Source: Candidatus Peribacteria bacterium (GTDB lineage: Bacteria; Patescibacteriota; Gracilibacteria; UBA1369; LOWO2-01-FULL-3). Taken from it: 64,000 bases of DNA. The position numbers were made by a program, and so were the translations under genes. The notes beneath the pieces were generated by a model that was not told where the DNA came from, searched no databases, and worked only from the letters and a program-made list of their open reading frames with translations. Below, in pieces: positions 1 to 64,000 of this stretch (positions are counted from its first letter, which is position 1; every line of letters begins with the position of its first letter). The stretch covers positions 139,012-203,011 of the forward strand of contig CALREX010000002.1 in assembly GCA_943356465.1 (NCBI GenBank), given 5' to 3'.

Positions 1-370
1 TTTTTAAAATATTTTCCAAGCTTTGCATTTGCTCTGAAAATCCTAAAACCTGCTTATTGGTTTCGTCCAATTTTGTGAGTTTTTCTGTGACACTTTTGAT
101 CAAAACTGCACTTTCTGAAAACTGTTTTTGTAAAGTAGTTGAAGAATGCTCCAGTCCCCTTGCGATTCTTTCGTTTATTTTATCAAGTTTGTCCTCTGTT
201 TCTTTTCTTGTTTGGCTTCCAACATCACGTATTTCTTTGCGCAAAGAATCTATGTACTGCAAGAGAAGTTTGTCGTCTATTTCTTCTTTTGGCGCAGCTA
301 TTTTTGTATATGCAAGAAAACCCAAAATCCCTAAAATGCCCAGACCTATAATGAGAATTGCAACTTCCAT
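1..370 (-). CDS. rmuC: DNA recombination protein RmuC, N-terminal part (truncated by window edge)
   Basis: Own translation of the minus strand from ATG at 370: MEVAILI.GLGILGILGFLAYTKIAAPKEEIDDKLLLQYIDSLRKEIRDV...QVLGFSEQMQSLENILK; TM + coiled coil + RmuC-like LGFSEQMQSLENILK; open to window edge, so absent from the ORF track. Confidence 0.8.
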   Translation of the reverse strand, partial: MEVAILIIGLGILGILGFLAYTKIAAPKEEIDDKLLLQYIDSLRKEIRDVGSQTRKETEDKLDKINERIARGLEHSSTTLQKQFSESAVLIKSVTEKLTKLDETNKQVLGFSEQMQSLENILK

Positions 371-415
371 AGCTTTAGTATAAACTACGTACGATTTTTA
401 CAGCTTAAGGTAACT

Positions 416-2587
416 ATGTCAACAAAACTAACCGATCTCGCGGAAAAATTAGGCATTACTCCAAAAGAACTTCGAGAAAAATTGAATGAATTGGGTTCCG
501 GTGTTTCCCCTAAGGCTAGAGTGATTGATGATGATATTGCTGAACTTGTGATGGATGAACTTCAAAAAAATAATGATGTTGCGAAAGTTGAAAAAGATGT
601 AAAAGTCCCTCTGCAAGATGTTTCATCTGAAAATAAAGATTTGCTTGAAATGACAGAGTCTCCACGTGATGTTGCCGAGCTTTATGATGAAATTATCGCA
701 GAAGAAAGAGAAAGAGAAATCGTAAAAAGCCAAAGAAAAAAAATGGCAGGTAAAGATGCCGGTAGAAAATCTTCAACCGACAGGCCTGCTGCTCCTACTA
801 TTGCAAAAGATTTTGTTGAGATTTCGGATTTTATTACAGTAAAAGAATTTGCAGAAAAAACGGGAATCAAGATCGCGAAGATTATCGGTGAATTGATGAA
901 GAATGGAATTCGTGCGAGTATAAACCAAGAAATTGATTTTGAAACAGCTCAGATTATCGCTGATGATGTGGGAGTAAAACTTAAGAGGATTAGAACTGCC
1001 GCCTCTGCTGAAGAGCTTATTGCAGGAAATATTTCAAATCTTCTTAAAGAAGATGATTCAAGTGTTCTTAAAACAAGACCTCCGGTCGTTGTAGTAATGG
1101 GACATGTAGATCATGGTAAGACAAAACTTCTAGATGCGATCAGGTCGACTGATGTCGTTTCCGGTGAGTCTGGTGGAATTACTCAGCATATTGGAGCTTA
1201 TCAGGTTCTTAAGAAGGGAAAACTTATTACTTTTCTTGATACTCCAGGACATGAAGCCTTCACAGCGATGAGGGCGCGCGGTGCTAAAGTAACCGATATT
1301 GCGGTACTTGTAGTCGCGGCTGATGAAGGAGTTAAACCTCAAACTATTGAAGCTATCAACCACGCGAAAGAAGCTGGCGTGCCTATTATTGTTGCTATGA
1401 ATAAGATAGATAAGCCAAATATTAATCCTGACAAAGTAAAGGGTGAACTTGCAGAGCACGGACTTCAGCCTGAAGATTGGGGTGGAGATACCGTAATTGT
1501 TCCTGTTTCAGCTTTAACAAAACAAGGAATTGATGATTTACTGGAAATGATTTTGCTTAATGCTGAAATTTTAAATTTGAAAGCGAATTATGATCGTGAG
1601 GCTGTTGGTACTGTTATAGAAGCGCATTTGGACCATAGTCTTGGACCTGTTGCGACTGTTCTTGTGAATACAGGAACATTGCATCTTATGGACAATGTTG
1701 TTATCGGAAATTCACACGGAAGAATCAAATTGATGCGTGATCATAACGGAAAACCTGTAAGGTATGCCAATCCTTCCACTCCTGTACAGATTGCTGGACT
1801 TTCTGTAACCCCTGTAAGTGGAGATATTTTGCAAGTTGTCAAAGATGAAAAAATGGCTAAACAAAAAGCTGAGGAAATCGGAATGATTACAAAAAAACGA
1901 GATGAAGAAAAGGGATCTTCAATCGGACAGATTATGTCTAAAATCAAATCTGATAAAATTTTGAAGATTGTCCTTAAGGCTGATACAAAAGGTTCTCTTG
2001 AGGCTATCAAACAATCTTTGGCAAAGATTCAAAATGATGACGTAGCGATAAAAGTTATTCACAGCGGAGTTGGAACTATTACTGAATCCGATGTTACAAT
2101 GGCTGCTGCAAGTCACGGTATTGTGGTTGGATTCCATAGTGATTTTGATGCGCCTTATGTTGAAAAAACTGCGGAAAGGGAAGGTGTTGAAGTGAGGAAA
2201 TACACAATTATTTATAATTTGCTTGAGGAAGTTACAAAGCTCTTGAGCGGCTTGCTTGAGCCGGAAATTGTTGAAGTAATTATCGGAAGAGCTGAAGTGA
2301 AAATGATATTTCTTACAAAGAAAAAAGAAATGGTTATCGGATGTAGAGTCACCAGCGGAAAGCTTGAGAATAAGGCAAAATTACGTGTTATTCGCGGAAG
2401 AACAAAAGAAGATACAGATAATATTGTTGGAACAGGAGTTCTAGAATCTTTGCGTAAAGTTAATGAAGTTGTACATGAAATCGGAGCCGGAAATGAATGT
2501 GGAATCAAATTTGTTGGAGACGTAGCTCTTGAAGTCGACGATATTCTTGAGGCCTTCAAGCAAGAAAAGAAAATACGAACAGTTTAA
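416..2587 (+). CDS. infB: Translation initiation factor IF-2
   Basis: GTPase motifs [32 protein letters not shown]-terminal IF-2 domains; 723 aa. Confidence 0.97.
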
Positions 2588-2590
2588 ATC

Positions 2591-2986
2591 ATGGCAAAAG
2601 CGGAACAAATAAAACTCAAAACTCATAAAGACGACAGGGGAAATCTTACTGTGGTGGAATTTAAAGATTATTTTGATTGGGAGGCGAAGCGTGTTTATTA
2701 TCTTACTGATGTCACTTTGCCACGTGGCGGACATGCTGTGAAACATGAAAAAAAACTGTACATTTGCCAAAAAGGAACTGTGAAAGCGAGGCTTCATGAT
2801 GGTGTTCAGTGGATCGATTTCTCTTTGCAAGGTCCGGATGATGCGATTTTAATGAATGAAATGTGTTTCAGAGATTTCTATGATTTTTCGCCTGATGCTG
2901 TACTTATGGCTATTTCTTCAGTAAACTATGTGCCTGAAGATTACATATATGATTTAAATGAATTTATAAAATACGTAAATGTCTAA
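2591..2986 (+). CDS. Cupin sugar 3,4-ketoisomerase, FdtA/QdtA/WxcM-like
   Basis: 131 aa; DDRGNLTVVE..., RGGHAVKHEKKLYICQKGTVKARLHDG typical of WxcM/FdtA cupins; next to rfbB. Confidence 0.75.
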   Translation: MAKAEQIKLKTHKDDRGNLTVVEFKDYFDWEAKRVYYLTDVTLPRGGHAVKHEKKLYICQKGTVKARLHDGVQWIDFSLQGPDDAILMNEMCFRDFYDFSPDAVLMAISSVNYVPEDYIYDLNEFIKYVNV

Positions 2987-4013
2987 AATATTAATTACAG
3001 GAGGAGCTGGTTTTATCGGAAGCAACTTCGTACACTACAGATTCGAAAATTATACTGACGATGAAATTTATGTTTTGGATAAACTGACTTATGCTGGAAA
3101 TTTGGATAATTTAAGTGACGTTTTGGAGAGTCCTCGTGTGCATTTTGTACAAGGAGATATCACTGATAAAGCTTTTATTGATGCGCTTTTTGAAAAAGAA
3201 AAATTTGATGTTGTCGTGAATTTTGCGGCAGAAACTCATGTCGATAGAAGTATTACAGGACCTAGCATTTTTGTTCTTACAAATATTGTCGGAACACATA
3301 ATTTGCTTGAGGCTTCACGCTTGAATGGTGTGAAAAGATATCATCAAGTTTCGACGGATGAGGTCTATGGAGATCTTGGAACTGATTCAAAAGATTATTT
3401 TACAGAGAGCACTCCTATCGCGCCAAATTGTCCTTATGCGGCTTCGAAAGCCTCTGCGGACTTGCTTGTGAGAAGTTATTTTGAAACATATCAAATGCCT
3501 GTGACGATCAGCAGATGCAGTAATAATTATGGACCTTACCAATTTCCTGAAAAGTTAGTCCCCTATTTCTTCAGGCTGATTGCGGAAAACAAGCCTGTAC
3601 CGGTTTATGGAGACGGTAAAAACGTGAGAGATTGGCTTTATGTTATTGATCACTGTCGTGCTATTGATATGATTTTGGCTAAGGGACGAGTCGGCGAGGT
3701 TTACAATATTGGCGGAAACAATGAAAAAACAAATCTTGAAATCACAAAATTTTTGCTGGAGTTTTTGGGTAAAGACGAAAGCTTGATTACTTATGTGAAT
3801 GACAGACTTGCTCATGATCGTCGCTATGCGATCGATTCAACTAAACTACAAAACGAGCTCGGCTGGAAGCCATCTGTGAACTTCGCAGAAGGAATTCAAA
3901 AAACTTTTGATTGGTACAAATCTCACGAAGAGTGGGCGAAAAAATTAATGGATAAATTGGAAGAAAGAAAACATCAAACTGTCAGCAAAACGCCGCTAAG
4001 TGCGACGAGGTAG
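2979..4013 (+). CDS. rfbB: dTDP-glucose 4,6-dehydratase
   Basis: ITGGAGFIGSNFVHY, FAAETHVDRSI, YGPYQFPEKL; 344 aa. Confidence 0.96.
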   Translation: MSKILITGGAGFIGSNFVHYRFENYTDDEIYVLDKLTYAGNLDNLSDVLESPRVHFVQGDITDKAFIDALFEKEKFDVVVNFAAETHVDRSITGPSIFVLTNIVGTHNLLEASRLNGVKRYHQVSTDEVYGDLGTDSKDYFTESTPIAPNCPYAASKASADLLVRSYFETYQMPVTISRCSNNYGPYQFPEKLVPYFFRLIAENKPVPVYGDGKNVRDWLYVIDHCRAIDMILAKGRVGEVYNIGGNNEKTNLEITKFLLEFLGKDESLITYVNDRLAHDRRYAIDSTKLQNELGWKPSVNFAEGIQKTFDWYKSHEEWAKKLMDKLEERKHQTVSKTPLSATR

Positions 4014-4081
4014 GAAACTATATTCCAAATTTTCCATCTTAGTGCTATATTTTGCTGGCATTAAAAATTTATTATTAGATC

Positions 4082-5809
4082 ATGAGATACAGCAAACTTT
4101 TCGGACGAACGAGGCACAATCCTCCATGTGATGCGGATAGCGTGAATGCGAAACTGCTGACACAGGCGGGATTTGTAGAAAAATTGGCAGCTGGAATTTA
4201 TAATTTTTTGCCGCTTGGACAAAGAGTTCTTACTAAAGTCTGTAATATTATTCGTGAGGAAATGAACGCAGTGGAAGGCCAAGAAATCCTTATGCCGTCG
4301 CTTCATCCTGTCGATATTTGGGAAACTACAGGACGAAGAAAAACTATGGATGAAATTTTGTATAAAACTCGTGCGAGCGGAGATAAGGAATTCGTTTTTG
4401 GGCCTAGCCATGAGGAAGTTGTCACTCCCCTAGTCGCAAAATATATTCAATCTTACAAAGATTTACCACTTTCTGTCTACCAAATTCAAACAAAATTTCG
4501 TGATGAACCACGTGCAAAATCAGGACTTCTTCGCGGACGTGAATTTGGAATGAAAGACATGTACAGTTTTCATACTGATGAAGCGGATTTGGACAAATAT
4601 TATGAAGTCGTAAAAGACGCTTATTTAAAAGTTTTCGAGAGATGTGGCCTTACCGCTTACGTTATCGAGGCTTCCGGTGGAGCTTTTTCAGATAAATTTT
4701 CGCATGAATTTTCTGTAGAAACTCCTGCAGGTGAAGACACAATTATTCTTTGTGAAAAATGTGGAACAGCGCAAAATCTTGAGATCGCAGAAGGTTGCTC
4801 TGCTTGCGTGTGCGGTAAAGATTGCGGAAACAAATGCTGTGATGAAAAAGAACTTCCAATGGAAGAAGTAAAAATCGAAAGAGGGTTTTCTGTTGCAGAA
4901 AATGCAAAGGCTCACAATGTTCCTGATGCTAAAATTTTGAAGACTGTTGTTTATGAAGTTGAAGATGGTGGGCTTATCGGAATTGTAATTCGTGGAGATT
5001 TGAATGTTAGTGATGTCAAGCTCGAAAGATATCTCAAAAGAAGGCTTAGACCAGCCACTCCTGAGGCATTGAAAAAGGTCGGACTTGTTCAGGGATATAT
5101 TTCTCCTGTAAATATTCCAGAAGAAATCGGTATTTCTTTTGTCGCAGACAATTCAATAAAAGGTGTGAAAAATTTTGTTACCGGTGCAAATAAATTTGGA
5201 TTGGATTATAAAAATGTAAATGTCGGAACTGATTTCATAGTGAAAGAATTTGCTGATTTGGTTGAGGTAAAAACAGGTTTCAAATGTCCAAAATGTCACA
5301 CGGCTCTTTCAGAAATCAAGGCTGTTGAAGGTGGAAATATTTTCAAACTTGGAACAAAATTTGCAAATGCTTTCGGCATGAATTTTGCTGATAATGATGG
5401 CAAACTTAAACCTGTCGTAATGGGATGTTATGGAATCGGAACGACACGTTTGGTTGGAACAATTGTAGAAGCCAAACATGATGAGAAAGGCATTATCTGG
5501 CCAAAAAGCGTTGCTCCTTATTTAGTGCATTTGATATCTCTTGGAAATGATAAAGATGTTCTTAATGACGCTGAAGATTTGTATAAAAAACTTAATAAAG
5601 AAGGAATCGAAGTTTTGTTTGATGATCGTGAAGCAACTGCCGGAGTAAAATTAAATGATGCAGATTTGATTGGAATTCCACTTAGAATTGTTATAAGCAA
5701 GCGAACACTTGAATCAAAAAGCGTTGAATGGAAGGAAAGAACAAATGCAGAAAGTGAAATTGTGCCTTTAGCAAGCCTTGTAAAAAAGATTAAAGAATTT
5801 CAAAAATAA
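4082..5809 (+). CDS. proS: Prolyl-tRNA synthetase
   Basis: Class II aaRS motifs, RDEPRAKSGLLRGREFGMKDMYSFH; bacterial-type editing insertion; 575 aa. Confidence 0.97.
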   Translation: MRYSKLFGRTRHNPPCDADSVNAKLLTQAGFVEKLAAGIYNFLPLGQRVLTKVCNIIREEMNAVEGQEILMPSLHPVDIWETTGRRKTMDEILYKTRASGDKEFVFGPSHEEVVTPLVAKYIQSYKDLPLSVYQIQTKFRDEPRAKSGLLRGREFGMKDMYSFHTDEADLDKYYEVVKDAYLKVFERCGLTAYVIEASGGAFSDKFSHEFSVETPAGEDTIILCEKCGTAQNLEIAEGCSACVCGKDCGNKCCDEKELPMEEVKIERGFSVAENAKAHNVPDAKILKTVVYEVEDGGLIGIVIRGDLNVSDVKLERYLKRRLRPATPEALKKVGLVQGYISPVNIPEEIGISFVADNSIKGVKNFVTGANKFGLDYKNVNVGTDFIVKEFADLVEVKTGFKCPKCHTALSEIKAVEGGNIFKLGTKFANAFGMNFADNDGKLKPVVMGCYGIGTTRLVGTIVEAKHDEKGIIWPKSVAPYLVHLISLGNDKDVLNDAEDLYKKLNKEGIEVLFDDREATAGVKLNDADLIGIPLRIVISKRTLESKSVEWKERTNAESEIVPLASLVKKIKEFQK

Positions 5810-5814
5810 TTTTC

Positions 5815-6669
5815 ATGAGAATTCTTTTGTTCGGAAAATCCGGCATGTTGGGTTCGTGTCTTTATGAAAATCTTTCTGAACATGGACATAGCGTTTTTGG
5901 CTTTACGAGCAGTGATGGTGATATTACTAATACCAGAAAACTTAAAATTCTTTTTGAGGAACTTACGCCTGATATAGTTATAAATTGTGCAGCTTATACT
6001 GCTGTTGATGACGCTGAAAAAAATCAAGACTTGGCCATGAAAATAAACGGAAGATGCACCGGAAAACTCGCTGAATTATGCAAAACATATAAAGCTGTCT
6101 TGATTCATTTTAGTACTGATTATGTCTTTGATGGACACAAAAAAACGTGGAAAGAATCGGATAAAACATCTCCTTTAAATATTTATGGAGAATCAAAATT
6201 GCTCGGAGAAAAATTGATTGCTGAGAATATGAAAAAATTTTTTATAATCAGAACTTCTTGGCTTTTCGGAGAAAACGGGAAAAATTTTGTGGACACAATG
6301 GCGGTTTTAGGAAAAGAAAAAGATGAGGTGAGCGTAGTGAATGACCAATTTGGTTCACCAACTTATACAAAAGATCTTGCTGAGAAAGTTATAGAATTTT
6401 TTGTGAAGAAAAAGCCTATTTTGGCATATGGAATTTATCACATCACAAACAGTGGAACGACTAATTGGAGTGATTTTGCTACATATATTTTCAAAACACT
6501 TTTCTTAGAAACAAAAGTAAAAGAAATCACGGCCGAAAAGTTTAATCGACCTGCAAAAAGACCAAAATATTCAACTTTAAAAAGCACAAAATTTGATTTT
6601 GGAATGAGACCTTGGAGGAAAGCGGTCAAAGATTATTTAAGAAAATATTTCATCATTGCACCGTATTAG
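5815..6669 (+). CDS. rfbD: dTDP-4-dehydrorhamnose reductase
   Basis: LLFGKSGMLGSCL, NCAAYTAVDDAE, STDYVFDG, RTSWLFG; 284 aa. Confidence 0.93.
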   Translation: MRILLFGKSGMLGSCLYENLSEHGHSVFGFTSSDGDITNTRKLKILFEELTPDIVINCAAYTAVDDAEKNQDLAMKINGRCTGKLAELCKTYKAVLIHFSTDYVFDGHKKTWKESDKTSPLNIYGESKLLGEKLIAENMKKFFIIRTSWLFGENGKNFVDTMAVLGKEKDEVSVVNDQFGSPTYTKDLAEKVIEFFVKKKPILAYGIYHITNSGTTNWSDFATYIFKTLFLETKVKEITAEKFNRPAKRPKYSTLKSTKFDFGMRPWRKAVKDYLRKYFIIAPY

Positions 6670-6728
6670 AACTACTGTTGCTATTTTTGGCGTTTTGTTG
6701 TTTAATTTAGTAGTCTTAACTTAAGATT

Positions 6729-7598
6729 ATGCGAGGAATTATACTGGCGGGAGGAACTGGAAGTAGGCTTTATCCGCTTACCAAAGTCACGAATAAGCAT
6801 TTATTACCGGTTTACAATAAACCGATGGTGTATTATCCGCTTTATGCTTTGAAGAGTGCCGGAATAACGAACGTGCTTATAGTCTCCGGAAAGGGGCATA
6901 GCGGCAGTTTTCTTGAACTTCTAGGCTCAGGTGCCAATGTTGGCATGAAAATCTCGTACGAGGTGCAGGAAGAGGCAGGAGGTATCGCCCAGGCCTTAAG
7001 TCTTGCTCAGGATTTTGCAAATAATGAAAAGATCGTTGTAATACTTGGTGATAACATTTTCGAAGATGATTTGACCGATGCTGTAAATGAGTTCAAAGCC
7101 GTACCAAGAGGTGCGAGAATTTTTCTTAAAGAGGTTAAAAATCCACACGCTTATGGAGTTGCTACTATTGAAAATGAAAAAGTTAAAAACATAGTAGAGA
7201 AGCCAAAAAATCCAGCTTCAAATCTTGCTGTTAGTGGATGTTATATGTACGATCCACAAGTTTTTGATGTTATTAAAGGCCTAAAACCTTCAAATAGGAA
7301 TGAGCTTGAGATCACTGATGTCAATAACTTTTATCTTGAACAAGGCACTCTAAAACATTCGATTTTGAATGGATTTTGGGGTGATTGTGGAGAATCTTTT
7401 GATAGTCTTATGGATGCAGGCAAACTTGTACAAAATAGCCGTTTGGCTCAAGTAGACGAGCATCTTTGTGTAAATGAAAGTGAGCGTGAAGTAAGGCATG
7501 GCTCCCTAACCGATAGAAATAACGGTAGCTTTGATAAAGATAACAAATCTATCAAGGATCTTTTTACTTCGGAAGTTTCTTCAAATAAAGTGAAATAA
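6729..7598 (+). CDS. rfbA: Glucose-1-phosphate thymidylyltransferase
   Basis: GIILAGGTGSRLYPLT, KPMVYYPL, GDNIFEDD, EKPKNPASNLAVSGCYMYD; 289 aa. Confidence 0.94.
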   Translation: MRGIILAGGTGSRLYPLTKVTNKHLLPVYNKPMVYYPLYALKSAGITNVLIVSGKGHSGSFLELLGSGANVGMKISYEVQEEAGGIAQALSLAQDFANNEKIVVILGDNIFEDDLTDAVNEFKAVPRGARIFLKEVKNPHAYGVATIENEKVKNIVEKPKNPASNLAVSGCYMYDPQVFDVIKGLKPSNRNELEITDVNNFYLEQGTLKHSILNGFWGDCGESFDSLMDAGKLVQNSRLAQVDEHLCVNESEREVRHGSLTDRNNGSFDKDNKSIKDLFTSEVSSNKVK

Positions 7599-8655
7599 AT
7601 TCGTCGATTTTTTCCGAAAAATGCTTTTTTGAAGTTTTTATTTTTTTGTTGTAAAGATTTTTTAATGTTTCAAATGAAACATTTTGCATCTCAAGAAGAT
7701 TTTCTTTTGCTCCCATATAATCCACCAAGTTTTCAACTTTCTCAGCGTAATTTATGGCTACAAATTGCGTGTTTGTCAGCATTGCCGTGATTATTGAATG
7801 AAGACGCATGCAGACAGCGAAATTTGCATTTTTAAAAAGATTTATGGCTTCTTCCGAAGATTTTGGAGTGATGATGCTCAAACTGCTATCCTTGTCGCTT
7901 GCTTGAGGACTATCCCCTACCATTCCTTTTATTTCTTTGTGTAAAATCTCATCATTATCTACCTGACCTGTTTGAAAATTCACAAATTTTACATTCATCT
8001 TTTCCTCTTGCTTTAGCCATTTTACGAATTGTGCAAAGTTATTCTTAAATTCTTCCGTTAAATTTTGCATTTGTCTTAATGCGATTATTACATCTTTGGA
8101 TGGCGCTGAATCATGATCGATTCCGTGTAATGACATCTGTTTTTCATACACATTGTTTCCTCTATAAAAAGCCAAATCCGGCACTACAACTATTTTCTTT
8201 GTCACACCGATTTTTTTCAAATTTTCTTTCGATTTTTCGTCACGAACACTTATCAAAGTTGCTTTATTGAAAATGTTTTTTACTAATTTTTTGATATATT
8301 TATTTTTGATTTTTCCGACACTTTGCCCAAGCATCAAAACCGGTTTTTGATTTCGATAGGCGTATATCGCTTGAAGGCCCCAAATAATGTTTGCATAATT
8401 ACTTAAAGAACCGAAAAGCCCACCGCCTCCGAGTATGAAATAATCACAATTTTTTACTTTTTCTTTTGTATTTTTATTCCTGCCAAAAATCCATTTTATT
8501 CCACTTTTGATTCCCGCAGGAAATTTTTCGTCCCCCTTAAGCACACAAATTTCCGCAGCATTGTCAGCTTTTTTAAGCATTTCAATCATACCTTCTAGAA
8601 TCATTTCATCTCCAAGATTCTGTGCTCCGTAATTTCCTACAACAACGTATTTCAT
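7564..8655 (-). CDS. csaB: Polysaccharide pyruvyl transferase CsaB-like
   Basis: MKYVVVGNYGAQNLGDEMILEGMI, ILGGGGLFGS, GQSVG, SVRDEKS, MRLHSIITAM; start placed at internal ATG 8655 rather than TTG 8676. Confidence 0.85.
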   Translation of the reverse strand: MKYVVVGNYGAQNLGDEMILEGMIEMLKKADNAAEICVLKGDEKFPAGIKSGIKWIFGRNKNTKEKVKNCDYFILGGGGLFGSLSNYANIIWGLQAIYAYRNQKPVLMLGQSVGKIKNKYIKKLVKNIFNKATLISVRDEKSKENLKKIGVTKKIVVVPDLAFYRGNNVYEKQMSLHGIDHDSAPSKDVIIALRQMQNLTEEFKNNFAQFVKWLKQEEKMNVKFVNFQTGQVDNDEILHKEIKGMVGDSPQASDKDSSLSIITPKSSEEAINLFKNANFAVCMRLHSIITAMLTNTQFVAINYAEKVENLVDYMGAKENLLEMQNVSFETLKNLYNKKIKTSKKHFSEKIDEFISLYLKKLPK

Positions 8656-9263
8656 GGCCCTGTTATTAGATTCCAATTATAGCTCATTCTGTGAATCTCG
8701 CAAGGACCATACCTGCCAATTAGGCGTCTATGTTCACGTGTTCCGTATCCTGCATGTTTTTCAAAATTATATGCCGGAAACTCTTTTGAGTAATATTCCA
8801 TTAATTTATCTCTAAAAACTTTTGCCACTACAGAAGCAGCCGCAATGCATTTTACTTTTGTATCACCTTTTATGATTGTTTTGTATGGAATGTCTAAAAT
8901 TTGCTTGTCTCTACCATCTATGAGCACAATATCTGGAGTTTTTTCTAAATGATCTATACACATTTTGTTTGCTAATCTGATTGCGTTTGCAATATTTATT
9001 TCATCAATTGTTTTATGTGAAACTATGGCAATAGAATAATCTACTGCGTTTTCCATAATGATCGGAAAAAGTGCTTCCCTCTGAGCTTTTGTTAGCTGTT
9101 TTGAATCTTTTAATCCAGGAATTTTTGCATTTTCTTTTAGTATTACGGCGGCTGAAATAACCGGTCCGGCCAAAGGACCACGGCCAACTTCATCTATGCC
9201 TGCTATAAGAGAAAAGCCGTTTCTATGAAGATCAGCCTCAATTGAGATAAAGTATGTTTTCAT
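8652..9263 (-). CDS. rnhB: Ribonuclease HII
   Basis: IAGIDEVGRGPLAGPV, LKDSKQLT, IDG, AAASVVAKVFRD, HAGYGTREH; ends in TGA. Confidence 0.96.
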   Translation of the reverse strand: MKTYFISIEADLHRNGFSLIAGIDEVGRGPLAGPVISAAVILKENAKIPGLKDSKQLTKAQREALFPIIMENAVDYSIAIVSHKTIDEINIANAIRLANKMCIDHLEKTPDIVLIDGRDKQILDIPYKTIIKGDTKVKCIAAASVVAKVFRDKLMEYYSKEFPAYNFEKHAGYGTREHRRLIGRYGPCEIHRMSYNWNLITGP

Positions 9264-9265
9264 AG

Positions 9266-9372
9266 AGAAAGAGATTGCAAATGTATCCTTAAAAATCTGC
9301 TTCGTTGTTCATTTTCCATTATAGCAAAAGAAAACGCAATGATTTTCAAGGATACATTTGCGTTCTCTTTCT
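9266..9372. repeat. Long inverted repeat, 25-nt arms, 57-nt loop, between rplS and rnhB
   Basis: Left arm agaaagagattgcaaatgtatcctt (9266-9290); right arm aaggatacatttgcgttctctttct (9348-9372); 23/25 complementary. Confidence 0.85.
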
Positions 9373-9381
9373 AATTTAAAA

Positions 9382-9897
9382 CTATTTTACCTCTTCTGAA
9401 GAAACAACTTCGTTCTCCACTGATGGAGCTACTGTTTCTTCAACGATTTCTTCTGCAACTTCAGGAGCTGCATCTTTTGCCTTCTGAGCTTCTTCTTTGG
9501 CTTTTTGTACAGCTAATTCTTCTACCGCTTTCTCGAATTCTTTATCGCTTACAAGTGTTTCCTTAAGTCTTGCTGATTTTCCTGTTCTATTCTTCATGTA
9601 GTATAGTTTTGCTCTCCTTACTTTTGATCTCTTTTTAACTTCAATTTTTTCGATCATTGTAGAATAAACCGGAATGACTTTTTCAACTCCGACACCTTCA
9701 ACAACTTTTCTGACAGTGATTGTTGCGTTGATTCCAAAACCACTTCCAACGGCTATTACAAGCCCTTCAAATGCCTGTACACGTTCCTTGTCCCCTTCTT
9801 TAATCTTTTGATAAACTTTAACTGTATCTCCAGGTCTTATTTCAGGAATTTTTTTATCTGATATACCGATATTTTTGAGTTCCTCTGCGATGTTCAT
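9382..9897 (-). CDS. rplS: 50S ribosomal protein L19 with acidic/Ala-Glu C-terminal extension
   Basis: MNIAEEL...[50 protein letters not shown]; start corrected to ATG 9897. Confidence 0.95.
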
Positions 9898-9972
9898 TGT
9901 ATTTGAATTAAAAGCGTAGCAAATATATAGAAGGTTTAGGCTTAAATCAAGAGAATTTTCGCACAACCTTAT

Positions 9973-10524
9973 CTAGACTTTATTGATCGGAATTTGATTA
10001 TTTGCGTCGTTTAACAGATCTAAGATAAACTTGTCATTGCAATTTATCCTATATTTGTAGTCATTTTCTGTCATAAGAGCGAATTTTACAGGATTCTTTG
10101 TCCTAACTTCATTATTTAGATAGTTTGTAAGCGCATTTTTGTCCAAATCACCGACTACCAACATATCCACTGATTTTGTCGGCATATTTATAAATTGTCC
10201 GGAAATCACGAGAAGTTTCACATTTCCCATCTTCTCTAAATCCCTGGCAATCGTATTTTCAGAAGAAAGGGCTTTTATGATTATATTTTTTAATTCGTCG
10301 TATAATATAAAATCTTTGTTCACTACGTAGTACTTCTTTCTGTTTTTCGTCTTTGTCTTGAGAAGTCCGGCACGTTTAAGGTTGTCCAATTCTCGACGAA
10401 TGGAATTTATTTGTTCATTAAGCTTCCTTGTAAGCTCCCTGATAAAATATTCCTCTTCAGGATTCATCAGAAAGACGGTTAGAAGCTTAATACGCGTGTT
10501 TGACGTAAAAAGTCTTTTTAACAT
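9973..10524 (-). CDS. Winged-helix transcriptional regulator with nucleotidyltransferase-like C-terminal part
   Basis: MLKRLFTSNTRIKLLTVFLMNPEEEYFIRELTRKLNEQINSIRRELDNLKRAGLLKT wHTH; 183 aa. Confidence 0.7.
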   Translation of the reverse strand: MLKRLFTSNTRIKLLTVFLMNPEEEYFIRELTRKLNEQINSIRRELDNLKRAGLLKTKTKNRKKYYVVNKDFILYDELKNIIIKALSSENTIARDLEKMGNVKLLVISGQFINMPTKSVDMLVVGDLDKNALTNYLNNEVRTKNPVKFALMTENDYKYRINCNDKFILDLLNDANNQIPINKV

Positions 10525-10591
10525 TTTGCCCTAGTTTTATGCCCTTTTCGACTGGAGTGTATAATTTTTTTAAACAACTTGCAACATTTTT

Positions 10592-10819
10592 TTATTCAAA
10601 TGTCTCAGGATTGTCGAGCGTACGGCTCAAAAAGGCATGATAAAATGCCCCCGTAAATATTCCAATTACCGCTATAACCAAGATTACAACAGCAGGGCTG
10701 GCATTTATTTCCGTAAAAACAAGATTAAGTTTTGTCAATGAAGAATTTATATTGAAGTACGCGACTACGCCTAAAAATACAGTAAAAATGATTGAACTAA
10801 TGAGGTAAAAAGCTTTCAT
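10592..10819 (-). CDS. LapA/DUF1049-like small membrane protein
   Basis: MKAFYLISSIIFTVFLGVVAYFNINSS...PAVVILVIAVIGIFTGAFYHAFL; two TM helices; start set at internal ATG. Confidence 0.55.
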   Translation of the reverse strand: MKAFYLISSIIFTVFLGVVAYFNINSSLTKLNLVFTEINASPAVVILVIAVIGIFTGAFYHAFLSRTLDNPETFE

Positions 10820-10850
10820 AGGTGTTTTATTGGCTGGTTTTATCTTAGGT

Positions 10851-12122
10851 TTAACCCAAGACCTTGTCAAACAGCTTGCGAATAGCAAGACGGTTTATGA
10901 TTTGATTCTTGAGCTCTCCTTTTTCAAAATCTTCCGCTATTTGTGCAGCTTCTTTTTCCGGATAGAAAGATTTTACTTTTTCAAATTCCGCTTGAATTTC
11001 TTCTTCCGTTGGAGCCGCTTCTTCTTCCTTTATGAGTTGTTGTAATGCAAGCCTCATTTTCACGCGTTTTTCAGCTTCAGGTGTGTATTTTTCCTTCAAA
11101 TCCTCTATCTTGATTTTTGTCTTTTCGAGATATTTTTCGAATTCTATTCCCTTTGAGGTCATATCGTCAGCAATATCTTGAATCATGAACTCCACTTCTT
11201 CTTCTATTAGTGCCGCAGGAATTTCCACTTTTGTCCTCTTCAAAAGCTCCTCAAGGTACTCCCCTTCAGTCTTTTGTTTTGCTTCTTTTTCTTTTCTGTC
11301 TTGTACATTTCTTTCGATATCTTTTTTGAAATCTTCCATCGACCCTTTTTTACCTGTCATTTTTTCAATAAATTCTTCGTTTATTTCCGGTGTAATCGGA
11401 TTTTCTATCCTCTTGATTTCAACTTTGAATTTTACTTTTTTGCCTTGAAAATCTTTCTTTGGGTAATCTTTTGGAAATATCAAGTCAAATTCCTTCTTTT
11501 CGCCTTTAGCAAGCCCGATGAGCTCGTCTTCAAAACCTGGAATCAGTGAGTTTTCACCAATTATCACAGGATGATTTGAGCTTTTTGTATTTTCAACCGC
11601 TTTTCCTTCTTCATCAAAACCTTCAAAATCCACCTCAACCCTATCCCCTTTCTTGGCTTTCTCCTCTGTATCTTTGTATGTTGTTGAATACTTCGTCAAA
11701 TCCTCCATAACTTCCTGGATATCTTTTTCCGTTACCTCGACTTTTTCTCTTTTTACTTTGATTGATTTGTGATCTTTTATCTCCACTTCCGGCAAAACTG
11801 CGACAACTGCCACATATGAAAACGGTGTTTCGCTTTTTATCTCAATTTTCGGACGTGACACAACCTGTATTTTTTCTTTTATCACTGCGTCAGCGTATGA
11901 CCTTTGTATAGCCATTTCCTGGGCATGAGCCATTATGTATTTTTTGTCCAAATTCGCCTCTAAAATTTCCTGTGGAATATGTCCCGGACGAAATCCCTTG
12001 ATGTTTACTTCTTTTGATAGATTTTCACATGCTTTTTTGTAATATTTTTCAATATCTTCCTCAGAAACTGTTATTTCTATTTCAACCTCTGATTTCGGTA
12101 ATTTTTTTATTTTGTAGTCCAT
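10851..12122 (-). CDS. tig: Trigger factor
   Basis: VEIEITVSEEDIEKYYKKACENLSKEVNIKGFRPGHIPQEILE; FKBP and C-terminal domains; 423 aa. Confidence 0.95.
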   Translation of the reverse strand: MDYKIKKLPKSEVEIEITVSEEDIEKYYKKACENLSKEVNIKGFRPGHIPQEILEANLDKKYIMAHAQEMAIQRSYADAVIKEKIQVVSRPKIEIKSETPFSYVAVVAVLPEVEIKDHKSIKVKREKVEVTEKDIQEVMEDLTKYSTTYKDTEEKAKKGDRVEVDFEGFDEEGKAVENTKSSNHPVIIGENSLIPGFEDELIGLAKGEKKEFDLIFPKDYPKKDFQGKKVKFKVEIKRIENPITPEINEEFIEKMTGKKGSMEDFKKDIERNVQDRKEKEAKQKTEGEYLEELLKRTKVEIPAALIEEEVEFMIQDIADDMTSKGIEFEKYLEKTKIKIEDLKEKYTPEAEKRVKMRLALQQLIKEEEAAPTEEEIQAEFEKVKSFYPEKEAAQIAEDFEKGELKNQIINRLAIRKLFDKVLG

Positions 12123-12228
12123 CGTAATTTTTTAAGTTTAAGTGTGAGTATTGTACATAAGCTTTTTAGTATTGTAAAATGGAAGATTTTTTGGTATACT
12201 TATTTGATATTCAAAAAAACAAAAACAA

Positions 12229-13266
12229 ATGGAAAACGCAAAAAACTTTATTTTAAGCCTTAAATTCCCTTTCAGTCTTGTGAAGGAGAATAGGTTTTTG
12301 TGGGACGCTTTGAGTGGTGGACCTAAGGAAGGTGGTGGTGCTGCTGACGCAGATAAAGGTAAAAAAGTTGAAGAAAAGGATTCAGGTGAGGTCATTCCTG
12401 CCGATGCTGCTCTTGATAAAAAAAGAGAGGAAAATCTTAAAAGAGACATGGAAATCGATAAAGAATTAGATGATATTTCTAAAAAATCGAACTTAAAAGA
12501 AACTCAATTGGCTAGTATTGTTGAAGAATTCAGGAAAAAACCTGAGCCTGTTTCCGATGAAGATAAACAGAATTATGACAAAGAAGTAGCTGCTATTCGT
12601 TTGGAATTAATGGCTATGACAAGCAAAAGGAAGGCTTTGATGGAGGAAAGAAAAGCGTTAAATGCTTATAAAGATCCACGAATTGAAGCTTTTGATGCGA
12701 AAGCTAGAGTAGAACAATTGAAAGGCGAAATCGAAGAAGGAAAAAAGAAATTTTTTGACGGACTTATGAGTCGCCTTGATGCGGTTAAAATCGCAGAGCG
12801 CAGAGCTGAATTCAAAATAAATGCCGACAAATGGGATATTACTTCAAAATCCGGACTTGATGCTGTAAAAAAAGATTGGATAGATCTTAAAATTTTTGAG
12901 AATACTCCATTTTTCCAAAATATTTTTGCACAGCTTGAAAAACTTGCTCCTGAAAGGACAGCAGGACTTCCAGATGACACAAGAAAACTGTATTTAAATC
13001 CTGAGGCAAATGTTAATAAAATTGAAGATAAAGCTCTTGCCGCTGCAATAAGTTTCTTTGTTTCGATAAAAGAACTTTTGAAGACTCAAGATAATTTTCA
13101 AATGGCTGGTGACGCAAGAAGCCAAGAAAAAGACCAGGATAAAATCGCATCTACAGGTATAAAATTTGTTACCGATAATGTAAGAAAATTTCACGATGCT
13201 ATCAAACAAAAAGACTGGGGTACCGCCGCCGTCTATTTAATCGGTGCTTATATCGCTTACCAATGA
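12229..13266 (+). CDS. Large uncharacterised protein, 5' part (upstream of in-frame TGA)
   Basis: 345 aa, starts MENAKNFILSLKFPFSLVKENRFLWDALSGG; ends ...VYLIGAYIAYQ then TGA at 13264-13266. Confidence 0.75.
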   Translation: MENAKNFILSLKFPFSLVKENRFLWDALSGGPKEGGGAADADKGKKVEEKDSGEVIPADAALDKKREENLKRDMEIDKELDDISKKSNLKETQLASIVEEFRKKPEPVSDEDKQNYDKEVAAIRLELMAMTSKRKALMEERKALNAYKDPRIEAFDAKARVEQLKGEIEEGKKKFFDGLMSRLDAVKIAERRAEFKINADKWDITSKSGLDAVKKDWIDLKIFENTPFFQNIFAQLEKLAPERTAGLPDDTRKLYLNPEANVNKIEDKALAAAISFFVSIKELLKTQDNFQMAGDARSQEKDQDKIASTGIKFVTDNVRKFHDAIKQKDWGTAAVYLIGAYIAYQ

Positions 13267-13278
13267 GCTATAAAGTTA

Positions 13279-16155
13279 TTGGAACATACTCGTGAGGTTG
13301 CAAAAAAAGGACTTTATGCAGCAGGATTTTTGTATGTTGCAAACATGTTCGCGAAAAATGCAGGATATGATGTTATGAAGAAACTTGGGGTTACAGCCGC
13401 TGAAGATGACGTAAGAGGTACTTCTCTTGCAAATTTTTATAATTTGAATGAGGTTCCGGATGGTAAAAAGCTTGATGGAAGAGTTTTACTTGATATAGGT
13501 GGAGTGAGCGTATCTGATCTAAATAGTTTGTATACTGAAACAAATAGTGCAGGAATACAAACTATTGATCCCAATGCATTTGTTCCGTCACCTTTCGGTG
13601 ATAAATTCAGAGGTATGGTCCCAAGTGTTCTTACTAAGGAGGGACCTTTGACATCTAAAGAAGAAGAATATAGACGTGTAGGAAAAGAACTTTATAAAAT
13701 TGCGAAAGTTGTCAGAGAATCTTATGACAAATATATCAAACCAAAAAACGGACTTACTATTGAGCAGGCTCTACGTAAAGATCCTGATCTAAAAAATGCG
13801 TCTTTAATGAGTTTTGCTATGTTATTCAATAGCGTAGCACAAAGCGGAAGAGAAAGAGTTTCCGGTGGAATATTCGGAAATGCTCTAGATATCTCTTCTT
13901 ATAAGATGAGGAAGAGATTTGACTCTGTATTTAAAGATAAGAAAATAGGATTTGAGGCTGTTCATACACCTATCGCACCCGGAGTTTTCAGCGCTCAGGT
14001 CATGGACTTCCCTATCGTGATAAGAGAAGACGGTGTAAATAAAGAATACGTTGTGTTCTCTCGTTATGATTATGACAGTGCAAAAGGAAATCCCGATGCT
14101 ATAACTCAGGCGCTATGTAAAATTCCTTTTGAAGGAAGTGCGGATGATCAGGTTTTGAAGTTGAAAAATGCTATAATTGGCAGATTTGAAAAAGTTGTCG
14201 AATCATTAAATAAGTCAGCTAAGGAATCTTTGAATTTAGGTCCTGTTATATATAAGGATGGAAAATTCACTTCCAGATTGAAAGTTGAGAAAGGTTCTAT
14301 GCTTGGAAAAGAAGAAACAATCGATGTATTTTTGAAAGTTTCAAAAGACGGTTCGACTGTAGAAGTATATAAGGACAAAGACGGTGAACTTCTGCTAAAT
14401 CTTGATAGTAGCGGAGATGCAACTAAACTTTATGGAAATCTTGTTATGGCTGGACTCTGCCAACAAGACAATATGAAACCATTCTTCTTCCTATATAAGG
14501 CAAAAAAACTTGAATTTAAAGGTAAGAATGCGGACGGTTCATTTAATGTCGTTGCCGGAGACAGCAAGGTGGAGATTAAATTTAAACTTGATAAAGCCAG
14601 CGGAAAATATGTATTTGCCGAGGCCGGCGCTGAAGCAAAACTTTTCAGCATAAAGAATTATGGATTCCTACGAGAACTTGCGGAGAATGCAGTAAAAGAA
14701 AACAAAGAATGGAAGAGAGAAGTCGAAAGATTTGGAAATGTTTTGGAAAATGTGCCTGAGGATTACATGATGAATCTGTTTAAGAGTGCACCTACTTGGT
14801 GGAAGGAAGCCACTTCTTATAAATGGTTCAGAGGATTTTCTGCTGATCAATTTACCGGATCAATTCCAAAAAATTACACAAAAGCGATGGTTGGCGCACA
14901 GGCTGAGTTTTTGGTATCAGGGATGGTGGCTAATCTTGCAGGTGCCGGAAGTATTAATGCCGCTTCAGATGTAATATCAAAGGATAAAACAGTTTCTGAG
15001 ACTGCCGCAAAACTTAAAAGACTGACGAATAAATTGTCTACTATTAAAGAGCAGAGGGAACGTGATGGGAAAGAAATCACTTCCGATGACTTCAAGAAAG
15101 ATATTTTAGCCGACGTTTCAAAGCTTGCAATCAAGAGCAATACTTATGCTTTGTGGTATGAGCAATTCTCGACTTATATTTTCATGAAATATGGAAAAGA
15201 TGGTTTGATAAAAGGAAATACTGAAAAGGCGGCAAAAATTGTTAGCGTATTTGCGGCGTACACATATAAGATGGATATCGCTAGTATGGATAAACTTAGT
15301 GTTGACAGCAAAGATTACAAAAAACGTGCGGCTTATGCAAACTATGTCGCTGAACAGATGTTTAGCAAATTAAATGAATGGTCAGGGGCAAAACCGGTTG
15401 CCGGTGAAATGTTTATTGATATTCCCGATAGAGGGCCAAAGTGGGAAATCGATGAATGGAGTGAATTTGATAAGGCTTACGAGAAAGATCCTTCGAAGTA
15501 TACTGTGTCTTTCGAGCATGTAGCCGAGAAAGAGGCGCTAAAAATGCAAAAAGACTATGTTACATTTGATGATTGGTTGCGGAATAAATCTTTGCTTAAA
15601 CCCGGTAAGGAATTAATATTGCCGAGAAAGGATTGCACCCTTAAATTTAAGAACGCAACTGAATATAATCGTTTCCTTGGATTAATTGGTCCGTATACAT
15701 ATACAGATGCTCAAGGACATGATGTTAATATTTTAATTTCTGACAAATATACAGAATTAGAATTGTCTTTCCGCGATGCTATAAGACAGGAATTAGATAA
15801 TATTATAGAAGAATATCCTGACGATCATTTGGAAGGACAGTTCCAAAAATTACGATATGAAGTTTATAATATTGCAGTGCAAGATCATACTGCCCCAACA
15901 AGCTACCCTGCGACTATTGATTTTAGATTTGATGCCCTTACTCGATTCCACCAAGATGTTGCCGATATTGAAGCCGAGCTTGGAAAAGGAATTGTTACTA
16001 AATCGTACCAAGACAAGGCGATCAAGAAAAAAGTTATAGATATTATTGAGAATAGAATCCTTGATAAGGATCATTGGCAACTATATTTCAAAGATAGAGC
16101 TATGTGGGAAAAGGTAAAGTCATTCTTTCAAAAACATAAACCTAATTTATTCTAG
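13279..16155 (+). CDS. Large uncharacterised protein, 3' part in the same frame as 12229-13266
   Basis: 958 aa; only a weak TTG start without SD; same frame as the upstream ORF (combined length 3927 nt = 1309 codons). Confidence 0.7.
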   Translation: MEHTREVAKKGLYAAGFLYVANMFAKNAGYDVMKKLGVTAAEDDVRGTSLANFYNLNEVPDGKKLDGRVLLDIGGVSVSDLNSLYTETNSAGIQTIDPNAFVPSPFGDKFRGMVPSVLTKEGPLTSKEEEYRRVGKELYKIAKVVRESYDKYIKPKNGLTIEQALRKDPDLKNASLMSFAMLFNSVAQSGRERVSGGIFGNALDISSYKMRKRFDSVFKDKKIGFEAVHTPIAPGVFSAQVMDFPIVIREDGVNKEYVVFSRYDYDSAKGNPDAITQALCKIPFEGSADDQVLKLKNAIIGRFEKVVESLNKSAKESLNLGPVIYKDGKFTSRLKVEKGSMLGKEETIDVFLKVSKDGSTVEVYKDKDGELLLNLDSSGDATKLYGNLVMAGLCQQDNMKPFFFLYKAKKLEFKGKNADGSFNVVAGDSKVEIKFKLDKASGKYVFAEAGAEAKLFSIKNYGFLRELAENAVKENKEWKREVERFGNVLENVPEDYMMNLFKSAPTWWKEATSYKWFRGFSADQFTGSIPKNYTKAMVGAQAEFLVSGMVANLAGAGSINAASDVISKDKTVSETAAKLKRLTNKLSTIKEQRERDGKEITSDDFKKDILADVSKLAIKSNTYALWYEQFSTYIFMKYGKDGLIKGNTEKAAKIVSVFAAYTYKMDIASMDKLSVDSKDYKKRAAYANYVAEQMFSKLNEWSGAKPVAGEMFIDIPDRGPKWEIDEWSEFDKAYEKDPSKYTVSFEHVAEKEALKMQKDYVTFDDWLRNKSLLKPGKELILPRKDCTLKFKNATEYNRFLGLIGPYTYTDAQGHDVNILISDKYTELELSFRDAIRQELDNIIEEYPDDHLEGQFQKLRYEVYNIAVQDHTAPTSYPATIDFRFDALTRFHQDVADIEAELGKGIVTKSYQDKAIKKKVIDIIENRILDKDHWQLYFKDRAMWEKVKSFFQKHKPNLF

Positions 16156-16157
16156 AT

Positions 16158-17231
16158 ATGATAAAGTGCTTTAATAAAAATAGATTTACCTTCAAAGAGC
16201 ATAGATTTTTATTTGATACCCCTGAAACTCCGGCTCCAGAAACGGAAGAACATAGAAAGGAAAGATTAAATAATGATCTTAGAGCGGCTGGTAAAGATGC
16301 CGGCATTGCTATTGTTAAGCTTCTTGGTACTGGAATTCAAGCGGCTACATTTGCGATGGACACTCTAACAGAGGGTGTTGGACAAGTTAAGCGTGGATAT
16401 AAATTTCTTGAAGGAAAGTTTGTAGGTAAACTAAAACCTCTTCCAGAATATGTAGATTTAGAAAGAAATTTCCATTCTATATCAAGAACAGCTGGCGGCG
16501 GGACAGTAGTAGAAAGATTGGATGTCTCTGATCCTACTATAGAAGCTATCACAGGCTTTGATGTTCAAACTGCTTGCCTTGGACTTAGCATTAGTCGTCT
16601 TAATTTATTTTATGGTGAAGCTTTAAGGGAATTGCAAACTATAGATGGATTACAAGATAGATCTGTTGTTGGAGGAGATATTTCCATAGAACTTCGCGAA
16701 AGAATATTAAGAGATAAATCTATTCTTAAGAGGGATCCTAGAGATACTATGGCAAAAGCTGATCTTCAAGAAGCTCAGCACCAGTTGGATCTTTTGAAAA
16801 ATGTTAATACTACAGGATTTAAAAGGCCTATGCCTACTATTGTAAGGACCGAATTTCCGCCTGGATCTGCTAGATATTTGCCAAGGCTTGTTCTTGATAA
16901 AAGCAATATGGTTTACCTAAGACTTGAGGACTATAAAAAATATTTGCGTGATTATGTAAGTGACTATGAGAGACAAATAAATTTATTTTCTGGCGAATTG
17001 GATAAGATATATTACTGGAGGCAGGCGAAAATAGTACAAAGTAATATAACTCCTGCTCAACAAATTATTCTTGATAAAAATAGAGGAATAATTAGAGCTA
17101 AGCTCATTCAGATACAAGGAAATGATGATACTGTGGGATTTGATAGAGATCCAAATGATGTTTATCAAAAACCTGACGGAACCTGGGCATGGAATCCACC
17201 TTCTCCTTTAAAAATGTATTTAAAAAGATAA
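16158..17231 (+). CDS. Uncharacterised protein sharing the N-terminal F.F.KE.RFL.D motif with the 12229 ORF
   Basis: 357 aa; MIKCFNKNRFTFKEHRFLFDTPETPAPE. Confidence 0.8.
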   Translation: MIKCFNKNRFTFKEHRFLFDTPETPAPETEEHRKERLNNDLRAAGKDAGIAIVKLLGTGIQAATFAMDTLTEGVGQVKRGYKFLEGKFVGKLKPLPEYVDLERNFHSISRTAGGGTVVERLDVSDPTIEAITGFDVQTACLGLSISRLNLFYGEALRELQTIDGLQDRSVVGGDISIELRERILRDKSILKRDPRDTMAKADLQEAQHQLDLLKNVNTTGFKRPMPTIVRTEFPPGSARYLPRLVLDKSNMVYLRLEDYKKYLRDYVSDYERQINLFSGELDKIYYWRQAKIVQSNITPAQQIILDKNRGIIRAKLIQIQGNDDTVGFDRDPNDVYQKPDGTWAWNPPSPLKMYLKR

Positions 17232-17239
17232 AATAAACG

Positions 17240-20200
17240 ATGCCAAATCAAGAACAATTAAGACCACAAGAAGGAAATGATGCGTCAAATGTGAAACTTG
17301 AAAAAGCTATTGATGCTTATACAACACTTATTGCCAAAGCGGAAGAAGATCCAAATCAAAAAACAGAACAACAGCTTCATGATTTGATGAATGCTGCTAA
17401 TAATGTTTTCAGATCTAATCCCGGAAAATGGCCGGTAGGTTTGGTTGAAAATACATATACTCTGATAAAAAAAGTCGGAATTATTGCCGCCGGATATGAT
17501 GAGGCGACAGGTGTAAAATTTGTAAGATTGTCTGCGGCAATTTTGCTCAATCATCTTCCTATAAATGATGAAAATAAACCTTTGGTTCATATTCTTTTAT
17601 ACGACAAGACTAATTTTAATTTTGTCAGAGAAATAAAATATGAATGGCTTGGTGCAAAGGGAATGGCTAAACTTGAAAAAATTGGAGTTAAACTTTATGA
17701 GCTTGCCGGAACATTGTCCGAAGGACGTTTCAGCAATAGTTTTGCCGGACTTACTGAATCAGGTTTTGATGCTTACACAGATGAAATTTTGGGTATAGAT
17801 CCTAAATCTGAGGATAGAACAACTGATGCAAGATCAAAGATTTTGCTTGGTTTGATTCAATATTTCCATAGTGGTCTTATTCGAAATCCTAATGTTTCTA
17901 TCGAGAATAAAAAGAAAGTTCTTGAATTTAATAAAATAGTTCTTGATAAAGTTCCTGGGCTTTTCGCTGATAAACGTGTTGCATTGGCGGAAGGTGTAGG
18001 AATTGGATTAAAAGATGTTAAAGGTAAAAAACGTAAAGTCCTTGATACGAGACTCGCAAGCGAACGATTGTCTCAAAAAGAACATGAATATGTTTCCGTG
18101 GAAAGCCTTACTCCTGATGATGTTGTGGTTTTTGACTACAAAGAATCTGACGAAAAAGTTTTGGCGATGCCGGAAATCATGAAAGTACAGTTGAATTCTA
18201 TAGCTCTGATTGGAGATTTGGCTACAGGATACTGGAATCATGAAGGTGGCGAAAAAGGTCTTGAACAAGGACAATTTGCCATACAGGCTCTTGATAATGT
18301 TCAAAAAGATCTTGTGAATTACTATAGAGATCCAAAATATGATGGGAAAACTCCTTTCAAACTTTCTGAAAGATTAAAAGCTGCGATGAGTATCAAGGCT
18401 TTTGGAGAAATTAAAAATTTGGCTTATTCTTCAAGAATCAGTGATGTCCCTTATAGATCTGCATTGTTAAATCTTGTGGATGGGAAACCTCTTGCAGATA
18501 TGGATGAGGTCAAAAAGGCTGGTCTTGCTGTAGCTTGGCTGCAAAGAAATAAATTTGATGACTTTATGTCCGCTCGCGGACTTATGGCTAAACTCCTTCA
18601 TAAAGATGTCATGATGGCGAGAGAAAATCTGCCTGAGGATGTACAAAAGAAACTTTATGGAGATGCTTATACAGACGCAAGTAGATTCATGCGTAATCTT
18701 CTTGCCAATGGTGATCACATGAATACTTTTAGAGCAAACTTCCCTGTTGTATTTAAAAATGAATTTGGAAGATCTCCTACCGATGCCGAGATTGATGATG
18801 GAGCAAAAAAGCATCTTTCCGCCCTTTTCGAATCTCAACATATGTTCTTGTATGACGCTTACCTAACATGGGCGGCTCTTTCGAGACAATATATTGATAG
18901 TTCGAAAATGGCCGGCGTTGATAAAGATATTTATGCTGAATTCTGTAAATCTGTTGATCCGGATGGCGGATCTTTCAGGCTTGATGATAGAGCAAAAGTC
19001 ACACTTGTCCCTATTATGAGAGAAATTGCCATAATGGCTTTAAGTTTTGGTGCCGCTTGGGCGGTAAGTGCTGCCGCAAGAGGTGCGATCGGTCTTGTGA
19101 GAGGAGCAAGCTTGTTTCAGAAAACAACAACTATGGCGAAACTTGCAAAATATTCAGCTGAGGCCGCTATGTTTACAGGAAAAGTAGCCGCCGAGGCAGG
19201 AGCATTTTATGACACAGATGCTGTATTACATGGCAGAGAAACTATCATAGGCACTGCGCTTGAAGGAGAAGGCTGGAAAGCCTCCAAAATGCTTGCCGCT
19301 GATATGCCTATGTTTGCCGGATTGAACATCGTAGGCGGTCTTCTAAAATTCTTGAAAATGGGAGCTGAAGGTAAAGTTTTGATGAAATATGCAGCGAAAA
19401 ATACTCAACACGCAAAAGCTATAGAAGGAATTTTTGCGCTTGCAAAAAAATCCCCTATGAAAGCTATCGAAGCCATGAAAAGTTTGATTCAAAATGGTGG
19501 AAAATTGGCAAAAGGAGGAGTTTTGCCATCCGAAGTACTCGAAAGTTTTGGAAGAACCATACAAGAAATCGAACTTATAACTGAACAGTACAGAGGTATT
19601 ATCGAAAAGATTACCGATCCTCGTATTCGAGATATTGTTGGAAAACTCGTGATTGAACTTAATTTTGATGCTGCGGCAATTGTGATTGGAGAATACGCAA
19701 AAGAAAATATTCGTTCTGAAGATCGTCCTAAAGTTGAAGCTACTCTTCTTAATCGATATAAGAATGCTTATCTTACAGCCGGAGTATTCAAGGCTGTGTT
19801 TGGCGGACTTGGAAAGCTTGCAGAAAAGCTTCCTGATGCGGTAGAGAGAGCGTTGCCAAAAGCCATGCGTGAGAGAATTTTCAAGAGTTATCAGAACTCA
19901 AAAGGTGAATTTATCGGTAGAGACGGACTTGTCCAAATGCTTACTGAAGGGCTTGAAGGTGAAGGATTTGAGAGTGCCATCGCTAAGATTGAAGATGCAA
20001 ATATCTTGATTTTAACTGTAGAAGATGTATTATTGGTTACTTCGAAATTAACGGATGGTAAAGCAAAGAAGTTTTTACAGACTTGTAAAAGAATGATGAA
20101 CCAGGCAGAAAGACAACTAGTGGTAGATGAAGTTAAGGCGATGCAAAAAGCGCCTGTTTTGCCTGAAGGTTTTGCTGGTGGAAGATCGGAGATGCCAATG

Positions 20201-23050
20201 GATCCTCTTAGAAGAGAGACAGGTTTTATTGGTAAAATGATTACAGCTAAAGTTGTTGGACTGGTTCTTAGAGTCTTTGAACCTGACGCAGCTATACCTC
20301 CTACAGAAAGACCTGCCGCAGTTGTAGAAGCGAAGCCCGGTGATTTTTCTGAAGGTGGAAGATTTAATCTTTCTAAAGATAGAGTTGCGAAAATGCCCGA
20401 GGTTTCTGAAAAAACCAAAGTTGCACTTATAAATTCCGGAGCTAAAAATGCAGGAGAATCAATTAAAGATTTTAGTGAATTTGATTTTTCCGTTTCTCAA
20501 AATTCTATTTTTGAAGGAATGGCAAAAGCCGGAGTGGATATCAAAAATATAAATGAATTAAAAGCGGCTTACGCTGCTTTACCTGCATTCTTACAACCTT
20601 ACTATAGAATTTTTGGAGTAAACAGAGACGGACAGTTTGTTTCCAGCGTGGCTATTGACCAGAAATTTGGTAATGATTTTAAATCCGATGTTTTTCAACA
20701 TAATCTGGTGACTGCAGGATGGGGAGCTGATCTTGTTGGCTTTCTTACTACTTTTGGGTCTATGTTACCTGGTCCTCTTGGAACATTTTTTGAAAAAATT
20801 GATAAATTGCCTGATTGGACAAAAGATGCTTGGATGTCCATAGCATTCATTATGTTTGTATACTATATTTGGAAAGATAAAAAACTTGGATCATCTCAAT
20901 TTTTTAAATCTTTATGGGGGCCTGTTGCTTTGGCTGGGACATTAATTAATAAAGCCTTGGAGAAAGCCAAAGATGCAAAATCTCATGAGAAAGGTGAACA
21001 CAAGGAAGGCCATGGTGATAAAAAGGGTGAACATAAAGCAGAATATAAAGATGAAGCAATTAAGGGAACATTGGACAAAAAATTTGGAGCTCTTGAAGAT
21101 GAAAAAAATGTTGCAGCTCTTAATAAATTCATAGGCTCAATGCGTGCTCTTTTCAAACAGCACTTTGTATTTGAAGATACGGATGCTGCGCAAGAAAGAT
21201 TTGATGCACTTGTAAAATGGAAATTTTTACAACTGAAAAAAATAGAACTGCAGGCTAAATTAGAGAAGCTTAATAAAGATTTTGTTGCTTTAAATACTAA
21301 AATCGATGCTTTATCACGTAGTCTTGGACAAAATCCTGTATTTAGAAACAATGACTTGGATGATCCTGACGTTGTTGATGGTCTTATAACTTCTTTGGCG
21401 TCAAGGGAAGAGTTGTCTGCGGAGGAAGGTATTTTGTTAAAACGTTTAAAAGAATTGCGTCTTCTACGTGATGGGTTTACAAAAGAAGATGGGACAAAAG
21501 TCGAATCAGAGAAATCAAAGATTATTACACAGATTGGTACTACTCAAAAACCGGGAAAACTTGCAAAAGATATAAAGACTGTCGATTCAGCACTTAATGA
21601 ATTGCCATTCCTTTCACAGTTGTCAGGAATAAGTAAAGTTTTGAATTTGGAAGGTGCTCAGAAAAAGATGATTGAAATATTTAAAGGTGAAGGTTTCTTT
21701 GAAGGAGAAGATGCTAAAGCTGTTAAAGAAATAGTTGAAAAATGGTTGCAGTCTATAAATGGATCTTTGCTAAGACATTCACCAGAAAGATATGGCAAGG
21801 CCATAAGAACTGCTGAAGAAAAATTGAGATTGATGCAAAAAGATCCTCGATATAAGAGGGTAAAGGCGGAGGAAGAAATTGATAGAATTATGCATGAAAG
21901 AGGACATACCAGTCCTGAATATTTAAAAGATGCGTTGGAAGATAATATTTCAAATGCTGAAAGTGAAATTGGTAATACACAAAGTCGTAGCCGAACTGAG
22001 TATGAAAATGCAAGAAGGATTCTTGATAAAAGCGAAAGTAAAGTTACTGCTGTAAATATTGATAAGGCTGACAGGCTGAAAACAAAATATGAGTTTGATA
22101 GACAGCTCGTTAATGATGTTGATGAATATAATAGAGCGAATCGTTTGATAGAGGAATATGAAAAGTATAAAGCTATATCTGTAGACAAAAATGCCAGTGA
22201 TGCCGATAAAGCTGAGGCTAGACGTATTATGGGTGAAATTGGTCATCATAATTATGATGACGCCTTAAGGTTTGTTGAAAAATATGAAACTGCTCAAGAT
22301 TTTATTAAAGATCAGAAAAAAGCTTATCTAGCAGCCCTTGCCTTGTTAAGACTTCTTACTAGAGTAAGAAATGCTAGGGATATTGTACGTGATTTTGAAA
22401 AAATAAAAGAATTGGAAGAGGTTATTGCAAAGGCAAGAAGAATATTAAAACTTCTGGATGATTTGAGCGTCGATGACGGAAATGGAGGTAGAAAACTTGA
22501 AGGTATTAAGCCTGGAGATGAAGAATTTAAAAAAGAATATGATCATTTGCACGATGAAATTGAGGGGATGAAAAATGATAAATTGATTGCCCCTGATTTG
22601 TGGATTAATAATCCAAGAACAAACTGGCATGTAAAACTTTTGCTTTTGTTAACGCTTCTTGGCGGAACAGCTGTTTTTGGAGGATATGAGGTTGTCAAAC
22701 ACTGGCCTTCTGGAGACAAGAATGGAGAAGGTGGTGAAAAACCTGATGTTCCTCCTAAACCAAGCACTACAACTGGCACCGGTGGCGAAAGTATTCCTGT
22801 CAAGGAAGGTGGTGGTGCGGCCGACGAACAATCTGCAAAAGATGCAGCAGATCAAGCAAAAAGCCGACCTAAAATTGACCCACGTGAAACACCTCCAGAT
22901 AAAGGCTTGCGTCAACCACAAGTTCCCGTTAGACCAGTGGCTCCAACTCCTGCACCGGAGGAAGCCCCAGAGGCAGCACCTGCACCAGCTCAATCTGAAG
23001 GAATGCCCCCTTCAATGAAAAAATATAAAGGAAAAATCTTGAACCCTTAA
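17240..23050 (+). CDS. Giant uncharacterised membrane-associated protein (1936 aa)
   Basis: Single intact ORF; internal hydrophobic segments, near-C-terminal TM (WHVKLLLLLTLLGGTAVFGGYEVV), Pro-rich tail. Confidence 0.85.
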   Translation: MPNQEQLRPQEGNDASNVKLEKAIDAYTTLIAKAEEDPNQKTEQQLHDLMNAANNVFRSNPGKWPVGLVENTYTLIKKVGIIAAGYDEATGVKFVRLSAAILLNHLPINDENKPLVHILLYDKTNFNFVREIKYEWLGAKGMAKLEKIGVKLYELAGTLSEGRFSNSFAGLTESGFDAYTDEILGIDPKSEDRTTDARSKILLGLIQYFHSGLIRNPNVSIENKKKVLEFNKIVLDKVPGLFADKRVALAEGVGIGLKDVKGKKRKVLDTRLASERLSQKEHEYVSVESLTPDDVVVFDYKESDEKVLAMPEIMKVQLNSIALIGDLATGYWNHEGGEKGLEQGQFAIQALDNVQKDLVNYYRDPKYDGKTPFKLSERLKAAMSIKAFGEIKNLAYSSRISDVPYRSALLNLVDGKPLADMDEVKKAGLAVAWLQRNKFDDFMSARGLMAKLLHKDVMMARENLPEDVQKKLYGDAYTDASRFMRNLLANGDHMNTFRANFPVVFKNEFGRSPTDAEIDDGAKKHLSALFESQHMFLYDAYLTWAALSRQYIDSSKMAGVDKDIYAEFCKSVDPDGGSFRLDDRAKVTLVPIMREIAIMALSFGAAWAVSAAARGAIGLVRGASLFQKTTTMAKLAKYSAEAAMFTGKVAAEAGAFYDTDAVLHGRETIIGTALEGEGWKASKMLAADMPMFAGLNIVGGLLKFLKMGAEGKVLMKYAAKNTQHAKAIEGIFALAKKSPMKAIEAMKSLIQNGGKLAKGGVLPSEVLESFGRTIQEIELITEQYRGIIEKITDPRIRDIVGKLVIELNFDAAAIVIGEYAKENIRSEDRPKVEATLLNRYKNAYLTAGVFKAVFGGLGKLAEKLPDAVERALPKAMRERIFKSYQNSKGEFIGRDGLVQMLTEGLEGEGFESAIAKIEDANILILTVEDVLLVTSKLTDGKAKKFLQTCKRMMNQAERQLVVDEVKAMQKAPVLPEGFAGGRSEMPMDPLRRETGFIGKMITAKVVGLVLRVFEPDAAIPPTERPAAVVEAKPGDFSEGGRFNLSKDRVAKMPEVSEKTKVALINSGAKNAGESIKDFSEFDFSVSQNSIFEGMAKAGVDIKNINELKAAYAALPAFLQPYYRIFGVNRDGQFVSSVAIDQKFGNDFKSDVFQHNLVTAGWGADLVGFLTTFGSMLPGPLGTFFEKIDKLPDWTKDAWMSIAFIMFVYYIWKDKKLGSSQFFKSLWGPVALAGTLINKALEKAKDAKSHEKGEHKEGHGDKKGEHKAEYKDEAIKGTLDKKFGALEDEKNVAALNKFIGSMRALFKQHFVFEDTDAAQERFDALVKWKFLQLKKIELQAKLEKLNKDFVALNTKIDALSRSLGQNPVFRNNDLDDPDVVDGLITSLASREELSAEEGILLKRLKELRLLRDGFTKEDGTKVESEKSKIITQIGTTQKPGKLAKDIKTVDSALNELPFLSQLSGISKVLNLEGAQKKMIEIFKGEGFFEGEDAKAVKEIVEKWLQSINGSLLRHSPERYGKAIRTAEEKLRLMQKDPRYKRVKAEEEIDRIMHERGHTSPEYLKDALEDNISNAESEIGNTQSRSRTEYENARRILDKSESKVTAVNIDKADRLKTKYEFDRQLVNDVDEYNRANRLIEEYEKYKAISVDKNASDADKAEARRIMGEIGHHNYDDALRFVEKYETAQDFIKDQKKAYLAALALLRLLTRVRNARDIVRDFEKIKELEEVIAKARRILKLLDDLSVDDGNGGRKLEGIKPGDEEFKKEYDHLHDEIEGMKNDKLIAPDLWINNPRTNWHVKLLLLLTLLGGTAVFGGYEVVKHWPSGDKNGEGGEKPDVPPKPSTTTGTGGESIPVKEGGGAADEQSAKDAADQAKSRPKIDPRETPPDKGLRQPQVPVRPVAPTPAPEEAPEAAPAPAQSEGMPPSMKKYKGKILNP

Positions 23051-23055
23051 ATCCT

Positions 23056-24051
23056 ATGTTCGGACTAGATACAATCAAAGAAGCTGTAGGTAATCCAATT
23101 GATTTTATTGGAAAAAGTTGGTCTTCTTTGAAGGAGGCTTGGAACTGTGCAAAAGATGCTGATGACAAAGGATTTTTTGAGAAATTTGGGATATTTTTTA
23201 GTAAATTTGCAGAAGAATTTGATAAACTCGGAAAAGAAAAAGAGGATATAACCAAAGAAGCTCAAGCAGCCGCAAGTAAGACCGCTGAACAGGCTACTGC
23301 GGATGCGACTGCTACAGTAAAACTCGACGAATCAAAGGTTGAAAAAGCCGATGCGGATCTATACAAAGAAGCGCTTACTTCCGGAGTCGCATCTATGAAA
23401 TCTTTAAGTCCGGAACAACAGGCTTTTGCCAGCAAAGGCTTGGATAAGCTAAAAAAAGCTGCAAAAATAACTGATAAAGCCGAACTGGAAAAACTCGATC
23501 ACTTAAATCTTGATGAATTCAAGGCCGTTGCTGCGACCGGACTTTCTACTCTAAAAGCTTTGAAAACAAAATTTCCTGATAAGAAAAAACTTGCGGACGC
23601 ACTTGCACAAATTTCAAAAGCGTCTGACAGTTCTGAATATCCCATTGTGGGAATTTTGAAAACTGCTGTTTTGAAGGTTTTGAAGCCGGATATCGGTGCG
23701 ACTGATCTGCTTCCTTTTTCTGATTTTTCAAAGATGCTTGGTGGATTTGGAATAGGCCTTACAGATTTACCAGGTTTGAAAAGCGACATGGCTCTCCTAA
23801 AAGAACCGGACCTAACTATCGAAAACAAAACAAAAGTTGTTACAGCTTACAGAAAATATATTATTCCAAATACAAACGAAAGTGATGCCACTAAAGTTGT
23901 AGATTTTGTTCACGACATGGTTTTGAAAAAGCCTGAACAATTAACTATCGATCAATTAGCTGAAATTGTTTCACTTGTTGATGCGAAAGATCTTGATCAA
24001 ATAATCAGAATTTTTACCGGAAAAACTGAAAAAGCAGCAAATGTCGCTTGA
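23056..24051 (+). CDS. Uncharacterised helical protein with the shared N-terminal SLKxA...DKxFF module
   Basis: 331 aa; SWSSLKEAWNCAKDADDKGFFEKFGIFFSKFAEEFDKLGKEKEDITKEA aligns with N-termini at 51373, 52691 and 53531. Confidence 0.8.
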   Translation: MFGLDTIKEAVGNPIDFIGKSWSSLKEAWNCAKDADDKGFFEKFGIFFSKFAEEFDKLGKEKEDITKEAQAAASKTAEQATADATATVKLDESKVEKADADLYKEALTSGVASMKSLSPEQQAFASKGLDKLKKAAKITDKAELEKLDHLNLDEFKAVAATGLSTLKALKTKFPDKKKLADALAQISKASDSSEYPIVGILKTAVLKVLKPDIGATDLLPFSDFSKMLGGFGIGLTDLPGLKSDMALLKEPDLTIENKTKVVTAYRKYIIPNTNESDATKVVDFVHDMVLKKPEQLTIDQLAEIVSLVDAKDLDQIIRIFTGKTEKAANVA

Positions 24052-24329
24052 TGGTAATCACTCCCCCACTACTTATGACAATCACAGACAAAAAAAATCG
24101 AATTGCCGGACTACTAAAAACTTCCACAATCGATCAGCATACAAAAACCATGGTTGAGACGCTTTTGCCTGTTATGGAAGAAGCTCAATTAGATGCGCTT
24201 TTTGACACATTTATGGAGGAAAAAACTGCACTAGAAAAAAACGAAGAGAAAAGACAAAGAGTGGAACTAAAATACAAAGTGATGGCGGAGAAATTGGCGC
24301 AGATAGAGATCAATAAGTACAAAAAATAA
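24051..24329 (+). CDS. Small uncharacterised helical protein, last gene of the large-protein locus
   Basis: 92-93 aa ORF overlapping the preceding stop codon (TGATGG, translational coupling). Confidence 0.6.
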   Translation: MVITPPLLMTITDKKNRIAGLLKTSTIDQHTKTMVETLLPVMEEAQLDALFDTFMEEKTALEKNEEKRQRVELKYKVMAEKLAQIEINKYKK

Positions 24330-24369
24330 AAATCTCTTGCGTTTTTAAAAATAGTACGTATACTTTACT

Positions 24370-24487
24370 TGCTTGAGTTGCTTCGGCAATTCATTTAATA
24401 GGTTAGGATATTAAGGCTTTTCTAGGGCGTTGGTACTCCTGAGTCTGTTAAGAAACTCTTCCCCAAGTGGGAAGAGTTTTTCTTTTT
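24370..24487 (+). ncRNA. Candidate small RNA
   Basis: Upstream TTGCGT-N16-TATACT promoter-like sequence, hairpin gagttgc-ttcg-gcaattc, ends at a strong Rho-independent terminator; no ORF. Confidence 0.35.
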
Positions 24488-24490
24488 TCT
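24453..24490 (+). terminator. Rho-independent terminator
   Basis: aaactcttccc-caagt-gggaagagttt followed by a T-rich tract. Confidence 0.85.
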
Positions 24491-24540
24491 TGTGTTTTTC
24501 ACCTGCACTGTTTAAGATTGTTCCGTTAAAAACCGCACGT

Positions 24541-24618
24541 GGTGAGTTTAGCTCAGTTGGTTAGAGCATTAGGTTGTGGTCCTAAGGGTCATGGGTTCGA
24601 ATCCCATAACTCACCCCA
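24541..24618 (+). tRNA. tRNA-His (anticodon GTG), G-1 and CCA encoded
   Basis: G-1 + acceptor gtgagtt/aactcac, anticodon arm ttagg-ttGTGgt-cctaa, T-arm atggg-ttcgaat-cccat, C73, CCA. Confidence 0.96.
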
Positions 24619-26178
24619 GAATTTCATTTTGTTGGCAAAACTGTACTTTGAGGCTTGTCCCTCAGGTTTTTTTGGTTCGAGCCGACTTTGAGCCTCAAAT
24701 TCGTTTAGTCTGAAGAAAGGTTGGTATATTTTTTGGTATTCAACTGTTAATTCCCTGTTTAACAGGCTAAAGTTCGAGCCGATAGATTGAATGATAAATC
24801 TTTTCTCTTCAATGTTGACTGTATCAAACTTTGATAACATCTCTCTTGAGAAGTCGAAGAACTCCTCGCAGTCACTTATCCATTTAACTTCCGTGCCACC
24901 GTGTGCCTGCATATTCTCTTCCAGTAAAATTATTTCTGCTGAGACTTTCTGCTTTTGATCCAAGTATTCGTCTTTCGTCAAAACGCTATCAGCACTCAAA
25001 TATTCCTCCAATAATCTGGCTTGTTTTTTCTTTAGTCTGTTTAGCTCCTGTTGTTCTTTCATCCTTGTCGATTCCTGTAGCTTTACCTCATCTTTGTAGA
25101 CCGATTTTAGCTGTTTGGAAGCCCATTCTATGAATGCATCTGGAATTTGTACTTTGCTCAAAGACTCATGCAATTGTTCTTCAAGTAATTCACTTCTTAT
25201 GTATTTCTGATTACAATTGGCTTTCTTTTTGGAGCATCTGTAATAGACGTGCCCCTTTTGTGTTTCTGCAGTTATCATAGATCCGCATTCTCCACACCTT
25301 ATGAGTCCTGTATATGGAAAACTATGCATTTGTTTTCTTGGCTTTGATCTATTGCTCATTGCCAATTGAATGTTTTTGAAGGTTTCTTGTGAAATTAGTG
25401 CCTCAAAATTTCCTTTATAAATTTTACCCTTACACCTTATGCATCCATAATAAACTGGGTTTGTAAGTATTTTTAAAAAGGTGCTTTTTTTGATATTTTT
25501 AAACCCTATTTCTTGAGCGTATTTCAATATTTCTTTGCCGTTCAGAGTCCCTTCAGCCACTTTTTCCAGCATGGTTTTGACTAATGGACCATCGATTGGG
25601 TCGATTTCTATTCTATTTAATGTTCGTCCTAATTGAGCGAGTAAATTTTGTTTTTCGTTGGAGAATCTTTTGCCGGCGATTCTTCCGTCCTTATCTATAT
25701 TTAGATAGCCGATAGGAGCTAAGCTTATCACTTCGCCTTTATCCAGCTTTGTTTGATTGTCTCTTTTTACAAATGTACTTGTATCGTCCGAGCTTTTCTT
25801 CGCCATCGCAAAATGTATCTGCATCATAAACTTATGATCTGGAATGTTTGTGTAGAGAGTTTCAGGAGTGATGATTTCCTTTAGTTTCCCTTCATCCATC
25901 ATGTAAATAACCCTGCCTCCATCGAAGCTATTTCTGGCTATTCTTGTAAGATGGTAAACAATGATTCCATCCGCTTTGCCGTCTTCTATTTTGGACAACA
26001 TCTCATTGAATTTTACACGTCCGGTCTTGTATGCAGTCTTTTCTTCTTTGTAGATTCCGACAACCTGCAGATTTTTTTTTACGGCCAACTCTTGCAGTAC
26101 TTTTATCTGTGATCCTATGCTTAGAATCTGGTGATCTTCTCTGTCCGATGATTTTCTTACATAGATGATGTATTTCAT
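24589..26178 (-). CDS. Large serine recombinase
   Basis: YIIYVRKSSDREDHQILSIGSQI resolvase domain, ARNSFDGGRV, recombinase domain, zinc-ribbon GLIRCGECGSMIT...YYRCSKKKANC, coiled coil; 529 aa; last ~10 codons are antisense to tRNA-His. Confidence 0.95.
   Translation of the reverse strand: MKYIIYVRKSSDREDHQILSIGSQIKVLQELAVKKNLQVVGIYKEEKTAYKTGRVKFNEMLSKIEDGKADGIIVYHLTRIARNSFDGGRVIYMMDEGKLKEIITPETLYTNIPDHKFMMQIHFAMAKKSSDDTSTFVKRDNQTKLDKGEVISLAPIGYLNIDKDGRIAGKRFSNEKQNLLAQLGRTLNRIEIDPIDGPLVKTMLEKVAEGTLNGKEILKYAQEIGFKNIKKSTFLKILTNPVYYGCIRCKGKIYKGNFEALISQETFKNIQLAMSNRSKPRKQMHSFPYTGLIRCGECGSMITAETQKGHVYYRCSKKKANCNQKYIRSELLEEQLHESLSKVQIPDAFIEWASKQLKSVYKDEVKLQESTRMKEQQELNRLKKKQARLLEEYLSADSVLTKDEYLDQKQKVSAEIILLEENMQAHGGTEVKWISDCEEFFDFSREMLSKFDTVNIEEKRFIIQSIGSNFSLLNRELTVEYQKIYQPFFRLNEFEAQSRLEPKKPEGQASKYSFANKMKFWGELWDSNP
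24600..24621. repeat. attL-like direct repeat at tRNA-His 3' end
   Basis: 22 nt aatcccataactcaccccagaa identical to 40196-40217. Confidence 0.85.
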
Positions 26179-26240
26179 GTGCCTTAGATATTAGGTTTTG
26201 TTAGGTTATTTAAGATTATTCCCAAAAGGGACGACCGTGA

Positions 26241-26341
26241 CTACCCAACTCGGATTTCTTACGAAGTCTTTTGTTGGCACAGTCGCCCCTCTCGAGGCAA
26301 CAAGCAATAACTTCGTAATATTTTTCCGATTTGTTGGGTAG
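26241..26341. repeat. Nested inverted repeat / structured intergenic element
   Basis: ctacccaactcgga (26241) vs tccgatttgttgggtag (26325-26341); ttacgaagt (26259-26267) vs acttcgtaa (26310-26318); ttgttg (26271) vs caacaa (26298). Confidence 0.65.
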
Positions 26342-26364
26342 TAGATTCATTATAGTACTTGTGT

Positions 26365-26973
26365 TTATTTTCGCAATAAATTCATCTCTAATTCGGCTAT
26401 CACTCCGGTTGGAGGGATACGCTTTTCTAACCGTCTCAACCTTCTTACTTTTCGTGTGGGTCTACCTTTGTAGTGCCGCTTATGGATTGTTTTTCGCAGT
26501 TCGCATGCTTTTCTCTCGGAGTCTAATATTTTTCCGAAGTATTCAAACTTGCTTCTGCTATGCCTTTGGCTTTCATAGACAATGCTCATGCAATGACGGC
26601 ATCCAAAGTAGTCAGAACCTGCCTGATATAGTGTGTACACTGTTCTACCGCAATACCTTCCATTTTTGCATAAAGTACACTGGAAAGCCCACCTGGAACC
26701 TCCCAAATTACATGGAACTTTTACTAAAGGGAAAGAATAATCCATTTCTTTTTTTTCTCCGCCATATCTGCTTGTCGAATACTGAAAGCGTATGTTTGGA
26801 GAATTCATAAAGGAAGTGTCTACGGAAAAACTTATAGAAGCCTCGTGACCCCATCCGTTAGTCCACTTTATTCCTCCATACTTAAACCCACAAAAATAGT
26901 CATATTTTTTTAACCATTTAGTGTCAATACTGTAACCGTCATCCGATGAATTTTTTGTTGCGTACATCCCCAT
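26365..26973 (-). CDS. Putative zinc-binding protein of mobile-element type
   Basis: 202 aa; CTLCKNGRYCGRTVYTLYQAGSDYFGCRHCMSIVYESQ cysteine-pair motif. Confidence 0.65.
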   Translation of the reverse strand: MGMYATKNSSDDGYSIDTKWLKKYDYFCGFKYGGIKWTNGWGHEASISFSVDTSFMNSPNIRFQYSTSRYGGEKKEMDYSFPLVKVPCNLGGSRWAFQCTLCKNGRYCGRTVYTLYQAGSDYFGCRHCMSIVYESQRHSRSKFEYFGKILDSERKACELRKTIHKRHYKGRPTRKVRRLRRLEKRIPPTGVIAELEMNLLRK

Positions 26974-27009
26974 AATTCAGAAATCGTTAAGGATAGGTAA
27001 AACTGTCAT

Positions 27010-27034
27010 TTCGTAAGTGTATTATCGTTACGAA
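27010..27034. promoter_or_regulatory. Inverted repeat TTCGTAA-N11-TTACGAA, putative operator
   Basis: Perfect 7-nt arms directly after the small RHH ORF and upstream of the 26973 start. Confidence 0.45.
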
Positions 27035-27214
27035 TTAGCCGTTATTGCTTGTCACTTTAGGAAGTAAATCTTCCCTTTTTAAGTCTTCAATTATGAGACT
27101 TCGTATGTACGCGGAGAAGTTCATGTACTCTCTTTTTGCCTTACTCTCAGCGAGCCCGACAAGCTCAAGAGGAAGGTATACTGACTTCAGTCGGAAATTC
27201 TTTGGGTCAAACAT
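27035..27214 (-). CDS. Small ribbon-helix-helix-like protein (59 aa)
   Basis: Own translation: MFDPKNFRLKSVYLPLELVGLAESKAKREYMNFSAYIRSLIIEDLKREDLLPKVTSNNG; just below the ORF track cutoff. Confidence 0.65.
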   Translation of the reverse strand: MFDPKNFRLKSVYLPLELVGLAESKAKREYMNFSAYIRSLIIEDLKREDLLPKVTSNNG

Positions 27215-27246
27215 ATTTTGTTTGGTTAAAAATTAATTTGTATAAA

Positions 27247-29382
27247 TTAAATATCAGAAATATCCTCGTCCTTTACTCCAAAGACCTCTTTGCAAACTTC
27301 TATCTGGTCCCTCTCTTCAGAGACGTTCACATCGTTCACAATGTTCACTTCTGTCTCACTTATGCCAAATTTTATCTTGAGCTTTGCAATTCGTTCTTCA
27401 TTATCTTGATTTGAACAAAGATATATTCCTTGAGCTGATTTTCTTTTTTTGAGATGAAAGGTTTGTTCTACTACAGAACCAACTTTCTTCGCTTTAACAG
27501 GGAATTTACCAGCAAATTTTTCGTTGTAGTCTTCGGCAATCTTCTTCATTGTAGGTTCTGAATCTGTTTCTAGTGTGTTTATAATGCTTTGTAGTAGTTC
27601 ACCTTCGAAAGACCCATATCTACGTTCAAATTCGTCTCTCTGTTTATTCCCAATATATTTGAGAATAATGTCTTTACCGGCTGTGTCATCTATTATTCTG
27701 TAAAGTGGCGAAATAATCTGTCTTAGTCTCGGCTCAACATTAAGTTTGGGAAGCGTGTCTTTAGAAATACCACCGCTCAATTTTTTAAAACGAAACATTA
27801 CAAGCTTATTACGTATTCGTAATGCTCTACTCTCAAAATCATCATCAAGATTTTCTGGGATATCGTCTCGAGTCAAAGTTTCCATTGGGTTGCTCAAACA
27901 TCGACTCTCAAGAGCGTCATCCATAAAGTCTTTTCGTGTAGCTATAACCTTGGGACAAAAGACGTCAAAGGGTGTAGGATCATATGATTTATTATTTTTT
28001 CCTGTAGCTTCGCTACGAAATACTGGAATGCCTTTCTGAAAACCGGAATTGAGAATTTTTACAATTTCGTTACTTGTATCTGAAAGACGAAAATCAGCCT
28101 CGTCCAAAATTATACTTCCCTTCACTTGATGTATCATTCTAAAAATTGCAGAGGCACTAGCTGAACCATTAAGGAAGATTGGACGATAACATAGTGCTCC
28201 CATAACCTTTAAAAATCGCGATTTGCCACTTCCGTAGTCACCGATAGCTCGAAGGTAGGGCAACTCCTGAAAATGGTCATAGACCCATGAAAAAAGAGTA
28301 TAAAAGGCCGCCATATCTTCAAAACCTGCAGGAATCTGTACATAATCATGAATAAAAGACTTCACCTCTTGGAGTAGTGATATTTCAGAGTCAAAATCCA
28401 ATGCCTCCGAAGGTAATTTCACAAATCCGGGCTTAATAAGGTTGTTGGTAGGTGGTGGAGCAACATATACAATTCCATCAATTGTTACCTGAGGTATTTT
28501 TGTTGCCTTTCCATCTTCAAAAAGCAAAAGGCCTGTCTCCTCCTCAATAGGGTCATAATATGCCTCTATAATCCGTCCATCACGCGGACGGTGCCAGTAT
28601 ATTTCATGGGCTTGTCTTTCATCTTTCTTGTCTTTACTTTTAGTATTATGTTTCTGGCTTTCTTTTCCTTTAATACTGTCCCAAATAGTTCTTAGCTCGC
28701 CATCATCAAGTGGCGGATTACAGGTCTCAGAATTCCATGATTGGAAACCACTCCAACCAACTGTATCCCAAAGTTTCTTGTCGAGTTCACGAATAATTTT
28801 ACCAGCCATTTTTGTCGCTGTTTCGTTTCTTGCCCCCTGATTTACCTTTGCATCAATCGTCTCTGAACATAGTGAACTTCCTGAACTTGAAATAGAGTGT
28901 TGGTCGATAACCCAACATGGAAATTCACCAAGAGCATCCCGAGTCATTGGAGTAATCCATTCGTAATGTTTTCCAGATTTATGTAAAGAAGGTGGAGCAA
29001 TGACATAACCTCCATCACCTCGAATATCAGTGAGATCACGAATTCGTCCATAATTTTTAACTGGACGTTGCGTATCGTATTTGTAATAAAAATGCCAGCC
29101 TCCTCCTCCAGTTTGAGACATTACTGTCTTTGGCAAATCATCTATGACTCCTCCCTTTTCAACATCAACAACTACAACGCCCGAAATAGAGCCAGTCACA
29201 ATAGCAATACTTTCTATGTTATCTTTGCTTAACCATTCTCTAACTTCGGCTACTGATGGGCGTCGAGTTTGAAATTCCTTCCATGGAATAAGTGGCTTTT
29301 TATCTCTTCCTACAGGAATTACAGAAAAACCGAAATCGAGATAAGACAGTGCTTGAGATAATAATTCATTGTTCATTGTCAT
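27247..29382 (-). CDS. Bifunctional DNA primase/polymerase (Prim-Pol) with C-terminal helicase/ATPase-like region
   Basis: ALSYLDFGFSVIPVGRDKKPLIPWKEFQ, VTGSISGVVVVDVE, TGGGGWHFYYKY, DIRGDGGYVIAPPS; 711 aa. Confidence 0.85.
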   Translation of the reverse strand: MTMNNELLSQALSYLDFGFSVIPVGRDKKPLIPWKEFQTRRPSVAEVREWLSKDNIESIAIVTGSISGVVVVDVEKGGVIDDLPKTVMSQTGGGGWHFYYKYDTQRPVKNYGRIRDLTDIRGDGGYVIAPPSLHKSGKHYEWITPMTRDALGEFPCWVIDQHSISSSGSSLCSETIDAKVNQGARNETATKMAGKIIRELDKKLWDTVGWSGFQSWNSETCNPPLDDGELRTIWDSIKGKESQKHNTKSKDKKDERQAHEIYWHRPRDGRIIEAYYDPIEEETGLLLFEDGKATKIPQVTIDGIVYVAPPPTNNLIKPGFVKLPSEALDFDSEISLLQEVKSFIHDYVQIPAGFEDMAAFYTLFSWVYDHFQELPYLRAIGDYGSGKSRFLKVMGALCYRPIFLNGSASASAIFRMIHQVKGSIILDEADFRLSDTSNEIVKILNSGFQKGIPVFRSEATGKNNKSYDPTPFDVFCPKVIATRKDFMDDALESRCLSNPMETLTRDDIPENLDDDFESRALRIRNKLVMFRFKKLSGGISKDTLPKLNVEPRLRQIISPLYRIIDDTAGKDIILKYIGNKQRDEFERRYGSFEGELLQSIINTLETDSEPTMKKIAEDYNEKFAGKFPVKAKKVGSVVEQTFHLKKRKSAQGIYLCSNQDNEERIAKLKIKFGISETEVNIVNDVNVSEERDQIEVCKEVFGVKDEDISDI

Positions 29383-29390
29383 ATTTGTTA

Positions 29391-29546
29391 TTAATTTGAA
29401 GAGTGAGATTCTTTAGATATTAGTATTCTGTATAGATGAAGTAGGTTTGTTGCCATTTTTTCGGCTTCTTCATATGCTGGCGTTTCCCCGAATTCTGTCC
29501 GGTATATTTCGATAAACTCTTCAATTGATTCTTTTGATAAATTCAT
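29391..29546 (-). CDS. Small hypothetical protein (51 aa)
   Basis: Own translation: MNLSKESIEEFIEIYRTEFGETPAYEEAEKMATNLLHLYRILISKESHSSN; its start overlaps the upstream stop by 1 nt (TAATG). Confidence 0.6.
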   Translation of the reverse strand: MNLSKESIEEFIEIYRTEFGETPAYEEAEKMATNLLHLYRILISKESHSSN

Positions 29547-29830
29547 TATCTTTGATAAAGTTTCTCTTTAAGTGTTTTGACGGCGATTGCCATCTTTCTG
29601 GCATCAACCATTACCATCTCATCGTTCTCCTTCGCATAATTAAAAGCATGCAAAATCTCTTCGCAGTACATAGGTTCGGCAAAGACAAAATTTGCCCTCT
29701 TTGAATTAGTTATCTTGTCAATATTTACGAGTTCCGCATCTTTCGCAAGTAAGAAAGCGGCTGGATAGAAATTTGAGATTCTAAAGTAACGATCGTCCAT
29801 ATTTTCATTGGTTATATTTTTGTACATCAA
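29546..29830 (-). CDS. DUF5659-like small protein
   Basis: 94 aa; YFRISNFYPAAFLLAKDAELVNIDKI...RANFVF. Confidence 0.6.
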   Translation of the reverse strand: MMYKNITNENMDDRYFRISNFYPAAFLLAKDAELVNIDKITNSKRANFVFAEPMYCEEILHAFNYAKENDEMVMVDARKMAIAVKTLKEKLYQR

Positions 29831-29876
29831 AAAGCGACTTCATTGTAAATCGCTGAATTATCTTATTTTAGACTTA

Positions 29877-31439
29877 TTATTGCCTTACTTTCGTAATGAA
29901 TAAGGCCAAGCCTTCTCCTGGGACAGGTCTTAATAAATTTTCAAAGAAAGAATTTGGTAGGGCAATTTTTTTTGTTTTGCAATATTTCTCTAGCATGTTG
30001 AACAAACTTCTTCTATGGGTTTTATTGATAGATTCACGTGTTTCTTCTTGTGTCAGTCCTAGTTTTTCAATTTCTTTCCATGGTACGCATAGGACATTAT
30101 TTTTATACCCCCAATCCCAAATTTTCATGGGGATACCTCCTTTATTTACTTTACTAACATATTCTCCATTGATAGAGAATGCTACTCCGTTGAAAGTTAT
30201 CTTTAATTTGTCGTTGGAGAAAATAATAAGATCATTTTCCCTGGCAGTGGTAGAACTTATGTCTTCTTCTACTCCAAGAGCTTTCTCAAGATTAAGTTTA
30301 TATTCTTTTATTTTTTTGACATCCGGACATGTTAATACAAAGCAATCACTATGGTCTCCCCAGTCTTTGATGCAATCTGACCCTTTGAGTTTGCCTAAAA
30401 GCTTTCTAACCATAACCTTTTCTGGATGGTGATATGGCCTAACCCCCATTGCATCAAGATTGATTTCAACGTTTTCTTTGTCATCTATGAGACACTTTTC
30501 AATAATTCTTTGGAGCCAATGTGTCGTTAAATCTTTTCCTTTTCTTTCCTCAATGACCATCAGATCACGATGTTCTTCGTCTTTCCTTTTTTCTTCTTGA
30601 AATTGCAAGCGTCCCTTCTCCAACCATTCTTCCAGTTTTTCTTTTTCTCCTAAGACAGGCGTGTATGCAGGAAAAAACTTGACTGTCTTCTTTCGTACTT
30701 CTTCCGGTTGATTCTTCCTCTGCTTATTTAAATCGTCCTTGATGTATAAATGTAAGCTACGAAGAGCAAACTTATATTTTTTCATATCATAACGCAAAGG
30801 ATTATGCTGAGAGTCTGGAGCAAAAAGAAAGACATATTTTACAGTCTCCAAATAATCATATATTTTCCTGTTCCTTGCCCTAAATAACCTCTCTTTCTCT
30901 TCAATAGCCAAGAAATATGTGTCAGAGAACACCCAATTCCCGTAAATATTCCTTCTAAGATTTTTCTTGTCCAAAAATTTCTCTATTAACTTTGATTTTC
31001 CAATATTGTTCAATTCTTTGGCTATTTCAAATAATCTATTCTCCAAAACGTAACAAAATTCCTTACTGCTAGAGGCAACAGGTAAACCATTATCCACCAT
31101 ATCAATAGTCCCTATATGGACGACAAGTCCATTTCGATGGGCGTCAATATTCCCCAATATTTGCTTTATTTCTACAGAATCTATGGAGTTATCTTTTATT
31201 ATTTTTCTCAATTTCTTTTCGGACACTTCAAGTTCTGCTAAGGCTTGTTTTTCTAACAACCGTAAATTGCTATAATCCATCTCTTCAAGCGCTTCTATTT
31301 TTTTAATAACCTTTTTTAAAAGGGGAGTTTCTTCGACAAAATCAAAATACTGTTTCAGTCCAAGACAGAAATATTTGAAATCTTCCTCCTTGGCTATTGG
31401 ATCGTAGCGCTCCTGCAGTTGAGATATAACATTGTCCAT
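29877..31439 (-). CDS. Uncharacterised island protein (520 aa)
   Basis: Long intact ORF; no family recognised. Confidence 0.75.
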   Translation of the reverse strand: MDNVISQLQERYDPIAKEEDFKYFCLGLKQYFDFVEETPLLKKVIKKIEALEEMDYSNLRLLEKQALAELEVSEKKLRKIIKDNSIDSVEIKQILGNIDAHRNGLVVHIGTIDMVDNGLPVASSSKEFCYVLENRLFEIAKELNNIGKSKLIEKFLDKKNLRRNIYGNWVFSDTYFLAIEEKERLFRARNRKIYDYLETVKYVFLFAPDSQHNPLRYDMKKYKFALRSLHLYIKDDLNKQRKNQPEEVRKKTVKFFPAYTPVLGEKEKLEEWLEKGRLQFQEEKRKDEEHRDLMVIEERKGKDLTTHWLQRIIEKCLIDDKENVEINLDAMGVRPYHHPEKVMVRKLLGKLKGSDCIKDWGDHSDCFVLTCPDVKKIKEYKLNLEKALGVEEDISSTTARENDLIIFSNDKLKITFNGVAFSINGEYVSKVNKGGIPMKIWDWGYKNNVLCVPWKEIEKLGLTQEETRESINKTHRRSLFNMLEKYCKTKKIALPNSFFENLLRPVPGEGLALFITKVRQ

Positions 31440-31533
31440 TTAATATTTTTATACTCCTAGCGTGCAGAATAATCTCTTACATCAAAGAAATAAACATCTT
31501 TTTGCTTAAAGATGCACTTGTGCTTGAATTTCC

Positions 31534-32691
31534 TTAGAACTCTCTTCCCAAAAGCAAAGCGAATTTACCAGTATTTATCGGAGTAGAAGTTTTGTCCAAT
31601 TCAAAAAGAATGGATTTTATCCCGGAAACTTTTCCGCCAACTAAAATTTTCACTATTTTTGCAGTGATAAAAGGCGCCGCCTGTGAAGTGCCGGTAGCGT
31701 ACCCATAATTATTACCTGGCGTTGTACTTAAAATATCCTGCGCTTTAACTGAATAATCAACCCATGTCCCAAAATTGCTTTGAGGAAGCTTATTCCCGTC
31801 ATTTGCAAGGCCAGCCACGGCGATAGCTTTGCCGTAGGAGGCTGGATAATATTTTTTGCTGGTATTGTAATTCCCTGCGGCTGCAACTACTGGAATGTCC
31901 TTCTTAAAGGCATAATCGATGGAATCCATAAGAAGAGCAGATTTTTCACTCAAACCAAGGCTCAAATTTATAACATCAACGTTACTATCTACAGCAAACT
32001 TTATAGCCTTTGCCAAGTCACTCATTTTACCTGTTTTACCGTCCGTAAACTTTATTGGCATTATTTTCGCCGATGAATTACTAGCTATAATACCTGCTAC
32101 ATGAGTACCATGTCCATAATCGTCACTCACATCTTTATCCTCAGAAACAAAATCATATCCAGCTACAATCCTATCTTTTAAATCTTTATGGTTTATGTCC
32201 ACTCCAGAATCTACAACAGCTACAACGATATCAGTAGCGACTTCAGAATCTATGGAAACATTTGATCCATCTTCGGTTCCAGTGTCGCCATTATCGCTTA
32301 ATTCAACCTGAAAATTCGGCTCTGCATATGAAACAGCATCAATTGATTCATATTGTTTTGCTATTTCTTGTGGATCAGCATTCGTCCGAAGCTTTAAAAG
32401 GAAAACATCACCTAAAGACGAAGAACTCGCGTCACCCTTAAGTTTCACGATCAACTCTTTCTTTGGCCTAAAAATATCAAAAATGTTTGTTTGCATGAGA
32501 TTAGGAGCAAACATGTAACTCAACTTAGTTGACTCATTCAATGGCACTATATCCGTTAGTCCGTATTGTGAATTCAACAAGGCGAGTTTTTCTTTCCCAT
32601 TCTCCTCTGTTTTGCTACAAGCAGGGATTACAATCAAAGCCAAAATACAAACGGCTAAGAATTTGATTTTTTTTGTAGCAGGTAAGGACAT
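31534..32691 (-). CDS. Subtilisin-like serine protease (S8), predicted lipoprotein
   Basis: Lipobox LIVIPAC; D-H-S motifs VVDSGVDINHKDL, GHGTHVAGI, GTSQAAPF; 385 aa. Confidence 0.9.
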   Translation of the reverse strand: MSLPATKKIKFLAVCILALIVIPACSKTEENGKEKLALLNSQYGLTDIVPLNESTKLSYMFAPNLMQTNIFDIFRPKKELIVKLKGDASSSSLGDVFLLKLRTNADPQEIAKQYESIDAVSYAEPNFQVELSDNGDTGTEDGSNVSIDSEVATDIVVAVVDSGVDINHKDLKDRIVAGYDFVSEDKDVSDDYGHGTHVAGIIASNSSAKIMPIKFTDGKTGKMSDLAKAIKFAVDSNVDVINLSLGLSEKSALLMDSIDYAFKKDIPVVAAAGNYNTSKKYYPASYGKAIAVAGLANDGNKLPQSNFGTWVDYSVKAQDILSTTPGNNYGYATGTSQAAPFITAKIVKILVGGKVSGIKSILFELDKTSTPINTGKFALLLGREF

Positions 32692-32751
32692 TTTTTATGT
32701 TTAGTTCTTTATATTATAGCATTTTTAAGGATTTTTTTGAATAGGAAACAA

Positions 32752-32783
32752 AAGAGCCCACCCTCATCTTTGGGCGAGCTCTT
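32752..32783 (-). terminator. Rho-independent terminator downstream of the cohesin/SLH gene
   Basis: Minus-strand aagagctcgcccaaagatgagggtgggctctt followed by ttgttt. Confidence 0.65.
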
Positions 32784-32809
32784 AGGATATTTGATAAACT
32801 TACAAGACT

Positions 32810-35800
32810 CTATTCTGAAACCATCGAAGCCAGTTTCGCGAATTCGCCTCTTGTGATGTTCTTTGTTGGACCAAATGTGCCGTTTTTGTATCCATTTACT
32901 AATCCCTTAGCTTTTGCATAATTAATATATTTTGCATACCAAGCTGTTGAGCTAGTATCTGGGAATGTCGCAGTTTCAGCAGTCAAATCTTTCTTTGATG
33001 CTTCAAGTAATATTTTTAAAGCCTCAACTCTAGAAATCTTTTGATTTGGTTTAAATGTACCATTGCTGTATCCATCAATAATTCCGGCAGTCTTTCCAGC
33101 TGCGATATATGGAGCATACCACTCACCAATTTCAACATCGCTGAATGGTTTTTCGGTCATGCTCGTAGGAAGAGTAATTCCATATAGATTAACTACTATT
33201 TTTAGAAGCTCAGCTCTTGTTATTTGAGAATCTGGTTCAAATTTTCCTTCTGATTTACCGCTGATAACACCTTTTAGTCTTAAGTTGTCTATGAATGTTT
33301 CTGCCCAGTGTCCATTAACATCGCCGAATGGTGCAGCTACATCTGAAGACTGCAATTCAACAGCAACATCTTTAACTACCTCTTTTACTACTTTTTTCTT
33401 AGAAGGGCTTCCACCACCACCTCCTCCTCCTCCCCCGCCGCCGCCACCTCCATTTGTGACAGAACTGAACGAAGCAAATGATGTGAAATGTTTAGTCCAA
33501 ACAACTAAGTCTGATCCAACTGCAATTTTACAATCTCCATCTACCCCTAAGGCATCACCTGTAGACTGGTTGTCTGCTACACAAGTGTTTGTAATTTCAG
33601 TAAATGTTGTTCCGGTTCTAACATATCCAGCTCTCTTCCCTGCTTGACCAGGAAGTAATACTCTTACTCCCTTATCAAAAGATAATTTAGCTCCAGTAAA
33701 TCCAATTTCTATAGCCATTCCGAAGGTTCTAGTTTCACCAGACGCTTCAGGTATAGTAACTGTTGTTACCGTTGGAGCGGCAATTACTCCATCCCAGCTA
33801 GGATCAGCACTAGTCACTGTTGTGGAAGCTGGAATTGTTACATTTCCAAGGCTAGAATTCATAGTGATTGCAGGTATTGTTCCAGTTCCTCCAGAAACGA
33901 ATGAACCTACGTCGATTGTTGGATTAGTTGTCTCACCACCGATTGTTACAGTAACCGCTTGTGTTGGGTTAGTAATTACAACCTGAGGAGTTGTACTATC
34001 GACAGTAGCGGCTCCTGATCCGTTTGGCGTAGTTTGAGCAGCAGTTAGGCTAGAATCAACTAATAATAACTCTGCTGGATTACCTGCAAGATCAGAAATG
34101 TTAACGATAACGTCATTAGCGAAAGTAGTAATTTCTGTTGCAGTAATTGTCAATGTAGCTCCTGTCCAAGAGTAAGCTAAAGTTTTGTCAGCGCCTGCAG
34201 TCAAAGCATTTTGAACTGCTGTTTTAGAGCTATCTGATAGGACTTCACTGAATATTAAATCTGTAGTTCCTACAGATAATGCTAAATCAGTCGAATTGTC
34301 TCCAAGTTTAGTAACAGTCGGAGCAGTATTATCAACAGTCACAGGAATACCGGCAGACTGATAAGAATTTCCTGCTACATCATATACTCTTATGAATACT
34401 GAATGACTTCCTTCAGGTGCAAGTGTTGTATCCCAATTGATAGAGTATGGAGACACAGTATCTTCACCAATTTTAGTACCAACGCTTGCATACCAGAACT
34501 CAACTTTATCAACACCAGAGCCTACGTCTGAGGCAGTTGCATTAAGAGCAACAGTGCCTTTTAAATAAGAGTCTGCAGTAATATTTGAGATTGATCCTGT
34601 TGGATTAATAATATCTGGATCAACAGTGATAGTGTAAACGACTTCTGTTGTTCCATCTTGAGCAGTTACTTTTAATGTATTTCCACTTACTACTGGATCC
34701 GCAACTCCAGTGTAATCCCACGTCTGATGAGTTTCACTTTTTGCTAGGGCGGCTAAGAAAGTTGCCTTAGATGTACCGAATGGCACTCCTGTAATAGTCT
34801 CGCTACCAGTTTCTCCTACGCTTACAGTATAAGTTCCAGAAGTAATTGTGGCGATAGTGCTAGCAGGCAATTTAAGCACAATCAATGTAAAGTCTTTTGT
34901 TTGAGTAATAACTCCTTTAGTAAGAGTTGCTGTCAAAGTAACTGTTGTATTTCCATCTGCAAAAACTGGTCTATTTATTGTTTGACCATCGTTACTTACC
35001 GCACCTGTATTTGAAGATGTCCAAGTAATAGTTGATCCATTTACAGTTCCGATTGATGGCAATGGATTAGTAAGAGCTAATGTAACGTTTAGTAAATCAG
35101 CATTTCCTCCTTTAATTGCATCATCCACTAAAGCATCTCTGTCTGCTGTTACTTTGGCAATATCAGGATTATCAGAAACTGTAATTGTATAAGTTACAGT
35201 TGTTGTTCCGTCTTGAGCTGTTACTTTTAATGTATTTCCACTTACTACTGGATCAGCAATACCTGCAGAATCCCACGTCTGATTATCTTCCCCTTTTGTC
35301 AAAGCAGACAAGAAATCAGCTTTTGCTGTACCAAAAGGAACATTTGTAATAGTTTCGCTAGATGTTCCTCCTGCACTTACTGTATAAGCACCAGAATTTA
35401 CCGTAGCAATTGTGCTAGCTGGCATTTTAAGTACAGTTAGAGTGAATGCTTTTGTGTCAGTTAGGCCGCCCTTAGCAAGAGTTGCTGTCATTGTGACAGT
35501 TGCATTACTTGCAACGAAAGCAGGTCTATTTACCGTTTGTCCATCATTACTTACTACTGATGCATTTGAAGATTCCCATGTAATTATTGATCCATTTGCC
35601 CCAACTGATGGCAACGGATTAGTAAGTGAACCTGTAACATTTGATAAATTAGAGTTTGATCCTTTTATAGAATTATCTACTAGATCAGCTTTATCTGCCG
35701 CCAATAGTGCAATATTTGGATCAGCTGAAACATTAACCGTAACAGTATAAGCTTGAGTAGAAGAATTTTCAGCAGTCACTGTGTATGTTACTGGATTAGT

Positions 35801-36733
35801 GAAGTTTTGAGCTACGCCAGAGGCAGGATTGACTGAAGCCTTAGCGGAAATTGCAATAGTTGGCACAAGTGCAGTAACATTTGTTCCGAATGGAACACTT
35901 ACGGCAATATTAGTCCCCGTAATAACACCACTACCTTCTGGAAAACTAAAAGAAGTAATACTTTTAGCAGAACTTAGAGGTGCAACTATATTAACACTAT
36001 AGGTTGTTGTTTTTCCTCCGACCGTAATTGTTAATACTTGACCACTTACGGCTACTGAGCTGTCAAAACCAGTTATATTTGATGCCGTAATAGTTTCAAC
36101 TTTAGTGCTTGCATCGCTATATGTTCCAGTAACAACTAAACCTGAAATATCCAATGAATCTCCTACCGTATAAGTAAGTTTATTCGCTGGACTTGTTATT
36201 GCTATGCTTGAAAGTGTTGCGGCTGGATTTAGAGAGACGACTCCGTTTGTGAATGTTGTAGTTATTGGATCAGCAGCAGCATCACTTATTTCTTTTGCTC
36301 CAGCAAATGTTAAATTTGCATTAGTTGTTGTTCCTGAAACAACCGTGAAATTTAAAGTTAGAAGTGTACCGCTGGACAAAGTTAAAGCAGCAGAATCAAA
36401 CCAGTTTATTTTTATTGGATTGCTTCCAGCCCCGCTAATGGCCAAAGTTCCGTGTCCAGAAATATCGTTTTGTGTATATCCAGTATATGTAAGAAGTGCA
36501 CTGTCGTACTGAACATCAAAAGTCATTCCAGCAATTACGTTACCAAAATTACTAGCGCTCACTGGCACAGTTATATTTGCCCCATTTAAAGCGGATTGAG
36601 ACCCTATGGTTAGGGTCGGAGAAGGGGCGATTGCCATTGCAGTCGAGCCAAGAGTCAAACTTGAAACGACCATCAAAGACATAAGCGCAGAGCTTATAAT
36701 CTTCTTAAGATTGATCAACATTTTGTTGTTCAT
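32810..36733 (-). CDS. Surface protein: signal peptide, cohesin domain, Ig-like/cadherin-like repeats, poly-Gly linker, three C-terminal SLH domains
   Basis: 1307 aa; cohesin-like SPTLTIGSQSALNGANITVPVSASNFGNVIAGMTFDVQYDSALLTYTGY...LLTLNFTVVSG...FTNGVVSL; SLH repeats FGDVNGHWAETFIDNLRLKGVISGKSEGKFEPDSQITRAELLKIV etc. Confidence 0.88.
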   Translation of the reverse strand: MNNKMLINLKKIISSALMSLMVVSSLTLGSTAMAIAPSPTLTIGSQSALNGANITVPVSASNFGNVIAGMTFDVQYDSALLTYTGYTQNDISGHGTLAISGAGSNPIKINWFDSAALTLSSGTLLTLNFTVVSGTTTNANLTFAGAKEISDAAADPITTTFTNGVVSLNPAATLSSIAITSPANKLTYTVGDSLDISGLVVTGTYSDASTKVETITASNITGFDSSVAVSGQVLTITVGGKTTTYSVNIVAPLSSAKSITSFSFPEGSGVITGTNIAVSVPFGTNVTALVPTIAISAKASVNPASGVAQNFTNPVTYTVTAENSSTQAYTVTVNVSADPNIALLAADKADLVDNSIKGSNSNLSNVTGSLTNPLPSVGANGSIITWESSNASVVSNDGQTVNRPAFVASNATVTMTATLAKGGLTDTKAFTLTVLKMPASTIATVNSGAYTVSAGGTSSETITNVPFGTAKADFLSALTKGEDNQTWDSAGIADPVVSGNTLKVTAQDGTTTVTYTITVSDNPDIAKVTADRDALVDDAIKGGNADLLNVTLALTNPLPSIGTVNGSTITWTSSNTGAVSNDGQTINRPVFADGNTTVTLTATLTKGVITQTKDFTLIVLKLPASTIATITSGTYTVSVGETGSETITGVPFGTSKATFLAALAKSETHQTWDYTGVADPVVSGNTLKVTAQDGTTEVVYTITVDPDIINPTGSISNITADSYLKGTVALNATASDVGSGVDKVEFWYASVGTKIGEDTVSPYSINWDTTLAPEGSHSVFIRVYDVAGNSYQSAGIPVTVDNTAPTVTKLGDNSTDLALSVGTTDLIFSEVLSDSSKTAVQNALTAGADKTLAYSWTGATLTITATEITTFANDVIVNISDLAGNPAELLLVDSSLTAAQTTPNGSGAATVDSTTPQVVITNPTQAVTVTIGGETTNPTIDVGSFVSGGTGTIPAITMNSSLGNVTIPASTTVTSADPSWDGVIAAPTVTTVTIPEASGETRTFGMAIEIGFTGAKLSFDKGVRVLLPGQAGKRAGYVRTGTTFTEITNTCVADNQSTGDALGVDGDCKIAVGSDLVVWTKHFTSFASFSSVTNGGGGGGGGGGGGGGSPSKKKVVKEVVKDVAVELQSSDVAAPFGDVNGHWAETFIDNLRLKGVISGKSEGKFEPDSQITRAELLKIVVNLYGITLPTSMTEKPFSDVEIGEWYAPYIAAGKTAGIIDGYSNGTFKPNQKISRVEALKILLEASKKDLTAETATFPDTSSTAWYAKYINYAKAKGLVNGYKNGTFGPTKNITRGEFAKLASMVSE
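34600..35720 (-). repeat. ~555-bp tandem coding repeat (~185 aa Ig-like units) within the cohesin/SLH protein
   Basis: SNDGQTVNRP/SNDGQTINRP and ADPVVSGNTLKVTAQDGTT recur; gttacttttaatgtatttccacttactactggatc at ~34666 and ~35221. Confidence 0.8.
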
Positions 36734-36770
36734 ATTAGGTTAGTTGTTATTAGATATTTATTATGAATAA

Positions 36771-39347
36771 TTACCATGATTTATTTACATCACCCATTTT
36801 TACGCCAACAAAATCTTGACCAGTCATGTCGGCTATTAAATTACTATAGGTTCTGGTTTGTGCAGAAGTTAAATAATTTGTTGCGTCCAATGCAGCACTA
36901 GAAGGATAAAATTTCCATGCTCCTGATGTCAAAACTGAATCAAGTCCAACTATAAACCTACCTATTTTTATTTGATCTGCACTCGTTAGACTTCCACTAT
37001 TGTTTACATCTCCGGCGATTATCTTAAAAATCGTATCAAAAAGTTCAAGTCCAACTATGTGTCTACCTATCTTTATTTGATCCGCACTTGAAAGCCCTGA
37101 GGTATCACTACCCTTACTTACCTTAACAACATAATTGCCTCCATTTGCCACTCCCGTAAATTGATATGCTCCGTTTGCGTCAGTTGTAGTGGTAGCTAAT
37201 TGAGTCCCAACAGCGTCTTCCAAAGTCACAGTAGCACTTGGAATCGCTTTTATTCCATCGTAATACTTTACTGTTCCTGAAATTATATGAGTTGCTGGAG
37301 CTAAGGAATTAAGAGCATTAAAGGCATTAATTCTTTTCCCTGAAACTGTTTTCCCAGACAACGAAGCTACACTATCTCCAGTATTTAGAATTGTGTCTTT
37401 TACTTGAGTATAAGTTAATTCCGGCTTGTATCCCCAAATCAAAGCCGCAAGTCCGGCCACATGTGGAGCCGCCATAGATGTGCCATCCTCATAAGCATAT
37501 TTTTCATCTGAACCATCAGAATATCTGGTAATCTTCATGTCATCAACGAAACAACCATCTCCATTGCCAGTATCTGTATTTCCGTTTGCTACCCATCTAA
37601 ATCTCATTTTAAAGTTGTTTGTCAAATATTCAGTTGGAATACTTAAATTTTCGAAATGATATACCGCAGAACCGGCAGGATCTGTGTCTGAATCCAAATA
37701 TGGTTCATCCCATCGCAAAACTTCAGTAAAAGTACTTCCGCCATTGCTGCTAAATTCCAAACTCATATAATCAGTCCAGCTTGTAGTACTGTATTCGGTA
37801 TCACATCTTGTCCAAAAATCAAGATTTCCACCATTACTTAGGTTGTATGTTGAAGATGTGGTAGTAGAATTTGCCGTTTGAGCATATGGAACATTGACGG
37901 CATCTCCATACAATACATTCCCAATAGTTCCGCCATAATTATAAGTACCCCAGTTTCCAGTTTTAGCCCATCCACTCGGTACACTAGGAGCGGTTACGCC
38001 ATCAAAATTTTCAGACATAACTGGTAAATCAGTTGATGGCACTGTGCTGTAAATATTAGTTCCAGGTGCCCCAACGTCTATGGAAGTAGAGCTAAAATTA
38101 GAAAAATCAGCGAGATTATCATTTTGATCAGTGGCCGCAACTGAAATAATATTAGATGAATCAAAACTTGCAGGATAGAGAGTTTGATTTTGACTTGTGC
38201 ATCCATTAACTGAAAAAGTATTGATATCACCACAGTTTCCGGCAGACACTATAAATAGACCAGTAAATGAATCTATGCCATCCTTTAGTGCCTGATCGTA
38301 ATTTGAGCTACCCCAGCTTGCATTTATAATTTTTGCTCCATTTTGTTTAGCGAAATTAATACCTTTTACAATTTCGGCAGTAGTTAAGGAAGATTTTATC
38401 GCCATTATCTTTATGTTTGGAGCAACCCCCATGATGCCCTTGCCGTTGTTCTTTACTGCTCCTATAGTCCCCGCAATGTGAGTCCCATGAGAAGAAGTAG
38501 TTGGCAATGGAGTTTTATCATTATCTTCATAGTCATATCCATGATTACAGCCATTCATAGTGCTACCATTTTCGTCCTTACAATTTGTCCCATCCCACAT
38601 ATTCGCTATCAAGTCAGGATGGTTATACGCCACACCGCTATCAATAATAGCCAAAATTACAGAAGAATTTGTTCCTTCATTTATTGCCCATGCTTCTGGA
38701 GCATCAATATCTTTATCAGTAGTCCCTGTAATATTTCCATAACTACCATTAATAGTCTGCCCAAGATTATCTAGTCCCCATAAAAGGCTAACGTTAGTGT
38801 CGTTTGCATTGATAGTCGCAGGATAATATTGAAAGTTTGGTTGGGCATATTCTACATTCGGATCTTTTTTTAATTCCGCAACCTTCTCTTCTACGGTTTT
38901 ATCATCTGTGATCCTTAAAATTGAAGTATTTATCTTTTTTAAATCTTCTTCTTTCTGTAAGGACTTTGACTTCATAAAACTCAAGGCTTTACTTTTTCCA
39001 GAGGAGGTTGAAAGGTTTATTTTACTAATTTTATACTTTACTAAAATCTCACCTTCTACATAATCTGCCTGAGTTTGTGGCAATTCACTGCCTATATCAG
39101 ACGTAGAAATTTGTTCTTTTGCTTGAAGATTTGTGTCTTTCGGCAAAGCTGTAGTAGCTGTATCAATAGGTGCCAAATTTTCTTTGACTGATCTCACCTG
39201 CTGTTCATATAGACTTTGCAAAGGTTTGTCGGTATCAGAAACCAAATTTCCCGCATATGCCTGCGATCCTATTGCAGAAAAAACATACACAAATAAAAGA
39301 AAAGACATTCTTAACTTTAAGAACTTTTTTTGCCACAGTTTAAACAT
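36771..39347 (-). CDS. Secreted subtilisin-like protease (S8) with carboxypeptidase-regulatory-like and C-terminal dockerin domains
   Basis: 858 aa; IIDSGVAYNHPDL, SSHGTHIAGTIG, GTSMAAPHVAGLAAL; ISGTVKYYDG..TVTLEDAVG; dockerin-like AGDVNNSGSLTSADQIKIGRFIVGL preceded by a degenerate copy SGLSSADQIKIGRHIVGL. Confidence 0.88.
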   Translation of the reverse strand: MFKLWQKKFLKLRMSFLLFVYVFSAIGSQAYAGNLVSDTDKPLQSLYEQQVRSVKENLAPIDTATTALPKDTNLQAKEQISTSDIGSELPQTQADYVEGEILVKYKISKINLSTSSGKSKALSFMKSKSLQKEEDLKKINTSILRITDDKTVEEKVAELKKDPNVEYAQPNFQYYPATINANDTNVSLLWGLDNLGQTINGSYGNITGTTDKDIDAPEAWAINEGTNSSVILAIIDSGVAYNHPDLIANMWDGTNCKDENGSTMNGCNHGYDYEDNDKTPLPTTSSHGTHIAGTIGAVKNNGKGIMGVAPNIKIMAIKSSLTTAEIVKGINFAKQNGAKIINASWGSSNYDQALKDGIDSFTGLFIVSAGNCGDINTFSVNGCTSQNQTLYPASFDSSNIISVAATDQNDNLADFSNFSSTSIDVGAPGTNIYSTVPSTDLPVMSENFDGVTAPSVPSGWAKTGNWGTYNYGGTIGNVLYGDAVNVPYAQTANSTTTSSTYNLSNGGNLDFWTRCDTEYSTTSWTDYMSLEFSSNGGSTFTEVLRWDEPYLDSDTDPAGSAVYHFENLSIPTEYLTNNFKMRFRWVANGNTDTGNGDGCFVDDMKITRYSDGSDEKYAYEDGTSMAAPHVAGLAALIWGYKPELTYTQVKDTILNTGDSVASLSGKTVSGKRINAFNALNSLAPATHIISGTVKYYDGIKAIPSATVTLEDAVGTQLATTTTDANGAYQFTGVANGGNYVVKVSKGSDTSGLSSADQIKIGRHIVGLELFDTIFKIIAGDVNNSGSLTSADQIKIGRFIVGLDSVLTSGAWKFYPSSAALDATNYLTSAQTRTYSNLIADMTGQDFVGVKMGDVNKSW

Positions 39348-39431
39348 TGTTATTTAGTTATGATGCTGTTGACCAAGAGAGAACTGTACCACTTTTTTCG
39401 AAAAATGCAAGCCTGTTTTTTTCTTCAACTA

Positions 39432-39866
39432 TTACAGCCATTGTGCCACACCTCCGTGATGAGAACAAGTTCCACTTCTATGTTTGCTAAAACTATAGGT
39501 GCCGTCTCTGCATAAAGCGCTGGCTCCAGATGGAACAGAGCTTGAATATGCCGGAGAATGAACCTGATTACCATCTACATTTGTATAATAATTGTCGTTA
39601 GATAAAGAATTTGTCTTTGCGCTAGAGCTTGTCGATTCATAAATATTTACTTTCTGAGAAGAATTTGATGTCTGAGAACTAACCTCTGGCTTTATGTCTG
39701 CCTGTTTATTAATAATGGCAGATGGCGCATCTTTAGATTTCTCAACAGTCGTTTGATTGTATTGTAAAAGAGAGGCCTTGGAATCAGAGCTTAAAGAGCC
39801 AAGATTGCTAGTACATCCAACAAGGAACAAACACGAAGCTAATATAAACGAAAGTAATTTTTTCAT
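39432..39866 (-). CDS. Lipoprotein with DUF3761-like C-terminal domain
   Basis: Lipobox FLVGC; C-terminus ALCRDGTYSFSKHRSGTCSHHGGVAQWL; 144 aa. Confidence 0.75.
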   Translation of the reverse strand: MKKLLSFILASCLFLVGCTSNLGSLSSDSKASLLQYNQTTVEKSKDAPSAIINKQADIKPEVSSQTSNSSQKVNIYESTSSSAKTNSLSNDNYYTNVDGNQVHSPAYSSSVPSGASALCRDGTYSFSKHRSGTCSHHGGVAQWL

Positions 39867-40100
39867 TCCAATACAAGTTTATTTATAGTCCTTTTAGTTG
39901 ATTGTAATGGCAATTTTGCTTTTAGGCTAGGCATATTCCAAAATTTTGAAAAATGCCGAACAGCCGTTTCGTAATTATATGTGAGTCCAAAGGGGGCATC
40001 GACTACCGGCGCCGAGCACCTCACCTATAAAATAGCGTATAGCTTTATCCTATACATTACCGTAATGTAACTGTAGTAGTATTGTTCGAACATCGTCTAT

Positions 40101-40119
40101 TAACTCACCCCAGAAAAAA
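40101..40119. repeat. Additional partial copy of the tRNA-His 3' end
   Basis: taactcaccccagaaaaaa shared with 40203-40221 and (first 15 nt) with tRNA-His 24607-24621. Confidence 0.7.
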
Positions 40120-40172
40120 GCTGGCGAGTCCGCAGGGTTCGACAGGTTTTTTGTTGGAGTGATATGAGATTC

Positions 40173-40217
40173 GAAGTTTATGCCCCGGAGGGGTAAATCC
40201 CATAACTCACCCCAGAA
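40173..40217. repeat. attR-like tRNA-His 3'-end copy preceded by the GAAGTTTATRCCCCGRAGGGGTAAATCC linker
   Basis: 22-nt identity with 24600-24621 (40196-40217); linker 40173-40200 shared with 46520-46547 (26/28). Confidence 0.85.
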
Positions 40218-40254
40218 AAAATATTTCCTTTTAGAGTTAAAATAATTTTTTAAA

Positions 40255-42753
40255 TTATTTTTTTGCAAGAAGTCCTTCAATGTACTGTGCCAATTCTTTC
40301 TGATTATTTCGGAATGTCTCTGTTTTTTTGTTGTGAATTACGAATTGTATTTCTTTTTCACCAGGTTTTGTAATAGAGTCATCCAATCGTGCCGTAATTG
40401 TCTGGTTGATGTTATTTATAGTTAACATGAAAGACGGTTCTGACGTTGTCATCACAGCTCCCCATACTATCTTAGGATCCAATTTGTCATATATTTCCTT
40501 TAGTTGTTTCGCTGCTGTCGCTATGTCTTTTGGTCTTTCTGTAGACATACCGTCTGATAATGATTTTGCTGTTTCTGGAGCTTTGGCTGGGATATTTGGA
40601 GCTACAGTTGGAGTTTTAGCAGGAGCAGCAGCTTTTACCGGCGCCTGTGCCGGTGCCGCAACTTTAGTTGCTGATTCCGGTAATCCAGCTGCAGGAGCTT
40701 GTGCTGGAGTTTTATCTTGAGCTTTTGGCATTTGTCCTCCTTTTTCTATTGGAGGTAACTCTTGTTGAGGGTCTTCCATATCCTGAAATTCTTTTTCTAT
40801 GGCTTTTAAATCTGAGGCGAATTTCCTTGGATTTTTGAAATCGACTGCCATGGTTCTATCTTTCATTGTTGTCCCCGCTTTATTTACAATACGTGCCCAT
40901 AATCGAACCCTTCCTTCTTCTATAACAGGCACTAAATACACATCCCTACCGTTAACTGTAACTTTATAATCATATGTAATCGTTATTCTTTTCGGAGCTT
41001 CAAGAGTGTATTTACTTTGAAATTCTTTTCCAACTTTTATCCTTTCGAGGATAAAATCATTTTTATTTGCATCTAGGAAAGCGTCAAAATCTTTGTACCA
41101 TTTTTCTTTGTTTGCTTCTTTTGCGGCTTGTAGTGCAGCTTCCCTTTCTTTGATTGCCTCTGACTCCCTGGCATCTATTTCTTTTTTGAAAGATTCCGCT
41201 CTTTTTGCCAATTCTATTTTGGTTTCCGTTACTGCCTCTTTTGGGTTTAAGAATTCCCCTTTTCGCTGAGGTAAAGTAATTTTTCCGTTAATCAATACTA
41301 TGCGTAAAAATTTTTTATTCGCTCCTTTGTATTCTCCGTGAATATCAATAAATTTAGTATTTGCGAATTTATCCCTTCCGGCCTTTTTTGTCATTTTTAC
41401 TCCTGTTGATTTTTCCAGATCAGTCAAAACTTGAGACATTTCATCGCTGAATTGGTCTAGTATATCTTTTGGAGCTTCAGCTTTTTCGATCGGTTTTTCT
41501 TCTCCTGCACCTTGTTTGTCATCTGGCTTTGCATCCTTCACTTCACCATCTTGTAGCGCTCTTGTATCAAGCCTTGAAAAACGATGTTTTGGAGCTCTTC
41601 CTTTTCCTACCTGCAAATCATAAAGTACTTTTGAGCCTCCACCGTTTAATTGTACCTCTTTATTTGAACGCTCAAGGGCAAGCAACATATTGAAAACTCC
41701 ATATGATCCGTAAATCATGTCTTTTCCAAAACGTTTATCAAGATCTCTTTTGAAATTTTCTGCATCAAAAGTTGCATTCGCCTCTTTCATTCCTCCTTTT
41801 GCATTAAGTCTTACCAATGCATCAATGACTCCAAATACTTTATCACTTTCGGTTACCGCTGTTGGAAATTCATTGTAAAGACGCCCACTGACATACAGAT
41901 CGCTAAATTGTATTGCCAATCTTTGCCATCTTGTTCTCCATTCACTTTCTGTCCTTGCTTTTTCTGCATCCCAAGTGGCTATACTTACACCACCTATTGC
42001 TCTGTATTTTAAGGTTTTATTTAATGTCGCAGCTGTTTTCGCGAATTCTGCCGCCATTTCTGCACTTCCAAGTGCATACTCGGCTTTATGTACTGTCTTA
42101 TCATATCCTTTGACTTGCTCCTGAAGTGTAACACGACGTCTTACGGCACCTGATGTTGCCGCATTTTTCTTAAGTGCTTTCAATCTTACTGTCCTATCTT
42201 GTGTTTCCCAAATTGTAAGTGCTCTTAGGACAATATTTTTTATCTCAAATTTTGGAAAAAGATGATTATCAATCGCATCTTTTAGGCTTATATCACGCAA
42301 TGCTATTTTTTCTTTATTAAACAGTACTTGTGCGACCGCGTCCGAGTTTTTTTGCTCTTCAGGTGTTAACGCATTTTTACCGGTTTTTTTATCAACAAAA
42401 GATCTCCTGTCATAATCTTCAGCGTATCTTTTCCAGTATTCTTCAGGATTTGATTGATATTCCTTTACGATGTTTTTTTTTGCTTTGTCAAAAATATCTC
42501 TGCCGAAATCATCTCCACCCAATCCTTCTAAATATATATCTATTTTATCTTTTGTAACTTTTTCACCACTTGCATCCACTTTTCCGAACATTTCACCTTT
42601 AATGAGTGTATATCCTTTCCCTGACATGAGTTCATCTGAAACCAACTGCATGAACTCTTTGCTGTCGTATTTGGAGTTTTTCATCTCTCTTTCAATCGCT
42701 TTATCTATATAACTATGATCTTCAGCGCCTTTTTCAAATGATGGATTTGCCAT
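40255..42753 (-). CDS. Large uncharacterised charged protein with Ala/Pro-rich linker (832 aa)
   Basis: MANPSFEKGAEDHSYIDKAIEREMKNSKYD...; start corrected from the track (43017) to ATG 42753. Confidence 0.75.
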   Translation of the reverse strand: MANPSFEKGAEDHSYIDKAIEREMKNSKYDSKEFMQLVSDELMSGKGYTLIKGEMFGKVDASGEKVTKDKIDIYLEGLGGDDFGRDIFDKAKKNIVKEYQSNPEEYWKRYAEDYDRRSFVDKKTGKNALTPEEQKNSDAVAQVLFNKEKIALRDISLKDAIDNHLFPKFEIKNIVLRALTIWETQDRTVRLKALKKNAATSGAVRRRVTLQEQVKGYDKTVHKAEYALGSAEMAAEFAKTAATLNKTLKYRAIGGVSIATWDAEKARTESEWRTRWQRLAIQFSDLYVSGRLYNEFPTAVTESDKVFGVIDALVRLNAKGGMKEANATFDAENFKRDLDKRFGKDMIYGSYGVFNMLLALERSNKEVQLNGGGSKVLYDLQVGKGRAPKHRFSRLDTRALQDGEVKDAKPDDKQGAGEEKPIEKAEAPKDILDQFSDEMSQVLTDLEKSTGVKMTKKAGRDKFANTKFIDIHGEYKGANKKFLRIVLINGKITLPQRKGEFLNPKEAVTETKIELAKRAESFKKEIDARESEAIKEREAALQAAKEANKEKWYKDFDAFLDANKNDFILERIKVGKEFQSKYTLEAPKRITITYDYKVTVNGRDVYLVPVIEEGRVRLWARIVNKAGTTMKDRTMAVDFKNPRKFASDLKAIEKEFQDMEDPQQELPPIEKGGQMPKAQDKTPAQAPAAGLPESATKVAAPAQAPVKAAAPAKTPTVAPNIPAKAPETAKSLSDGMSTERPKDIATAAKQLKEIYDKLDPKIVWGAVMTTSEPSFMLTINNINQTITARLDDSITKPGEKEIQFVIHNKKTETFRNNQKELAQYIEGLLAKK

Positions 42754-42852
42754 ATTTTTTGTTTTTATTTTTATTTCTTTAGCTATATTGTAGCATTTTT
42801 TATCTCTTTTTGCAAGGGTCTTAAAGTGTATTTTTATGTAGAATTGATTAAA

Positions 42853-43098
42853 ATGTTTTTTGACATTAATAAATCTTTTATGGAGAATAAATTGTTGATT
42901 GATTTGGGTGTTAAATATGGCCTTGATTCGGCTAAGATTTCTAAAGTTGCCACTATTATATATCAGGCTGGAGTTGAGGATTTTGACGAGCCTGAGGCAA
43001 GAGCGATCGCAGAACATTTATGCGAAAGCGGACTTATAGACAAACCTGCCGAGGAAATACTACAGGAACTGAAACTGAAAGGACTTGCGAGAGACTAA
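42853..43098 (+). CDS. Small uncharacterised helical protein
   Basis: MFFDINKSFMENKLLIDLGVKYGLDSAKISKVATIIYQAGVEDFDEPEARAIAEHLCESGLIDKP; start ambiguous. Confidence 0.55.
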   Translation: MFFDINKSFMENKLLIDLGVKYGLDSAKISKVATIIYQAGVEDFDEPEARAIAEHLCESGLIDKPAEEILQELKLKGLARD

Positions 43099-43790
43099 GA
43101 TTTTTTATCTTCGATAAATGCTCGTGAATTTAAAGCTTCTTCTGTTTTCGTGAAGATACCTTTTAATATAAACTCTGAAAATTCCTGCAAACGATCAAAA
43201 TCGTTCTCGATTTTCATTCTTTCAAAATAGTCACGCAAGACGAAGGCGCAAAGTTGGATAAGAATTTTTTTGATAGTTTTTTGTGGAATTTTTTGCTCTT
43301 CTGTATCCTCTTGTTTTATTTCTTCAACATCATAGCCGTATTTTATCAATTTTTGTGGATATTCTTCGGCCTGAGACATCATACCTTTCATCCAGGCATC
43401 TATCGCTATTTTGGCTTTTAGAGGCATTGATGCGTCTTCTTCTCCAAAAAAAGTAAGTGCGCGTAAATTAGATTCTTGTTTCATAAAATCTCCGACAAAT
43501 GGCTTAAGCTCATCATTTTCAAGCATTATCATCGCCAAAATAAATCCGGCAGGAAGGTTTTGTTCTAGTGCGCGGCTTATTAATAAGGTAAGTTCTTTCT
43601 TTTGGCTGTCTTTTACAAAAGCTAAAAGTATCTTTAGCAAATCATCTTCTTTTTGTTTCTGTTTTTTTTCCTCTTTTTTTATAGCAGCAATTTGAGCCCA
43701 TGCCTCCTGCATGCGCTCCTTGAATGCTTCAAAAGCCGCTTCTGACATCGGCTCTCCTCCTTCGAGTCCAAAAAAATTTTCTAAAGCCAT
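43095..43790 (-). CDS. Uncharacterised protein
   Basis: 231 aa intact ORF, MALENFFGLEGGEPMSEAAFEAFKERMQEAWAQ. Confidence 0.65.
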   Translation of the reverse strand: MALENFFGLEGGEPMSEAAFEAFKERMQEAWAQIAAIKKEEKKQKQKEDDLLKILLAFVKDSQKKELTLLISRALEQNLPAGFILAMIMLENDELKPFVGDFMKQESNLRALTFFGEEDASMPLKAKIAIDAWMKGMMSQAEEYPQKLIKYGYDVEEIKQEDTEEQKIPQKTIKKILIQLCAFVLRDYFERMKIENDFDRLQEFSEFILKGIFTKTEEALNSRAFIEDKKS

Positions 43791-43808
43791 TTGTTTTTTA
43801 GCTGAAAA

Positions 43809-44081
43809 CTATCGTATGTTTACAAACTTATCTTTGTAAATTCTTCCGTCGAATTTTTTCAAAGCTTTTTCAGTGAAGTGAACTTGTCCGGAAATCAAAG
43901 CGAAAATTGTATGGTCTTTACCCATATCTGCGCCTTTTCCAGGAAAGTATTTTGTACCTCTTTGGCGTACAATTATTGATCCGGCTTTTACTACTTCTCC
44001 TCCGAATGCTTTTACCCCCAAACGTTGGGCTTGCGAGTCTCGGCCGTTCTTGGTGGAACCGGCTGCTTTTTTATGTGACAT
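43809..44081 (-). CDS. rpmA: 50S ribosomal protein L27
   Basis: [50 protein letters not shown]. Confidence 0.98.
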
Positions 44082-44269
44082 ATCTTTTTCTTAAATTGCG
44101 GGGTGATTTTAAATGTTTTTTTATAAGAATGCAAGCTAAATTATGCAAACTGTAAAGCATTTAAAGCAAAGTGAAAAATATTTTCTTCCCTTTGCCTACA
44201 ACATCATTGTATTTTTGTATAATTTGTGATAGAATATCTGGATAAATAGACACAAAAACACAAATACAA

Positions 44270-45658
44270 ATGAGATCGGGATTTAAGAAAATCGTAATTT
44301 TGGCTACGCTATCAGCTATTTTGCTTTCAAATAGTGCTTTTGCCGATAACAAGGACGATTTTTTGTCCAAGCTTAAAAATAGATATAATTCTGAAAAAAC
44401 AGACTATTATCAACTTTTAAATAGCATTTCCGATCAAAGAAACAAGCTAAAAGCTCTCACAGAAGAGAAAATGACGCTTAGCGAGCAGCTTGATAATATA
44501 GATAAACAAACTTTTATCACTCAAAATAAACTTGTTGAAACGGTAAATTCCGTAAGCGAGACAAAGAATGCCATCGCACAAATCCTATCCCAGATAGATG
44601 TAAAAAAAGTCGCTATGGATGGTCAAAAAGACCTTCTGAAGGATTATATAAAAATTATGTATCAGGAAGAAAATTCGTATTTTTCTGTTGATAAAAACGG
44701 CAAAGTTGACAGTCTAAAATTGCTTTTATCCGATGGAAGTGTCGGAAACAAAGTCAGACAGCTTAATTATTTGAATCTTTTGAGCGAGGCCGGGGCGCAA
44801 ATGGTAGACAAACTTGTCTCTCTTGGTGAAGAATTAAAAATTCAAGAATCTGATCTTGAGATCAAACATACGGAACTTTCTGACTTACAAGAAACTCTGT
44901 CAAACGACAAAAAGCAACTTGAATATGAAAAAGTTGCAAAAGAAAATTTGATGAAACTTACTCTCGGGCAAGAAAAATTATATTCAAAATTGCTTAAAGA
45001 AAGTGAAAAAGAAGAATATACGATGGTCCAGGATGTAAAAGATTTGAGTAATGCTGTATCTGTTGTTCAACAAAAAATGACAGAGGATGGAGCAAATTTT
45101 GATCCTAAGGAATACATGGGACTTTTGGATGACAGGACTCGTTCTTTGTATGATTTTATGGCGACAGCTCCTACTCTAAATCCTGAGGGACTTTCATGGC
45201 CTGTGCTTCCTGAAAAAGGTATTAGTGCATATTTCCATGACTCAGCTTATGTCGGCACTTTCGGTGTTGCGCATCAAGCTATAGATATTCCTACATATCA
45301 AGCCTCACCTATTCATGCACCTGCTGATGGTGTTGTATTTAAAACAAAGGATAATGGCTACGGATACAGCTATATCATTGTCGCTCATGCAAATGGGTAT
45401 AGCACAGTTTATGGACACGTAAGTGATATCTTGGTGCAGGAAGGCGACCAGGTCGTCCAGGGGCAAGTAATAGGCCTTACAGGAGGTATGCCTGGAACAA
45501 AAGGTGCGGGGTATATGACTACAGGTCCGCATTTGCATTTTGAATTACATAAAGATGGAACTCCTATAGATCCTTTGGACTATCTTCCTTTGAGTGCATT
45601 CCCTACGGAATATCTAAAACTTCTTCCGGAAAGATATTTGAAAAGACTTGCACTTTGA
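44270..45658 (+). CDS. Coiled-coil M23 family metallopeptidase (EnvC/NlpD-like)
   Basis: Signal peptide, long coiled coil, M23 core HQAIDIPTYQASPIHAPADGVV, GHVSDILVQEGDQV, TGPHLHFELHKDG. Confidence 0.9.
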   Translation: MRSGFKKIVILATLSAILLSNSAFADNKDDFLSKLKNRYNSEKTDYYQLLNSISDQRNKLKALTEEKMTLSEQLDNIDKQTFITQNKLVETVNSVSETKNAIAQILSQIDVKKVAMDGQKDLLKDYIKIMYQEENSYFSVDKNGKVDSLKLLLSDGSVGNKVRQLNYLNLLSEAGAQMVDKLVSLGEELKIQESDLEIKHTELSDLQETLSNDKKQLEYEKVAKENLMKLTLGQEKLYSKLLKESEKEEYTMVQDVKDLSNAVSVVQQKMTEDGANFDPKEYMGLLDDRTRSLYDFMATAPTLNPEGLSWPVLPEKGISAYFHDSAYVGTFGVAHQAIDIPTYQASPIHAPADGVVFKTKDNGYGYSYIIVAHANGYSTVYGHVSDILVQEGDQVVQGQVIGLTGGMPGTKGAGYMTTGPHLHFELHKDGTPIDPLDYLPLSAFPTEYLKLLPERYLKRLAL

Positions 45659-45673
45659 GATATACTTTGAGGC

Positions 45674-46315
45674 GTGAAAAATAATATTTCAGAGATTATA
45701 AAAATCCTTGAGAAGACTTATCCTGATGCTAAAGTTGAGCTTAATTTTGGCAGTGTATTTCAATTGCTTGTGGCTGTTATTTTATCAGCACAGTGTACAG
45801 ATGTAAGAGTAAATAAAGTAACTCCTGCGCTTTTCGAGAAATTGCCTGACGCCAAGGCATTTGCTTCTGCCACTCTTGATGAAATCGAAAAATATATTTA
45901 TTCCACAGGTTTTTATAGAGCTAAAGCACGAAATATAAAAGCTGCCTCAGAAAAAATTCTCAAAAATTTTGGTGGAAAAGTTCCTGACAACATGGATGAT
46001 TTGTTGACTTTGCCTGGGGTCGCAAGAAAGACTGCAAATGTAGTACTTTCCAGCGGATTTGGTAAAGACGTAGGAATTGTAGTCGACACTCACATGGCTA
46101 GAGTAACTGGAAAACTTGGACTTGTTCCAAAGAAAATGGCATTACAAAAAAATGCTGTAAAAATAGAACAGGAACTCATGAAAATTGTTCCAAAATCAAA
46201 ATGGGGAAAATTTTCTCATATGATTGTATGGCATGGAAGACGAATTTGTTTCGCCAGAAAACCAAACTGCAAAGGATGTCCGCTAAACAAAATTTGTCCA
46301 AGTAGTGAAGTTTAA
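45674..46315 (+). CDS. nth: Endonuclease III
   Basis: ILSAQCTDVRVNKVTP, HhH LPGVARKTANVVL, DTHMARVTGKLGL, C-x6-C-x2-C-x5-C FeS motif CFARKPNCKGCPLNKIC; GTG start. Confidence 0.96.
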   Translation: MKNNISEIIKILEKTYPDAKVELNFGSVFQLLVAVILSAQCTDVRVNKVTPALFEKLPDAKAFASATLDEIEKYIYSTGFYRAKARNIKAASEKILKNFGGKVPDNMDDLLTLPGVARKTANVVLSSGFGKDVGIVVDTHMARVTGKLGLVPKKMALQKNAVKIEQELMKIVPKSKWGKFSHMIVWHGRRICFARKPNCKGCPLNKICPSSEV

Positions 46316-46383
46316 ATTTGACTTTGGTGGAGTTGATTGATAGATTTCTTTGCGTTATTTAACAATAGGGAAAAGCTACTTAT

Positions 46384-46458
46384 TGGGGCGTGGCCAAGTG
46401 GTAAGGCAGCGGGTTTTGGTCCCGCCATTCGTGGGTTCGAATCCTACCGCCCCAACCA
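46384..46458 (+). tRNA. tRNA-Gln (anticodon TTG), CCA encoded
   Basis: Acceptor tggggcg/cgcccca, anticodon arm gcggg-ttTTGgt-cccgc, T-arm gtggg-ttcgaat-cctac, A + CCA. Confidence 0.95.
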
Positions 46459-46497
46459 TTTCAAGATAGCTCTACCGAAGGTAGAGGTGGCTTGAAA
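46459..46497 (+). repeat. Composite hairpin with GAA loop immediately downstream of tRNA-Gln
   Basis: tttcaag...cttgaaa outer stem, ctctacc-gaa-ggtagag inner stem; no T-tract. Confidence 0.75.
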
Positions 46498-46504
46498 TTT
46501 ATTT

Positions 46505-46561
46505 GGGCGAGAAGGATGAGAAGTTTATACCCCGAAGGGGTAAATCCTACCGCCCCAACCA
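46505..46561 (+). repeat. tRNA-tail hairpin: degenerate antisense tail + linker + exact 19-nt copy of the tRNA-Gln 3' end
   Basis: aatcctaccgccccaacca at 46440-46458 and 46543-46561; gggcg/cgccc, aggat/atcct, tacccc-gaa-ggggta stems. Confidence 0.8.
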
Positions 46562-46573
46562 AAATTTCACCTT

Positions 46574-47296
46574 TTATTCACAATTTTCCCAACTAACCGG
46601 CGTTGTTGTTACTACGTCTTTCCATGAGCCTGCCGGTACATCGTTGTCGTTTATAAATTGCCATGAAACAAGGCCGTCGGTGTGGCCATATTCTTTGTCA
46701 TCCGGATCTCTCATGCCCAGACAGTCGCTTAGTGCCGGAGAAATATCTATTCCGGGGTGAGTTGGCGAGGAGGAACCAAAAACATAATCAAAATGATTTG
46801 GTTTTCCGTAGCCGATTCTTTTGCCTGCGATATTAAGAATGTCAGGTGTTAAAGAATCTTCCCATTGGCCATAACAAATCTTGTCGTCACGTTTTATTTT
46901 TACCCAATGATTTTTTACAAAAGAATAATTATCGCCTTTATCCAACTTGGCATTGTACCAAGGAATATCTTTTTTGTGTGCCCCATCATCACCTATATCA
47001 GTGTATGGAAGGGCAAAATAAAATGGATTTTCTTTTGGTTGAAAAGATGGGAGATAGCCATTTCGATTAAATGGAGAATCAATGCCACCATAGTGCACAA
47101 CAGCCTGGCAGTCCCAAGCTGTTGTGCCGTCTAATCCGGTTTCACCAATATAAAACTGGGTGGCGAGGGCATTTTTGTGTAAAGGATAAGATAAAGTTTT
47201 GGCTTTAGATTTTTTAGCCGCTTCAACATTCAGAGCCAATACAAAAAACAGCAATGTGATTGATAAAATGAAGAAAAATTTGTTTAGGATTTTCAT
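46574..47296 (-). CDS. Uncharacterised secreted protein
   Basis: 240 aa with signal peptide; no family recognised. Confidence 0.7.
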   Translation of the reverse strand: MKILNKFFFILSITLLFFVLALNVEAAKKSKAKTLSYPLHKNALATQFYIGETGLDGTTAWDCQAVVHYGGIDSPFNRNGYLPSFQPKENPFYFALPYTDIGDDGAHKKDIPWYNAKLDKGDNYSFVKNHWVKIKRDDKICYGQWEDSLTPDILNIAGKRIGYGKPNHFDYVFGSSSPTHPGIDISPALSDCLGMRDPDDKEYGHTDGLVSWQFINDNDVPAGSWKDVVTTTPVSWENCE

Positions 47297-47328
47297 ATAG
47301 TTAGATTTTTCTGTATTCTAGCATATTT

Positions 47329-47378
47329 TTAAGAAAATTTAATAAATATTTAACGAAAATTTAATGTCATGGTAGTAT
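47329..47378 (+). promoter_or_regulatory. Promoter with four TTAA direct repeats at ~11-bp spacing
   Basis: TTAA at 47329, 47339, 47350, 47361; TTAACG (47350)-N17-TAGTAT (47373-47378). Confidence 0.5.
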
Positions 47379-47412
47379 CTTTTTCGGTAAGCAAGTAAAT
47401 AATTTAGAACTT

Positions 47413-47943
47413 ATGAAAAAATCAGTTTTGTCTCTTTCGGTCGTAGTTGCCTTTGTTGCTTATGTTGTTGCTACTTTGTCAAAAGGCACTTCTATAGAGC
47501 CTGCGAAGTTTATCGAGGATAAGAACTATGTCTTTGAAGAGACTCCTAATTCGGAGGATAAAGAAAGTAAAGAAAGTGAGGAACAGAAATTGATTGAAAA
47601 GAACGGTACTCTTAAGGAAATACAAACTAAAGAAGTGCCGACTGAAACCAAGCCAAAACTTTACAAGGATGGACTGTATAGCGGAGACAGTGTTGATGCA
47701 TATTATGGAAATATAAAAGTGCAGGCCAAGATTCAAGATGGAAAAATTTCTGATGTGATATTTTTGGATTATCCAAAAGATCAAACAAATTCTATAAAAA
47801 TTAACACTGAAGCAACCAGACAATTAAAAAATGAAGTTATTGCAGCGCAAAGTGCTAATGTTGATGTAATTTCCGGAGCTACTGAGACGAGTAGTGCATT
47901 TATCCTGTCCATTGAATCGGCGCTTTCAAAAGCAAAAAATTAA
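47413..47943 (+). CDS. FMN-binding (FMN_bind/RnfG-like) extracytosolic protein
   Basis: N-terminal TM/signal, YKDGLYSG, flavinylation-type motif VISGATETSSAF. Confidence 0.88.
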   Translation: MKKSVLSLSVVVAFVAYVVATLSKGTSIEPAKFIEDKNYVFEETPNSEDKESKESEEQKLIEKNGTLKEIQTKEVPTETKPKLYKDGLYSGDSVDAYYGNIKVQAKIQDGKISDVIFLDYPKDQTNSIKINTEATRQLKNEVIAAQSANVDVISGATETSSAFILSIESALSKAKN

Positions 47944-47947
47944 AAAC

Positions 47948-48694
47948 ATGAAGGAGACCAGAATCATCATGGGCATGCCTGTTACTGTTGAGATCGGAGA
48001 TTCGTCTGCTCAAAAAAATGATTTGGAAAAAATATTTTCGTATTTTCAGTATGTCGAAGATAATTTCAGTAAATATAAAGAAACGAGCGAAGTTTCGAAA
48101 ATCAATAATGGAGAAATTTGTGAGGCAGAGTATAGTAAAGATATGAAAACAATTTTGAAATTATCTGAAGAAACTAAACATCTGACAGGTGGTTATTTTG
48201 ACATAGTTACTGCAGAAGGAAAGATTGATCCTTCCGGACTTGTAAAAGGTTGGGCAATTTATGAAGCTTCAAAATTATTACAGGCAAACGGATTTAAATC
48301 TTATTATGTCGATGCCGGTGGTGATGTGCAGACATATGGATTAAATAGTAACGGCGAAAAATGGAGTGTCGGTATTCGTAATCCTTTTAAGATGGATGAA
48401 ATTGTTAAAGTACTTTATCTTGGCGATGAAGGCATAGCAACTTCCGGAACTTATATTCGTGGACAACATGTTTACGACCCATTTCAGCAACAAAAACCTA
48501 TTACCGAAATAGTAAGTTTAACAGTCGTCGGCCCGAATGTTTATGAAGCCGACAGATTCGCGACAGCGGCCTTTGCAATGAGAGAAAACGGCATTCAATT
48601 CGTGGAAAAACTGGATGGGTTTGAAGGATATCAAATAGATAAAAATGGTATTGCCACTATGACCAGCGGGTTTGAAAAGTACACTATTAAATAA
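47948..48694 (+). CDS. apbE: FAD:protein FMN transferase ApbE
   Basis: MGMPVTVEI, DPSGLVKGWAI, YYVDAGGDVQTYG, GIATSGTYIRG; start corrected to ATG 47948. Confidence 0.93.
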   Translation: MKETRIIMGMPVTVEIGDSSAQKNDLEKIFSYFQYVEDNFSKYKETSEVSKINNGEICEAEYSKDMKTILKLSEETKHLTGGYFDIVTAEGKIDPSGLVKGWAIYEASKLLQANGFKSYYVDAGGDVQTYGLNSNGEKWSVGIRNPFKMDEIVKVLYLGDEGIATSGTYIRGQHVYDPFQQQKPITEIVSLTVVGPNVYEADRFATAAFAMRENGIQFVEKLDGFEGYQIDKNGIATMTSGFEKYTIK

Positions 48695-48700
48695 AAATAT

Positions 48701-49516
48701 ATGCGAAATTTTATAGATAGACTGGTGAATGGAATCACAATGTATAAGCTTATAATGTACTATCTTTTGGGTTTATGGGTTGCTGCCGCAATTTTAAGTT
48801 TTTTTGGTGTATTTTCTTTTGACATACTCTCTTTGGCTTCTTCAAGTTTTGTTATTCTTGTCTCATGCTTGCTTACAAATTTTGTTTTTTCAAAAGTATT
48901 CAAAGTTCCTGTTAACATAGAATCCGCTTATATCACTGCGTTTATTTTGATTCTGATAATCACTCCCGTAGCGCCTTTTGATCCCAGCGGGCTTGGTTTT
49001 TTGATTTGGGCGTCTGTCTGGTCAATGGCGTCAAAATACATGTTTGCAATCAATAAAAAACATATTTTCAATCCTGCCGCTTTTGCCGTGGCACTTACCG
49101 CATTAACATTAAATCAATCTGCAAGTTGGTGGGTTGGAACTTCCTATATGTTGCCATTTGTATTGCTTGGTGGAATTCTTGTCGCAAGGAAAATTCATAG
49201 ATTTGATTTGGTTATCAGTTTTGTAGTTGCAGCATTGATTACTATCTTTGGTTTTTCTATTTTTCAAACAAATATTTTGGTTACACTTCAAAAAGTCATA
49301 CTTCATACACCTTTATTATTTTTTGTTTTTGTAATGCTGACAGAACCGCTTACCACGCCTCCTACAAGATCCCTTCGTATATATTATGGTATTTTGGTCG
49401 GGTTTTTATTTTCACCGGCAATCCACATCGGAAGTTTTTATTTCAGTCCTGAATTAGCACTTTTAACTGGTAATATTTTTCATATATTGTCAGTCCGAAT
49501 GGAAAATATATTTTAA
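48701..49516 (+). CDS. RnfD/NqrB-like membrane protein
   Basis: 271 aa polytopic; HIFNPAAFAVALTAL, FVMLTEPLTTPPTR. Confidence 0.75.
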   Translation: MRNFIDRLVNGITMYKLIMYYLLGLWVAAAILSFFGVFSFDILSLASSSFVILVSCLLTNFVFSKVFKVPVNIESAYITAFILILIITPVAPFDPSGLGFLIWASVWSMASKYMFAINKKHIFNPAAFAVALTALTLNQSASWWVGTSYMLPFVLLGGILVARKIHRFDLVISFVVAALITIFGFSIFQTNILVTLQKVILHTPLLFFVFVMLTEPLTTPPTRSLRIYYGILVGFLFSPAIHIGSFYFSPELALLTGNIFHILSVRMENIF

Positions 49517-50220
49517 AGTTTAAAGAAAAAAAGGAAATCGGTTTCGATACTTATAATTTTTATTTTACTCCTGATCATAAAGTTGAGTTTGAACCAGGCC
49601 AATATTTTGAATGGACACTTGGCTACGATAATCCTGACAGTCGAGGAAACAGAAGATATTTCACAATCGCCTCTTCTCCAACTGAAAATGATGTTCAGTT
49701 GGGAATAAGGTTTTATCCAAATTCAAGTACCTTCAAAAAAGCTATGCTTGCGATGAAAACAGATGACGTAATGATAAGTTCCCAGCTTGGAGGTGATTTT
49801 ACTTTGCCAAAAAACAAGAAACAAAAACTTGTATTTATTGCAGGAGGAATAGGTATTACTCCTTTTAGGAGCATGATAAAATATCTATTGGACACAGATA
49901 ATTCGCGTTCAATTATTATGTTTTATTCTAACAGGAAAATTTCTGAGATTGTTTATAAAGATATTTTTGATGCAGCGTCCAAAAAATTTGGCATGAAAAC
50001 TGTTTACACTTTGACTGACAGCGCCTCTTGTCCTGCAGACTGGGATGGTTGTAAAGGTTATTTGAATCCTGAAATAATACTGAAAGAAGTTCCTGATTTT
50101 AAGGAAAGATTGTTTTATATTTCCGGTCCAAATGCTATGGTTATAAGTTATGAAAATATTCTAAAGAAAATTGGAGTAAAACAAGAAAATATTAAAACAG
50201 ATTTTTTCCCAGGGTTTTAG
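49474..50220 (+). CDS. FNR-type FAD/NAD(P)-binding oxidoreductase domain, no canonical start; probably C-terminal half of the 48701 gene via frameshift
   Basis: Frame open from 49474: SYIVSPNGKYILKFKEKKEIGFDTYNFYFTPDHKVEFEPGQYFEWTL...RGNRRYFTIASSPTE..GGIGITPFRSMI; the track shows only the part from TTG 49699. Confidence 0.75.
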   Translation, partial: YFSYIVSPNGKYILKFKEKKEIGFDTYNFYFTPDHKVEFEPGQYFEWTLGYDNPDSRGNRRYFTIASSPTENDVQLGIRFYPNSSTFKKAMLAMKTDDVMISSQLGGDFTLPKNKKQKLVFIAGGIGITPFRSMIKYLLDTDNSRSIIMFYSNRKISEIVYKDIFDAASKKFGMKTVYTLTDSASCPADWDGCKGYLNPEIILKEVPDFKERLFYISGPNAMVISYENILKKIGVKQENIKTDFFPGF

Positions 50221-50222
50221 AT

Positions 50223-50251
50223 TTAACTAAATATTAATGTAGTGGTAGTAT
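50223..50251 (+). promoter_or_regulatory. Promoter near-identical to that of the FMN_bind gene
   Basis: TTAACT-N17-TAGTAT; shared TTAACNAAANWTTAATGTNNTGGTAGTAT. Confidence 0.55.
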
Positions 50252-50257
50252 TCTTGT

Positions 50258-51367
50258 ATGACTAAATTAAAAATTTTTCTTTTATATATCGGCGTTATCA
50301 TAGTTACACTTGTTTCAATTTTCTTTTTTTACAATGCCCCAAGCAGTATAGAACCTATTAAAGATGATTCCGGTTTGACATATGAATTTATTCACGGGCA
50401 AATAAAAGATATTCTTTCCGTCGACAAAGATACCGGCGACAAAACATATGCAGTTTCTATGCTTTCTGGTAAAGAAAGCGGAAAAACGCTTCCTGTTGTG
50501 CTTTCCGCGGTAAATGAATTTAATACATATAAAAGCGGGGACATTGTTTCAGTTTACAAATATACCAATTCAAAAACTAATGAAGTTAATTATGCTATCG
50601 CTGATTTTTATAGACAAGGTGGACTACTTAAAATTTTTATTATTTTTTGTTTGATAACACTGCTTATAGCCGGTAAAAAAGGCATGACAGCAATTTTGAG
50701 CGTTCTTCTTTCTATAGTTTTGTATTATTTTATGATTATTGATCCGATAAAAAATGGATTTTCCCCGATATTTTTAAGTTTCTTTTTTACAATAATCATT
50801 ACTTTCCTTACAGTTCCGATTATTCACGGATTTAATAAAAAAGCTCTTTCGGCAATGATCGCCATTGTTGTAGGATTTGTATTTTCTTTCGGAATTACTT
50901 ATCTATTTAAGAATCTTTCGTTTTTGGGTTCTACTCCAGCTGAAGAATTCAGGACTCTTAAGGCTATTTATCCTTCAATAAATATTGGTGATGTTCTTAT
51001 CGCTTCACTGTTTCTTGGAGCGACAGGAGCTCTTATAGATACTGCGATATCTGTTTCTTCCGCAATTTTTGAAGCATTGCATGACAGTAAAAAAACTTTT
51101 GCTCAAGTTTATGAAATCGGAATGAATGTAGGTAAGGATGTTTTAGCTTCTATGACAAACACTCTGCTTTTCGCTTATCTTGCAAGCACACTCCCCTTTC
51201 TTATTTTGCTCGGAACTTCAAGCAAGGATATTTCCGGCGATCTTTTGAATATGGATTTTGTAACACTAGAACTTGTACGAACATTTATAGGAGGACTTTC
51301 TCTCGTCCTTGTTATTCCTCTTGTGTCAGTACTCAGTGCTTATTTCTTGATTAGAAAGAGAGCTTAA
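50258..51367 (+). CDS. YibE/F-like family membrane protein
   Basis: 369 aa; ASLFLGATGALIDTAISVSSAIFEA, EIGMNVGKDVLASMTNTLLFAYLA. Confidence 0.88.
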   Translation: MTKLKIFLLYIGVIIVTLVSIFFFYNAPSSIEPIKDDSGLTYEFIHGQIKDILSVDKDTGDKTYAVSMLSGKESGKTLPVVLSAVNEFNTYKSGDIVSVYKYTNSKTNEVNYAIADFYRQGGLLKIFIIFCLITLLIAGKKGMTAILSVLLSIVLYYFMIIDPIKNGFSPIFLSFFFTIIITFLTVPIIHGFNKKALSAMIAIVVGFVFSFGITYLFKNLSFLGSTPAEEFRTLKAIYPSINIGDVLIASLFLGATGALIDTAISVSSAIFEALHDSKKTFAQVYEIGMNVGKDVLASMTNTLLFAYLASTLPFLILLGTSSKDISGDLLNMDFVTLELVRTFIGGLSLVLVIPLVSVLSAYFLIRKRA

Positions 51368-51372
51368 ATTTA

Positions 51373-52164
51373 TCAGGCTACAACAGGCTTGAAGATTCTT
51401 GTTACTGGTGTCTTGTTAAAGTCTACAGGGTTTTCATGCAATTTCCATTTTGTGTCGTGGCTTCCGCTTGCAAGTTGTGCGATTTTACCGCTCTGATCGA
51501 TCCATCTTATGAAAATTGCGCTATGGTTACCGCGGCTGTCGACAGCTTCTTTGAGCTTCGGTTTTTGTTTAAGTTTTCCTTCGTTATAAAGTTGCATTTT
51601 TTCTTGATACTCTTGTTCGCGTTTTGTTTCCAAATTGTAAAATATATGATCTCCAGGCTGAATTGAGGCATACTGCGCTTCCCCTGCATGAGCTTCTCCA
51701 CAATTTTTTCCTGTGTATTTTTCAAGCGATGAAAAAACTTGTTTTCTTTTTACTCCCGCTTTTGCGTAAATTTTTGAAACCCAGTCCCAGCAGTGTTTTG
51801 CGCCCGAAATACCCTGATTGTAAGTATCACTTGCTACGCCAATTGCTGTATTTAATGCTTTCTGGCTTGCTGTTGATAGATTTTCAACAGTTGTATGAAT
51901 TTGGTCTTGAGATTCCGCAATGACTTGCTGTGCTTTTTGTTCGGCTTTTTCGGTTGTTTGATCTTTTTCGGCTTTAAGTCTATCCATTTCTTCTGTAAAT
52001 GAATCTACAAATAACTTTGCTTTGGCAAAAAAACCTTTGTCCTTGTTTTCTTTGGCTGCCTCATATGCTTTTTTCAAACTTGGCATGATATTGTCAAAAA
52101 ATTCAGCATGAAGAATCTTGCCTATACTATCGAGCCCCAAAGATTTTGTTATTGATTCAAACAT
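51373..52164 (-). CDS. Shared N-terminal module + CHAP/NlpC-like putative peptidoglycan amidase
   Basis: N-terminus IMPSLKKAYEAAKENKDKGFFAKAKLFVDSFTEEMDRL; C-terminus GAKHCWDWVSKIYAKAGV...IQPGDHIFYN...GNHSAIFIRW. Confidence 0.7.
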   Translation of the reverse strand: MFESITKSLGLDSIGKILHAEFFDNIMPSLKKAYEAAKENKDKGFFAKAKLFVDSFTEEMDRLKAEKDQTTEKAEQKAQQVIAESQDQIHTTVENLSTASQKALNTAIGVASDTYNQGISGAKHCWDWVSKIYAKAGVKRKQVFSSLEKYTGKNCGEAHAGEAQYASIQPGDHIFYNLETKREQEYQEKMQLYNEGKLKQKPKLKEAVDSRGNHSAIFIRWIDQSGKIAQLASGSHDTKWKLHENPVDFNKTPVTRIFKPVVA

Positions 52165-52200
52165 ATGTTATATTTTTATCTGTTTATTATATCATTTTTT

Positions 52201-52506
52201 ATGCTTATGTGGAAGGAGTTTTTGGCTTTTATCAGAGAATACAAGATAACAGGATTGGCGATGGCTTTTATAATGGGAACTGCAAGCACGGATCTTGTTA
52301 AATCATTGGTTAATAATATCATAATGCCATTTGTCGGTATTTTCATGCCTGCCGGCGGTTGGAAAAGTGCAGTTTTCAATATGGGACCGCTTTCTTTACC
52401 ATGGGGTGCTTTTTTGGCTGATTTGATTAATTTTGTGATCTTGGCATTTGTTGTGTTTTTTATTGCAAAAAAGGTGTTTAAAGAGCAGAAAGTGGAGAAG
52501 AAATAG
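52201..52506 (+). CDS. mscL: MscL-family mechanosensitive channel
   Basis: WKEFLAFIREYKITGLAMAFIMGTASTDLVKSLVNNIIMPFVGIFMP, second TM, basic C-terminus. Confidence 0.8.
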   Translation: MLMWKEFLAFIREYKITGLAMAFIMGTASTDLVKSLVNNIIMPFVGIFMPAGGWKSAVFNMGPLSLPWGAFLADLINFVILAFVVFFIAKKVFKEQKVEKK

Positions 52507-52610
52507 TGAGAGTGTGGCAATATTCCTCTGAGCTTAAGCTACTTTTTGTTAGCGTCCATCTTCATCTGTAATAAACGCAATGCGCTCAGCGAAATATTGC
52601 CACGCTCTCA
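52507..52610. repeat. Long inverted repeat, 18-nt arms, 68-nt loop
   Basis: tgagagtgtggcaatatt (52507-52524) vs aatattgccacgctctca (52593-52610), 17/18 complementary. Confidence 0.8.
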
Positions 52611-52690
52611 TAACTTATTTCTTATGCCTTTTCCTCCTTTAAAAACAGGTCTTTTTGTGGTATAATATTTAGATCAAATAATGCAAAGAT

Positions 52691-53527
52691 ATGTCAGAAG
52701 TGCAGTCAATAAATAAATCACCGGAACAAGGAGCACTTGCAAAAGCTATTGGGCTTGATGCGGTTGGAAAGGCATTCGGTCTTGAGTCATTCAAGAATGT
52801 TGTACCGAGCCTTAAGAAAGCAATGGAACTTGCAAATCAGAATAAAGATAAGAGTTTTTTTGATAAAATCAGCATATTTGTAACTTCGTTTACGGATGAA
52901 ATGGATAAATTAGATGTAAATAAAAAACAAATTGCCATGGATGCCGAGGCAAAAGCACGAAAAATCGTGGAAGAAGCAAAAACCGCTCAAGTAAAAGCTC
53001 CTGATTCTAATGTAGCTCCTATTTCAAATCCTGAAAATTCTTCAGAAGTGGATCCGAATGAGCCATTTGTGAAAGACAGAGATCATTTTGGCAATCAGGT
53101 TATCTTGAGAAAAAGCGCTATGAAAGCATTTAAAAATGCAATGAAAATTGCTGATGGGAAAGGCATTAGACTAAAAGTTGTTTCTTCATATCGCGATTTT
53201 GAGACTCAGGCCAGAATACGTGCTAGAAATGAAAATAAACATGTACATGATGTTGGAAAGTGGGTTTCTAAGGCTGGACATTCAAATCATCACACAGGTG
53301 GAACTATGGATATAGCTGCAATGGTGCAGGATAGTCACGGCAAATGGGTTGGAGGAACCCGTCATGAAAATCAAAAATTATTGTGGGATATATTGCCGAA
53401 AGCCGGATTCGTAAATTACAAACCTGAACCTTGGCATTGGGAAATATATAGCGAAAGATGGCTAGCAGCGCAAAAAAATGTTGCCGGAAAGACTGTTTAT
53501 AAAAAACAAGCAACTTTAAATGCATAA
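52691..53527 (+). CDS. Shared N-terminal module + VanY-type D-alanyl-D-alanine carboxypeptidase
   Basis: VVPSLKKAMELANQNKDKSFFDKISIFVTSFTDEMDKL; SSYRDFETQARI, GHSNHHTGGTMDIA, EPWHWEIYSERW. Confidence 0.85.
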   Translation: MSEVQSINKSPEQGALAKAIGLDAVGKAFGLESFKNVVPSLKKAMELANQNKDKSFFDKISIFVTSFTDEMDKLDVNKKQIAMDAEAKARKIVEEAKTAQVKAPDSNVAPISNPENSSEVDPNEPFVKDRDHFGNQVILRKSAMKAFKNAMKIADGKGIRLKVVSSYRDFETQARIRARNENKHVHDVGKWVSKAGHSNHHTGGTMDIAAMVQDSHGKWVGGTRHENQKLLWDILPKAGFVNYKPEPWHWEIYSERWLAAQKNVAGKTVYKKQATLNA

Positions 53528-53530
53528 TAT

Positions 53531-54997
53531 ATGGAAATACTTGAATCAATCGGAAAAGCCCTTGGAATCGAATCACTACAAAATGTTGTACCAAGCTTGA
53601 AAAAAGCTTACGAGGTTGCATTTAAAAATAACGACAAAAGTTTTTTGGAAAAAATCAGCCTGTTTTACGATTCCTATACCCAGGAAAAGGATAAGCTTGA
53701 TAAAGAAAAAAAAGGTATAGCAGCTAGCACAGATGAAAAAGTGAAGGCGACCCTTAAAGGAGTGCAAACACCTGAAGTGACCGCTGTTATAAAAACTCCT
53801 GATGGGCCTAGTGTTGTTGACTCAATAAAAGTACGCTTAAAAGATGGTCAGAAAGCTATGTCTAGACTTATCGAAAGAATGTTTACAGAAAGGCTAAAAC
53901 AATTTGATAAAGGTTTGTCAGATGAGGCTATTCGTAGAATTGTAATTGCGGCACTTGCGAATGCTTATGGGGAATCCAGTTTTAATCCAAATCTGGTTGG
54001 AGATGGAGTAGACAGTGTGGGTCTTTTTCAGTTAAATAGAAATGGGCTTGGGCATGGTATGTATAAATCCTGGAAAGAGGAGTTGAAGACAAATCCAAGT
54101 GCTCCCGATCCGAGAAAAGATCCAGTTAAAAATATAAGTAAAATTTTGGATAATGTCACAGGTAATCTTGGAAAATCTCTTATCGCTCGTGCAAAAGCCG
54201 GAGCTGAAATTCCCGAGCTTATTAAGATTTTTTGTTATGAAATTGAAAATCCGGCAAAAAAAGCTCTTAATACTAATGAAAGAATTGCTTTTGCCAAAAG
54301 TTTTTTCGGTGGAGATCTTTCACGTGCACCTAACGCCGTTGCCTCAAGCGCACCAGCTGCCATACCTGTGGCGCCTAATGTTGCTTCTGATTCTCACGAG
54401 ACTCTTGGAAAAAATCTACATTTCCCTATCGATCTTGGCGGGATTAAACATGGACTTTGCGACCTTGCTTCCGGTCAAAGAAACTGGTTTTTTGGAAGCA
54501 GCAGCGTTGCAGGCATGTCTAAAAGCATGGGAGGTAGATTGGGAATAGTAGGTGTAAATGCAAATGAATTTTTGCAAAATCTTAAAAGCACATGGTGGAA
54601 TAAAATTGAAACAGCAGGCTTAAAACCTCCATACCAGGTTGTTATTACAGGGCTTGGACAGAACAGTGTTTCAAATGATTCTTCCGTCAGACAAGCTCTT
54701 GTTTCATACGAGGGAATCAGAAGTTTTCTTTCAAGCAAAGGTGTAAACAGGATAAAATTTATTACTGTTAATCCAGGAGGAAAATATGGAGTATTCTGTG
54801 CAAAATTTAATGAAGAATTGGTAAGGAAATATGGCAGTAATTGTGTTGATGTAAGGCCTTATACAACAACCGCAGATGGCTCAAAAGTAAAAGATGAATT
54901 TGACGGTGGAATACACTTAAACGGCAAAGGTAAAAAAGAATGGAGAAAAGTTGTTCTTTCTGCCTTAAATGAGAGCCCTCAAGTTGCCAGTAGATAG
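53531..54997 (+). CDS. Shared N-terminal module + lysozyme-like domain + SGNH-hydrolase-like domain
   Basis: VVPSLKKAYEVAFKNNDKSFLEKISLFYDSYTQEKDKL; ANAYGESSFNPNLVGDGVDSVGLFQLN; FFGSSSVAGMS...VVITGLGQNSVS...GGIHLNGKGKKEW. Confidence 0.75.
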   Translation: MEILESIGKALGIESLQNVVPSLKKAYEVAFKNNDKSFLEKISLFYDSYTQEKDKLDKEKKGIAASTDEKVKATLKGVQTPEVTAVIKTPDGPSVVDSIKVRLKDGQKAMSRLIERMFTERLKQFDKGLSDEAIRRIVIAALANAYGESSFNPNLVGDGVDSVGLFQLNRNGLGHGMYKSWKEELKTNPSAPDPRKDPVKNISKILDNVTGNLGKSLIARAKAGAEIPELIKIFCYEIENPAKKALNTNERIAFAKSFFGGDLSRAPNAVASSAPAAIPVAPNVASDSHETLGKNLHFPIDLGGIKHGLCDLASGQRNWFFGSSSVAGMSKSMGGRLGIVGVNANEFLQNLKSTWWNKIETAGLKPPYQVVITGLGQNSVSNDSSVRQALVSYEGIRSFLSSKGVNRIKFITVNPGGKYGVFCAKFNEELVRKYGSNCVDVRPYTTTADGSKVKDEFDGGIHLNGKGKKEWRKVVLSALNESPQVASR

Positions 54998-54999
54998 TT

Positions 55000-55653
55000 T
55001 TAATTTGTTCTTATGTATTCTTCAGGATCTATTATTTTTATTTGGGCCCGTCCAATCGATTCATGATCCAATCTTTCCGCCAAGCGTTCTTTTAGCATTG
55101 CCATTTGGCGGATTTCTTTTTGGCGGCTTATACATCGAAAATGAAATTTTGCATTTGGTACATTATAAAAAGTTTTGACGGAATCTGATGCCGATAAAAA
55201 TATTTTTATATCACCGAAGCCAAAAATGCTCGAAAGAAGCCCTTCCTCTATTTTTTCTATATTTTGTATTTGAGCCATATCTATCGAGTCGATTGTATCA
55301 TTCAAGAAAATTGTTTTTTTGTTGTCGATGACTCGCCTATCTGTAATTATTCCTATATTTATAAAATGATTTATTAATTTTACGAAAAATTTATTGATAT
55401 AGAAATTTGCCATCATAAAAGATATCAGAAATAATATCTTGAATTCCTGGCTTTCTCTTACTGCATCTTTGATTTTTGCGATTGCTATGACAGAAAGAAT
55501 TGCAATGAACAAAAAAATGGAAAAATAAATCATATCTTTCAGTAGTTCTATCCAATGATGTCTAAAAAAACACACAAATTCCTCTCCGGCCTGCTGGCCT
55601 TTGAAAAATCTGTCTTTGTTTATATTGACGTTCATAAAGTTATGATGAACCAA
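55000..55653 (-). CDS. PH-domain (bPH2-like) membrane protein
   Basis: Two TM helices, ITDRRVIDNKKTIFLNDTIDSIDMAQIQNIEKIEEGLLSSIFGFGDIKIF. Confidence 0.75.
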   Translation of the reverse strand: MVHHNFMNVNINKDRFFKGQQAGEEFVCFFRHHWIELLKDMIYFSIFLFIAILSVIAIAKIKDAVRESQEFKILFLISFMMANFYINKFFVKLINHFINIGIITDRRVIDNKKTIFLNDTIDSIDMAQIQNIEKIEEGLLSSIFGFGDIKIFLSASDSVKTFYNVPNAKFHFRCISRQKEIRQMAMLKERLAERLDHESIGRAQIKIIDPEEYIRTN

Positions 55654-55856
55654 ATCGTAAAAATTATCATAAATAAAACAAAAGCGGCATAAATTGCCGC
55701 AATATATTCTTTAGTGATGAAGCCAAACAGCATTGTATAATGCGATTCGGGGAGGTGATATTTCTTGTTGTACTGAATTGTCCTGTATACAACAAGAGAA
55801 CAGAATAGGGTTGATCCTAAAACTGAGATAATCATTAATGTATTAAATATAGACAT
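55632..55856 (-). CDS. Small membrane protein
   Basis: 74 aa, two TM helices, overlaps the downstream gene start. Confidence 0.5.
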   Translation of the reverse strand: MSIFNTLMIISVLGSTLFCSLVVYRTIQYNKKYHLPESHYTMLFGFITKEYIAAIYAAFVLFMIIFTIWFIITL

Positions 55857-55945
55857 AGGTGAATATGTTTAACTTTTCTCCTATGATCTTGCCCACGTTT
55901 AATCTACGACTTGTTAATATTCTTGTCAAATGCTTTATAGCTGTT

Positions 55946-56257
55946 TTATCTTGCGACCTTAGCCGGAGTCGAATCTTCGCTTGAAGCTGGGACTATTTCG
56001 TCAGATTGTGAGGCTGTACTATCCTTGGAAGTATTTTGCTCTGGTGATACTACATTTGTTTGACTGGCTTTGTTTAGTTCCTGTGTTTCCGTATCCAAAC
56101 GTTTGATCAAGCCTTGATATTCATTGCTTGATTTTGCTCCAATAAAAACACTTACTCCTATAACTACCGCAACTACAGCCACAAGGACTATAATTAGCAG
56201 TTTTTTATTTTCAACCAGTATTTGTAGAAAGCCGGTTTTTTGTGTTTGTTCGTCCAT
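55946..56257 (-). CDS. Single-TM membrane protein
   Basis: 103 aa, KKLLIIVLVAVVAVVIGVSVFIG anchor then Ser/Thr/Glu-rich tail. Confidence 0.55.
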   Translation of the reverse strand: MDEQTQKTGFLQILVENKKLLIIVLVAVVAVVIGVSVFIGAKSSNEYQGLIKRLDTETQELNKASQTNVVSPEQNTSKDSTASQSDEIVPASSEDSTPAKVAR

Positions 56258-56262
56258 ATTTT

Positions 56263-57120
56263 TTACTTAAATTTTCTACCAACAGTGTACCCTAAAATCG
56301 GAAAAATCAAATATATAATTGTCTCTGGTCCCGTGCCTGCAGTTTTTCCTTCTTTGCTATTTTGCAATGCCACAGTCGCGGCGCTATTTGACTGAGGAGC
56401 CTTCACTATCGCTTGTATTGTTTGGCTTGGCTTAGCGGAATTACTACCTGAAGTTTTTCCATTTATATCTTCAAAATCTTTTACTGCTGTTCCATATTTT
56501 AAACTTATATCCCCTGTTTTTGTATCTTTTGCTTCTTTTGTATCCAGATCTTTTGCGATAACTTTATATGAATATGCGCCTACCGGAAGAACCTTTTTTG
56601 AGTCATTATTTCCTTCCCAATGTATTTCATATTCTTTGTCACCCGTAACGTCTTTGTTGTCTATAGGTGATGCCGCCAAATTTCCGTCTTTATCGTAAAT
56701 TTTTATATCCAGCTTAGCGTCTGCTGATGTTTTTATTGTAAATGTTACGTCGTTTACAAGAGGATTGAATTCTTTCGATGAAAGTGAAACTTTTGTGAGT
56801 TTTATATCACTTATTGGCTTTACGGTTGTAGTTTTTTTTGTAAGTTCCGGCACCGATTCGTCCGCTTGCGGAGGTACAACTTTTATTTTTGGTGTCAGTT
56901 CAGGAACTGATTCATCTGGTTGTGTTGCAGTTTGTGCACCTTTTTGATCTGCTGTCGGCCCTATATATCCTGTCAATTTGTTTCCAAAATCATAATTTGT
57001 GAAAAGCAATATTGCTATAACCAAAAGACTGACTGAAGAAAAGAAAAATATTTTGTATTTTTTTAATGTCTTTTCGAGGATATCTACCGCCTGATCTTTG
57101 CTTGCTTCATTCTCAGCCAT
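56263..57120 (-). CDS. Membrane-anchored protein with FlgD-Ig-like domain and C-terminal TGPE-TM-RKFK tail
   Basis: FTIKTSADAKLDIKIYDKDGNLAASP...VLPVGAYSYKVIAKD; C-terminus TAGTGPETIIYLIFPILGYTVGRKFK. Confidence 0.7.
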   Translation of the reverse strand: MAENEASKDQAVDILEKTLKKYKIFFFSSVSLLVIAILLFTNYDFGNKLTGYIGPTADQKGAQTATQPDESVPELTPKIKVVPPQADESVPELTKKTTTVKPISDIKLTKVSLSSKEFNPLVNDVTFTIKTSADAKLDIKIYDKDGNLAASPIDNKDVTGDKEYEIHWEGNNDSKKVLPVGAYSYKVIAKDLDTKEAKDTKTGDISLKYGTAVKDFEDINGKTSGSNSAKPSQTIQAIVKAPQSNSAATVALQNSKEGKTAGTGPETIIYLIFPILGYTVGRKFK

Positions 57121-59385
57121 TTATTTTTTTGTTGTAAATATTATGCTTGTTGAGGCAGTTGTATTTGTGCCATCGTCGGCTGTTATTTCTAGTGTATATT
57201 TTGTATCTTGTCCCATGTATGGAGTATTTTTGAGATAACTCGGTACAGTGAAGTAGCTACACATCCAATCTTTGTTATCTGCGCCTGATATTTGAAGTGG
57301 TTTTCCGTTTGCGTCATATAATTGGTTGAAACAATCCTTGTCATAATCTGTGATTCCTTGTGTTCCAGCACCCCATTCTTTTGATAGTTCCCATATGATT
57401 TTTTGCCCTATGTTATCTGTCAATTTCAGTGTGTAGCTTAGTGCTGGTTCTTTTTTGCCTGTATCTTTGTACTGTGCGATTTTTGTGCTGTCGTATGTAG
57501 GATCCCATGTGAATTTGAGTTCCTTTGCTAAATCAATAAGCCCGTCAGAATCAACAGCTGATCCAGTGACAGCTCCATTTTTTAGCTCAAGTTTTGTATT
57601 TAAGTTTGCCGCTTTTGTTTTGAATGTCACTGATGCCGGGTCTGACGATAATGATCCGTCAAATGCTGTTACTTCCATTTTATATTCCTTTCCTGGAGCA
57701 AGCCTTATTTTTTCTATCGTCATTTGTTCACATATCCAATCTCTACCGGTAGCGAGTTGTTTTCCATCTTCTCCATAAAGTTTTTGGAAACAATTTCCAT
57801 CAAGTTTTTCTGTTATTACTCCTGTTTCTCCATCTTTTGCACCCCACTGCGGAGTCAATTTCCATAGATCCACTGGTTTTGCAGAATCTGTTATATCTGT
57901 AAATATCCATGTGTAGCTTAGAGTTGGTTTGGTCTTTGCCGCATCAGTATATTGTGTTTGTTTTGCGTCTGTTACTTTCCATGAGATTGGCATATTCTGA
58001 GCTGAATCTATTGTTGTATATATAGGGTTTACTGTTACTACAGGTTTTGCGTTCGCTGTCTCTACGTCAGACTGTATGATCGTCATTGTATTCCCTTCTG
58101 CATTTGGTGTGACTTTTTTTGTGTTTGTGCCGTCTGAAAATTCGAGTTCTGTTATCTTGATTGCATGTTTGTTATTGTCGGTTGCCGCATAAGCGTTGTC
58201 TTCAATGTCAGCTTTGATTTCAATAACAGATTTAATATCTTTTGTTATTTTTATTTCAGTATCAAATGTCTTAGGAAATACTGGATTAGGTATTGCTATT
58301 AATTCATTCTTCCCATCTAATACATATATTTTTTTGATATCATTTGCTCCTTTTTTCCCGCTGATGCCTGTGTAATCAAGTGTTATTTTGTTTATCGTGA
58401 TATCTTTGTTTTGTGATATATCAAATGTTGCGAGCGAGACTTTTATTGAGCCTTGTTTTATTTCCGTTGAAGATACAGAATTTGTATCCAATGTGACTTT
58501 TATTGCTACATCTTTCGTGTCTGTCGCTGATTTGTCATCTGCTGATTGTTTTGTTAATTTGTCTGTTTTTATATTTATCCAAACGATATTGTTGTAGGAT
58601 TTCTTTTCATCCGGAGTTTTCATTTTTATAAAATCTTTGTTATTTTTTGTGCCCCAAATCGAATATGTTGCGGGATCCACGTCTTTTAGCAATTCCTGAA
58701 AATAATCAGATGTCATCGCTACTGCATGCCATCCTTTTGTGAAATATGAGATTGGAAGATTTGACTGTGGAGCATCTGTTTCACTTTTGACGAGCAATAA
58801 CTCCGGTGAATAATCCGCCATTACGAATACAGCTTCACCTCCTGAGATTGTTACTTTTTGAAGTTCTGCCTGTTTTGAAGAATCTATCACCATCAATATT
58901 TTATTTCCCTTTTTATCTGTAGTATTGAAATAATCATTTTGTGTTGTTACAAATTGTCCTTTGTCTGACTGGTAAACTCCAAAAATTATTCTTCCTCCTT
59001 CTTTTCTGCTTGTTGCATCCATGATTTCCTGCAAATTTGTATCCTGTGCGGCAAAAAATATATTTACTTTATCCTTTTCCGCTTTTTTGGTTTTGCTTAC
59101 GTCTATACCTGATTTTTTTAATTCTGTTATTTTGTCATCGTATGTTTTTGCGTCCGCTTTTTCCCACTTTGTCGCTCCAAATTCCGCGTCTTTTGAAAAA
59201 GCTTGGTAAGTGCTGCGTTTTGCGGTCAGTTCCGGTGGAGTATCTTCTGTTTTAGAAAGATAATAAACTCCGCCTACAAGGACTGTAGTCATCAATAATC
59301 CGACTACAGTGAATAGTCCAAATTTTGAAATTGGAGAATTACGTAAAATGTTCTGATTCACCTCATGTTTTGCTGAATTTTGCAT
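57121..59385 (-). CDS. Membrane-anchored surface protein (754 aa), paralogue of the 60053 gene at the N-terminus
   Basis: SKFGLFTVVGLLMTTVLVGGVYYLSKTEDTPPEL; Ig-like repeats (SYTWIFTDITDSAKPVDLWKLTPQWGA / SYTLKLTDNIGQKIIWELSKEWGA). Confidence 0.75.
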   Translation of the reverse strand: MQNSAKHEVNQNILRNSPISKFGLFTVVGLLMTTVLVGGVYYLSKTEDTPPELTAKRSTYQAFSKDAEFGATKWEKADAKTYDDKITELKKSGIDVSKTKKAEKDKVNIFFAAQDTNLQEIMDATSRKEGGRIIFGVYQSDKGQFVTTQNDYFNTTDKKGNKILMVIDSSKQAELQKVTISGGEAVFVMADYSPELLLVKSETDAPQSNLPISYFTKGWHAVAMTSDYFQELLKDVDPATYSIWGTKNNKDFIKMKTPDEKKSYNNIVWINIKTDKLTKQSADDKSATDTKDVAIKVTLDTNSVSSTEIKQGSIKVSLATFDISQNKDITINKITLDYTGISGKKGANDIKKIYVLDGKNELIAIPNPVFPKTFDTEIKITKDIKSVIEIKADIEDNAYAATDNNKHAIKITELEFSDGTNTKKVTPNAEGNTMTIIQSDVETANAKPVVTVNPIYTTIDSAQNMPISWKVTDAKQTQYTDAAKTKPTLSYTWIFTDITDSAKPVDLWKLTPQWGAKDGETGVITEKLDGNCFQKLYGEDGKQLATGRDWICEQMTIEKIRLAPGKEYKMEVTAFDGSLSSDPASVTFKTKAANLNTKLELKNGAVTGSAVDSDGLIDLAKELKFTWDPTYDSTKIAQYKDTGKKEPALSYTLKLTDNIGQKIIWELSKEWGAGTQGITDYDKDCFNQLYDANGKPLQISGADNKDWMCSYFTVPSYLKNTPYMGQDTKYTLEITADDGTNTTASTSIIFTTKK

Positions 59386-59473
59386 GTTTTTTTGTGTTTA
59401 TTTTTGTTTTTACCTTAAGTATATTATACATGTTTTTTGATGATTTGGCAAGGAGGCGTTTATCCCTTACAAT

Positions 59474-59506
59474 AAAATAACCTGAGGTTTTAATTCAGGT
59501 TATTTT
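59474..59506 (-). terminator. Hairpin terminator, potentially bidirectional
   Basis: aaaataacctga-ggttttaat-tcaggttatttt. Confidence 0.75.
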
Positions 59507-59535
59507 GTTAAATTTTATTGTTGTGAGATATTCGA

Positions 59536-60024
59536 CTATTTCTTTTTGCGATACAGATATCCACCCATCAGACTTGGTGCCAAAAGAATCAACATTTCAG
59601 GGCCTGTTTTTACGAGGCCGCCTTTTGTTGAGCCACTACCTGTGCCACCTGTACTTTTATTTGTAGTTGTGGTTTTTGTATTACCTTTGTTATCTGTGGT
59701 TGTGGTTTTTGTGTTACCCTTGTTGTCTGTAGTTTTTGTTATTGTATTACCTTTGCTGTCTGTGGTTGTTGTGACAGTATTGCCATTGCTGTCGGTTGTA
59801 GTTGTACTTCCGAGTGATGGTGGCGTTCCGGATTCTGATCCGTCCGTACCTCCTAGCGATGGTGGCGTGCTACTTCCTCCAAGCGATGGTGGAGTACTGC
59901 TGCCTCCGAGTGATGGTGGAGGCGTGCTGCTTCCTCCAAGAGATGGAGGTGTAGAGGCAAATGCTATTGCCTGACCCACCAGAAGGAGCGCGACTGAAAA
60001 TGGTATTAATATTAATTTTTTCAT
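59536..60024 (-). CDS. Low-complexity secreted repeat protein with TGPE-type C-terminal anchor
   Basis: Signal peptide; TPPSLGGSS repeats; TTDNKGNTKTT repeats; C-terminus GGLVKTGPEMLILLAPSLMGGYLYRKKK. Confidence 0.75.
   Translation of the reverse strand: MKKLILIPFSVALLLVGQAIAFASTPPSLGGSSTPPPSLGGSSTPPSLGGSSTPPSLGGTDGSESGTPPSLGSTTTTDSNGNTVTTTTDSKGNTITKTTDNKGNTKTTTTDNKGNTKTTTTNKSTGGTGSGSTKGGLVKTGPEMLILLAPSLMGGYLYRKKK
59667..59798. repeat. 33-bp tandem repeat (about 4 copies)
   Basis: ttgtggtttttgtattacctttgttatctgtgg-type units encoding TTDNKGNTKTT. Confidence 0.75.
59811..59952. repeat. 27-30-bp tandem repeat encoding TPPSLGGSS
   Basis: Repeated cctcc(g/a)ag(c/t)gatggtgg units. Confidence 0.75.
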
Positions 60025-60052
60025 TTTTGTTTTTGTTTATTTTGGCTCCTTT

Positions 60053-63000
60053 CTATCTAAATAGGTTAAACAAACTATCCAGCAATGTGTCAAAGATTGA
60101 TGCGAAACCGTAGTTTAGAGAAGCTGCTGCTGCATCTACCTTGAATGTTTTTCCTTTTAATGGGGCTGCGCTTGCATCTAAACTATATACTTTTGTTCCA
60201 TCTGTATCATCTTCATAGTCAACTTTTGTTAATGCAAGCTGAAGGCTTTTGCCTTTTGCCTCATTTTTAATATCAAATACCGGTGTGAATGCTACTGTTG
60301 TAGGTGTTGATGCATCAGCCGCTTTATCAATTGTAAATGCGTCTGTAAATCCTACAGTAGCTACATCAACACCGCTTGCGTCAGGGTGAGTTGAACAAGT
60401 TCCTGTACTATTCTTCACTTCTTTTACTGATAGATTTTTAATATAACTACAATCTCCTTGTATAAAACTGAAGAATACTCCATTGATCTTGATTTTTTGA
60501 CTATCGGAATTATTATCGAATGTAAATCCGTCATATTCCTGAGCTGCAAGTGTATTTACATCTACACTTCCATGTGGAGCTGACGCTGTCAATGGATCTG
60601 CTACTACTGGGGCTTTTGGTGTTGATTTTTCTTCTACTACACCAGCACCTGAGACAAATCCTGCGTCGTAGGTCAAACTGACTTTAAATGTGTATTCTGT
60701 ATCATTTGTAAGTCCTGCTACAGTAATGAATGGATGAGATCCTCCTGTATATGATACATCAGCATTTGCTGCGTCTGCGTCATATCCACCTGTTGCATTG
60801 TTTGCGAGGTCTGCGGTTTTGTTTACTGCTCCACCTGTGTACTCTACATGTAATCCTGTGAATTTGTCTGCATGTTTTACTGATTGAGTAATCTCTAGAT
60901 TTAATTGTACGGATTTATCTGATGCAACTGCGGTAATAACTAGACTATCATCGTCGACTGTTACATCTACTGCAGGTGCTGCTGCATTAACAACTGCTTT
61001 TACTGTTACAGAACCTACTGTTGATTTATATCCAGTGTCATATACCATGCTGACTCTGAATAATTGTTCTGTCGAATCGTTTACGAGTCCTGAGATTGTG
61101 ATTGTATCTTTTTCATCCCATGTTACGTTTACGTTATCTGATTTTGCAGGGAATGTATAAACTTTTTTCACTGCATCATATGTCGCAACTAGATCTGCAG
61201 ATTTGTCTGTTCCGTCATTGTATGCAATATTTAATCCTTTGAATTTATCTTTATCTGGACTAGCTAAATTAATTTCTAATTTAGTAAGTTTTATTGCAAC
61301 CATCTTATCTCCACCTGTTGCTGTTGCTGCAAGTGCATCGTCGACTGTTACGTCACCTACAGGGGCGGCTGCTTGTTTTGCAACTGCGATATCTTTTGTA
61401 GCTACTACCTCTGCATCTTTGTATGCTTCAACTTTTACTGTGTGATCTTTTGTTGTGTCTAGATCTTTTGCAATAAGAGTATAGTCGTTATGTACTCCTT
61501 TGGATTCTGCTTTCTTTGGATCTGCAGTAGTTGTACCGTCTGCTGCATCTACAGTGTATGTATCTGCGTCAACTGTTACTGCATATTTAGTTGCTGATTC
61601 AACTGCTGACCAAGTTACTATAATATTTTTAGTATCAACTGCGTCCCAATCTGCTGTTGCAGTTATCTCTACAACATTTGCGACAGCACCACCTTTTTTT
61701 GGAGTTTCATTATTATCTACGCTATTTGCTGAAACCAGTCCGCTCTCATAATTAATACTGATATTGAACGAATATGTTTTATCGTTTGTAAGGCCTGACA
61801 CTGTAATTATGTCGCTATTATGTGCTCCTGCACTCCAAGAGACATCTTTATTTGCTGGGTCTTTTGTATATGTACCATCTGCCTTTGCTGTTAATGTCGC
61901 TTTTACGCCAGATGTGTGTGGCAATCCGTAAGTTAATGTTATTGCTTTTACACTATGTGATCCTGCGTCAAATGTTGGCATTAATTTTACCGCTCCATCC
62001 ATAGGTTCTGTTGTAACCGCCAACTTGTCATCAAATGTTGTTACTGTTTCTGTTTTCACAGTAGTTTCAGGGGTTTGAGCGATTATTTTGCCATCTTTAT
62101 CCAGTGCATCAAATTTGACAGTGTGATCTTTATCTACATCTTGTCCAGATATTGAAGCTACGTATGTTTTCTTTGCTGAATCATATACTACTTTGACTTT
62201 ATCTGCATTAGCTGCATTTGTTGTTTGTGTTCCTACATCTACGGGAATTGGTGTTCCACCATCAATTGTTATATTATATTTTAATGCTAATGGAACTGAT
62301 GCCCATGACACAGTAAGGTCAGAGTGATTCCATTGTGATTTGGCATTTGCATCTTGTAATGTTCCTCCTCCTCTATTATCTACTGCCGCCGCTTCGAAGC
62401 TTGGCTTAGTTGTATATTCAACCCAGAATACGTAATTCTTTAAATCTTTTACGTCAAAAGTTTTTGGAACTTCCACGAAAGTTTTTGTTGCATCAAGCAT
62501 CCATAGGGATGTGAAATTTGAATTTTTCATTACATCGCTGAAATCCGCTGATGTAAATGGAACCAAGTTCCATCCTACAACAAGGTTATCCATCGCCGCT
62601 TTTGATACTTCAGCTGATGGTTCGACTGATGCGTCATTTAAATTGTAAGCCTCAAGACTTTTTACATTTGTTACAAATATAAGTCCTCTTCCTACTTCTA
62701 GAACTCCTTTTCCTGTTGAGGCATCAGTTCCTGTAAGAGCTTTTGTCGCTGCCGCCCAGTTTTTTACTGTTTGTTGTGTTGTGATAAATTTTGAAAGACC
62801 ATTATCATAATATGCATACATGAATGCATTATCTTTTACAGCTTTTGTACCTGTCTCAAGTTGATCTTTCATGTTTGTCTTTTCCGTAACATACGCATAA
62901 CCAACTCCTTTGACAGCTGTCAAAGTTGAAAGAGTTTTGTGTGATTGTGACTTGAAGTCTCTTTCGTCTGCGGCGTCATTTTTATAAAATCCTGTAGATT

Positions 63001-63193
63001 GGTCGGAAATAAAACCCTGTAATCCTCCCTGTGATGGTAAAGATGGCGGAGTATGATTTCCTGCGAATCCGAAATAATAAACGCCACCGCCGAGTACTGT
63101 TACAAGTAGTACGCCGATAAGCGCAAATAGACCCAATTTTTTGTTTGGGGCTTCCTGATTAACCTCAGGTGTAGGTACATTTTGCATGTCCAT
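60053..63193 (-). CDS. Large membrane-anchored surface protein with multiple Fn3/Ig-like domains (1046 aa)
   Basis: N-terminal anchor KLGLFALIGVLLVTVLGGGVYYFGFAGNHTPPSLP; repeated TVKVEAY/TVKFDALDKDGK domains; C-terminus NYGFASIFDTLLDSLFNLFR. Confidence 0.8.
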   Translation of the reverse strand: MDMQNVPTPEVNQEAPNKKLGLFALIGVLLVTVLGGGVYYFGFAGNHTPPSLPSQGGLQGFISDQSTGFYKNDAADERDFKSQSHKTLSTLTAVKGVGYAYVTEKTNMKDQLETGTKAVKDNAFMYAYYDNGLSKFITTQQTVKNWAAATKALTGTDASTGKGVLEVGRGLIFVTNVKSLEAYNLNDASVEPSAEVSKAAMDNLVVGWNLVPFTSADFSDVMKNSNFTSLWMLDATKTFVEVPKTFDVKDLKNYVFWVEYTTKPSFEAAAVDNRGGGTLQDANAKSQWNHSDLTVSWASVPLALKYNITIDGGTPIPVDVGTQTTNAANADKVKVVYDSAKKTYVASISGQDVDKDHTVKFDALDKDGKIIAQTPETTVKTETVTTFDDKLAVTTEPMDGAVKLMPTFDAGSHSVKAITLTYGLPHTSGVKATLTAKADGTYTKDPANKDVSWSAGAHNSDIITVSGLTNDKTYSFNISINYESGLVSANSVDNNETPKKGGAVANVVEITATADWDAVDTKNIIVTWSAVESATKYAVTVDADTYTVDAADGTTTADPKKAESKGVHNDYTLIAKDLDTTKDHTVKVEAYKDAEVVATKDIAVAKQAAAPVGDVTVDDALAATATGGDKMVAIKLTKLEINLASPDKDKFKGLNIAYNDGTDKSADLVATYDAVKKVYTFPAKSDNVNVTWDEKDTITISGLVNDSTEQLFRVSMVYDTGYKSTVGSVTVKAVVNAAAPAVDVTVDDDSLVITAVASDKSVQLNLEITQSVKHADKFTGLHVEYTGGAVNKTADLANNATGGYDADAANADVSYTGGSHPFITVAGLTNDTEYTFKVSLTYDAGFVSGAGVVEEKSTPKAPVVADPLTASAPHGSVDVNTLAAQEYDGFTFDNNSDSQKIKINGVFFSFIQGDCSYIKNLSVKEVKNSTGTCSTHPDASGVDVATVGFTDAFTIDKAADASTPTTVAFTPVFDIKNEAKGKSLQLALTKVDYEDDTDGTKVYSLDASAAPLKGKTFKVDAAAASLNYGFASIFDTLLDSLFNLFR

Positions 63194-63295
63194 GTTTGTT
63201 TTTGTTTTAATAAATATTTTTTGTTTTTTCCTCCTTACGGAAGATTGGACTATCTATATAATACTATATTCTTGACAAAATTGCAAGTGCCTATT

Positions 63296-64000
63296 TTACT
63301 TAAATAAATTAAATAAACTATCAAGCAACGAATCGAAAAGTGATGAAAAACCGTAGTCTAGGGAAGCTGAAGCGGCAGTTATGTTTAATATTTTTCCGTT
63401 CACCGGCGTTTTGCTCAAATCTAAAATATTTGTTGTTGCATCTCCATCTTTATTATATTTAATTTCTGATAATCCTAATTGAAGTTTTTGCCCTTCTCCC
63501 ATATTTGAGAGGTCAAATGAAGGAGTAGCTTGTACTATTTGAGTTTTATCCATTAAGTAGTCTCCACTGAATGTAAGTTCACTATTATTAGTATCACAAT
63601 CCACTGTTTTCAATGCATCTTTATCTCCACTCATTGAAATGTGAATATTAGTCCCTGTGTATGGACAAATATTCCCTTGTATCGATGTAAATTTTACAGA
63701 TGTTATATGAATTTTGTCCGGCAAATTATTTGTAAAATAAAACATGCTATATTCTGCAATGTCACCTACTTTTACATCTGCTGTTTTTTTATATTCTTCA
63801 CTGTCGGTTGTTACAGCAAGGGGACCTGAACCTTGTATGATCGTCATACTATTTCCACTGACGTCTGTTTCTACGCTAAAGTTACTTCCGTCTGTATTTT
63901 CAAATTGTAGCTGTTTCAATTTTATAAATTGTATATTCCCTATTTGTGCCGTATCAGAAATATCCGCTTTTATATTTATTGTGACTTTTCCATCCGCAGA
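63296..64000 (-). CDS. Paralogous surface protein, C-terminal part (5' end outside window)
   Basis: Frame stays open upstream of the track start (63919) to the window edge; C-terminus DYGFSSLFDSLLDSLFNLFK matches the 60053 gene. Confidence 0.8.
   Translation of the reverse strand, partial: SADGKVTINIKADISDTAQIGNIQFIKLKQLQFENTDGSNFSVETDVSGNSMTIIQGSGPLAVTTDSEEYKKTADVKVGDIAEYSMFYFTNNLPDKIHITSVKFTSIQGNICPYTGTNIHISMSGDKDALKTVDCDTNNSELTFSGDYLMDKTQIVQATPSFDLSNMGEGQKLQLGLSEIKYNKDGDATTNILDLSKTPVNGKILNITAASASLDYGFSSLFDSLLDSLFNLFK

Follow-up and report, generated by a model that had tools for sequence, protein, structure and literature searches.

The closest described systems are the tRNA-linked repeats (TLRs), a class known in E. 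coli since 1978 and represented in strain K-12 by 22 copies at ten loci (PMC8144298, citing Egan and Landy 1978 and Rudd 1999). The name and the feature common to the class, a tail of 18–19 bp identical to that of the upstream gene, are given in the same paper (PMC8144298). The TLR RNAs rrA, rrB, and rrF are made by read-through of the first terminator and bind Hfq and CsrA in vitro; the role once ascribed to RtT RNA in recovery from starvation has been retracted (PMC8144298). RtT members have also been described near Asn and Lys tRNA genes in one species of Pasteurellaceae (PMC4986893). Both papers describe TLRs in γ-proteobacteria only; the units presented below extend this architecture, together with its core, to Patescibacteria and Oscillospiraceae.

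In a 64,000-nt stretch of DNA from a Candidatus Peribacteria bacterium (hereafter, the window), two units have been found that very probably are of the TLR type, in a compact TLR/RtT variant. Each comprises, in this order, a tRNA tail (T1), a hairpin (hA) whose outer stem is formed by the trailer and its complement, an imperfect antisense tail (T′), a second hairpin (hB) with the core GAUGAGAAGUUUAU, and a copy of the tail (T2). The core in hB, GAUGAGAAG or GAUUCGAAG, is followed by UUUAU and then by a GC hairpin. The window units are about 101–103 bp long, and their hB is a single short hairpin. The coordinates are collected in Table 1.

Table 1. Parts of the two units and their tRNA genes, in window coordinates
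Feature	Position	Strand	Basis
tRNA-Gln (ttg), host gene of the Gln unit	46384..46458	+	ARAGORN
T1 of the Gln unit, 3′ tail of tRNA-Gln, AATCCTACCGCCCCAACCA, 19 nt	46440..46458	+	
hA of the Gln unit, hairpin directly 3′ of CCA	46459..46497	+	fold, covariation
T′ of the Gln unit, imperfect antisense of the Gln tail (GGGCGAGAAGGAT)	46505..46517	+	
hB of the Gln unit, conserved core GAGAAGTTTAT and ACCCC-GAA-GGGGT hairpin	46518..46542	+	
T2 of the Gln unit, exact copy of the tRNA-Gln tail	46543..46561	+	
tRNA-His (gtg), original host gene of the His unit	24542..24618	+	
Present-day tRNA-His tail AATCCCATAACTCACCCCA, left island end	24600..24618	+	
tRNA-His tail and trailer remnant (TAACTCACCCCAGAAAAAA), where the His unit begins	40101..40119	+	
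hA of the His unit	40114..40152	+	
T′ of the His unit (GGAGTGATATGAGATTCGAAG)	40156..40176	+	
hB of the His unit	40177..40195	+	
T2 of the His unit, matching the His tail exactly; the repeat extends to 40221 into the trailer	40196..40214	+	

The Gln unit starts at the first base past the CCA of its tRNA, i.e., directly downstream of the gene, as TLRs do, and its core reads AAGGATGAGAAG; in the His unit, GATTCGAAG stands in place of GGAUGAGAA. The RNA fold of hA in the Gln unit has z = −5.5 against shuffles, and the helix covaries across 16 aligned units, while hA of the His unit on its own folds only weakly better than shuffles. A first-pass annotation had set the limits of the element at 46499–46561; the true start is 46459, the first hairpin having been left out. 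The 28-nt linker GAAGTTTATRCCCCGRAGGGGTAAATCC which it had reported was found again at both places (46520–46547 and 40173–40200, plus strand) with 26 of 28 positions identical, occurs nowhere else in the window, and would be expected 0 times by chance (shuffles). Its last five bases (AATCC) already belong to the copied tail. The tail copies claimed at 46543–46561 and after the second linker were reproduced exactly, as repeats of T1 and of the present-day His tail, respectively, so that the 18–19 bp identity typical of TLRs is present as 19 exact nucleotides at both Gln and His.

The tRNA-His locus was said to carry the same architecture at the end of an island. This is true of the layout; the His unit itself lies outside the island and its att core, beyond the right end. 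The island (~15.5 kb, window 24607–40115) carries a large serine recombinase, a Prim-Pol primase, and a subtilase; the recombinase gene (24589–26178), whose product has Resolvase, Recombinase, and Zn-ribbon domains, overlaps tRNA-His. The two island ends share the 15-bp att core TAACTCACCCCAGAA (24607–24621 and 40101–40115). It could be supposed that the units are remnants of attachment sites left by tRNA-targeting islands or phages, given that the His unit and a unit with a Ser tail (locus L209) both lie at apparent island ends sharing TTCGAACWTCGTCYAWT. This is, however, hardly credible, because most units stand behind tRNAs with no island, the att core is a stretch different from the unit, and a nearly constant unit length is found at many tRNAs. 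The link of the unit to the His island is incidental, and the simplest sequence of events would be insertion of the island into the tail of a tRNA-His already carrying the unit. The tRNA loci of the congeners hold no His unit for comparison.

As to the islands themselves, the presence of TTCGAACWTCGTCYAWT at two apparent right ends, one beside the His unit (window 40084–40102) and one beside the unit with the Ser-tga tail (L209:14–30), suggests one island family entering tRNA tails in this species. Elsewhere in the window, four proteins (23056–24051, 51373–52164, 52691–53527, and 53531–54997) look alike by eye over their first ~60 residues, with the N-terminal pattern ...SLKKAYE...NKDKSFF.K...F..SFT.E.DKL; their C-terminal parts differ, and some of these resemble cell-wall enzymes.

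The genome from which the window comes (G000; 1.08 Mb, 98% complete) bears the linker pattern at four places, all of them tRNA tails (His, Gln-ttg, Lys-ctt, and Tyr). Reading downstream of tRNAs, together with covariance-model matches, added units at Val-tac, Asn, Glu-ttc (truncated), Glu-ctc, Gln-ctg, Ser-gct, and Ser-gga, as well as an orphan unit, close to the end of a contig, whose tail is that of Ser-tga. The genome therefore holds 12 units rather than two, at several loci as is usual for TLRs; ten adjoin tRNAs and two are separated from theirs. In the four congeners whose tRNA loci were compared (G000, G001, G002, and G003), every linker found by pattern sits at a tRNA tail or at the displaced His tail, and the tail matches, which strongly bears out the earlier view of an element family carrying copies of tRNA 3′ ends; neither condition named there as refuting it, linkers away from tRNA tails or two copies alone, applies. 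In the comparison of tRNA loci, units follow 3–8 of the ~30 tRNAs in each congener and are missing from orthologous tRNAs of sister species; at Lys-ctt of G003, they stand in tandem. Downstream of tRNA-Trp in the own genome (contig C1, ~55.8–56.0 kb), there are partial degenerate anticodon-to-tail repeats of this tRNA that lack hB and represent another type of tRNA repetition.

The fold of the units is conserved. Among 16 aligned units, 89.5% of cells pair versus 73.9% in shuffles, with a covariation of 0.447 versus 0.170 ± 0.016; for 26 core units from several phyla, 82.1% of cells pair, and covariation is 0.316 versus 0.150 ± 0.015. On the tRNA-sense strand, the ratio of G-U to A-C cells is 15:0 in hA and 36:1 in hB (51:1 together), while shuffles of hB alone give an expectation of 38:15.6; about 30 of the 51 G-U cells come from one conserved column, without which the bias is smaller but persists. 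As the hairpins vary by G-U and almost never by A-C, it is the tRNA-sense strand that folds. The acceptor part of the T′/T2 stem, with 24 G-U and 41 A-C cells, shows no clear RNA constraint of this kind. Nevertheless, T′ fits its own tRNA: in the acceptor part, 179 cells are Watson–Crick pairs versus 100.6 ± 8.4 when tails are dealt among units, a value reached in 0 of 500 shuffles, which is not an exact probability because the units are partly related. T2 equals T1 over 17 nt in 19 of 25 units from the four congeners. The covariation of T′ with T2 could, however, arise from copying instead of selection.

These data bear on the proposal that the unit is a selected small RNA or a decoy of the tRNA 3′ end, in which T′–hB–T2 with its CCA would bind tRNA-processing or other factors and selection would keep the tails matched. 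The sense-strand G-U bias and the covariation would fit, as would the annotation of E. coli RttR as an RNA and the in vitro binding of Hfq and CsrA by rrA/B/F. Yet pairing is poor in the acceptor part of T′, few tRNAs per congener carry a unit and sister species lack it at orthologous genes, RtT has lost its proposed starvation role, and RtT matches, at 1–14 places per genome, occur in 4711 of 5426 E. coli genomes, with ~13% having none. Taken together, this makes the proposal improbable. A hammerhead-like reading of GAUGA...GAA was also considered and dropped, as many units have GATTCGAAG there.

Comparison of the congeners has revealed where the units differ between genomes. At the Tyr locus, whose right flank is shared by G000, G001, and G003, T1 and T2 jointly differ between G001 and the other two, and the T-stem part of T′ varies along with them; at Glu-ctc, T1 and T2 have likewise changed together between G000 and G001, with T′ lagging behind. 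The Lys-ttt site is filled in G002 and empty, with the same flank, in G000, G001, and G003; the difference between filled and empty sites is one unit between tail repeats, ~26 bp being repeated on both sides of it in G002. In the same genome, Ser-tga and Val-gac have in common an extended hB (87 of 89 positions identical), of which Val-tac bears a diverged copy, while their hA differ and T′ and T2 are each gene's own. Therefore, hB can pass between genes while the tails remain local, although a shared hB would also result from gene conversion among units already in place.

The same observations could be read in favor of a non-autonomous mobile element, folded as a single strand (integron-attC-like or REP-like) and inserted at tRNA tails by a trans-acting recombinase, the tail being the target duplication. 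Besides the filled and empty Lys-ttt sites, such a reading would account for tandem arrays bounded by the tail, for the terminator-like hairpins that follow T1 as well as T2 at several loci, as though self-supplied, and for the same hB in unrelated phyla and at several tRNAs of G002. On the other hand, the unit has no ORF, and a T′ that fits the new tRNA is not provided by simple insertion. A dedicated mobilizer correlating with the units was found neither among Y1 transposases nor among reverse transcriptases or tyrosine recombinases; a mobilizer, if there is one, could be an enzyme of the host or belong to a different family. Tyrosine recombinases, counted without regard to the integron subtype, number just two in G000, and none was found in G003 despite its 14 model matches. 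An IS200/IS605 or REP/Y1 model was rejected for the absence of Y1 transposases from G000, G002, and G003, a primer-binding-site/reverse-transcription model because reverse transcriptases are uncorrelated with the units, and viral carriage because the linker pattern was found in no viral contig. The mobile reading is accordingly rather unlikely. Of the two properties, mobile or structural, proposed in the first-pass annotation, covariation upholds the second; mobility is not shown, as no dedicated mobilizing enzyme was found and the filled and empty sites may just as well reflect loss of the unit through recombination of the tail repeats. Tail repeats behind tRNAs should not automatically be read as integration scars.

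The best explanation, to which a probability of roughly 55% may be assigned, is that of a compact TLR that owes its upkeep and its spread to ordinary recombination and to template switching at tRNA tails. The hairpin hA is terminator-like here and a real intrinsic terminator in several relatives; by analogy, the unit would be transcribed solely by read-through past hA, which would yield a second hairpin, T′–hB–T2, with the CCA end of the tRNA itself at its 3′ side. Changes in the tRNA may be carried over into T2 when the direct repeats T1 and T2 recombine or slip, and quasipalindrome template switching, by which imperfect inverted repeats in E. coli become more perfect (PMC7202029), may then correct T′ towards T2. 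Template switching and repeat recombination can thus explain the tail matching; housekeeping processes would suffice for the identity of the tails, with no need for a dedicated transposase. The chances of this being the upkeep mechanism are about even. A benefit of the units to the cell is somewhat doubtful. As the borders of the hB core (GATTCGAA and AATCC) are T-arm sequence of almost every tRNA, recombination or template switching would carry the core from one tRNA to the next. Against the best explanation stand the length of the repeats, which at ~19–26 bp are short for efficient gene conversion, the excess of A-C over G-U in the acceptor part of T′/T2, the possible origin of the T′/T2 covariation in copying, the lack of T′ at the E. 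coli rrnB TLR, and an account of the first arrival at a new tRNA that is given in outline, without detail.

An alternative based on replication would dispense with the element as such: snap-back at the terminator and T-arm palindromes would produce a neutral tandem inversion duplication. The order T–T′–T is indeed the one seen in an inverted triplication that turns at hairpins, for which a replication model (ODIRA) has been tested in yeast (PMC4689423). Nonetheless, the hB core is conserved over several phyla and is not tRNA sequence, which makes this alternative very improbable as the sole cause. A bolder reading is that the hB core spreads among stable-RNA genes across bacterial phyla, rebuilding the antisense arm and the tail from each new host by templated synthesis. 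This seems unlikely; were it true, the traveling hB would be a minimal element able to write for itself the ends that match its target.

Within the family, 14 of 30 genomes are matched by model R1 (E ≤ 0.01), although a few of its lowest-scoring matches are probably false, and the core model R2 matches 21 of 380 genomes sampled across Patescibacteria. Five of the weakest model matches (L052, L055, L056, L113, and L115) contain no clear unit and were set aside as probably false. A linker-pattern scan of GTDB contigs retrieved 17 stretches, including five Oscillospiraceae loci and others named as Uhr-, Shapiro-, Falkow-, Moran-, and Paceibacterota and to Peri/Peregrinibacteria; one pattern match lacking a tRNA (L078, UBA6908) is probably due to chance or decay. 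In nine genomes of the scan stretches, R2 gives 1–9 matches per genome. Among 25 loci from these genomes, ten have an intact tRNA directly upstream by the test applied, and others have tail copies with the tRNA absent, fragmentary, or not recognized. Behind tRNAs with GTCC for ATCC, the units read GGACGAG...AAGTCC. Two loci deserve a separate mention: at L216 (tRNA-Gln ctg, genome G130), a second, 5′-truncated tRNA copy separates the gene from its TLR unit, and at L053 (tRNA-Ser gga, genome G026), hA is a 14-bp stem around ~100 nt and hB is long. In such a deep comparative set, the fixed parts (core, hB fold, and tail copy) are separable from the gene-specific ones (T′ and T2), and direct tests become possible of unit transcription, of tail matching after tRNA changes, and of what moves the core between genes.

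The sites of integrons, attC, are imperfect inverted repeats that contain a conserved bulge and whose terminal part varies in length. The units would share this layout as a resemblance only; in contrast to attC, they are bound to tRNA tails and are accompanied by no cassette ORF and no identified integron integrase.

The likeness to E. coli TLRs goes much further. In both cases, single or tandem units lie directly 3′ of a stable-RNA gene at several loci per genome with no settled function, and the 3′ end of 18–19 bp is identical to that of the upstream gene; the E. coli core is GGATGAGAAG. At proK, where the order and the core are the same, a terminator lies between the two tails, in the place of the terminator-like hA here, and in tRNA-Pro units from an E. 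coli and a Salmonella record, hA is a strong terminator-like hairpin. What differs is the phylum and the length, ~170 bp in E. coli versus ~101–103 bp in the window. rrA, rrB, and rrF, located 3′ of E. coli 5S rRNA, likewise have an 18-bp repeat of the gene end and a terminator after each copy, whereas the rrnB TLR has neither the antisense tail nor the GATGAGAA core; as it has a tail copy all the same, T′ is not essential to the class. This 5S-linked TLR (L243), with its tail copy from 5S rRNA, shares the hairpin GAACGTTGC..GCAACGGCCCGnAGGG with tRNA-linked RtT.

RtT RNA (Rfam RF00391, RttR of tyrT/tyrV) shares with the window units the pairing of T′ with the tail copy, the CCA tail at the 3′ end, and a core, GGAUGAGAA, between the antisense tail and hB (AAGGATGAGAAG in the Gln unit, GGGGAAGGATGAGAAG in E. 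coli). In K-12, the four units at tyrT/tyrV measure 175–178 bp and agree in both order and core, GGGGAAGGATGAGAAG...GAGT-AATCCTTCCCCCACCACCA; in strain SK1144, the space between the two tyr genes is empty of units. The hB of RtT RNA is long and multi-hairpin, unlike the single short hairpin of the window units. The RtT model finds no match in the window units at E ≤ 1, short of the Rfam gathering score of 45 bits; matches in two relatives stay below this threshold as well, with 30.4 bits at L053, the best of the Patescibacteria loci tested, and 24.1 bits at L101. Since model R2 scores weakly against E. coli RtT (16.2 bits), with an alignment out of the expected register, the link to RtT rests on the architecture, the core motif, and the position. 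The window units have those features of the class that can be read from sequence and miss the RtT score, and they are therefore filed as a compact TLR variant rather than as RtT RNA proper.
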